Shown in pieces: positions 1 to 34,246 of a stretch of DNA of 34,246 nucleotides; position 1 is the stretch's first letter; every line of letters starts with the position of its first letter. The stretch is from positions 1-34,246 of the IMG/VR virus record IMGVR_UViG_3300031629_000032; one strand, given 5' to 3'. Made by a program: the position numbers and the translations under genes. Source of the DNA: a virus. The notes under the pieces were generated by a model. That model was not told where the DNA came from and did no database searches. It saw nothing but the letters and a program-made list of their open reading frames with translations.

Positions 1-3000
1 TAGCAGAGAGCCAGGTAGATCCGAAAAATGCTACTACTAACGAAGTTGAGCAAGTACAGGAAACGACTACTACTGCATCTGGAGTTACTCAAACAAAAAG
101 CTTATTTACAAAATTAAATTTTGAAGATGTTAAAAAAGCTATAAAACGTGATGAAAAATCATCTAAACGTTTTGGTTGGATAGCTACTTGGTATGGCCCA
201 ATAGATTATGAGTATTCAGGTATCAAACATGAAGCTCAAGAAATGTCTCCAGGTTTTGCTAATATTGCTAGAAAATTAGAAAAACGATTAGGACATCCAG
301 ACGGTTATTACAATAGCGCTTTAATGAATGTATTTCCTAAAGGTAAAGGAATTGGTAAACATGCAGATGATGAGTTTATTTATATAAGAGATAATGATAC
401 TATAGGCTCTGTAGCTACAATTAGTTTAGGGTCATCAGCAGAAATTACAATATCTCGTAATGACAATACACAAGAAGATGAGGTGTTTACTGTAGAAGAT
501 GGTGATTTATATGTAATGCCTGACGGTGTATTTCAACGTGAGAATAAACATTCAGTTGGAAAAGCAACTGGTGAACGTATTAGTATGACTTTTAGACATA
601 TACCAAGAAGCCAGTTAAGAGAAGTAGGACCTATTGAAAAAGAAGTAGCTACTGTGGGTGATCCATATGTACTATTTCAAGATAGCACAGGTAATGATGT
701 ATTTACTAATGCAGGTCAAACTACTGTAATTAATAAAATGAAAGAATGGTGGAAGTCCGCTGACAAAATGTTTGTATTAGCTGGTAGAGGTGGTACAGGT
801 AAAACTACAATTGTTGAAAAAGCATTAAATGAGTTAAAAGTTAATAAAGATAAAGTCTTGTTTGCTTTACCTACTCATAAATCTAAAAATGTAATAGCAA
901 AAGCTACTAGTTATAGAGAAGACCAGTACACAACACTTGCTAGTTTATTAGGACAAACAAAACAATACAATGCAAAAACACAAGAATGGTCTTTTGAAAA
1001 AGATTTAGATAAATTTGAAGCTTCTATGAAAGCTTTAGAAAAACAAGGAATTAATCTAATAGTAATAGATGAAGTATCTATGGTTACTGAAGAATTCCTT
1101 GTTGAAATATCTAAAATATCTAATGATATGAACATTAGAGTTATTTTTATGGGAGATAATGTGCAATTACCTCCTATTGAAGATAATAAAGGAAATATTG
1201 GGTTATCTGCAGTATTTGATAATGTAATGGGTTTTAATAATAAAACTGATTTAGGTATTAATGTAGACAATTATGTTAAATTGACAGAACGTATGCGTCA
1301 AGGCAAAGAATCACCTATTCTTGGTGTTACAGATATTATTGCAAATACAATTGAATGGCTTTTTAAAAACCCAAGACTTTACAACGGTTCAAAAAAAGAC
1401 ACAGGTTTTATATTACCTAAAGTTCCAGAAAATAGTAAACAAGATGGTGTACATTATATGGAGGGTACTCTTAAAGGTGGTTTAACAGACGCAACACTTG
1501 ATAAATTTGTTGAAGAATATAGTAAAGACCCTGCTAATGTTAAATATATTCATTTTAATAAAGAATCTAAAGCAAGAACAATTTCAATACGTTCACGGAT
1601 ACGTGAAAAACTATTTCCTAACATTGAAAATTCAGGTGATTTAAATGCGTTACCTTTTATAGAAGGTGAACGGATTGTTATGGGTGAGAGCGTTGCTGCT
1701 ATGAAAGATAACAAAGCAATGCGTTCAGTAGATTTAAATAATGGTGATGAAGTTACAGTAACGCAAGAGTTAAGAAATACAGAAGTTACTGTAGAAACAA
1801 CAGGAAATTTTGGTAAAGCTTTTTCTAATATACCTGTAAGAATACTAAGAGTTAAAACTGATGAAGATTTAGAATACAATTTAGTTTTTGATGATGGACA
1901 ACGTACTAAAGATGCTATACGTAAACAACAATCAGAAAATCAAAATCGTTATAACATGGAAAAGAAAGTAATAGACGAAGTAACTACATCCGAAGTTTCT
2001 GCAGGTTATTTACTTAATACTCATAAATCGCAAGGTAGTACTTATAAAACTGTATATGTTGATTATGAAAACATTATGGGTAATCAAAGTTCACCAGATT
2101 GGTTAACTAAATTACAATCATTGTATGTAGCTACTTCAAGACCTAGTGAACGTCTTGTGTTAGTAGGCACAGGTGATTTAGCATTTGGTACTGAAGGTAA
2201 AGATTTATCAGAAAATATTGAAATATTAAAGAATTTAGAAAATAATGAAGAAAGCTCTCCACGTGATAGTGAAGAGTTGTATTCATTAGATAATGATTTA
2301 GATATTGAAATGAAGTCTTTGTGGGATACAGACTCTCTTACAAACACTGCTCAAAATATATTTAATAAGCTTGGTAATCACTTTAAAACTTTTTATCCTA
2401 ATAGCCAAGAACAAGCTGCTCAACAAAGCCACTTACAGCGTGTTTTAAACGAGATTATTCTTCCGACAGGCAATGCCTTAGATAATGTGTCAGTTGAGCT
2501 GTTTAGTGCAGATGTTAAAGCATTTGGTGCTGTAAATCTAACAGACAAAAATGTAAGCATTGTATTAAACAATAAAAAACCTAATAGTTTTTCTGAACAA
2601 ACAGCACAAGAAGCATATTTACACGAAATAATTCACATATTAACAAATAGTGCGTTAGCTAAAGATTCTACTTTTAGAAATAATATTGCAGACATTAGAA
2701 ATTCTGTGAAAAAAGAATTACGTAAGATGGATCGTCCTTATGAGATATTCTTACATAAAGATGTTGATGGCAAGATAATTACATTAACAGATGCTGCTAC
2801 AGAAATACAAGCGGCTAAAGAACAATACAACTACTTGTTTGGGCCAACAAAGCCTCCTAAGTATGTATTAGATGAGTTTTTAGCTTATGCATTAACGAAC
2901 AAGCATTTAGTAAGACAACTAAGTACTATGCCAGCAAAGGTTGTTCCTTTATGGAATAAAGAAAGTGATGCAAATGTAATAGAAAAAATAATTGATTTGT

Positions 3001-5822
3001 TTACTGAACTAGTAAATAGATTAACAAACCTAATTCAGAAAAAACCTGTTTCTGGAACATTAGACATGAAAATCTTTCAACTAACTAAAGAGTTAGTCAA
3101 TGTTAGTCATTCTCAAGCAGGGACAGTTAGAAACATATTACAACGTCAAAACCTAGCTAGAGATTATGACAAAGCAAATGAAGTAGCATCTAATTTCCTT
3201 AAAAAAACAGTAACAGATGGTGTTAAATTTACATCAGATCAATATATTAAAGGTGTTGATAAGCTAACAAAAGACGGAAAAATTAATAACTTTTTTGCTA
3301 ATGTACTTTATGACAGTAAGTTAGCAGTATTGATGACATCAAGTTACGGCACATTTATTAATAATAATCCTAAAGTACAAAGATACTTAGATGCGGCTTT
3401 TAAAAACTTTAAGCCAGGATTAAAACAAAATATGGCTTCTTTAAAAGCAGATGCATTTGGTGGAATTAACGAAGATTTTATTAGGTTACTATACAAATCA
3501 CAAAAAGAAGTAGATGTAGCTCGTAGGCAATATAAACAGTTAACTGGAGAATCTTTGTTAAATGAATTTATAGATTTAGATTCAGTAACTGCTAATGAAA
3601 AGCAAGCATTAACTAGAGTGTTGTTAAAAGCAGATTTTTCAATATTAGAAGCAACAGGTGCTTACAACATGGAAGATGCTATTAAATTATTAAATGATGA
3701 TGCATTTTTACAAGAGCAAGTAGATAAATACGCTGGAATATTAGATATTACTAATAATAAACATTACGCTGCACAAACAGAAAGTTTAGCTGAATTTATG
3801 ATGTTAGGTAATCAATTTAATAATAATCAGTTTAAAAATGCACACTTAATTCATCAAAAAAACACTACTAATAGTAAAGCAACTGTTGAAGAAATAGACG
3901 TATATGTAACGTTATTATCTTTACAAAAACATGTAGAACCTTATAGTAAAAAAGAAGTTAGAACTGTAATAAACAGAGAGTTTAAAGGTAATAAAGATGC
4001 TAATGGAATTACTAATTTAATTTATCATCACATATCATTTAAAGAAAACAGTCGTAAAGAAAACTTTAATGATAATCCAGTATTGATGACTAAAGGTTAT
4101 ATAGCAAAAATTACAAACCCAACTATTCAAATAGAATTTGAATCAATGGACGCAGTTACAAAAAAACGTATGGAAGACGCTGATTACAAATTAGTGTCAG
4201 GTTTTGAGTCAGTAACAGGTGTAGGTGATAGTAATTACGGAATATATGTTAATTACAATTTACCTGATGCTATGCGAACTAAAGGTATAGCTTCTGTAAC
4301 GTCTTTACATCACGCAGGAAGCTCATTAAAAGAAATTTTAAGTAGAAATCCTGAAACAGAGGGTCAAATTAATTTATTAATTAAAAGATTTACACAGACC
4401 CAAACAGAAAAACAAAACACGTTAGATAAAAATCACACAATGATGCCTATTGTTAATGAAAAAGGAAAAATTGTTGATTACACAATACATATGAATCACG
4501 GATTAGTAGAAAGATTACTAGAACAAGAGCTTGCTTTTGACCAAGTTTTGCCAACTATGTATAGCCATTCATTAGATAAAGCATCATCAGAAAAAATTAA
4601 TAGAGAAGCAATTGATTTGTTAGATGCACACACTACACTTAACTACAGTAAAGAACCTCAAAAATATGTAAACATTTTAGAAGGTGAAAACAGAGATGAA
4701 TACTTTAATGTATTGCCTTTAGATACTCGTAATTACATATTAGATTTAGCTACAGAAAACAAAAAGAAAAAAGGAAGCCCAGCTTTTTATGTAGAAAGAA
4801 AATTGTTAGATACAGTTTTTGGTTATAAAATGCCAAGTATTGGTAATGCACCATTAATTAGAAATAATAAAAAAGTGCAGAAATACGCAAAAATAACAGA
4901 AAAATTAATGTTTGAATTAGTAGCGTTATCTAAAGTAAACATTGTAATAAAGATTCCTGCAGTATTAGCATTTAACATATTAAGTAATTTTACTACTTCA
5001 GTACTATATGGCATTCCTCCTACTTATTTAGTTAAAAAGTGGAGAGAAGGTTTTAAAGAACTTGAACGTTATCAAAAAGAACATAAAAAACTTCAATTGC
5101 TAGAATTAAAACAAGTAGGTAACCCAGCATTAAGAAATGATGTTGCTATACAAAACCAACAAGAAGTTTTAAAAGAAAGCTTAAATAATAATAAAGTTGC
5201 TAAACTTATGGACATGGGTTTATTTACTTCTATTACAGAAGATATTAATAAAAACGACTTTACTTATAGACATCAGAGTATGAGTACTCTTAGGAATACT
5301 AAAGTAGGTAAAAAGTTTGATAATATGTTTAAAGGGAATGTTGTTAAAGTAGCCAATCAAGCTTACATTGGCGAAGAAACTGCGTTATTTAAGACCATGA
5401 TGCATCTTACACAATCAAGTGATTTTATTGCTAGATACGCAATGTACAGCCATGCTATAGAAGTTAAAAACATGGATGAAAATAAAGCATATAAACAAAT
5501 GGTTGAAACGTTTGTAAATTATGATCAACCGCTTAATAGATATTTACAATATGGAAATGATATAGGATTGTTATTCTTTATTAAATATTGGTTAAGAATT
5601 CAAAGAGCTACGTTTAATATAGCAAAAGAAAAGCCTTTAAATATTGGAATGTTATATGTAGGTAATACTATGTTAGGATTTGATTTTGAATCAATTATGG
5701 AATCAAGTATATTAGCAGGTAATTTCTTCCCTACTTCAGGTGGACCACTTAAAGTATTAGAAGAAGTACTTATTCTTCCTGGATTGGAAATACTAAGTGG
5801 TGAAAGTTTAGGACTTACTTAA
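1..5822 (+). CDS. Giant multidomain (polyvalent) virion-type protein, 5'-partial: AlkB-like dioxygenase, SF1 helicase, zincin, C-terminal packaging-like region
   Basis: The frame is open from base 3, so the true start lies outside the window. The first Met is at 243 (residue 1 here), but the AlkB fold clearly begins before it (YEYSG about 12 codons upstream), after a Thr-rich linker. Domain 1 (to about 120) is an AlkB-type 2OG-Fe(II) oxygenase: iron ligands H40-x-D42 and H103, and 2OG-binding R112/R118 in ERISMTFR. Domain 2 (about 155-645) is a Dda/RecD-like SF1 helicase: Walker A GRGGTGKT 181-188, Walker B VIDE 274-277, GDNVQLPP 304-311, HKSQGST 594-600, YVATSR 628-633. Domain 3 (about 700-900) is a zincin: H794-E-I-I-H798 with E878 in DEFLAYA as possible third ligand. 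Residues 900-1859 are mostly unassigned. NYDQPLNRYLQYGNDIGLL (from 1759) resembles the C-terminus of N4-like virion RNA polymerases. I infer a protein packaged and injected with the DNA. Domain calls are firm; the virion role is inference. Confidence 0.85.
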   Translation, partial: AESQVDPKNATTNEVEQVQETTTTASGVTQTKSLFTKLNFEDVKKAIKRDEKSSKRFGWIATWYGPIDYEYSGIKHEAQEMSPGFANIARKLEKRLGHPDGYYNSALMNVFPKGKGIGKHADDEFIYIRDNDTIGSVATISLGSSAEITISRNDNTQEDEVFTVEDGDLYVMPDGVFQRENKHSVGKATGERISMTFRHIPRSQLREVGPIEKEVATVGDPYVLFQDSTGNDVFTNAGQTTVINKMKEWWKSADKMFVLAGRGGTGKTTIVEKALNELKVNKDKVLFALPTHKSKNVIAKATSYREDQYTTLASLLGQTKQYNAKTQEWSFEKDLDKFEASMKALEKQGINLIVIDEVSMVTEEFLVEISKISNDMNIRVIFMGDNVQLPPIEDNKGNIGLSAVFDNVMGFNNKTDLGINVDNYVKLTERMRQGKESPILGVTDIIANTIEWLFKNPRLYNGSKKDTGFILPKVPENSKQDGVHYMEGTLKGGLTDATLDKFVEEYSKDPANVKYIHFNKESKARTISIRSRIREKLFPNIENSGDLNALPFIEGERIVMGESVAAMKDNKAMRSVDLNNGDEVTVTQELRNTEVTVETTGNFGKAFSNIPVRILRVKTDEDLEYNLVFDDGQRTKDAIRKQQSENQNRYNMEKKVIDEVTTSEVSAGYLLNTHKSQGSTYKTVYVDYENIMGNQSSPDWLTKLQSLYVATSRPSERLVLVGTGDLAFGTEGKDLSENIEILKNLENNEESSPRDSEELYSLDNDLDIEMKSLWDTDSLTNTAQNIFNKLGNHFKTFYPNSQEQAAQQSHLQRVLNEIILPTGNALDNVSVELFSADVKAFGAVNLTDKNVSIVLNNKKPNSFSEQTAQEAYLHEIIHILTNSALAKDSTFRNNIADIRNSVKKELRKMDRPYEIFLHKDVDGKIITLTDAATEIQAAKEQYNYLFGPTKPPKYVLDEFLAYALTNKHLVRQLSTMPAKVVPLWNKESDANVIEKIIDLFTELVNRLTNLIQKKPVSGTLDMKIFQLTKELVNVSHSQAGTVRNILQRQNLARDYDKANEVASNFLKKTVTDGVKFTSDQYIKGVDKLTKDGKINNFFANVLYDSKLAVLMTSSYGTFINNNPKVQRYLDAAFKNFKPGLKQNMASLKADAFGGINEDFIRLLYKSQKEVDVARRQYKQLTGESLLNEFIDLDSVTANEKQALTRVLLKADFSILEATGAYNMEDAIKLLNDDAFLQEQVDKYAGILDITNNKHYAAQTESLAEFMMLGNQFNNNQFKNAHLIHQKNTTNSKATVEEIDVYVTLLSLQKHVEPYSKKEVRTVINREFKGNKDANGITNLIYHHISFKENSRKENFNDNPVLMTKGYIAKITNPTIQIEFESMDAVTKKRMEDADYKLVSGFESVTGVGDSNYGIYVNYNLPDAMRTKGIASVTSLHHAGSSLKEILSRNPETEGQINLLIKRFTQTQTEKQNTLDKNHTMMPIVNEKGKIVDYTIHMNHGLVERLLEQELAFDQVLPTMYSHSLDKASSEKINREAIDLLDAHTTLNYSKEPQKYVNILEGENRDEYFNVLPLDTRNYILDLATENKKKKGSPAFYVERKLLDTVFGYKMPSIGNAPLIRNNKKVQKYAKITEKLMFELVALSKVNIVIKIPAVLAFNILSNFTTSVLYGIPPTYLVKKWREGFKELERYQKEHKKLQLLELKQVGNPALRNDVAIQNQQEVLKESLNNNKVAKLMDMGLFTSITEDINKNDFTYRHQSMSTLRNTKVGKKFDNMFKGNVVKVANQAYIGEETALFKTMMHLTQSSDFIARYAMYSHAIEVKNMDENKAYKQMVETFVNYDQPLNRYLQYGNDIGLLFFIKYWLRIQRATFNIAKEKPLNIGMLYVGNTMLGFDFESIMESSILAGNFFPTSGGPLKVLEEVLILPGLEILSGESLGLT

Positions 5823-6037
5823 GTAAAAGGATTACCATTATCTTTCTTATCTTCGTCTACATCGTACAACATAAGCCGGACAATAAAATATACTACAAAC
5901 ATAATAAATATGATTGCTAGTATAGGTATAGCCACTACAGACAAAGCTAGAATGGCTATAATTAACACAGTAAATCCTGTTGTACCGGCTATAAGTTTAA
6001 GATTCTTTGGAAACTTCATCATCAGTAAATAATGCAC
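5819..6037 (-). CDS. Small two-segment membrane protein
   Basis: A product of up to 72 residues with a long hydrophobic stretch (about residues 15-57), enough for two transmembrane helices, and a charged acidic tail (DVDEDKKD). The longest frame begins with GTG at 6037. ATG codons at 6022 and 6019 are more likely starts because they reduce the overlap with the upstream gene. No clear Shine-Dalgarno site is seen for any of them. Its stop codon overlaps the stop of the opposing giant gene by two bases. No family is recognised. It is the last gene of the leftward block, and a holin-like or inner-membrane role is possible but unsupported. Confidence 0.55.
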   Translation of the reverse strand: MHYLLMMKFPKNLKLIAGTTGFTVLIIAILALSVVAIPILAIIFIMFVVYFIVRLMLYDVDEDKKDNGNPFT

Positions 6038-6254
6038 TAGTAGGTTTAACTACTGCATCGCTAGTTTTTAGCTTAAGCAAATTACTTTCAAGATTTGTTT
6101 CTAAGATAACAACTTCGGCAGTAACACCTGAATTTTTACCTCTACCAACAGTGATAGTAGTTTCAATCTCAGTGTTATTGTCGATTATGCTACGTTCTCT
6201 TAGAAGACTTCTAATAGCACCATGAATATCGTTGTCGTTTAATTTAATAATCAT
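5997..6254 (-). CDS. Hypothetical protein, 85 aa
   Basis: Starts at ATG 6254 with a good AGGAG six bases upstream, directly after the SSB gene, so it probably shares the SSB transcript. The product is soluble and mixed-charge; a central segment (TTITVGRGKNSGVTAEVVIL) looks like two beta-strands joined by a basic turn. Not assigned to a family. Its position beside SSB and the closing replication genes suggests a DNA-metabolism accessory, but nothing in the sequence proves this. Confidence 0.7.
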   Translation of the reverse strand: MIIKLNDNDIHGAIRSLLRERSIIDNNTEIETTITVGRGKNSGVTAEVVILETNLESNLLKLKTSDAVVKPTSALFTDDEVSKES

Positions 6255-6262
6255 AGTATCTC

Positions 6263-6964
6263 CTAGTTAAACAGTTTCTTGCCTGCAGGCTTATCACCTG
6301 AAGCTGCTGCGCCTGTAACAGCTTTAACTTTGTTAAGAGTTATACCTGTATTGCGGTCAGACCATTTAGGCATCATTAATGCTTCCTTAGCCTCTTTAGC
6401 TTTTTCAACTACAGTCAAATCAGTATCATGGAAATAGAATTCCTTGATTTCATTTTCATCTCTAGTTTCAGCAGAGTCTACATAAGTACCACTGCCATCG
6501 TTAACACGCTTGTTAACTACTTGCTTAAGAACTGCAACTTTAACTTGTTTACCTAATAAAGAAGTAGCAACGCTCTTCTCTGTAGGAACTTCTTTTCTTA
6601 CATTAAAGTCATAAACGTTAACCATCTTCTTTTCACTTTTATCAAATGCTTCATTGATATCATCACTTGTAATAATTAAAGATAGGTTGTTAGCTAAGTT
6701 GTAGCCTGGTAAGTAATCTTTCTTACCTTTTTGGTTAACATAATGAACTTCTTCCTTGCGGTTAGTAAACCAAAAAGTTTGCTTTAACTTTTTACCATCT
6801 TCATTTAGCAAAGTTACATTCAAAGAATGTGCTCCGCCTTTAGATTGATCAAAGTATGCCATATCTACTATTGTAGCATATACTCCAGAGTCCCATAGAT
6901 ATGAGCCTCCACCTAGGGAAGTTTCTTTCAATTTTATATCATCGTGCATACTAAATTTGCCCAT
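6263..6964 (-). CDS. Single-stranded DNA-binding protein, N4 SSB-like
   Basis: A 233-residue protein with an OB-like beta-rich core (about residues 20-105: SGVYATIVDMAYFD, SLNVTLLNEDGKKLKQTFWF) and a Lys-rich C-terminus (GDKPAGKKLFN). It starts at ATG 6964 with a purine-rich site about ten bases upstream. Length, core pattern and position at the end of the replication block facing the late virion gene match the N4-type SSB. In N4 that protein coats ssDNA in replication and recombination and also activates host sigma70 polymerase at late promoters. Here that dual role is inferred; a sigma70-like late promoter at 30709 fits it. The leader carries an 8-bp inverted repeat that could be an autoregulatory element. 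Confidence 0.75.
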   Translation of the reverse strand: MGKFSMHDDIKLKETSLGGGSYLWDSGVYATIVDMAYFDQSKGGAHSLNVTLLNEDGKKLKQTFWFTNRKEEVHYVNQKGKKDYLPGYNLANNLSLIITSDDINEAFDKSEKKMVNVYDFNVRKEVPTEKSVATSLLGKQVKVAVLKQVVNKRVNDGSGTYVDSAETRDENEIKEFYFHDTDLTVVEKAKEAKEALMMPKWSDRNTGITLNKVKAVTGAAASGDKPAGKKLFN

Positions 6965-6986
6965 AATAAAAATCTCCTTTAAATTT

Positions 6987-7022
6987 TGTTACTGAGAATA
7001 GAAATTTATAAAGGCAGTAACA
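6987..7022 (-). promoter_or_regulatory. Inverted repeat in the SSB leader
   Basis: TGTTACTG (6987-6994) and CAGTAACA (7015-7022) form an 8-bp stem with a 20-base loop. It ends about 22 bases before the SSB start codon, just upstream of the purine-rich ribosome site. Possible translational operator; the function is inferred only. Confidence 0.35.
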
Positions 7023-7050
7023 CCCTCAATAAATTGTTAGTTGTTTAAAC

Positions 7051-7067
7051 ACAGTGCGGAGCACTGT
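7051..7067 (-). promoter_or_regulatory. Candidate hairpin promoter with GGA loop, upstream of SSB
   Basis: ACAGTGC / GGA / GCACTGT gives a perfect 7-bp stem with a 3-base loop on the + strand, the template for leftward transcription. N4 virion RNA polymerase recognises template-strand hairpins of 5-7 bp with a 3-base purine-rich loop. The core GCGGAGC recurs at 26449 and 26870. It lies about 90 bp upstream of the SSB start. Confidence 0.45.
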
Positions 7068-7161
7068 TAGAATATAGAAGCACTTTTTATATAGACTATT
7101 TAGCGTACTCAGGCTGTAGCCTTGCTAACCTCACGGATTAGCGTTCTCCATTTGTAAAAGT

Positions 7162-7237
7162 TGGAACACTCAATTAAGTTGTAAGCGACTAAATATAGTA
7201 CCAGCACTACGGTGCTAATAATATTATGAGTGTTCCA
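7162..7237. other. Structured element: 11-bp stem enclosing two hairpins
   Basis: TGGAACACTCA (7162-7172) pairs with TGAGTGTTCCA (7227-7237). Inside are AGTTG/CGACT (7177-7181 with 7186-7190, loop TAAG) and AGCAC/GTGCT (7203-7207 with 7212-7216, loop TACG). One pair in the first inner stem is a wobble if the + strand is read as RNA and a mismatch on the - strand. The same plan recurs at 24819-24886 and 25703-25762. Confidence 0.5.
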
Positions 7238-7360
7238 GCGTTTAAAAACTAGATTAGAAAGCTACTTGTGTATACGATAGTAGCCGTACCGTTTCATAAA
7301 TTTGGTTAACTGAAGTCCAAGCCAATCCGTGTAAACTCAGAAAAGATTAACCAAAACCAA

Positions 7361-7388
7361 AATACACTTTCAGGGAGACTAGTGTATT
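7361..7388 (-). terminator. Weak candidate terminator downstream of the 7387 gene
   Basis: AATACACT (7361-7368) and AGTGTATT (7381-7388) form an 8-bp stem with a 12-base loop. It overlaps the stop codon of the leftward gene. The following RNA is T/G-rich (TTGGTTTTGG) rather than a clean U-run, so termination is uncertain. Confidence 0.35.
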
Positions 7389-7695
7389 ATTTTCTTCCAG
7401 AAGGTTTTCTTGCAGAAACACTACCAGTACCTACTCGTGTACCAAATTTCTTTTGGTTTTTTGCTACAGCTCTACCAAGTCTTTTCTTTGAACCAGTTGC
7501 TGTCATACCTCCAGGCCCAGTGTCTCTTTCTTGAACAGGACGAGAACCTTTTTCAGCTGCTGTTTTTTGATTTTTTCTTTTTATATCTGATTTATCGAAT
7601 CCTGGACCTGGTCCTATTTTAGTTTCAGGAAATTCGCTATTCATATTTTTTTGGGAATTACCCATAATTGTATTTTTTCTTGCTGCTCTTGCCAT
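7387..7695 (-). CDS. Small, strongly basic, low-complexity protein
   Basis: 102 residues, rich in Lys, Arg, Gly, Ser and Pro, with no obvious hydrophobic core, so largely disordered. Motifs such as KKRLGRAVAKNQKK and ARKPSGRK would suit nucleic-acid contact. The start at ATG 7695 has AGGAG at good spacing. It sits between SSB and the RusA group. No family is recognised; a nucleic-acid-binding accessory is the simplest guess. Confidence 0.65.
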   Translation of the reverse strand: MARAARKNTIMGNSQKNMNSEFPETKIGPGPGFDKSDIKRKNQKTAAEKGSRPVQERDTGPGGMTATGSKKRLGRAVAKNQKKFGTRVGTGSVSARKPSGRK

Positions 7696-7737
7696 AATAG
7701 TCTCCTTAACAATAATCTACATTTATTGTACAGAGTT

Positions 7738-7908
7738 TTATTTTAAATTTTGGACTTTATGTTGATGGCGTAAGTCTTCTAAAGTTCTTTTGTTACATCT
7801 AAAGATATACTGGTCATACGAATCTTCATAATTAGCTCCTCTTTTACTTGCTCTATCTGCGTAATCTAAAGCTAAAGCTTCACACAATTGTTCTTTTGTT
7901 AATGGCAT
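7738..7908 (-). CDS. Small hypothetical protein, 56 aa
   Basis: ATG at 7908 follows GGAG, and the frame begins three bases past the stop of the RusA gene, so it fills an otherwise empty gap in a tightly packed operon. The product starts MPLTKEQLCEALALDYADRA and is charged and probably helical (DLRHQHKVQ near the end). No family recognised. Packing, ribosome site and amino-acid composition support a real gene. Confidence 0.65.
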   Translation of the reverse strand: MPLTKEQLCEALALDYADRASKRGANYEDSYDQYIFRCNKRTLEDLRHQHKVQNLK

Positions 7909-7910
7909 TA

Positions 7911-8345
7911 CTATTCTCCAAAGGGGCTCATAGGAGGTGTAGCACCTAACCTACGTTTATCTAATTTACTAAAGTTACAAGTTATGCTTGCAGTATTGGA
8001 CCAAAACATTGTTGCTTTAAGCATTACTATTTGTCTATCGTCTTCATAGTAAATACCGTTTAAAGAATCTAGTATAGCTTTACAATAGTTATCAATATCA
8101 GCGTTATTGTCACAATATGCCCCATTTTTGAGTTCTTTGTCTTTCTTAGCCCAAGACTTAGGTATTGGTATATTAAAGACTAATTGGGCATATATGTTGC
8201 CTGTAATAGGTGTAACTTTAATGTCTTCTGTTAATTCAAGCATGTCTTGCTTAAACTTTGAATACTTCTTACCATAATAAGTTGACCAACGAGTAACTCT
8301 AGGTCTACTAGCAGGAGTAGGTATTATGTTAAATTCAACTTCCAT
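7911..8345 (-). CDS. rusA: RusA-family Holliday junction resolvase (endodeoxyribonuclease)
   Basis: 144 residues, the usual RusA size. N-terminal PTPASRPRVTRW (about 9-20) and tyrosines near 23-28 match the family entry motif. The acidic metal-binding centre is clear: NADIDNYCKAILDSLNG (81-97) with D83, D85 and D93, followed by EDDRQI (101-106). RusA enzymes cut four-way junctions and branched DNA symmetrically using Mg2+. In a phage this resolves recombination and replication intermediates before packaging. It begins one base after the upstream stop and probably works with the Sak4-like ATPase and PD-(D/E)XK nuclease further up the same operon. Confidence 0.88.
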   Translation of the reverse strand: MEVEFNIIPTPASRPRVTRWSTYYGKKYSKFKQDMLELTEDIKVTPITGNIYAQLVFNIPIPKSWAKKDKELKNGAYCDNNADIDNYCKAILDSLNGIYYEDDRQIVMLKATMFWSNTASITCNFSKLDKRRLGATPPMSPFGE

Positions 8346-8346
8346 A

Positions 8347-8538
8347 CTAATCTGTAGTTATTTCAAAAGATAATTTTAAATAATCTAAACCAATATTGAC
8401 TTCAGCTTTAATAGAATTATTCAATTCTGTGTCAGTAGGATTATTTTGATCTACCCAATCACTTTTGTATTTATCTGTAAATACGGGTTTCATTTCTGTT
8501 CTAACTACATTTAAATCAAGTGTTAAAGACAGTTCCAT
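8347..8538 (-). CDS. Hypothetical protein, 63 aa
   Basis: Starts at ATG 8538 with GGAG upstream. An alternating hydrophobic pattern suggests a small beta protein (MELSLTLDLNVV; SIKAEVNIGLDYLKLSFEI). The C-terminal NPTDT...VNIGLDYLKL resembles the end of the 9016-9285 product (YPTDT...VEIDVQFIKL), hinting at a shared small domain. Function unknown. Confidence 0.6.
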   Translation of the reverse strand: MELSLTLDLNVVRTEMKPVFTDKYKSDWVDQNNPTDTELNNSIKAEVNIGLDYLKLSFEITTD

Positions 8539-8539
8539 A

Positions 8540-8695
8540 TTATTTCTCCTGTTTTAAAGCTTTGTTAAAAGGCTTCCAAAAAGTTTCATTAATGTTTAAA
8601 GCTTTTTTAATAGTATTGGTCATACGATTCTGACGGTCTTTTTTTGAATCTTTATAATGTTTACTAGTTTGACCTTCATCTTTTGCAATGTACAT
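8540..8695 (-). CDS. Small basic hypothetical protein, 51 aa
   Basis: ATG at 8695 with AAGGAG upstream; the stop is followed at once by the next start codon. The product is Lys-rich and helical (SKHYKDSKKDRQNRMTNTIK, then FWKPFNKALKQEK). It fills an otherwise empty gap between two genes of the leftward operon. No family recognised. Confidence 0.6.
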   Translation of the reverse strand: MYIAKDEGQTSKHYKDSKKDRQNRMTNTIKKALNINETFWKPFNKALKQEK

Positions 8696-8696
8696 A

Positions 8697-9005
8697 TTAA
8701 CTCCTTTCATTAATACTTAACCAAGTAACACGTTGATCTTCTGATATAAAGCTTTCATGCCGTTCTATAAGCAATTTATGTTCTTTTAACTCTCCAACAG
8801 CACGCTTAATTGTTGATATTGACTTATCTTGAAAATAGTTGTGATGTCTTATATTAGTAATACATGTACTATGCATTGCTGCTGCAAAAATATAAATATC
8901 TTTAGCAGTATCTGATAAATTATAACCTTGTAATGAGTCGTTAATTTTTCTTTGTACCAACTCTTTTTTACGCCACATTATTTGATAATTTTTTAATAAT
9001 CTCAT
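8697..9005 (-). CDS. Winged-helix DNA-binding protein
   Basis: 102 residues. The middle and C-terminal half reads as a winged helix: a helical lead (LSDTAKDIYIFAAAMHS), a recognition-helix-like segment (KSISTIKRAVGELKEHKLL, about 64-82) and a wing (ISEDQRVTWLSI). The start at ATG 9005 has GGAG upstream. This pattern is common in replication-initiation and small regulatory proteins of phages. It may regulate the middle operon or bind an origin; which is not visible. Confidence 0.55.
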   Translation of the reverse strand: MRLLKNYQIMWRKKELVQRKINDSLQGYNLSDTAKDIYIFAAAMHSTCITNIRHHNYFQDKSISTIKRAVGELKEHKLLIERHESFISEDQRVTWLSINERS

Positions 9006-9015
9006 ATAGATTCTC

Positions 9016-9285
9016 CTAAATTAATTTAATAAACTGAACATCTATTTCAACATTAGCTTTAGTATCAGTTGGATAGTCTTCAAGTAAATATGAAGGAACA
9101 GTTTTAGAGTCTTTTAATAAATCTTTAAGACCAAATCTAACATCTTTGTGAACTATGCTCATAAAGTATGGTGATATAAAGCCTGCAATTTGTTCCGTTG
9201 TTTTGTTTTTAAAGTACCAATTAAAAAATGTTTCTTTTCTAAGTTGATATTGACCTTGTTTAGGGATTATAGAAATATTTGTCAT
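9016..9285 (-). CDS. Hypothetical protein, 89 aa
   Basis: Start at ATG 9285 overlaps the upstream gene's stop (ATGA), indicating translational coupling. Aromatic-rich N-terminal half (FFNWYFKN), then a helix, then a beta-like end (YPTDTKANVEIDVQFIKLI) resembling the 8347-8538 product. Unknown function. Confidence 0.6.
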   Translation of the reverse strand: MTNISIIPKQGQYQLRKETFFNWYFKNKTTEQIAGFISPYFMSIVHKDVRFGLKDLLKDSKTVPSYLLEDYPTDTKANVEIDVQFIKLI

Positions 9286-9467
9286 GAACTTATCTCTGTT
9301 ACTTCAACAACTACTTCAAGTTCATCTGGAAATCCTATTGTTCTTCCAGCTGCATCTATAACGTTAACTAATTTATATATTTTATTAGTATCAGGTTTTT
9401 TAGAATTATCTGGCACACCACTAGGGTGTTCTATCAGATCTCTAAGTTTTAAGACTTTTAAAGTCAT
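9282..9467 (-). CDS. Hypothetical protein, 61 aa
   Basis: ATG at 9467 with GGAG upstream. Beta-rich small protein with a C-terminal acidic strand (DELEVVVEVTEI). Coupled to the next gene by a four-base overlap. No family recognised. Confidence 0.6.
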   Translation of the reverse strand: MTLKVLKLRDLIEHPSGVPDNSKKPDTNKIYKLVNVIDAAGRTIGFPDELEVVVEVTEISS

Positions 9468-9476
9468 TTTTTTCTC

Positions 9477-9593
9477 CTATAAAATATATTGTTCGTATTG
9501 TTCAAACCATAGGGCTATATAAACAACACTGACAGTTATTACACCAAACATTAAAAAGTTTAGCGTATTAATTAGTAATTTAAAAGCATTCAT
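9477..9593 (-). CDS. Small single-span membrane protein, 38 aa
   Basis: ATG at 9593 is preceded by TAGGAG. The product has one clear hydrophobic helix (about 12-31, FLMFGVITVSVVYIALW) and a short polar tail. It fits exactly between two genes, and its stop forms part of the next ribosome site. Function unknown. Confidence 0.6.
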   Translation of the reverse strand: MNAFKLLINTLNFLMFGVITVSVVYIALWFEQYEQYIL

Positions 9594-9601
9594 AATATCT
9601 C

Positions 9602-9799
9602 CTAATTAAGTAAATTTAACAACATAGTATTTCCTTTTTTAGTCAATACTTCTTTCGTTTCAGCAAATACACGTAAACGTGCTTTTAAATCTTCATCACC
9701 TAAAAGTAAATCTCTCATGATATCCATTGATAGTTCTTTGTTTTCTAATTCACCATCAACAAATCGCATTAGATCCATGTCTGAAAATTTCTTAGTCAT
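9602..9799 (-). CDS. Small acidic hypothetical protein, 65 aa
   Basis: Overlaps the end of the RecA-fold ATPase gene by eight bases, suggesting coupled translation. Starts MTKKFSDMDLMRFVDGELEN, a helical acidic segment resembling the N-terminus of anti-sigma-like zinc-finger proteins (DLMRFVDGEL), but without the Cys/His ligands. Unknown role. Confidence 0.6.
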   Translation of the reverse strand: MTKKFSDMDLMRFVDGELENKELSMDIMRDLLLGDEDLKARLRVFAETKEVLTKKGNTMLLNLLN

Positions 9800-10511
9800 C
9801 GTAGTACTCGTGTAGTCTGTCTAAAATGCTTTGTAAATTATTGTCAATATAAGTTTCTTGTGTAGTCCACATACGCATAGGGCTTCTAATACGTTCATTA
9901 ACAGTATCTTTAGTTAATCTAGTTTGGAAAACATATTTAAACTCTAATTCTGTTTCTTCTTCATTATAAGTTAATAAAGGTGATTTATAATCTTCTAAGC
10001 GTTTATTTCCTACTTTTTTAGAAGCAATAACAGTACTAAAATAGCTTTCTATGCCAGTATTCATAAGAGAACCTTTAACTTTAACCATTGTTTCGTTAAC
10101 CATTTCAGATTCATTAAAAATATCTGAAGTGTGGGCAATAAAAATAATATTCTTATCTGAGTTACCTACATTTTGAGACATCATATTTTTCATAAACTGT
10201 GCGTATGAACCCCAAGCTTTCATTGTATTAGTTGAAGTAAGCACTTTAGTGCTTTCATACATGTCCATAAGGTAAGTTAAACTATCAATAACAATAGTAT
10301 GAATTTTTTTATCACCTTTAACTGAGTCGATTGCATCTGGGACATCAGTTGGGTCAGTAATAGTAAATTCTTTAAACTTAGATTTAAATGGTAACTTTTT
10401 ATTGTTTTCACAATTTAAATACATAACCCCTTCTGGGTTTTTTAACATTTGTAAACTTGCGGATTTACCTGTAGCAGACTTGCCACATAACAGTACTAAA
10501 TTATTGTTCAT
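9792..10511 (-). CDS. RecA-fold ATPase, Sak4-like (recombination mediator)
   Basis: 239 residues. Walker A GKSATGKS at 10-17, Walker B VIDS at 74-77 (D76), and a sensor strand IIFIAHTSD at about 122-130. This RecA-core-only layout is typical of phage Sak4/AAA_24 ATPases that assist single-strand annealing or replication together with the phage SSB; N4-like phages carry one at this place. GGAG precedes the ATG at 10511, whose first base also belongs to the primase stop codon region. The operon context (SSB, primase-helicase, PD-(D/E)XK nuclease) supports a recombination role; the exact activity is inferred. Confidence 0.78.
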   Translation of the reverse strand: MNNNLVLLCGKSATGKSASLQMLKNPEGVMYLNCENNKKLPFKSKFKEFTITDPTDVPDAIDSVKGDKKIHTIVIDSLTYLMDMYESTKVLTSTNTMKAWGSYAQFMKNMMSQNVGNSDKNIIFIAHTSDIFNESEMVNETMVKVKGSLMNTGIESYFSTVIASKKVGNKRLEDYKSPLLTYNEEETELEFKYVFQTRLTKDTVNERIRSPMRMWTTQETYIDNNLQSILDRLHEYYDD

Positions 10512-12655
10512 TATTTACTCTCCTTTTGAAGTATTTTTTTATCAATTGATCTCATAATCTTTGTATGAATTTCTTCTTGACTTATTGGGTCAGTCATTTG
10601 TTCATTAAAAGTTATAAGTTTGTTACTAATAGCGTCTACTGGGTAGCCGTTATCCATCAGCATAAAGCCGTATCTAATAAGCATAGTTGCTCTATTACCT
10701 ACTTCAATGCGACTAGAAAACCATCTTTCCATATTGCTCATGCCTTTAGCATCAAGAATCTTTTGTTCTTGTTCTATAGCTTTTTTAGTTTGAGGAATAA
10801 ATAAAGTGGCATCTATAAGTTCACCATCATTGTAATAGTAAGGTCCTTCATGTGACATCCATTTTCTGGCAATGTCTTTTGTAGCTGTGTCACACTCAAA
10901 AGGTAACCAATTAAAGACATTCTCCATAAATTTAGAATAGTCTCTTGGCTTAAGTTTTAAGTAATGAGACATTGGAAATATAATTCTAAATCTGTTTTGT
11001 TCAGCTGTATGTCGCTTAGTAGTAGCAAATAAAGTTTTATAGTCACTAAGAAGTTCTCTAGCTGAGTCTAGGCTGCATTCACCATCTATATCTAGTATTA
11101 ACAAGTTAAAACCAGGTATAGCTTTTTCACTAGTACGATACTTCTGTAAGAAGTTGTGTGCAGTATAGTGATAGCCTGGAGCACTTACTAACTCGTGTAA
11201 ACGATTAAACTTAGTTATTGCGCCATCAAAGTTTTCGGTTATATCAGTACTATAAGCTACTTGTATTTTATCTAAGTTAGTTTCTTTTAAAGCTTCGCCA
11301 GATAAAAACTCAATTTCATCAATGTAGCTTTTACGAATAATAATATTATTCTTGTAGCCCCATGCAACAGCTAAAGATAACATATCTTTCTTTTGTGACT
11401 CTGGGCCTCTATAAAAGGGCAACTCTTCAATTAAATCTACTTGGGTAATCTCTTTGCCTACGTCAGCAATATATCTTGCTAAACGGGCATATGAGCCTTC
11501 CTTAGTAATAATTCTATTAAAGTGACCACCTGAATCTTCTACAAGTTGTATAGCAGCATCAAGATGACTTTTATTAACATCTTTACTGCCTTCTACAAAT
11601 GCATAAGCACCTGCTAGCTTTAAAGCTTTGTAATAACGATGTGATAGCTCAGCTTTTTTAATGTCTTCATGCATCTTTAGCTTAGAAGACCTTGTTTCAC
11701 ACTGAATTTTGTAATTAAGTAAGTGAATAGTATCTTCTTTGCTAAGAGTTAGCACGGTGTTAAATTTATTCCTATCAGCTAGATTAGTAATAATCTGGCT
11801 AATACGTAATGTATCTTTAACAACATTAGTAGCAGTTAATGCATCGTATAGTTCTTCTGCAGTTTGTTTTTTGTAATCATTCAAAGTGTTTGTATAACCA
11901 AATAGCATTCTACGAGCATAGCCCGTCTCAAGCATTTGTTTAAACTCTTCTTCTGTCTTACTACCATCTAATAATTTAGTTGGTGTACCAAACAACATAA
12001 GGTTAGTGGGCGTTTTGCCAATGAGCTCTTCGCCACGTTTGTTTTCTGAAGTATTTTTTGTTAGCTTTTGTTTTACTTTTCCTACATCGTATAACTCTAG
12101 GAAAGTATTAAGCATCTCTACATTGCTAGTTAGGTTTGAACCTACCTCATCTAACTCTAGATTCATAGAACCTGCGTTAGACATTAGCAATTTGAGTCTC
12201 ATTTGTTTGACTGCTGGTGCTGTACCACTATCAAAACTAAAAGCTAAAGTACCTAAAGAATCATATTCTTTTTGTACATCAGCCATTGCTTCATCCGAAG
12301 ACATATTAGGATTGATACTTTGGCGTCTTGCTGCAATCTGCAACAATTCAGCATTACTTTCTCCAGGTAAGACATTACTTAAGAACTTTGTTCTAAAGCC
12401 ATCAATAATATCTTCTTCCATGATATTAGTTGAGAAGCCTTTGCCTGTACCTGATGGCATAAGATTAAGAACATAAGAGTTAACGGGTATTACCCCCCTA
12501 TCTCTTGTCTCAATATTACATCGCATCATTGAAGATACTTTAGAAAAGTAATAAGCGACTAACAATCTAAAGAAGTGTCTATTTTGAGATTGCGTTTTAG
12601 CAACTAAAATATCTACAATCTCTTCAGAGAATTTGAAGTATTTAGGTTCTGACAT
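10511..12655 (-). CDS. Helicase-like ATPase fused to a C-terminal archaeo-eukaryotic-type primase domain
   Basis: 714 residues. The N-terminal ATPase (about 40-260, DUF3987-like) has Walker A PSGTGKG at 67-73 and Walker B LELDE at 166-170. A helical middle follows. Around 515-565 there is an AEP primase signature: LDIDG (521-525, metal-binding D522/D524), KRHT with H549, and RFRIIFP at 555-561. The tail (about 640-714) is helical like a PriCT domain. It would unwind DNA and lay primers for the family-A polymerase. The order ATPase-then-primase is the reverse of the common phage primase-helicase order. It corresponds by size and place to the N4 gp42-type replication protein. ATPase call strong, primase call good. 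Confidence 0.78.
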   Translation of the reverse strand: MSEPKYFKFSEEIVDILVAKTQSQNRHFFRLLVAYYFSKVSSMMRCNIETRDRGVIPVNSYVLNLMPSGTGKGFSTNIMEEDIIDGFRTKFLSNVLPGESNAELLQIAARRQSINPNMSSDEAMADVQKEYDSLGTLAFSFDSGTAPAVKQMRLKLLMSNAGSMNLELDEVGSNLTSNVEMLNTFLELYDVGKVKQKLTKNTSENKRGEELIGKTPTNLMLFGTPTKLLDGSKTEEEFKQMLETGYARRMLFGYTNTLNDYKKQTAEELYDALTATNVVKDTLRISQIITNLADRNKFNTVLTLSKEDTIHLLNYKIQCETRSSKLKMHEDIKKAELSHRYYKALKLAGAYAFVEGSKDVNKSHLDAAIQLVEDSGGHFNRIITKEGSYARLARYIADVGKEITQVDLIEELPFYRGPESQKKDMLSLAVAWGYKNNIIIRKSYIDEIEFLSGEALKETNLDKIQVAYSTDITENFDGAITKFNRLHELVSAPGYHYTAHNFLQKYRTSEKAIPGFNLLILDIDGECSLDSARELLSDYKTLFATTKRHTAEQNRFRIIFPMSHYLKLKPRDYSKFMENVFNWLPFECDTATKDIARKWMSHEGPYYYNDGELIDATLFIPQTKKAIEQEQKILDAKGMSNMERWFSSRIEVGNRATMLIRYGFMLMDNGYPVDAISNKLITFNEQMTDPISQEEIHTKIMRSIDKKILQKESK

Positions 12656-12656
12656 A

Positions 12657-12974
12657 TTACCCCTTATTTACTGGGGCATAACCACCATCTTTATGAATAA
12701 TTCTATGATAAACGCTTCTGCTTTTATCAATATTTAACTCGTTATTACAAAACTTTGTAAATTCTGCATAAGTAGAAACATTGTAATCTTCTCTATATTT
12801 ATACAGTTTACGAATAATACTAATTTGTTTTTTAGTTAAACTTACATTATCACGAGTTTTACGTTTAACTTTTGTTAATATTATTGGTCTTATATTAGAT
12901 AAACGTTTTTCTTCTATAGGTTTAACGTCTTGTTTATCACTAAACCAGTCTTTCACGGATTGCCAGATTTTCAT
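12657..12974 (-). CDS. Small basic helix-turn-helix-like protein
   Basis: 105 residues, very basic. After a Lys/Arg-rich stretch, residues about 45-95 read as a helix-turn-helix (SLTKKQISIIRKLYKY, then LNIDKSRSVYHRIIHK). The start overlaps the end of the nuclease gene (ATGA), so translation is coupled. Probably binds DNA; whether as a replication accessory or a regulator is unknown. Confidence 0.55.
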   Translation of the reverse strand: MKIWQSVKDWFSDKQDVKPIEEKRLSNIRPIILTKVKRKTRDNVSLTKKQISIIRKLYKYREDYNVSTYAEFTKFCNNELNIDKSRSVYHRIIHKDGGYAPVNKG

Positions 12975-13951
12975 AACACTAATCTCCCTTGTTGTATTAA
13001 ATTTTGAGCTTGTTTACATATGTCAGACACTTCACAGTATCTGCAAGCTTTTACTTCTCCGGGTACAGTAACTACTGTCCCTACTCCACCGTCACTGGCT
13101 AAGCGTATATTTGCTTCATCCAAACTATCGTAGTTCTTAGTAGCTCTAGCCATTTTGGTAGGATTCTTATAATATTTATATTTAGTTTCAGATTCCCACA
13201 GTTCTTCCTTAGTACATTCTGGAAGTTCTTCTTGAGGGCGACCTTTGAATTGCTCTAGTCGTTCTAGCTTTTCTTTAATAAAGTGGTCAGTCTGTTCTAC
13301 AGACCATATTGGATATTCTTTAGTTAACACTCTTGTTTGAGGATAACTTGGATCTCTCATTGCTTGAGCTGCTGACCAATCTGTAAATATATATTGAATA
13401 TGTACAGCGTTATCTGTGATTCTGTTTGGTGCTAACCATTTGTAGATACTAGCTTGCTGTGTATACTTTAAAGCGTTAGAATCGAAGATATAAGACCATA
13501 CGGATGTACTTTTATAATCTGATACAGTGCCATCTACGACTAAGTCATATTTGCCAGAGATTATGTAGTCTCCAACTTCTTTTTCATGTCGTTGTTCTAC
13601 ATAAATAGGAATGTCACCTTCTTTAACTGTCTCAGGATTAATGACAAGTTTTTCATCTAAGTTAGATACTTGTAATGCCTGTAGTGCTTTAGTAATGTTT
13701 GCTCTGTTAGTCCAAGCTTGTTCTGCTACAGCATGTATAGCTGAGCCCATCCTAGCACTAACTAAACTCATAATGTCTACTGTCTTGTCTAAACCTTTGT
13801 ACTCATTTATTAAAACGAGTGCTCTTGTGGGTTTAAGTAGTGAAGTTGCACTAATAACATTACTACGACTGTCATAGTCGTAATCGTCATGCATTAGCCA
13901 TACAGCTAACGGTAGAGACACGTTGTCCTTATTGGTATATTTAAATGCCAT
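12971..13951 (-). CDS. PD-(D/E)XK nuclease (RecB/Cas4-like exonuclease)
   Basis: 326 residues. ISATSLL (33-39) and GSAIHAVAE (69-77) match the entry helix of RecB-type nucleases. The catalytic core is GKYD (133-136, D136) and DYK (145-147, D145-x-K147), spaced as in PD-(D/E)XK enzymes. The C-terminus has a cysteine cluster (ACRYCEVSDIC), similar to the iron-sulfur ligands of Cas4/AddB-type nucleases, although the fourth ligand is not certain. Likely a DNA-end exonuclease in phage recombination or host DNA breakdown, matching the N4 gp44-type gene in this operon. Metal-site geometry is inferred from sequence only. Confidence 0.78.
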   Translation of the reverse strand: MAFKYTNKDNVSLPLAVWLMHDDYDYDSRSNVISATSLLKPTRALVLINEYKGLDKTVDIMSLVSARMGSAIHAVAEQAWTNRANITKALQALQVSNLDEKLVINPETVKEGDIPIYVEQRHEKEVGDYIISGKYDLVVDGTVSDYKSTSVWSYIFDSNALKYTQQASIYKWLAPNRITDNAVHIQYIFTDWSAAQAMRDPSYPQTRVLTKEYPIWSVEQTDHFIKEKLERLEQFKGRPQEELPECTKEELWESETKYKYYKNPTKMARATKNYDSLDEANIRLASDGGVGTVVTVPGEVKACRYCEVSDICKQAQNLIQQGRLVL

Positions 13952-14173
13952 CTATAATCTCCTTCTTGTATGTTTTCTTTCAATGATTTTAGGAAAAGTT
14001 AGGTAGTATCCAATACCAAAACCTTCAGGACAATCAGATACTCGATGACCCTCTTTACCTTTAATACCATGACCATGTCTACCATTACAAAAAGGACATG
14101 TTACAAATGCAGTATTTTTTGAGTAATCCATGACATCAGCCATTACAGTAGGTATTTTATTTGAATCGTGCAT
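13952..14173 (-). CDS. Small zinc-ribbon-like protein, 73 aa
   Basis: C26-x2-C29 (TCPFC), followed by H33, H35 and H43 and by C48 (VSDCPEG), gives a possible zinc knuckle; the end is strongly basic (RKHTRRRL). It sits directly between the DNA polymerase and nuclease genes, with adjacent starts and stops. Likely a small nucleic-acid-binding accessory; no named family recognised. Confidence 0.6.
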   Translation of the reverse strand: MHDSNKIPTVMADVMDYSKNTAFVTCPFCNGRHGHGIKGKEGHRVSDCPEGFGIGYYLTFPKIIERKHTRRRL

Positions 14174-14177
14174 ATTT

Positions 14178-16649
14178 TTACCCTCCCAGGGTTGTTAATA
14201 ATTTGGTAATGCTGTTAATGCTTGCATTGTTAGGCACTACGGTTTGTTTATCCCAAGACTTACCTATTTCTAGGTTAGCCTCCATCATTACTTCATTTGA
14301 AGAAATGCTCGGATGAGCATTCCATTGCATTTCGTTTATCAATGTGTCATTTAAAAATTTCACAGACATCGGATCATCCTTAACTAAAAAATAGGCTGCA
14401 TCATGAATTGTGTTGATTGGATATATATCATACATCATATTAGACTGTTCTATTAATTTATTTGTAGCAATTAGAGCCCTATTAATAAGCATGCCCCAGG
14501 ACTGTGTTACAGCGTTATTCGCACTTCTAGCCTCTGCTAGAGCAGCATAGGGAGTCAATGTATTATTGGATATAGTCATAGCTAATAATGGACACTTTAT
14601 TTGCATACCGAACGCACATTTCATATAACCGTGTTTCTCTGCAAAATCAATATTCTTCTGTGTAAATATGTCAGAAACAGAATATAAATCATGATACTGT
14701 CGTTCAATTAATTTAGCTTCGTTTTTCTCTATTCCAATATTTGATACTAGAGTATGCCAAGTGCCACTATAAGTAAGAGCAAAGGTAGGTCCTTTAGACT
14801 TTTGTCTAAGCTCTGGATATTTGTCTTCAATAGAATTAATACTGTCAACAGTATCTTCTATATCAGGCATCTGGTCTTTGAAGTATGTGTAAGCTCTTAA
14901 ACTATGACCATCATAGCCATCAGTATAAACTTTGATTTTATTAGGGTCTTTAGTTAAGAGAGCATTTACTCTATCTTCTAAACTACTGAAGTCTGCACCA
15001 GCCCATAGGTAACCTTTTGGAGCTCGGAAGCAAGACTTAATAGCTTTACCATAGGTACTATTACTTGGTAGATTCTGTAAATTAGGGTCACTAGAACTTA
15101 GCCGTCCTGATTGAGTGCCTCCTAACTTAAGACTTCCATGTAAGAATCCGTCTGTTGTATATTTTTTAAATGCTTTAATAAATGTATTTAGTATTTTACT
15201 AGTCTGTTTTATGCCTAGTAGATGCTCTAGAATTTCTTTGTGAGATTCTTCTTTAGCTATTAATACTAGCTTTTTAAGAGTTTTAGATCCAGTTGCTGCT
15301 TGTTTAGTTTCAGTAAAATCTGTAGCTTCATAACCTAGCTGTGTATAGAATAATTCTCTAATATTATTAGTAGACTTAGAGTTAAACGTTAAATCTATAA
15401 AGTCACTATAGGGTCTACACTTACGTTTTAACTGGTTATTAACATCTATCATTGTTTGGTAACGTAATGCCCAGTTAAATTTAATAATTTCAGGATATTT
15501 AGCAATAGCTGACAGATGTTTGTCATGCTTATCTTGTAATTCTTTTTCAACTTCTAATACTTTTGTATTGTCTATAGGCAATCCAATAAGCATCATCTTA
15601 AGTAATACTTTGATTGAAGGTTGGAATATAGTTGTGTAAGGCTCTAGAAGATTGTTATTTTCAACGATAGTCTTATACTTAGTATAGACATGCCATGTAG
15701 CTAAACAATCTTTAATATTGTATTCTAAGAGCACATCTAAAGGTAAATTACTAGCGTCTTTTACATTAACACCATAGTTACCTGCAAATTCTAAAGAATT
15801 AGACTTAAGATCTAGCTTTACTTCTGTTGTACTATTTTTAGCTAAGTAGGTATACAGCATACTGTCTTCTACATATTCAAAAACATTTAAGCCTTCTTGC
15901 ATAGATTCAAATAAATTATGAATCAGATGTTTACAGTCAAACAATGCATTATGAAATATCATTGTTCCTGAATATCTAATAAAGAATTCTTTTATTAAGT
16001 TTTTGTTTATGTGCTTTAGGTATATAACACCGCCATTGTGCTTGTCCCAAGCAAAGGCAATACTTAGAATTTGGCTGCCTAAACGTAATCCTGTAGTTTC
16101 TATGTCTATAGTAAGAGCTTCTTTAGTACAAAGTTTAGCTAAGAAGTCTTCTACTTTATCTGGGGTAGTAATGTAATCGGCACTATGGATAATACTTGGT
16201 TTTTTGAAACCAGTAATAGCTGTAATACCTTCTGTAATAAGTTCTTGGTTGTTAGGGTTGTAGAATAAAGACTTATAATTAGGAACTAATACAACTTTAA
16301 AATCTTCGTAACCGTCTAGTTTAGCTGAAAAAGTTTCACCGTAGCAGTCAATTACTTTTGTTTTTTTAGTTAACCATTTAAAGTAGCTGTTATCAGCAAC
16401 AATAATGTTTTGTACTGTTTTTAATTTTAGAATTTTAGATAATAGCATTCGTAAATAGGCTTTGCCTAACTCTGCTTTTACTTTGCTATCTTCGTATAAT
16501 AATCCGTAAACAGCAATACTATCTTTGTCTATGCCCTTGTCATGTAAAGGATTAACATAATATTTTAGTAGTTCATGTTCTATTATTGCGTCTTCTTTAA
16601 TTAAGACAAGCGTAGTAATTTCACCTTCACCAAAATGGATATTTTTCAT
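14178..16649 (-). CDS. Family-A DNA polymerase with 3'-5' proofreading domain
   Basis: 823 residues. Proofreading exonuclease: Exo I DIETTG (D182, E184), Exo II HNALFD (233-238), Exo III YNIKD (Y310, D314). Polymerase: SGRLSSSDPNLQNLP (514-528), motif A DFSSLEDR (D553), motif B R615...K619...Y627, motif C HD (749-750). All catalytic residues are present. There is no 5'-3' exonuclease domain, as in T7 and N4. The first 160 residues are extra and unassigned. This is the replicative polymerase. It starts at ATG 16649, about 12 bp after the upstream gene, inside the replication operon. Confidence 0.95.
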   Translation of the reverse strand: MKNIHFGEGEITTLVLIKEDAIIEHELLKYYVNPLHDKGIDKDSIAVYGLLYEDSKVKAELGKAYLRMLLSKILKLKTVQNIIVADNSYFKWLTKKTKVIDCYGETFSAKLDGYEDFKVVLVPNYKSLFYNPNNQELITEGITAITGFKKPSIIHSADYITTPDKVEDFLAKLCTKEALTIDIETTGLRLGSQILSIAFAWDKHNGGVIYLKHINKNLIKEFFIRYSGTMIFHNALFDCKHLIHNLFESMQEGLNVFEYVEDSMLYTYLAKNSTTEVKLDLKSNSLEFAGNYGVNVKDASNLPLDVLLEYNIKDCLATWHVYTKYKTIVENNNLLEPYTTIFQPSIKVLLKMMLIGLPIDNTKVLEVEKELQDKHDKHLSAIAKYPEIIKFNWALRYQTMIDVNNQLKRKCRPYSDFIDLTFNSKSTNNIRELFYTQLGYEATDFTETKQAATGSKTLKKLVLIAKEESHKEILEHLLGIKQTSKILNTFIKAFKKYTTDGFLHGSLKLGGTQSGRLSSSDPNLQNLPSNSTYGKAIKSCFRAPKGYLWAGADFSSLEDRVNALLTKDPNKIKVYTDGYDGHSLRAYTYFKDQMPDIEDTVDSINSIEDKYPELRQKSKGPTFALTYSGTWHTLVSNIGIEKNEAKLIERQYHDLYSVSDIFTQKNIDFAEKHGYMKCAFGMQIKCPLLAMTISNNTLTPYAALAEARSANNAVTQSWGMLINRALIATNKLIEQSNMMYDIYPINTIHDAAYFLVKDDPMSVKFLNDTLINEMQWNAHPSISSNEVMMEANLEIGKSWDKQTVVPNNASINSITKLLTTLGG

Positions 16650-16661
16650 AAGTGTCCTTAT

Positions 16662-16892
16662 TTAGTGAAAAGTATTAGGAATTTCGTCTTCTTCAAAGTC
16701 GTGAAACATACTTAATAGCTCAAAAGATTTATGTAAATATAACTCTGAGCGTTCGTGATAATAAGCAATTGCTTCTTTTGAATTAACTTGGTCATAATCG
16801 TCTATGTTATTAACAGCTACGTATTTCTCAAAACAAAGTGCTTTAGCAAGTGTTTCGACTAAATATTCTAGGGGTATTTTATCTTCAGACAT
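16662..16892 (-). CDS. Small acidic hypothetical protein, 76 aa
   Basis: Helical, acidic protein (IPLEYLVETLAKALCFEKYV; ELYLHKSFELLSMF) with no cysteine or histidine pattern. Its start abuts the stop of the VWA gene, so it is probably co-translated with it. Function unknown. Confidence 0.6.
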   Translation of the reverse strand: MSEDKIPLEYLVETLAKALCFEKYVAVNNIDDYDQVNSKEAIAYYHERSELYLHKSFELLSMFHDFEEDEIPNTFH

Positions 16893-16893
16893 T

Positions 16894-18003
16894 TTATTTT
16901 AAATAGATTGTTTCACCTACAGGTTGAGTGTGCTTATTGTCGGAGGTGCATATCCATAGTATAGGATACTCTCCAACATCTCTCACCTCATCTGCATATA
17001 AATCTGTGAAATAGATTAATACTTCAGGACTGATTTCATTACAGTAATCAATTACTGGCTGAAAATCTGTTCCTCCGTAACCATGAAACTTTAAGTCTAA
17101 AATGTTATCATATTTTTCAATTTCAAAAACATTATGTATTTCAGCATCACAATCTATAATTGTTAGCTTGTTAGGTTTAAAAGTGTCTCTTATGTTTTCA
17201 ATTTCAGTAAGCATCTCAGTTAATTCATCTTGATTAACACTACCACTTGTATCTATAGCTACTACAATTTGTCCAATAGTATAAGATTGTTGACTTGGTA
17301 AATAATAAGTAGGGTAGAAGCGTTTATTAGGCTTAGCCCAAGAATAATCATCTTTGACTAAGTCTGACATATATCTTTGTAGTATTTCATACCAAGGTAG
17401 TCTAGGATTAATTAACTTATCAATAGCTCTTGAGATTTCACCAGGAATCTCGCCTTTGTCTTTATTAGCTATTTTTGATTGTATTTGAGCTTTAATAATC
17501 ATATCTGTAATTTTGCTCTCTACATCTTTAGAAGTTAGTCCTGGTGGTGGATCTAGTAAGTCAACTTCAAAATCAGAACCTCCATGTGAATCATCAGGTT
17601 CTTCTTTAATAATTTCATAGACTTCTTCAGTACTCATTTCTCTAAATCTTTCGTCATAGAGCCCGCCTTTAGGAATAGTAAATCCTGCTGCAGTTAACAT
17701 ATAGTTAATAACATAGTCACCTGCTTTGTTCCAAATCATTTTGTCTCTGGTACCAACTCGGGTTAAATGACTAAAGGCTACATGCCACACTTCGTGTGCC
17801 AGTAGCCCAGTACGTTCTGCTGGACTTAAGCCATTAAGAAAGTCTGGGTTGTATAGAATAGATAATCCATTAGTAGCAGCAGTAGGTATTACTTCGCTAA
17901 ACTCATGTTTAAGACTTAGGCATATAGTAGATAAGAAGACTGATTTAGTCATCAAATCTATCTTAGAATGTCTAAGTTGAGTATCTGATTGAGTATTTTC
18001 CAT
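16894..18003 (-). CDS. VWA-like protein with zinc-metallopeptidase motif (DUF2201-type), partner of the MoxR ATPase
   Basis: 369 residues. The N-terminal domain has H70-E71-x2-H74 in HEVWHVAFSH, with H79 a possible further ligand, so it could bind zinc. The C-terminal domain (about 243-369) is a VWA fold with a complete MIDAS: DTSGS at 251-255, a GYGGTDFQP threonine, and a FTD aspartate. The MoxR gene is four bases upstream. MoxR-VWA pairs act as metal-dependent chaperones or remodelling machines, and N4-like phages carry this pair (gp24/gp25 type) with unknown function. Substrate and timing are not visible here. Confidence 0.8.
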   Translation of the reverse strand: MENTQSDTQLRHSKIDLMTKSVFLSTICLSLKHEFSEVIPTAATNGLSILYNPDFLNGLSPAERTGLLAHEVWHVAFSHLTRVGTRDKMIWNKAGDYVINYMLTAAGFTIPKGGLYDERFREMSTEEVYEIIKEEPDDSHGGSDFEVDLLDPPPGLTSKDVESKITDMIIKAQIQSKIANKDKGEIPGEISRAIDKLINPRLPWYEILQRYMSDLVKDDYSWAKPNKRFYPTYYLPSQQSYTIGQIVVAIDTSGSVNQDELTEMLTEIENIRDTFKPNKLTIIDCDAEIHNVFEIEKYDNILDLKFHGYGGTDFQPVIDYCNEISPEVLIYFTDLYADEVRDVGEYPILWICTSDNKHTQPVGETIYLK

Positions 18004-18007
18004 TAGG

Positions 18008-19036
18008 TTATCCGAATAGTTTGTCTGCGTTTTTACTAATCCAATCTTGAATAATTGGATTTTTCTTTAACTCAGGTGCTATAGAATATATATCTTTTAA
18101 GACAACAACTTGAAATTCAATTGGTAATTTTTTAATAACTATCATTAGAGGTTCAATTGTAACATCATTAGCATGATGACTTATTAGAGTAGTCATTGCA
18201 TACTGATGACCTGGCTCATTAGGGATAGTAACAGTTGTAGGATTTTCAATCATAGCTTCGATAGTAGGTAAATCCTTGTAGACTTCACAAAATGCTTTAA
18301 ATTCTGTAGCTGGACCTTCTCCTACAGTACCTGTAAGTACTGCATGGTCAGTTGCGTTAAATTTGACTTTATCTATGATAATTTTAGATAAGAATTCCCA
18401 CGTACGTGGTGAAGCAAACGTATCGTCTGCATGACTAGGGTTAAATTTATGAAGAAGCTCAGGTCTAAACTTAATAAATGATATGACTCTGTGGTCAATG
18501 TCAGATGCATTAGCCCAGTCTAACCAGCTTTCAGGGTCAACCATAAGGTTTAAGTGAATCATTCTTGATTGCATAGCTGTAGATAGTCTATTTACAATAG
18601 CTTTATCTGTAGATTTATTTCCTGCACATACAATAGCTACACGCTTATGTAAGTTATGGGCACCTATCTGTCTATCCAATACTAACTTGTAAGCTGCGGC
18701 TTGTATAGAAGGTGGTGCTGCATTAATCTCATCTAAGAATAATAACCAGCCATCATGTCCTTCTGGAATTTGATCTAGATGTTCTAGAGGAAATGTAGTT
18801 GGTGGAGCATAGTCCATACGTTTTCCATCACTTTGAAGTGTAGGAAAGCCATTTAAATCAGTAGGGTCAGACTGTGCTAGCCTAACATCTATTAATTTAA
18901 GGTTATGTTTTTTAGCAACAAGTTTAACAATGTCAGACTTACCAATACCTGGTGAGCCTACTAACATAGGCGTTAGCTTTGATAGTAATACACTGTCAAG
19001 TGCTTCTACCATTGCTGTAGATGAAATTTCAATCAT
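18008..19036 (-). CDS. MoxR-family AAA+ ATPase
   Basis: 342 residues. Walker A GSPGIGKS (27-34), Walker B LLFLDE (98-103), then a long NAAPPSIQAA stretch typical of MoxR, and a sensor-1 CAGNKST segment with a following RLSTAMQSR arginine-finger region. It starts at ATG 19036 and is followed at once by the VWA/metallopeptidase gene. Expected to form ATP-driven hexamers that remodel a protein partner through the VWA subunit. Early N4-like genes of this type are conserved but uncharacterised. Confidence 0.85.
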   Translation of the reverse strand: MIEISSTAMVEALDSVLLSKLTPMLVGSPGIGKSDIVKLVAKKHNLKLIDVRLAQSDPTDLNGFPTLQSDGKRMDYAPPTTFPLEHLDQIPEGHDGWLLFLDEINAAPPSIQAAAYKLVLDRQIGAHNLHKRVAIVCAGNKSTDKAIVNRLSTAMQSRMIHLNLMVDPESWLDWANASDIDHRVISFIKFRPELLHKFNPSHADDTFASPRTWEFLSKIIIDKVKFNATDHAVLTGTVGEGPATEFKAFCEVYKDLPTIEAMIENPTTVTIPNEPGHQYAMTTLISHHANDVTIEPLMIVIKKLPIEFQVVVLKDIYSIAPELKKNPIIQDWISKNADKLFG

Positions 19037-19045
19037 TATAGTTCC

Positions 19046-19666
19046 TTAATTATCTAATAAGTTTTCAGTCATTCTTAATTTAAGATTGCCTGGTAATTCA
19101 ACTGCATCAGGCTCATTTATTGGTAATTTGGCTTGCCTTGGTGCTCTTGTTGGTTCTGGTGGAATATACTTTTGTAAAGTACTAGGAAAAGCTTTACGCA
19201 ATTTAGTAGTTGTATTGTTAACTTCTAAAGTAGTGCGTAAATATTTTTTCATATCTCTTTTTTCTATTTGAAGATTCCAATCTTCTAAACGTAAAGCAAG
19301 AACTTCTTCTTTTAAGCTTTCTTGTAAAGGAATAGGAATTTCCTTAGAATTATAATAACTACTTCCTGTTTGCATAATAGGAACAGGTGTAGAAGCATAT
19401 TCTGACCAAGTAACTTTATCACATGTCTCACTTGGGTTTTCACCTTCAATATTTAAAGCAGGAACTTCCATTCTTACATTTTCAGACATTACAGTCATAT
19501 TGTCAGGCAATTGGTTAATAATAGACATTAAAGGTTTAACCCACTCAGCATGATTGCGCATAACTAATGCACTTTTTTTATCATCAAGTTTTTTTCTAGG
19601 TGGATTGTATAAATCGTTTAATATTGATTCTCGAATATCAGTTTGTTTTTGGTAAGACAGTCTCAT
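19046..19666 (-). CDS. Hypothetical protein, 206 aa (weak resemblance to Nmad5-type phage proteins)
   Basis: Starts MRLSYQKQTDIRESILNDLY, then a helical segment followed by a proline-rich, beta-like middle (RMEVPALNIEGENP; VPIMQTGSSYYNS) and a Pro/Arg tail (PPEPTRAPRQAKLP). The N-terminal pattern recalls small phage proteins grouped as Nmad5 (nucleotide-modification-associated), but this is impression only, with no catalytic motif seen. It overlaps the upstream gene by four bases (ATGA). Confidence 0.55.
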   Translation of the reverse strand: MRLSYQKQTDIRESILNDLYNPPRKKLDDKKSALVMRNHAEWVKPLMSIINQLPDNMTVMSENVRMEVPALNIEGENPSETCDKVTWSEYASTPVPIMQTGSSYYNSKEIPIPLQESLKEEVLALRLEDWNLQIEKRDMKKYLRTTLEVNNTTTKLRKAFPSTLQKYIPPEPTRAPRQAKLPINEPDAVELPGNLKLRMTENLLDN

Positions 19667-19872
19667 TTCTTCTCCTTTGGTTTGTTAATAAGATTAGTAA
19701 AATGGCTGGAAGCCATATTTAAATTACGTGCTGAAGCACGAGCTTTTATGAATTTATCTGTGTAATCCATGCTATCTGCTTCTGGATCTACAGGCATGTA
19801 GTCAGAATCTAAATAACCTTCATCTTTAGCCCACTCAGCGTAAGCTTTCATTTGTCCCATATACTTCTCCAA
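19663..19872 (-). CDS. Hypothetical protein, 69 aa
   Basis: Acidic-then-basic small protein (AYAEWAKDEGYLDSDYMPVD; INKPKEKK at the end). It overlaps the preceding gene's end by 25 bases and the next start by four. An internal ATG six codons in (MKAYAEW) is an alternative start. No family recognised. Confidence 0.55.
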   Translation of the reverse strand: MEKYMGQMKAYAEWAKDEGYLDSDYMPVDPEADSMDYTDKFIKARASARNLNMASSHFTNLINKPKEKK

Positions 19873-20069
19873 ATTTCTGAAACTGTTTCATTTTCAGATT
19901 CTGATAAACCTTTCCACCATAGTGGAGAGATACTTATAACATTGCCAATTCTTTGAGAATCGTCAACATTGCCATTTTCACTAGCTTTAAAGATTTCACC
20001 TTTTTGATCGATGAATTCATGCTTGCTTTTTATAAAAATATATTCAGTTTTCATTAGTGACACGGACAT
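19848..20069 (-). CDS. Hypothetical protein, up to 73 aa
   Basis: The longest frame starts at ATG 20069. The Met at 20054 (MKTEYIFIKS) would shorten the overlap with the upstream gene and is equally likely. The product is beta-like at the start, then has a tryptophan-rich C-terminal helix (PLWWKGLSES; EIWRSIWDK). Unknown. Confidence 0.5.
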   Translation of the reverse strand: MSVSLMKTEYIFIKSKHEFIDQKGEIFKASENGNVDDSQRIGNVISISPLWWKGLSESENETVSEIWRSIWDK

Positions 20070-20397
20070 TTTTAAAAATGCTAAGTCTTTTTATTCTAAT
20101 TTCTATTGCATTAACACTTCTGCCTAATGTATCTGCAATATTTTCTATAGGCATTTTGGCGTTTAATGATTCCATTACTATTATTTCTTCTTCTTTTGTC
20201 CAAGGTTTATAGTAATTTTTAGGGGGATAGATTTTAGAAGATTCTTTATGTGTATCAAATATTCTTTCAGATTTTTCTTTTTCTAATTTATTAAGAATTT
20301 CGTTACCGAATTTCTTATTTAGGTAATAAATCATTTCTAATAAATTTTCTACACTTATGTGTGATAAATCTTTGTCTATTGTTAATTTTTTTTTCAT
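20044..20397 (-). CDS. Myb/SANT-like HTH DNA-binding protein
   Basis: 117 residues. Residues about 64-107 (PWTKEEEIIVMESL, NAKMPIENIADTLGRS, VNAIEIRIKRL) form the three-helix pattern of Myb/SANT-like or GcrA-like domains, with the leading Trp (W66) conserved. The N-terminal half is helical and charged. Likely a sequence-specific regulator of phage or host genes, early by position. The start overlaps the upstream stop. Confidence 0.65.
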   Translation of the reverse strand: MKKKLTIDKDLSHISVENLLEMIYYLNKKFGNEILNKLEKEKSERIFDTHKESSKIYPPKNYYKPWTKEEEIIVMESLNAKMPIENIADTLGRSVNAIEIRIKRLSIFKNVRVTNEN

Positions 20398-20840
20398 TAC
20401 ATCTCCGCTGTGAAGTTACAATCTTTTCCAGGATTTTCATTAAAGTAAACTAATATCTGCATTCCTAATCTTAGGCGTGCATATATTTGCATTTGACTTC
20501 TTAAAAAAGCTTCATTAATAACAAGGCCACGACTGTCCTTGTAATATTTAATAATCATTTTATCGTTATAACCATTAGAAGCATGGTCAGTAAAAAACTC
20601 ATCAAGAATAATGTAGTTATTTACTAATTCTCGTTTACAAAGCTCTATAGCTTCTTTAACTATCTCAAGATTAGTAAAAGGAATAACATAATCAATATAA
20701 CCAGTGTGGTAGTCATCGTCTCCGTCCTCTGTTACTTGTAATTCTGTAATATCTTCTGCACCAAAGTATTCTGGATCTGATGAGTCTTGAACTCCAAACC
20801 AGAATTTACCTTCGATGTCACCGTCATAATGTCTGCCCAT
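20397..20840 (-). CDS. Hypothetical protein, 147 aa
   Basis: Starts MGRHYDGDIEGKFWFGVQDS, and the first 60 residues are acidic and aromatic; the rest is helical. The opening resembles small phage proteins of unknown function in N4-like and other podoviruses. Abuts its neighbours on both sides. No catalytic motif recognised. Confidence 0.6.
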   Translation of the reverse strand: MGRHYDGDIEGKFWFGVQDSSDPEYFGAEDITELQVTEDGDDDYHTGYIDYVIPFTNLEIVKEAIELCKRELVNNYIILDEFFTDHASNGYNDKMIIKYYKDSRGLVINEAFLRSQMQIYARLRLGMQILVYFNENPGKDCNFTAEM

Positions 20841-20842
20841 AA

Positions 20843-21118
20843 TTAGTCCTCAAGTAGGTTTGTTAGAATCATTTGATTCTCTAATAATAATTCTGTACGA
20901 TTGACAGGACTGTCAGCGTATAGCTCTATAGGTGGTTTGTCGTAAGTAAGCTCAAACATTGTAAAATAATTCAAAGTGAATCCACCTTCTAAACGGACAG
21001 TCTGTATTCCAGGATGTCCTAGAGATGTTGAGACTACTTTTGTAGCAAAAATATCATTAGTTCTTTTGTAGAGTACTCGCATATGACGAGTAATGTTTTC
21101 AAATTCTAATACTTGCAT
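20843..21118 (-). CDS. Hypothetical protein, 91 aa
   Basis: A probable small beta-barrel-like protein (HMRVLYKRTNDIFATKVV; QTVRLEGGFTLNYFTMFELT) with a helical C-terminus. Its start overlaps the stop of the UvrD-like helicase gene by one base. No family recognised. Confidence 0.6.
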   Translation of the reverse strand: MQVLEFENITRHMRVLYKRTNDIFATKVVSTSLGHPGIQTVRLEGGFTLNYFTMFELTYDKPPIELYADSPVNRTELLLENQMILTNLLED

Positions 21119-22497
21119 TAGTTTACAAATACAAGCTTATTTAATGCACGTGTGCAAGCAACATAATACAAATTGTCTTCTTGTTGTTTTTCCCACTGTG
21201 ATTCAGTTCTTTCTTTAAAATAAGCACATGAATCAGGTTTAACAAAATAAACTGTGGGCGTTTCTAAGCCTTTGGCCGCATGAATAGTCATTAACTTTCT
21301 ACAGCTAGCACTATCTGAATGCATTGCTAAGTTTGTAACAAAAATTGAAATGTCATCGGTGTCTTTAGCTAAATTAATAATTGCTAAGAGACTGTCATAT
21401 TTATTTTCAATACTACTAATGCTCCATTTATTGCCTGTGGCTTTATTGATTTCTTTTTCGTATTGAACTGCTATATTCTCTCGCATTGAATCAAGGTCAG
21501 TAGCGTCTTTAAATACTTTATTTAAGTCTCTTTTTAGTTGGGCAATGAATGTCCCCCCTATTGAAAAATGTTTGTTTTCTTGGATGAATTTGTAAGCAAG
21601 CTTAACTAAATTATTATTAGTTCTACTAATAATAAAACATTCATCTGGGAAATCTATGTCTCGATTACCATCAACTATTTCAACTTCACCATTTGTTTTG
21701 TTACTTGTCATATCAGGTACTATGTGTTTAATAGTAGATATTATTTCTTGAGGACATCTAAAACTTTCTGTTAATTTGTAATCAACAGGATTATAGTGAT
21801 CTTTAATTTTTTCAATAGCATATGGGTCACTGCCCCTAAAACCATAAATGGCTTGATTCATGTCACCTACAAATACGATCCGTTTTGTAGGAATGCATGT
21901 TAAAAACGCTATTTGTTGTGGATTTAAATCTTGGCATTCATCTATAAGAACAATGTCATATTCTTCAGATTTCCAACCGTTGTCAATAGGATATTGCAAC
22001 ATGTCGTCACCACTAATTACATCAGTGTTTTTTTGTTCTTCAGCAAATAGTTTTTTAGCATCAGCAATAAAGTTGTGACCAATTTTAAATCTGTCACAAG
22101 TAGTTTTCCAAGATGCATCTGAAATGTTGCCATTCATAGCCATATGTTTACTTATTAATGAAGCAGAATTAGGGTGTATATAGCCTTTATTAGTATATTT
22201 AGTAAAATCTACTTTAGCATAAGGATGATGTTTTTTAATCATTCCTAATCCAAAAGCATTAAATGTTTTACAAGTCCAGCCTAAAGGCAATTTTGGAACT
22301 ACGTCTTTTACAATAGCTTTGTTGAAAGCAAGATAAATGCCTTTGTTATATTTAGTAGCTAAGTGCATAAGCGTAGCGGTTTTACCACTACCAGCTACAG
22401 CATTAACCAATACAGTAGGCTCGTTACTATCTACAACAGCTTGTTGTTGAGCAGTAAGATTTTGTTGTTGATTTCCTGCTAGAGTGAATCTTTTCAT
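21118..22497 (-). CDS. UvrD/Rep-like SF1A DNA helicase (compact)
   Basis: 459 residues, short for the family because the usual 1B/2B insertions are reduced. Q-motif region NLTAQQQAV (13-21), Walker A AVAGSGKT (33-40), motif II IDECQD (185-190), motif III GDMNQAIYGFRGSD (211-224), motif IV ESFRCP, motif V TIHAAKGLE and motif VI YYVACTRA near the end are all present. A 3'-5' ATP-driven helicase, probably helping replication or repair. It lies early in the leftward operon, next to the candidate promoter at 22770. Confidence 0.88.
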   Translation of the reverse strand: MKRFTLAGNQQQNLTAQQQAVVDSNEPTVLVNAVAGSGKTATLMHLATKYNKGIYLAFNKAIVKDVVPKLPLGWTCKTFNAFGLGMIKKHHPYAKVDFTKYTNKGYIHPNSASLISKHMAMNGNISDASWKTTCDRFKIGHNFIADAKKLFAEEQKNTDVISGDDMLQYPIDNGWKSEEYDIVLIDECQDLNPQQIAFLTCIPTKRIVFVGDMNQAIYGFRGSDPYAIEKIKDHYNPVDYKLTESFRCPQEIISTIKHIVPDMTSNKTNGEVEIVDGNRDIDFPDECFIISRTNNNLVKLAYKFIQENKHFSIGGTFIAQLKRDLNKVFKDATDLDSMRENIAVQYEKEINKATGNKWSISSIENKYDSLLAIINLAKDTDDISIFVTNLAMHSDSASCRKLMTIHAAKGLETPTVYFVKPDSCAYFKERTESQWEKQQEDNLYYVACTRALNKLVFVN

Positions 22498-22688
22498 GAG
22501 TTATTCTCGATTAGATTTTCTGTACGATATACATTTATTTGCTGTCTTACTATACAAATTGTAGCATCTTGAAAGTAAGCTAAAGGTTCTGCAAATGTAG
22601 CTATAGGAAGCTTGTCTAGAGTACATTTACCTTTGAGATTGTTTAAGCAACCTCTAAGTTTGCACTCGTCAACAGTGAAATGTTTCAT
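22494..22688 (-). CDS. Small cysteine-containing protein, 64 aa
   Basis: First gene after the 22770 hairpin. Cysteines at 9, 14, 22 and 45 (ECKLRGCLNN, KGKCTL, TICIV) could hold a zinc or iron-sulfur site. It overlaps the helicase start by four bases. A clear CTAGGAGAC site precedes its ATG at 22688. Function unknown. Confidence 0.6.
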   Translation of the reverse strand: MKHFTVDECKLRGCLNNLKGKCTLDKLPIATFAEPLAYFQDATICIVRQQINVYRTENLIENNS

Positions 22689-22769
22689 ATGTCTCCTAGC
22701 TTTAAGCCAATTTTAGTTAAAAGTATATTAAATCTATAGTACAGGGTTAAGTTTAATACATTTAGAGAA

Positions 22770-22784
22770 CCGTTCGGAGAACGG
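22770..22784 (-). promoter_or_regulatory. Candidate hairpin promoter with GGA loop, start of the replication operon
   Basis: CCGTTC / GGA / GAACGG: a 6-bp stem with a 3-base purine loop on the template strand, 80 bp upstream of the first gene of the helicase-to-SSB operon and directly downstream of the terminator for the polymerase gene. Placement is what an N4-type virion RNA polymerase promoter would need. The sequence around the loop differs from the GCGGAGC core of the other copies. Confidence 0.5.
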
Positions 22785-22796
22785 ATACAAAGTACA

Positions 22797-22836
22797 GAAA
22801 AAAATAATGAACTAACCCCTGTTAAGAGGTCAGTTC
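22797..22836 (-). terminator. Rho-independent terminator of the RNA polymerase gene
   Basis: Read leftward, GAACTGACC (22836 to 22828) pairs with GGTTAGTTC (22817 to 22809) with one G-U wobble, then a U-rich tract follows at once (complement of 22798-22808, seven consecutive T). It begins 22 bases past the polymerase stop codon. Confidence 0.85.
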
Positions 22837-22858
22837 ATCGATAACAAATTGTAATTCA

Positions 22859-24640
22859 TTATGAAAGCATATATTCGCTATTCAAAATATCTTTAGCTAA
22901 GTCAGTAGATAACTTAGTGACAGGCACATAAGTACCACTAATTTCGCTAAGGATGTCAGATAACAGGTCACTATTAGCAATTTCAGCTAATATTTCTCTG
23001 TAAGTCTGTTGTACAACTTGTAGGTAGTCAGGACTAAATACAAAGCAATCATGGATATGGACTAGGTCGATTTTCATGGAATGGCATCGTCTTACCATCT
23101 CTCTAGCTACATAGCCATCAACGCTATGTACTATGTTTGCAACTAAACTTCTATAGTTTTCAGAAGGTTGTTGCTTGTTGTATCTGTAAGTAAATGTACG
23201 ATGATCTAACTCATCTACTTCTATACGTATATCAGACATTTCAGTAACAGGTACTTTAGCTACATGACCGTCTGGTAGTGTCCACATATGTACATCTGCG
23301 GTACTGTCCCAGTATTCATTGATAGCTTCCATAACATCTAGTGCACCTGGCAATGTATCGTCTAGTGCAGCATAGAATGCCTTTAATTGCTTTTTATTGA
23401 ATGTTTCTTTAGGATTAGCTTCTGAGTTATAGAACGTGGTCATAACAGGTTTCTTGACATCCTTACGTATTACTTGTTCAGTAGCTTCTAGGATGATGTT
23501 CATCTTATCTGCTACGAACTGATAAATGTCTTCTCTGTTACCGGTATTAACCATATTGCATGCTCTAGCAGTAACTTTACAGCCTGATAAAGCTGACATT
23601 ACTTGTAAACCGGATGCAGTTGCGTCAATACTCATTGTATAACCAGTAGGTATACCTTTCTTACTGTCTAGATAAGCTTGTATTGCTTTAGAACCTAAGA
23701 TAGGTTCATCGAATGTACTGGCATCAAGGTTAAGTTGTTGATTAAACCAGTTGATACGACCATTCCATGTCAATTTATCTTGACCGGCATGACCAGCAAT
23801 AGCAATCTTTAAGTTATTTAGGTTAGTTACTACTTTCTTATTGAACAGTGATAACAAAGCTTTACCATACTCGTTAGATTGAACATTCAAGTCGTAACCT
23901 GATGAGTATGATCTACCTCGTTTGTCATAACGCCATACAAAGTAGAATGGTTTACCAAAGTAATCGCGTATAACACGCTCAAATTGGTCATTGTCCATAG
24001 CTTTATTGGTATTCTCATGCTCAACATAGGTTGGTATATCTATAGTCCATGCAACTGATTGTAATAAGTTTAGTGCATCGTAGGCTTGAGTCTCATTATG
24101 ATGAGTACCTTTGCCTAATACTACAGATTTACGCTCCCATAGCCATCCACCGTCTGTATTGGATATCCAATCATTAGGTTTCTGAACCATTGGTGGTAGG
24201 TATTGTAGAACATTGAGTTTATCAATACTATCTGAAGTTAACTTATACTTAGGTACTATCTCAGTACCATCGTCATTTAACTCAATGTCATAGAGTTTGC
24301 CATGACATAAAGCTAGTATTTCAGCACCTGTTTTAACAGCACTGATTTGATTGTGATAACCTAAACTGCGTCCTAGCTCAGTAGCCAGTCCTTGGATAGG
24401 TTGCTTGCGTTTAGACGATAGTATGATAGCAATGATATTGCTTACTATGTCTATTGTTTCAGGTAGCTTAGCAACTCTATTTTGCTTAGATTGATAGTAT
24501 GAACCGGATCGGTAACTATCAATTGCTAAATTAAGTGATTGAGTTATTTTTGTTGGTATATCGTCTAATACATCAGTAAGTATTAGGTTGTTACGCATTC
24601 TCTTTGAGTATTCCAACTCATTATGTAGTTGATGGTTCAT
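22859..24640 (-). CDS. Single-subunit (T7/N4-type) DNA-directed RNA polymerase
   Basis: 593 residues, much shorter than T7 RNA polymerase (883), so the T7-type N-terminal promoter-binding region is reduced. The fold is identified by WRYDKRGRSYS (236-246), motif A DATASGLQ (D339), motif B R392...K396 K397 PVMTTFYNS (Y404; Asn405 where T7 has Gly), and motif C HDCF (H530, D531). All catalytic residues are present. In N4 the middle-gene polymerase is split into two polypeptides; here it is one chain. Expected to read the replication operon. The leader contains an attenuator-like hairpin and a 22-codon upstream frame overlapping its start codon. Confidence 0.92.
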   Translation of the reverse strand: MNHQLHNELEYSKRMRNNLILTDVLDDIPTKITQSLNLAIDSYRSGSYYQSKQNRVAKLPETIDIVSNIIAIILSSKRKQPIQGLATELGRSLGYHNQISAVKTGAEILALCHGKLYDIELNDDGTEIVPKYKLTSDSIDKLNVLQYLPPMVQKPNDWISNTDGGWLWERKSVVLGKGTHHNETQAYDALNLLQSVAWTIDIPTYVEHENTNKAMDNDQFERVIRDYFGKPFYFVWRYDKRGRSYSSGYDLNVQSNEYGKALLSLFNKKVVTNLNNLKIAIAGHAGQDKLTWNGRINWFNQQLNLDASTFDEPILGSKAIQAYLDSKKGIPTGYTMSIDATASGLQVMSALSGCKVTARACNMVNTGNREDIYQFVADKMNIILEATEQVIRKDVKKPVMTTFYNSEANPKETFNKKQLKAFYAALDDTLPGALDVMEAINEYWDSTADVHMWTLPDGHVAKVPVTEMSDIRIEVDELDHRTFTYRYNKQQPSENYRSLVANIVHSVDGYVAREMVRRCHSMKIDLVHIHDCFVFSPDYLQVVQQTYREILAEIANSDLLSDILSEISGTYVPVTKLSTDLAKDILNSEYMLS

Positions 24641-24705
24641 AATAGATTCTCCGTAATAAAATAAAAATCCACAAGCATAACTCCAACTAGTATTGGCATG
24701 CTCAT
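24637..24705 (-). CDS. Possible 22-codon leader peptide overlapping the RNA polymerase start
   Basis: ATG at 24705 opens a 22-residue hydrophobic frame (MSMPILVGVMLVDFYFITEN, then LL) whose TGA overlaps the polymerase ATG (ATGA). No strong ribosome site is seen before it, but the frame runs through the attenuator-like hairpin, so translation would disrupt that structure. Could be chance. Confidence 0.35.
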   Translation of the reverse strand: MSMPILVGVMLVDFYFITENLL

Positions 24706-24711
24706 GGATTT
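24655..24711 (-). terminator. Attenuator-like stem with U-rich tail ahead of the RNA polymerase gene
   Basis: Three stacked stems: AAATCCA/TGGATTT (24665-24671 with 24705-24711), AGCAT/ATGCT (24674-24678 with 24698-24702) and CCAA/TTGG (24683-24686 with 24693-24696). Read leftward the last arm runs into TTTTTATTTTATT. This is the shape of an intrinsic terminator, 25 bases before the polymerase start, so it may set how much polymerase mRNA is made. Confidence 0.5.
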
Positions 24712-24818
24712 GGTTTTCCGTCAGTTATAGGTCGAATACCGCACTATATGCTTACAGTACTAGTAGCAAGTGCTTCGCAATGGTATTCTGGTTGTGGTTT
24801 AGCGGTAGATCAATCAGT

Positions 24819-24886
24819 AAATTATAGCTTCTCCAAGGAACCAATCCTTTTGAGTGTAAATGGATTTAGGTGCGTGACTATAATTT
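24819..24886. other. Structured element: 9-bp stem enclosing two hairpins
   Basis: Outer AAATTATAG/CTATAATTT. Inner hairpins are AAGGA-ACCAA-TCCTT (24835-24849) and TAAA-TGGA-TTTA (24857-24868). Same plan as 7162-7237 and 25703-25762. Confidence 0.45.
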
Positions 24887-24956
24887 GTATTATCTATTAG
24901 AATACTATCTCAGTATGAAAAGGTATTATCTACAGATATCAAGTTATGATCTATCA

Positions 24957-24993
24957 TGTAAAAGGTATCCCACTAACTCAATAATAGGATACC
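24957..24993 (-). terminator. Candidate terminator downstream of the 25012 gene
   Basis: GGTATCC (24964-24970) and GGATACC (24987-24993) form a 7-bp stem with a 16-base loop. Read leftward it is followed by TTTTACATG. It begins 18 bases past the stop. The U-run is short, so efficiency is uncertain. Confidence 0.5.
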
Positions 24994-25011
24994 CAGCTTG
25001 ATTATATAATC

Positions 25012-25404
25012 TTATAGACCATTAATCAAATCATCTGCTTGACCAGCAGTCATAGGCAATGTAATATCACCTAGCTCAACTGTTGATAATGCAGATTTAA
25101 CATCTTTTAGTACTGCTTTTACTTCAGTACTTGCAGACTCATCAGTGAGGTCATTGTCAAAGTAATTCAGAAATCCGAATAACTTATCTTTACCAGTTAA
25201 CTTGAAGTTAACTTTGTTCTTGTTATTCTCAGCAGTGACATCTACATCTGCTTTAGTAACAATCTTCAGTACTTGCTCAGTTGTTACATGGGCAAATGTA
25301 CCTGTAGGTCTGAACTCTACTGACTCGTCTTCATTCAAACGAATGCTGAACTTAGTTGTAGGGTTGTTCTTAGTCATACGACTAGTGGTTGTAACGATAC
25401 TCAT
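25012..25404 (-). CDS. Hypothetical early protein, 130 aa
   Basis: Start at ATG 25404 with AAAGGAG at good spacing. Beta-rich first two thirds (TKFSIRLNEDESVEFRP, TFAHVTTEQVLKIVTKADVD, KVNFKLTGKDKLFGFL) and an acidic, helical C-terminus (EVKAVLKDVKSALSTVEL). No Cys. The regular strand pattern suggests a compact OB- or ubiquitin-like fold, but no family is recognised. Located upstream of the RNA polymerase with its own terminator-like hairpin, so probably an abundant early gene. Confidence 0.75.
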   Translation of the reverse strand: MSIVTTTSRMTKNNPTTKFSIRLNEDESVEFRPTGTFAHVTTEQVLKIVTKADVDVTAENNKNKVNFKLTGKDKLFGFLNYFDNDLTDESASTEVKAVLKDVKSALSTVELGDITLPMTAGQADDLINGL

Positions 25405-25562
25405 GGATATTCTCCTTTAAGGAATTACTAGCATAGATAAAAGTCAATTACATTGCTAGCGTATGCAACTGACTGGAAATAATAAAGGTCTTTCTAGATG
25501 TACTATCTAAACAAATAAGCTATATAACCTGTCAAATGACAAGCTATACAACTTACATTAGC

Positions 25563-25673
25563 CTAACGATATCTGCGTAATAATATTAACAATGTTGCCA
25601 TGCCTATACAGGATAACAACATAAATAACATCAACAGAATTTCTTCGGCTAACAGTATTGATTCGTAATACAT
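25563..25673 (-). CDS. Small single-span membrane protein, 36 aa
   Basis: ATG at 25673 preceded by GGAG six bases upstream. The product (MYYESILLAEEILLMLF at the start) has one long hydrophobic helix and ends with a basic cap (LLRRYR), so it would sit N-out/C-in. Early by position. No family recognised; small early membrane peptides are common in phage takeover regions. Confidence 0.55.
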   Translation of the reverse strand: MYYESILLAEEILLMLFMLLSCIGMATLLILLRRYR

Positions 25674-26054
25674 ATGATTCTCCAAATGATTAGATGAATG
25701 GATAACTACCGTATCTTCTCGAACAGAGAGATTTGAGACCTACTTAGGTTGTATGGTAGTTAAATGAGCAGTTTCACATACTCAGGTGCTAAGATTAACT
25801 GTTTGGATATGCATTGTTCCCATAGAAGAGCGTGGTACATTGCTGAACAATATTGCAGTCCTCTGCAGATACTTAGATGGTATTTACGCAAGCCATCGCA
25901 TAAATAAGGTATGAGTATAGTGTTGGCGTTATTTATAACCTATAGGATTTACATTTAACCCCCTGGGCACCTTGGGTCACCAATCGTTATATCTATTAGA
26001 TACTACACTCAAATTTGGTATGGTAGTTTACATGCACCATAATCATGTCACTCA
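25674..26054. other. Intergenic early region with a structured element
   Basis: No gene that can be supported. It holds a stem-enclosed double hairpin at 25703-25762, a 43-codon frame with only a TTG start (25760-25891) and an 18-codon frame starting at 26056 that overlaps the stop of the 26055-26153 gene. Neither frame has a clear ribosome site. Confidence 0.5.
25703..25762. other. Structured element: 8-bp stem enclosing two hairpins
   Basis: TAACTACC (25703-25710) pairs with GGTAGTTA (25755-25762) and continues through a G-U wobble and TA/TA on the + strand (A-C mismatch on the - strand). Inside are TCTC-GAACA-GAGA (25717-25720 with 25726-25729, one extra base in the loop) and ACCT-ACTT-AGGT (25738-25749). 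It lies 30 bases upstream of the 25673 start codon. Confidence 0.45.
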
Positions 26055-26153
26055 TCAAACTGTCAACATAATAAATAGTATAGTAAATGAGGCTATGAAA
26101 GCAATAAATACAGCACCCTCTAGTAAACTAGTAAGGAATATATTTAATCTCAT
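26055..26153 (-). CDS. Small single-span membrane protein, 32 aa
   Basis: ATG at 26153 overlaps the stop of the upstream gene (ATGA), so translation is probably coupled. The product (MRLNIFLTSLLEGAVFIAFI at the start) is almost wholly hydrophobic after a short basic N-terminus: one transmembrane helix. Function unknown. Confidence 0.5.
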   Translation of the reverse strand: MRLNIFLTSLLEGAVFIAFIASFTILFIMLTV

Positions 26154-26395
26154 TTCTTAGATGGCCTGCCAAGTTTCTTAGCATGGTCTCTTTTGAACTG
26201 TGCTAGATTGTATTCAGATTCTGCAATAGCCATCTGAGCTGATTCATCTAACGCTGTATTAACTATTAGAAATGTAGAGCGTGTTGTAGATTTAAGTCCA
26301 TGGTCACTAACTACCATACTGGCTAATTCTGCTGTATCCTGAACTGTCTGACCTACTGAGGCAATAGTATTACCTATAACTTTTAAGATTTGCAT
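26150..26395 (-). CDS. Hypothetical early protein, 81 aa
   Basis: ATG 26395 with GGAG upstream; first gene after the 26447 hairpin. Amphipathic, helical protein (VIGNTIASVGQTVQDTAELA; AIAESEYNLAQFKRDHAKKL) with a basic tail GRPSKK, which resembles an AT-hook core (GRP) and might touch DNA. No family recognised. Confidence 0.65.
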   Translation of the reverse strand: MQILKVIGNTIASVGQTVQDTAELASMVVSDHGLKSTTRSTFLIVNTALDESAQMAIAESEYNLAQFKRDHAKKLGRPSKK

Positions 26396-26446
26396 AATAT
26401 CTCCTTCGATAAGTTAACTGATGACAAGATTGTCAAGCAGCCCCCC

Positions 26447-26457
26447 ACGCGGAGCGT
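26447..26457 (-). promoter_or_regulatory. Candidate hairpin promoter, ACGC-GGA-GCGT
   Basis: A 4-bp G/C stem with a GGA loop on the template strand, 52 bp upstream of the 26395 gene and just downstream of the 26505-26547 terminator. Twelve bases (ACGCGGAGCGTA) are identical to the copy at 26868. Confidence 0.5.
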
Positions 26458-26504
26458 AATATACTATCTTATAACTAGTTGTGTGAGTGTGTGTCCTTTG
26501 TGTG

Positions 26505-26547
26505 AAAAAATATACGAGTATATAGATATCCGAAGATACCTATATAC
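26505..26547 (-). terminator. Leftward terminator with UUCG tetraloop
   Basis: Read leftward, GTATATAG-G-TATC pairs with GATA-T-CTATATAC (26547-26535 with 26530-26518), 13 bp with one G-U pair, closed by the stable C(UUCG)G loop. A six-T tract follows after seven bases (complement of 26505-26510). It separates the 26581 frame from the next promoter. Confidence 0.65.
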
Positions 26548-26580
26548 AAGAGTGCAGTTTTTCAGCACTGTCGGTCGAGA

Positions 26581-26904
26581 CTACCAGTCCGTATCTATAC
26601 CTGAATCAGCGTCATAGATAGGCCTAGAACTAGCCAAGAGTTTATCACCAAGGTCGAACTTAGTAATAACCTTCATCAAGTTAGCCTCGAGCTTAGCATA
26701 ATCTTCTTGACTTAAGCTGTTGCCTTTGGTATTGATGTTGACTCTAAATAAGTCTGGCTGTTTAGCCGTACCTATTTCGAATACTCTTGTCTGTTCGTAG
26801 TCCCATTTAGCTTGTCTGCTAATGGCTTGCTCCCAAACTACAGCATTAAGAGATGCTGTTTGCTCTAACGCGGAGCGTATGGATGTAGAGAAAAATAAAG
26901 ATAG
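26581..26904 (-). pseudogene. Coding-like frame without a usable start codon (early gene remnant or non-standard start)
   Basis: The frame is open from 26904 to a TAG at 26581 (108 codons including the stop) and reads like protein (ALEQTASLNAVVWEQAISRQ; TRVFEIGTAKQPDLFRVNIN; ending DADSGIDTDW). It has no ATG, GTG or TTG until about codon 75, where TTG-ATG follows a GAGG. Near its 5' end the GGA hairpin at 26868 interrupts it. It is followed by a terminator, as a real gene would be. Either the promoter hairpin truncated an older gene or an unusual start such as ATA at 26880 is used. No family recognised. Confidence 0.45.
26868..26878 (-). promoter_or_regulatory. Candidate hairpin promoter, second ACGC-GGA-GCGT copy
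   Basis: Same 4-bp stem and GGA loop as 26447-26457, on the same strand. Lies inside the 5' end of the start-less frame. Confidence 0.45.
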
Positions 26905-27056
26905 TTAATCTGGAAGCATAGGGGGGGTATCCCACTCCCAAACTCTAAGAACGTAAGTTTACTGCACCCGTAGTAAATTGTGTAATTTCTGTATAGAAAA
27001 AAGTTAGCATGCTTAGTCCCAAGGATCTCTATTGCTATTCTAAAACTTATTCTAAC

Positions 27057-27100
27057 GGACATCTGGACACCCCCCGGAGGGGGAGTGTCCTAAGATGTCC
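27057..27100. promoter_or_regulatory. Compound 19-bp hairpin with CCCCC-GGA-GGGGG tip
   Basis: Paired segments: GGACATCT/AGATGTCC (27057-27064 with 27093-27100), GGACAC/GTGTCC (27065-27070 with 27085-27090) and CCCCC/GGGGG (27071-27075 with 27079-27083), loop GGA (27076-27078). Bulges are TA (27091-27092) and A (27084). No U-run on either side, so not a standard terminator. The tip has the shape of the other candidate hairpin promoters. Confidence 0.55.
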
Positions 27101-27234
27101 TTATATATTTATAGTATATTATATGGGTTGTGACAAGACTCGTTGGCGTAGCCAAAAGAGGCTTGGAACTATACAAAAAGAATCCTCTTAAGAAGGGAAG
27201 CTCTACAGCTACTATTCCGAAAGGACCAAGGTTG

Positions 27235-27286
27235 TCTGGGGAGTTAACTTTTATAGCTCAGAAGTTATCTGTGGAGTTAACTTTTA
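27235..27286. repeat. 19-base direct repeat pair upstream of the winged-helix genes
   Basis: TCTGGGGAGTTAACTTTTA (27235-27253) and TCTGTGGAGTTAACTTTTA (27268-27286) differ at one base and are offset by 33 bp, about three helical turns. The core contains the palindrome AGTTAACT. Looks like a paired operator. Confidence 0.6.
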
Positions 27287-27356
27287 CTAATTAGTTTACT
27301 TGTGAGGGGATGTTATGATATACTTCCCCTATTAAGTGTACTTTTCAGGGAGAACG

Positions 27357-27722
27357 ATGCAGACACCGTATACTGCAGGCTGGGCTAAGATACCATTAGA
27401 TAACTTATTAGTAGTTAATGAGTTGATAGGGTCGTCATCTGTGTTCAGTGTTTATTGTTGCATGTTTAAGAAGCTGCCGCTTAATGGAGATAATATTTGT
27501 AATATTACTCAGGCAGAGATATGTGAGACATTGGACATTAAAAAGAGCTATGCGTCACGTTCTGTTAAAAGGTTAATAGATTTACAAGTTATAGCTAAAC
27601 ATTCAAGTAAGCACTATATGCTTAATCCTCAGTATACGATACGTAATGTAAATGATGATTACTTTGGTTTAGCAGATAAGTTTGAGAAACTGCTTAAGGA
27701 GAACAAACATGCAGACAACTGA
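27357..27722 (+). CDS. Winged-helix DNA-binding protein, first of a related pair
   Basis: The start ATG at 27357 follows AGGGAG, which is better than the in-frame GTG at 27336. 121 residues. Helices ITQAEICETLDIKKSYASRS and VKRLIDLQVIAKHSS form a helix-turn-helix, followed by a wing-like YMLNPQYTIRNVNDDYFG. This layout is common in plasmid/phage replication initiators and MarR-like regulators. The C-terminal part matches the next gene's product (LID..xI, Y..NP, DDYF). It lies behind paired direct repeats that may be its operator. Regulator or initiator is undecided. Confidence 0.65.
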   Translation: MQTPYTAGWAKIPLDNLLVVNELIGSSSVFSVYCCMFKKLPLNGDNICNITQAEICETLDIKKSYASRSVKRLIDLQVIAKHSSKHYMLNPQYTIRNVNDDYFGLADKFEKLLKENKHADN

Positions 27723-28032
27723 TAAGCAGCATTTTATTATTGTAGGTTACGAGTTAGGTGCGGGGTTAGCGGAGGGCAACTTGCATGAGACTGTAGATGT
27801 CTTATGTGATTGTTTGCATCCGGATAACTCTGTGGATGCTGCAATTGAGGAGCGCATATCGAAGAAGGACATAAAAGAGTTAATAGACCAACACTTTATA
27901 AAAAGAAGAGATGATTGCTATATTGCAAATCCTTTGTTAATATACTGTGTTGATGATGATTATTTCTTAGATGAAAAGCGACATGCTGCGCAAATTACAG
28001 CAGCCAAACGTTATTATGGGATACTACGCTAA
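27709..28032 (+). CDS. Second protein of the winged-helix pair
   Basis: ATG at 27709 with AAGGAG; overlaps the previous gene by 14 bases. 107 residues. The C-terminal half (KKDIKELIDQHFIKRRDDCY, NPLLIYCVDDDYFLDEK) follows the same order of motifs as the upstream protein, and both start MQT, so the two look like diverged tandem copies. The N-terminal half is less clearly HTH. Probably acts with or against its neighbour. Confidence 0.6.
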   Translation: MQTTDKQHFIIVGYELGAGLAEGNLHETVDVLCDCLHPDNSVDAAIEERISKKDIKELIDQHFIKRRDDCYIANPLLIYCVDDDYFLDEKRHAAQITAAKRYYGILR

Positions 28033-28772
28033 TGGAATTAACTAAAGACAAAAGTCTGGCAGTGCTGACAAAAGACCAGCTACAGGGAAGTATGCCTAAG
28101 AAATTTAGGCACAATGTTACTGATGAGATGATTACCTTCATTAATAGTACAGAGGGCGATGAGTTTCGGGATATCTATAAGGAAAACCTGATTGGCTTTG
28201 CTGGGGTGATTGAGAGTGGTAGATATAAGATGTTAGATTATATTAACGCTGTTAAGTTTGTTAGTTATAAGTTAATCGGGGACTCTAATACGATTGCGTA
28301 CGCTAAGACGTTTCCTGACCGTTACCAACGATTGGTAGATAAGAATACGCCGATGAAAACGATTTCATCGTTTTCTACGGCTTATAACAAGGGAGACCTT
28401 GTTCATAGGATATTAGAAAGAACTTTAGTGCCCATCCATATTCTTAATATGGATATACACCAAGAGGCGATTAACACTCAAGCGGATCTTATGCGCACTG
28501 CTAAAAGCGAGACTGTGCGTCAGAAAGCTGCCGAGTGTTTAATCATGCAACTGAAAGCGCCTGAAGCATCAAAGATAGAAGTAGATGTTACGTATAACAA
28601 TTCTTCTATTGATGAGTTACGTGAGACAACAAGGGCGTTAGCGCAACAACAATTGAAGATGATACAAAGTGGTGCAGTTACAGCAGAGCACATTGCGCAT
28701 AGTGACATTATCGCGAAGAGAAGAGATACTGTCGAAACTGAATATGAGGAGATTTCAAATGAAAATTCTTAG
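28032..28772 (+). CDS. Probable small terminase subunit (N4-type)
   Basis: 246 residues. A long helical N-terminal half (NLIGFAGVIESGRYKMLDYI, NAVKFVSYKL, TFPDRYQRLV) and a C-terminal charged helix with a VRQKAAECLIMQLKAPE stretch. The pattern resembles small terminase subunits of N4-like and marine podoviruses. The gene precedes the large terminase by two small genes. It would bind DNA and load the large subunit. Start ATG overlaps the previous stop (TAATG). Sequence alone gives moderate confidence. Confidence 0.6.
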   Translation: MELTKDKSLAVLTKDQLQGSMPKKFRHNVTDEMITFINSTEGDEFRDIYKENLIGFAGVIESGRYKMLDYINAVKFVSYKLIGDSNTIAYAKTFPDRYQRLVDKNTPMKTISSFSTAYNKGDLVHRILERTLVPIHILNMDIHQEAINTQADLMRTAKSETVRQKAAECLIMQLKAPEASKIEVDVTYNNSSIDELRETTRALAQQQLKMIQSGAVTAEHIAHSDIIAKRRDTVETEYEEISNENS

Positions 28773-28959
28773 TATAGTATTACTTGCAGTCCTGGCTACA
28801 GGATGTAGTCAATCCAATAAATCCAATTCTTTAATCCTTCCTCCAAATACCTTATGTGAACCTAACGAGCAACTGTTAATTTGTGACAGTAGTTCTCTTC
28901 TAAACTGTGAAGGATACTTAAAAGATAAAGATATAATAATTGAGGAGAGTGAATTATGA
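28759..28959 (+). CDS. Small lipoprotein, possible Rz1-like outer spanin
   Basis: ATG at 28759 after GAGGAG, overlapping the small-terminase end. 66 residues: MKILSIVLLAVLATGCSQS gives a signal peptide with a lipobox ending at C17. The mature part is short, with further Cys. Size and lipobox fit an outer-membrane spanin, but no inner-membrane partner overlaps it in the visible sequence and no endolysin or holin was seen, so the spanin role is tentative. Confidence 0.6.
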   Translation: MKILSIVLLAVLATGCSQSNKSNSLILPPNTLCEPNEQLLICDSSSLLNCEGYLKDKDIIIEESEL

Positions 28960-29120
28960 GTAATAAATATAAACCTTACTGGTCAGAGAGCCTAAACAAA
29001 GAAGAACTTATGAAGTTAAATCCAGCACAACTTGAAAAAATTGGTCGTAAACATGGAATTGAGTTAGATAAACGCAAAACTCAAGAACATTTAGTTGAAA
29101 CTTTATACAAGGTTCTGTGA
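28956..29120 (+). CDS. LEM/HeH or SAP-like small protein, 54 aa
   Basis: ATG at 28956 overlaps the previous stop (ATGA) and the frame ends within the terminase start. LNKEELMKLNPAQLEKIGRK followed by HGIELDKRKTQEHLVETLYK has the helix-extended-loop-helix pattern of HeH/LEM and Rho-N-like domains, which bind DNA, RNA or proteins. A phage packaging or terminase accessory is plausible by location. Confidence 0.6.
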   Translation: MSNKYKPYWSESLNKEELMKLNPAQLEKIGRKHGIELDKRKTQEHLVETLYKVL

Positions 29121-30703
29121 AACTAGTAAAGAAAACAGTAGACGAATGGCTAAATAGCATTAGTTATGCTGTTGATCCGAGTTATGTACCTAGCGAATTC
29201 GCCCTCGAGTTCGTTAGCTTCATAAAATTGGTAAACGGAGATAAGGGAGAAGAAAACAAGACGCCTGTTATTCACTACAAGATGCTAGATAACATTACAG
29301 GCAAAACACAGAACACAGTTAACATGTGCTCGCGTGGATTAGCAAAGACTACGATCTTTTCTGAATACCTAATCCTATATTTAGCAGTGTATGGCTCTAT
29401 TCCAGGGTTTGGTGATGTGGATTATGGGCTGTATGTCTCGGACTCTATTGAAAATGGTGTCAAGAAGATGCGTTACAGGCTAGAAAGACGTTGTCAGTAC
29501 AGTGAATTCTTAAAAACTTATTTAGAATCTTACAGATTTACTGATATTAGGTGGTATTTTAAGAATAAACAAGGAAAAGAGTTAGTTGTAACAGGTCACG
29601 GAGCTAAAACTGGTGTTCGTGGAACGGTAGAACTAAACACGAGACCTCAATTAGCTATGTTGGATGACTTACTGTCTGATGATGACGCACGTTCGCCCAC
29701 TATTATTGAAAGTGTAGAGAATACGGTGTACTCAGCGATTGATTATGCACTGCATCCTAAAAGACGTAAGGTCATCTGGTCCGGAACGCCATTCAATGCT
29801 AAAGACCCATTGTATAAAGCAGTAGAATCTGGTGTATGGCACGTATCAGTGTACCCAGTGTGTGAAGAGTTCCCTGTTAGTAGAGAAGATTTCAAAGGTG
29901 CTTGGGAGGACCGATTCGATTATGACTATGTACAAGAACAGTATGACAAGTCTAAAGGTGCTGGCAAGCTAGACAGTTTTAATCAAGAATTAATGCTTAG
30001 GATTATGTCTGAAGAGGAGCGATTAGTACAGGATAGTGATCTTACCTGGTACAAGCATGCTAATGTCAAACAAAACATGGGAGCCTTTAATTTCTATATT
30101 ACAACTGACTTTGCTACCAGTGCTAGAGAAAGTGCAGACTTCAGTACAATTAATGTATGGGCGTATAACAACAATGGTGATTGGCTTTGGGTAGATGGAT
30201 TCTGTAAGAGAGCTTTGATGGATGAGACTATGGATGCGCTATTTAGATTATCACAAAAGTACAGTCCTCAAGAAGTAGGTATCGAAGTAACAGGGCAGCA
30301 GGGGGGCTTTATATCTTGGATACAGAATGAACAGATGAACCGTAATATTTACTTTACGTTGGCAGCTGGTAGAGGCAAGACTTCTCCAGGTATTAGACCA
30401 AATAAAGATAAGATGAGTAGATTCCAACAGATTGCATTGCCTTTGTTTAAAGCGGGGAAAATATGGTTCCCCGAAGAATTAAAAGAATCTACTGAGTTAG
30501 GTGAAATGTTAGTTGAGTTATCATTAGCAACGTTTAAAGGATTTAAGTCAAAACACGATGACCAAATAGACAATATATCTATGTTAGGTGAGTTTAATGC
30601 TTGGAAACCCAGTGAAGTGTCTTCAGGAGAATCTGGAGATGGAAGTATGTTGTGGGATGATGAAGAACCAGAAGCTGAGGGTAGTAGCTCTTATTTTGTT
30701 TAA
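29117..30703 (+). CDS. Large terminase subunit (N4-type packaging ATPase-nuclease)
   Basis: 528 residues. ATPase: Walker A-like CSRGLAKTT (71-79) and Walker B LAMLDD (179-184). Nuclease: ITTDFATSARESADFSTINV (D331, D341) and the C-terminal HDDQID (480-485) metal-binding acids. Length, motif order and sequence style fit the N4 gp68-type terminase. It cuts concatemers and pumps DNA into the prohead. The start is a GTG overlapping the previous stop; the first downstream ATG would cut into the domain. Confidence 0.92.
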   Translation: MKLVKKTVDEWLNSISYAVDPSYVPSEFALEFVSFIKLVNGDKGEENKTPVIHYKMLDNITGKTQNTVNMCSRGLAKTTIFSEYLILYLAVYGSIPGFGDVDYGLYVSDSIENGVKKMRYRLERRCQYSEFLKTYLESYRFTDIRWYFKNKQGKELVVTGHGAKTGVRGTVELNTRPQLAMLDDLLSDDDARSPTIIESVENTVYSAIDYALHPKRRKVIWSGTPFNAKDPLYKAVESGVWHVSVYPVCEEFPVSREDFKGAWEDRFDYDYVQEQYDKSKGAGKLDSFNQELMLRIMSEEERLVQDSDLTWYKHANVKQNMGAFNFYITTDFATSARESADFSTINVWAYNNNGDWLWVDGFCKRALMDETMDALFRLSQKYSPQEVGIEVTGQQGGFISWIQNEQMNRNIYFTLAAGRGKTSPGIRPNKDKMSRFQQIALPLFKAGKIWFPEELKESTELGEMLVELSLATFKGFKSKHDDQIDNISMLGEFNAWKPSEVSSGESGDGSMLWDDEEPEAEGSSSYFV

Positions 30704-30708
30704 ATAGG

Positions 30709-30737
30709 TTTACACACATAACCTAAGGTGGTATGAT
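30709..30737 (+). promoter_or_regulatory. Sigma70-like promoter for the structural genes
   Basis: TTTACA (30709-30714), a 17-bp spacer, then TATGAT (30732-30737). Each box matches five of six consensus bases. It lies just past the terminase stop and about 30 bp before the next start codon. N4 late genes are read by host sigma70 polymerase, so a late promoter here is expected. Confidence 0.65.
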
Positions 30738-30756
30738 AATTGAAAATTATCTTAGG
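30722..30756 (+). promoter_or_regulatory. Inverted repeat overlapping the -10 box and ribosome site
   Basis: CCTAAG (30722-30727) pairs with CTTAGG (30751-30756), and ATAAT (30736-30740) with ATTAT (30746-30750), with an eight-base bulge (GTGGTATG) on the left arm. The right arm covers the AGGA used as ribosome site for 30765. Could modulate promoter or translation. Confidence 0.4.
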
Positions 30757-30764
30757 ACTATAAT

Positions 30765-31418
30765 ATGTATGTTTCAGACTACTTGTCCCATATCACAAAG
30801 GGCGAAGTTAAACAGCTATACGTAAGTGACATCGGTACAACCAGTCCAAGTACACTACAAAAAGCAAATATTGCAATTCTTATAAGCTATCTTAACGAAG
30901 CTAATCTTGAACTTCACAAACATTTTGGTCTAATTCAAAAAGAGTTAGTACTTACAGATGTTACAAATAATTCTTTACACAGTATTCCTTTAGATTTTTT
31001 GTATGCTGTTAGTGCTGAATTTAATGATGGAACAGAAGTTGCTATTAATAATGAACGAACAAAATTTATAGACAAAGTAGATTACAACGTATCGTTATTG
31101 TTTCCAGCACCATTTAAGATTTTAGTTAAAGGTACAGATATTTTAAAAAGAGATGATATTAGTGTTGTGTATGTATCTACTCCTCCAGTCTTAACTTTAA
31201 CAACTGAATTTGTAGATTTACCTCAAGTGTACAATGAAGCTCTTTATAACTACGTAGCTTATAAAGCACATGCTTCTATTAAAGGTGACATGAAAGAAGA
31301 AAACAATACTTATTACTTGAGATATCAAGCAAGTCTTAAAAATATTAGATTATTAGGAATGACGAATTCCGATAATCTAGATAGTAATGTTAAATTAACA
31401 GATAGAGGATTTGTATAA
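30765..31418 (+). CDS. Head-tail adaptor/neck-like structural protein
   Basis: 217 residues. The C-terminal half (FVDLPQVYNEALYNYVAYKA, then a helix with YYLRYQASLKNIR) has the layout of phage head-tail adaptor proteins; N4-like phages carry a similar-size protein beside the terminase. The N-terminal half is a helix pair (TLQKANIAILISYLNEANLE) and a beta segment (LDFLYAVSAEF). Attachment of tail to portal is inferred. Starts at ATG 30765 after AGGA, and ends overlapping the next start (TAATG). Confidence 0.55.
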   Translation: MYVSDYLSHITKGEVKQLYVSDIGTTSPSTLQKANIAILISYLNEANLELHKHFGLIQKELVLTDVTNNSLHSIPLDFLYAVSAEFNDGTEVAINNERTKFIDKVDYNVSLLFPAPFKILVKGTDILKRDDISVVYVSTPPVLTLTTEFVDLPQVYNEALYNYVAYKAHASIKGDMKEENNTYYLRYQASLKNIRLLGMTNSDNLDSNVKLTDRGFV

Positions 31419-31846
31419 TGTCAAATTTTCACTCGTTTTCCCCAAATACAATATCTAGTTCAACAGGATACTATCCTACTATTAATCTAGTATCCGATGA
31501 TTCCCTAACAGAATTAGATATTATTATAAAAGATAGTAATGTAGCAGCAAGTGGTCAAACTTTAGATGCAGCCGACTCAACAACATGGGCCCCTATTGAT
31601 CTAAGCGCATCAACTACTGTAGTTACTATGAAGATGCGTAAGCTAGATACTACTACTATAATAACATCAAATATTTGTACAATTGTTACGCCTTACACAG
31701 ATGGCCACGTTATTATGAGCTGGGGCTTAGCAGGATTAGCAGGCTTAGCAGGAGATTACGAAGGTGAAATTGAAGTTGTTTATGCCACTGGTAAAATACT
31801 CACAGTACAAGACTTATTAAAGTTCAGCATACGAGCAGATTTCTAA
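31418..31846 (+). CDS. Small structural/tail protein, BppU-like N-terminal pattern
   Basis: 142 residues. INLVSDDSLTELDIIIKDSN, VDLSAST-type strand, then GHVIMSW and GDYEGEIEVVYATGKILTVQ. This strand order (linear-motor ligand, D-to-DLS, EGEIEVVY) is typical of N-terminal domains of phage baseplate/tail proteins of the BppU kind. It probably anchors a fibre or tail component. The LAGLAGLAG stretch is encoded by a short direct DNA repeat. Confidence 0.55.
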   Translation: MSNFHSFSPNTISSSTGYYPTINLVSDDSLTELDIIIKDSNVAASGQTLDAADSTTWAPIDLSASTTVVTMKMRKLDTTTIITSNICTIVTPYTDGHVIMSWGLAGLAGLAGDYEGEIEVVYATGKILTVQDLLKFSIRADF

Positions 31847-31847
31847 A

Positions 31848-33104
31848 ATGGCTATTAAGGCTGTAGTAACTTATGTAATGCCAGAAGCAGATGTTTCTGT
31901 AAATAATAATCCTAATAATAGATGGTTAGAAAATAATACATTATTATCTGATCTACATATAACAGTTATAACTAAAAGTTTAGTTGAAACTATTACAGTT
32001 CCAGATACACGCGATGTACACCCAACACTAGTAAAAATTGATGCAATGACAGTCTTGGATGGGTTTGCCAAAGTAGTGGCATACAACCGTAACTTTACTG
32101 ATGCATTTACCTTAGATGATTCAGCACTAATAGATAAAGATTTTTATGGCAATAAAGGTAATGTTGCCTTTATGCTTGATATATTAGGATTATCCACAGC
32201 CAAGATAGCTACAGATACTGTAACAGTAGGAGACGTAGTTGGAATAATTTATAGTAAGTATGCTACCGAAGTAATTAGTCTAAACGAGCTTGTAACTTCT
32301 GATGTAATTAAAATAGTAGAAGAAGTGGCTTCTCTTACTGATGCAGCTTTAGTTGTATTAGGAATACATAAAGCAGATTCAGTTAGCACTTCAGATGCTT
32401 CGTATTTTGCTTCGGGACTTAATAAATCAGATAGTGTTACTCCTACCGAAGTTTTTGGTGTAGCCTCTACAGTAATTAAAGTAGACTCGGCTACTATAAG
32501 TGAGGTTTACGTAAATTCGTTTAACAAGTATGTCACAGATGGTATTGCTCTAGATGATGCAGCATTAGTAGATAAAAATTATTACGGTAATAAAGGCAAT
32601 GTCGCTACGATGAGTGATGAGTTGGCAATATCTTATGGGTTTGCTAGGTATTTTAATGACGCTATTGTATTAACAGATGTTGAGAATAACCCTGTAGGAA
32701 CAGGTTTACTTAATACATCAATACTTAACCCAGGAAATTCACAGTTTTCATTATACAGAGGTAATGACCAGGTAGATACTTTTGGTATTTCAGATGTAGC
32801 TTCAATAGGGCCAAGTAAGGTTTTTGCAGATAACCTTTCGTTACTAGCTAGCGCTTTTAGCGATACTAGTTATTATGGTTTAGGTAAAAATCCGTCTGAC
32901 TCAGCTAATTTGACAGATTCAATTTGGCTTTCTCTAAAAACTTTTACAGATACAGCAACTATAGAAGAAATACTTGCTAATAATTTTTATAAAACGCTAG
33001 ATGAAAGTAGTGATATAATAAATATATCCGATACAATTAATTTAGCACGTGTCACCGGCGGAGTCATGAATGCGATTCCATTAAATAGAGTACAATTAAA
33101 CTAG
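31848..33104 (+). CDS. Repeat-rich tail or fibre protein, 418 aa
   Basis: Built of degenerate units of about 20-40 residues with the theme D-x-hydrophobic-x-hydrophobic-(S/D)-D. A larger block is duplicated: DDSALIDKDFYGNKGNVA (DNA from 32115) and DDAALVDKNYYGNKGNVA (from 32553), 146 codons apart. N-terminus resembles an attachment segment. Such Asp/Ser/Thr-rich repeats are typical of virion surface proteins of marine phages. Starts two bases after the previous stop. Confidence 0.55.
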   Translation: MAIKAVVTYVMPEADVSVNNNPNNRWLENNTLLSDLHITVITKSLVETITVPDTRDVHPTLVKIDAMTVLDGFAKVVAYNRNFTDAFTLDDSALIDKDFYGNKGNVAFMLDILGLSTAKIATDTVTVGDVVGIIYSKYATEVISLNELVTSDVIKIVEEVASLTDAALVVLGIHKADSVSTSDASYFASGLNKSDSVTPTEVFGVASTVIKVDSATISEVYVNSFNKYVTDGIALDDAALVDKNYYGNKGNVATMSDELAISYGFARYFNDAIVLTDVENNPVGTGLLNTSILNPGNSQFSLYRGNDQVDTFGISDVASIGPSKVFADNLSLLASAFSDTSYYGLGKNPSDSANLTDSIWLSLKTFTDTATIEEILANNFYKTLDESSDIINISDTINLARVTGGVMNAIPLNRVQLN

Positions 33105-33113
33105 GAGTTTAAC

Positions 33114-33536
33114 ATGATCAACGATAACTTAGCACTAACTGGTGCACTAATAATCGAAAAAAATAATGTAGTAGTAGCAGAGGTAGAAAATCTAGTAGTA
33201 ACAGCAGGTAAAAACTGGGTTGCTGATAGAATGAACAATGCAAATACAGTAATGACGCATATGGCGTTAGGTACTGGTACAACTGCAGCAGCAGCTGGCA
33301 ACACTACTTTGGTTACTGAGCTAGACAGAAACGCTCTAACAAGCACTACTGTTTCAACTAACACTATTGCTTATGCAGCTACTTGGGCAGCAGGCGATGG
33401 TACTGGAGCTATTACTGAAGCGGGTATTTTTGACGCTGCTTCTAGTGGCGACATGTTGGCACGAACTGTCTTTTCAGTAGTTAACAAAGCGGCGTCTGAC
33501 TCAATTACGATTACGTGGACTATCACTATATCTTAA
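33114..33536 (+). CDS. Tail protein, 140 aa
   Basis: GGAG precedes ATG 33114. The product starts INDNLALTGALIIEKNN and contains MALGTGTTAAAAGNTTLVTE and ITEAGIFDAASSGDMLARTV, a pattern frequent in small tail/fibre proteins of many phages, ending in a beta strand (DSITITWTITI). Likely a tail-tip or fibre-base component assembling with its neighbours. Confidence 0.7.
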   Translation: MINDNLALTGALIIEKNNVVVAEVENLVVTAGKNWVADRMNNANTVMTHMALGTGTTAAAAGNTTLVTELDRNALTSTTVSTNTIAYAATWAAGDGTGAITEAGIFDAASSGDMLARTVFSVVNKAASDSITITWTITIS

Positions 33537-33566
33537 TAATCCACTAGCATCTAAAGGAGTACTTAT

Positions 33567-34246
33567 ATGGGCGTAAAGTTTACCAACAATGCATATACAA
33601 CGTTATCTGGCACTATTAGTGCAGGAGCTACTAGTTTTGGGGTAGCTTCAGTCGCAACATTTCCTTCCTTAGGTGGTGGAGACTACATGTATGTCTCTTT
33701 AACTGATGAAGTAGTTAAAGTTACTGCTATTAGCGGAACTACATTAACCTGTGTAGCCGTATCAGGCGGGCACAGTGCAGGTATTAACGTTGAGTTAAGA
33801 ATGACAGCAGAGCTTTTAAACGACTTTGCTGAAGATGATGAGTCGTTACAATTAGCTGGCGGAGCTATGACTGGCAATATTACTATGGCTGGTTCACAAA
33901 CAGTTGATGGTAGAGATTTATCAGTAGACGGCGCAAAGTTAGATGGTATTGAAGCAAGTGCTACAGCAGATCAAACTGCAGCACAGATTAAAACTCTGTT
34001 AGAAGATGGCATTGATAGTGTTCATTATGTTGATGGCTCTATTGATGCAGTTCACATGAGTGCAAACTCTATTGATAGTGCTTCTTATGTAGATGGTTCA
34101 ATTGACACAGCACACTTTGCGGCTGGTGCAGTTGATGCAGCGGCTATGGGAGCAAATTCAGTTGATTCTTCTGAGCTAGTTGATGGAAGTGTGGATTTAT
34201 CTCACATGAGTGTAAACTCCGTGGATAGTGACCAATACGTTGATGG
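33567..34246 (+). CDS. Tail fibre protein, 3'-partial
   Basis: ATG 33567 after AAAGGAG; runs off the right edge after 226 codons. The first 90 residues form a beta-rich attachment domain (SGTISAGATSFGVASVATFP; DEVVKVTAISGTTLTCVAVS). Residues about 115-140 carry DGRDLSVDGAKLDGIEASAT, a fibre motif seen in many aquatic phages. After it come repeats of DGSID..HM..NSIDS..YV. Host-recognition parts would lie beyond the window. Confidence 0.85.
   Translation, partial: MGVKFTNNAYTTLSGTISAGATSFGVASVATFPSLGGGDYMYVSLTDEVVKVTAISGTTLTCVAVSGGHSAGINVELRMTAELLNDFAEDDESLQLAGGAMTGNITMAGSQTVDGRDLSVDGAKLDGIEASATADQTAAQIKTLLEDGIDSVHYVDGSIDAVHMSANSIDSASYVDGSIDTAHFAAGAVDAAAMGANSVDSSELVDGSVDLSHMSVNSVDSDQYVD
34000..34246 (+). 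repeat. Tandem repeats of about 60 bp in the tail fibre gene
   Basis: The encoded unit is about 20 residues (DGSIDxxHMxxNSIDSxxYV) with a 10-residue half-period; at least four units are visible and the array continues past the edge. Copies differ at many third positions, so the repeat is old rather than freshly amplified. Confidence 0.75.

Follow-up and report, generated by a model that had tools for sequence, protein, structure and literature searches.

An AlkB-type dioxygenase and an SF1 helicase within a fragment of a probable injected virion RNA polymerase from an N4-like phage

The virion RNA polymerase (vRNAP) of phage N4 is injected into the host, acts on single-stranded hairpin promoters, and needs host gyrase and SSB; the end of the N4 genome that carries the promoters enters first (PMC4496689). 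Its C-terminal domain contains an HExxH motif and has a role in regulation of the polymerase, and ejection is described as well (PMC12633501). The N4 RNA polymerase has been named as one kind of polyvalent protein, with ART, lysozyme, and PBECR domains as payloads, and the peptidase of polyvalent proteins is thought to release such payloads after entry (Iyer et al. 2017, PMC5512222). The words AlkB and dioxygenase are absent from the main text of that study, which describes no SF1 helicase in a vRNAP, and the main text of a survey of N4-like viruses (PMC10654107) has neither AlkB nor helicase. AlkB domains do occur inside polymerase polyproteins with a helicase in the replicases of plant RNA viruses (Flexiviridae, Closteroviridae), where their position is variable and probably reflects several integrations (PMC544882). 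As payloads of an N4-type vRNAP, AlkB and an SF1 helicase are undescribed in the sources searched (open PMC papers).

The stretch of DNA analyzed here, called the window, is a virus record of 34,246 bases from IMG/VR, IMGVR_UViG_3300031629_000032. It contains on its plus strand a single uninterrupted open frame for 1939 amino acids, its 5' end cut by the start of the contig, in which an AlkB domain, an SF1 helicase, and the C-terminal domain of an N4-type vRNAP follow one another. We are highly confident that this frame encodes a vRNAP fragment with genuine AlkB and helicase modules. Features referred to below are as follows.

3..5822, plus strand: open frame, very probably the C-terminal part of an N4-type vRNAP with AlkB and helicase modules (open frame, profile and tblastn matches)
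84..617, plus strand: AlkB-type Fe(II)/2OG dioxygenase domain, residues 28-205 (PF13532, AF2, Foldseek, homology limits)
327..335, plus strand: N109-V-F111, the NxY motif with Phe replacing Tyr, common to five phage copies (43-sequence alignment)
360..368, plus strand: HxD iron ligands H120 and D122 (invariant, 43 sequences)
549..551, plus strand: distal iron ligand H183 (invariant, 43 sequences)
576..596, plus strand: R192-x5-R198, the 2OG-binding arginines, with S194 replacing the usual Asn (43-sequence alignment)
705..2180, plus strand: SF1 Dda/RecD-like helicase, residues 235-726 (profile matches, motifs; 71% identical in L002)
783..809, plus strand: Walker A, GRGGTGKTT, residues 261-269 (motif scan)
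1065..1082, plus strand: Walker B, IDEVSM, residues 355-360 (motif scan)
2340..5795, plus strand: C-terminal domain of N4-type vRNAP, residues about 780-1931 (tblastn, phrog_2206, IMG/VR matches)
2622..2636, plus strand: HEIIH, second HExxH segment of the vRNAP C-terminal domain, residues 874-878 (aligned with HELIH at 3571 in L002)
6263..24640, minus strand: convergent N4-like block of SSB, RusA, Sak4-like, primase, exonuclease, DNA polymerase, ATPase, helicase, and RNA polymerase genes (matches in the same order in Schitoviridae)

A first-pass annotation made from the window alone had placed AlkB and then the helicase in a protein extending to 2180, with AlkB residues counted from a Met at 243. 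The order of the two domains stands, and their covalent linkage is supported, but the frame does not end at 2180. Met243 is ruled out as the protein start. It is residue 81 of the open frame, within the AlkB domain, and homology to the phage copies of AlkB begins at residue 18-28 or thereabouts, about 160 nt upstream; Met243 is therefore internal to the domain, and the frame extends off the contig.

No vRNAP identity had been given in that annotation; the roughly 1150 residues that follow the helicase are an N4-type vRNAP C-terminal domain. Residues from about 780 to 1930 match Schitoviridae vRNAPs by tblastn at 22-24% identity with E-values down to 5e-51, the score against the family phrog_2206 ('virion RNA polymerase') is 753 bits, and contigs of metagenomic viruses match the domain at 41-47%. 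Like N4 gp50 and the Schitoviridae vRNAPs of phrog_2206, the window protein has a C-terminal domain with HExxH and belongs to proteins of giant size. Its gene, as in N4 and Schitoviridae, is convergent to a block with SSB, primase, and DNA polymerase, the gene order being that found beside the vRNAP in isolated Schitoviridae, and this convergent replication and transcription block marks the phage as N4-like. Unlike the window protein, the vRNAPs examined from isolated Schitoviridae (3449, 3495, and 3095 amino acids) lack both AlkB and this helicase.

In common with polyvalent proteins (PMC5512222), the window protein is a single phage polypeptide that combines several unrelated enzyme domains with a zincin-type peptidase segment. 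The peptidase assignment is based on HExxH and homology to vRNAP, a Pfam SprT-like match falling under its cut-off. The window protein is very probably a fragment of a polyvalent polymerase, itself probably injected with the DNA. The earlier suggestion of a probable virion protein that is injected thus becomes specific, the protein being an N4-type vRNAP and injection being carried over from N4 by homology.

The remainder of the window gives some indication of what lies beyond it. From 24640 to 30703, minus-strand middle and early genes are followed by plus-strand terminase genes. In the N4 map, middle and early genes and terminase genes are at opposite genome ends, so the contig probably crosses the genome-end junction. 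The late structural genes, together with the remainder of the vRNAP, are then probably in the missing half of the phage genome. A search for N4-like hairpin promoters in the window at 24.6-27.3 kb found no enrichment.

The closest relative, in contig L002, encodes a giant protein, 4632 amino acids of which are in view, with polymerase, HELIH, helicase (71% identical to that of the window), a second HELIH, and the C-terminal domain in one chain. The N4-type polymerase domain is present in L002 and also in a second relative, G016. Judging from L002, the polymerase domain of the window protein should sit off the contig. L002 has no AlkB domain, and its homology to the window protein begins at window residue 220, directly after AlkB. 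Both payload enzymes of the window protein are placed just ahead of the second HExxH segment. At about 1500-1650 in L002, the N-terminal stretch of the giant protein contains GIDAPET, which by eye resembles a staphylococcal-nuclease motif; there is no Pfam match.

The AlkB domain matches PF13532 (2OG-FeII_Oxy_2) over residues 45-198 with an E-value of 3e-12 and a score of 47.5 bits, above the curated cut-off of 31.2. The Fe(II)/2OG site listed by the first-pass annotation proved exact in every residue, H40, D42, H103, R112, and R118 counted from Met243 corresponding to H120, D122, H183, R192, and R198. These five residues and N109 are invariant in all 43 aligned AlkBs. Residue 111, at the tyrosine of NxY, is Phe in all five phage copies and Tyr in all 38 bacterial AlkBs; residue 194, at the Asn position between the arginines, is Ser in the five phage copies and in three of the 38 bacterial ones. 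We take both positions to be ones that contact 2OG in AlkB. Neither NxY nor the inter-arginine Asn is universal across the AlkB family, with Ser found in FTO. Phe for Tyr and Ser for Asn could alter or weaken turnover.

Structure prediction, proposed earlier as the check for a double-stranded beta-helix, returned an AlkB-type fold. AlphaFold with the 43-row alignment gave the domain a pLDDT of 91.1 and a pTM of 0.85; this model replaced a single-sequence prediction of the AlkB part that had a pLDDT of 42 and a meaningless Foldseek list. The best PDB matches by Foldseek are ALKBH3, ALKBH2, and E. coli AlkB (prob 1.0, E about 1e-10, TM about 0.6-0.7), which share with the window domain the fold, the iron ligands, the 2OG arginines, and the TFR motif. 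Identity to the three is 14-24%, and the window domain differs from them in the Phe at the NxY tyrosine and in its location in a giant phage protein; by sequence, ALKBH3 is the only convincing solved relative. Among viral structure matches, the AlkBs of plant RNA viruses rank at the top. Their replicases contain a methyltransferase and an RdRp and belong to RNA viruses, unlike the window protein; the layouts are alike, with no common descent of the whole protein.

The helicase module matches AAA_30 (2e-17), AAA_19 (2e-15), and phrog_325 'Dda-like helicase' (2e-61), with Dda-like and RecD-like similarity extending over residues 235-760. In addition to the Walker motifs, MGDNVQLPP occurs at residue 383, NTHKSQGSTY at 672, and YVATSRPSERL at 708, so that SF1 motifs I, Ia, II, III, V, and VI are complete and in order. 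These profiles and motifs bear out the proposal of a complete Dda/RecD-like helicase directly after AlkB. Motifs and domain order are those of T4 Dda and RecD-like SF1 helicases (phrog_325), but Dda-like helicases are annotated as separate genes in the phages listed, whereas the window helicase lies inside a virion polymerase.

Six contigs have the same helicase but no AlkB: L002, L020, L021, L022, L023, and L133. The position of the helicase varies: it precedes the polymerase in L023, belongs to a separate protein in L020 and L021, and is fused to a region resembling the vRNAP C-terminal domain in L133. In L020 (6395-10939) and L021, the separate protein has 1515 amino acids and its own HEVGH motif and is encoded upstream of the vRNAP on the same strand; possibly it is an additional ejected protein. 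In L133 (9698-15784), a 2029-residue protein begins with the helicase and ends in a part that weakly resembles the vRNAP C-terminal domain (20% identity); it is separate from a 2697-residue open frame upstream.

Initial scans, with patterns taken from no protein but that of the window, returned L002 only or nothing. Scans of IMG/VR with two different peptide patterns both returned the same four further contigs carrying the AlkB clade of the window, G015 to G018. G015 and G016 each encode an N4-like vRNAP in which AlkB precedes an HExxH segment as well as the polymerase and C-terminal domains. The G016 protein is encoded by an uninterrupted frame of 4811 codons in an N4-like genome (L026:211-14643). 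The N-terminal part of the same vRNAP has a DUF7831 domain (PF25176, E 4e-32) at residues 1340-1448, possibly another payload. In G017 and G018, AlkB lies in proteins of 2912 and 2980 amino acids with an HExxH segment, in which no polymerase domain was detected; these phages have an integrase, a DnaB-like helicase, and ParB and are unrelated to the N4-like phages. The five phage AlkBs form one clade with 100/100 support in a tree with 38 bacterial AlkBs, which were chosen by similarity to the query, so that the tree is not a global AlkB tree.

Searches by tblastn with three clade members against 50,697 annotated phage records returned only distant, smaller AlkB-type matches, and neither this AlkB in a vRNAP nor this AlkB beside a helicase was found among those records. 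The open PMC papers searched likewise contained no phage protein with the fusion, in agreement with the first-pass annotation, which knew of no described phage protein of this architecture. Plasmid records gave distant AlkB matches only, at 27-33% identity, the annotated ones being named AlkB. One match, to 'Acinetobacter phage MD-2021a' (CAKLQH020000005.1, L024), was rejected as a phage sequence; its surroundings, with ada, pgsA, and aaeB, look bacterial-chromosomal.

Comparisons within the clade point to movement of the AlkB module between otherwise unrelated giant phage proteins. The DNAs of G017 and G018 (L027, L028) are 92-99% identical, mostly 95-96%, over long shared stretches. Their giant proteins, in contrast, agree at only 26-40%, apart from a 1047-base block that surrounds AlkB, where identity is 96.9%. 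In G017 the HExxH segment follows AlkB, and in G018 it precedes AlkB. By these comparisons, the difference between the two giant proteins is a natural module swap. Between G015 and G016, DNA identity reaches 88.5% in a block of 566 bases at AlkB, compared with 71-77% in other matched stretches, and synonymous divergence is 0.28 in AlkB vs 1.02 in the polymerase domain; the lower value in AlkB indicates exchange rather than constraint alone. The window and G016 are 51% identical in AlkB and 25% in the C-terminal domain. Ratios of dN to dS in AlkB, 0.016/0.133 or about 0.12 for G017 and G018 and 0.088/0.278 or about 0.3 for G015 and G016, indicate purifying selection on the domain.

Among the proteins found, AlkB and this helicase share one chain only in the window, in one contig. 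The notion of an obligate AlkB-helicase unit was rejected; four relatives have AlkB but not this helicase, and the six contigs named above have the helicase but not AlkB, so the pairing is probably not obligate. The unit is probably the polyvalent vRNAP itself, with AlkB and helicase as two exchangeable modules.

The evidence leans toward a polyvalent vRNAP, packaged in the capsid and ejected, whose AlkB and helicase act during DNA entry. Packaging and ejection would be inherited from N4 by homology. The protein would be ejected into the host along with the genome, and like N4 vRNAP would begin on hairpin promoters while the genome is drawn in. The helicase would open or track the entering DNA and so provide single strands for the polymerase and for AlkB. 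AlkB, of ALKBH2/3 type, would oxidatively strip methyl groups, whether lesions of the 1meA/3meC type or methyl marks, from the entering DNA or the first transcripts before any phage gene product is made, and clearing them would keep the few injected polymerases unblocked. The HExxH segments may split the chain into separate enzymes after entry. That AlkB works on nucleic acid at entry seems reasonably probable, and that the helicase serves AlkB is a tentative proposal that we rather doubt. We infer the enzyme activity, its substrate, and cleavage at HExxH from the domains present; as this helicase is joined to AlkB in no other protein found, functional coupling of the two is likewise inferred. 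What the sequences do establish is the identity of the parts, the AlkB fold with its sites intact, maintenance of the AlkB clade by purifying selection, and the repeated occurrence and exchange of its module.

Several other explanations bear on the same observations. In the main rival reading, an injected AlkB would serve counter-defense by erasing or oxidizing methyl marks, in phage DNA, host DNA, or RNA, that host defense reads or makes, instead of repairing random alkylation damage. The sporadic, exchanged distribution among phages fits a payload in an arms race, as has been argued for the sporadic AlkBs of jumbo phages (PMC7824862), and the clade-specific F111 could signal a changed substrate or cofactor use; with repair enzymes (ALKBH2, ALKBH3, AlkB) as its nearest folds, however, this role is on the unlikely side. 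The domain might instead modify a protein, for instance the RNA polymerase of the host or one of its ribosomal proteins, in the manner of other 2OG oxygenases. Modification of host proteins is also the presumed role of vRNAP payloads such as ART (PMC5512222), but the fold and TFR motif are those of the AlkB branch that acts on nucleic acid, and the neighbors in the chain are nucleic-acid enzymes, which makes this very unlikely.

Two further readings question the locus itself. If the contig were an assembly chimera, its first 640 or so bases would come from another phage and be joined to a helicase-bearing vRNAP. The absence of AlkB from L002, whose homology begins right behind that domain, would fit, as would the presence of the AlkB-helicase junction in one contig, close to the contig end. 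Yet the frame runs on without a break, the AlkB part stays within the range of the remaining frame in GC3 and codon use, giving no sign of a chimera by composition, no identical AlkB occurs elsewhere (the closest is about 54% identical), and the same clade lies inside the vRNAPs of two other contigs; we regard a chimera as highly improbable. Least probable of all is that AlkB is catalytically dead or relaxed, a mere structural bead of the ejected chain, as the Tyr-to-Phe and Asn-to-Ser changes at 2OG contacts might suggest, against which stand the invariance of all iron ligands and both arginines, the low dN/dS, and transfer of the domain as a unit.

Returning to the injected polyvalent vRNAP, a wider meaning can be offered, to which we give somewhat less than even credence. 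A dedicated, mobile clade of AlkB may be an injected payload that moves from one giant virion protein to another across unrelated phages and works on nucleic acid ahead of phage gene expression; here it would be physically joined with a helicase and with an RNA polymerase, in a layout convergent with AlkB-bearing plant RNA-virus replicases. If the protein is injected and active, the cell would receive a base-repair or mark-erasing enzyme among its earliest phage proteins, joined to the very polymerase with which infection begins. Sharing of the module by unrelated phages would then point to strong pressure from the host, through alkylation damage or methyl-based defense. A demethylase and an SF1 helicase would join the list of polyvalent-protein payloads, and convergence of layout with the AlkB-bearing replicases of plant RNA viruses would become a testable case. 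Assays are available from the well-studied N4 system.
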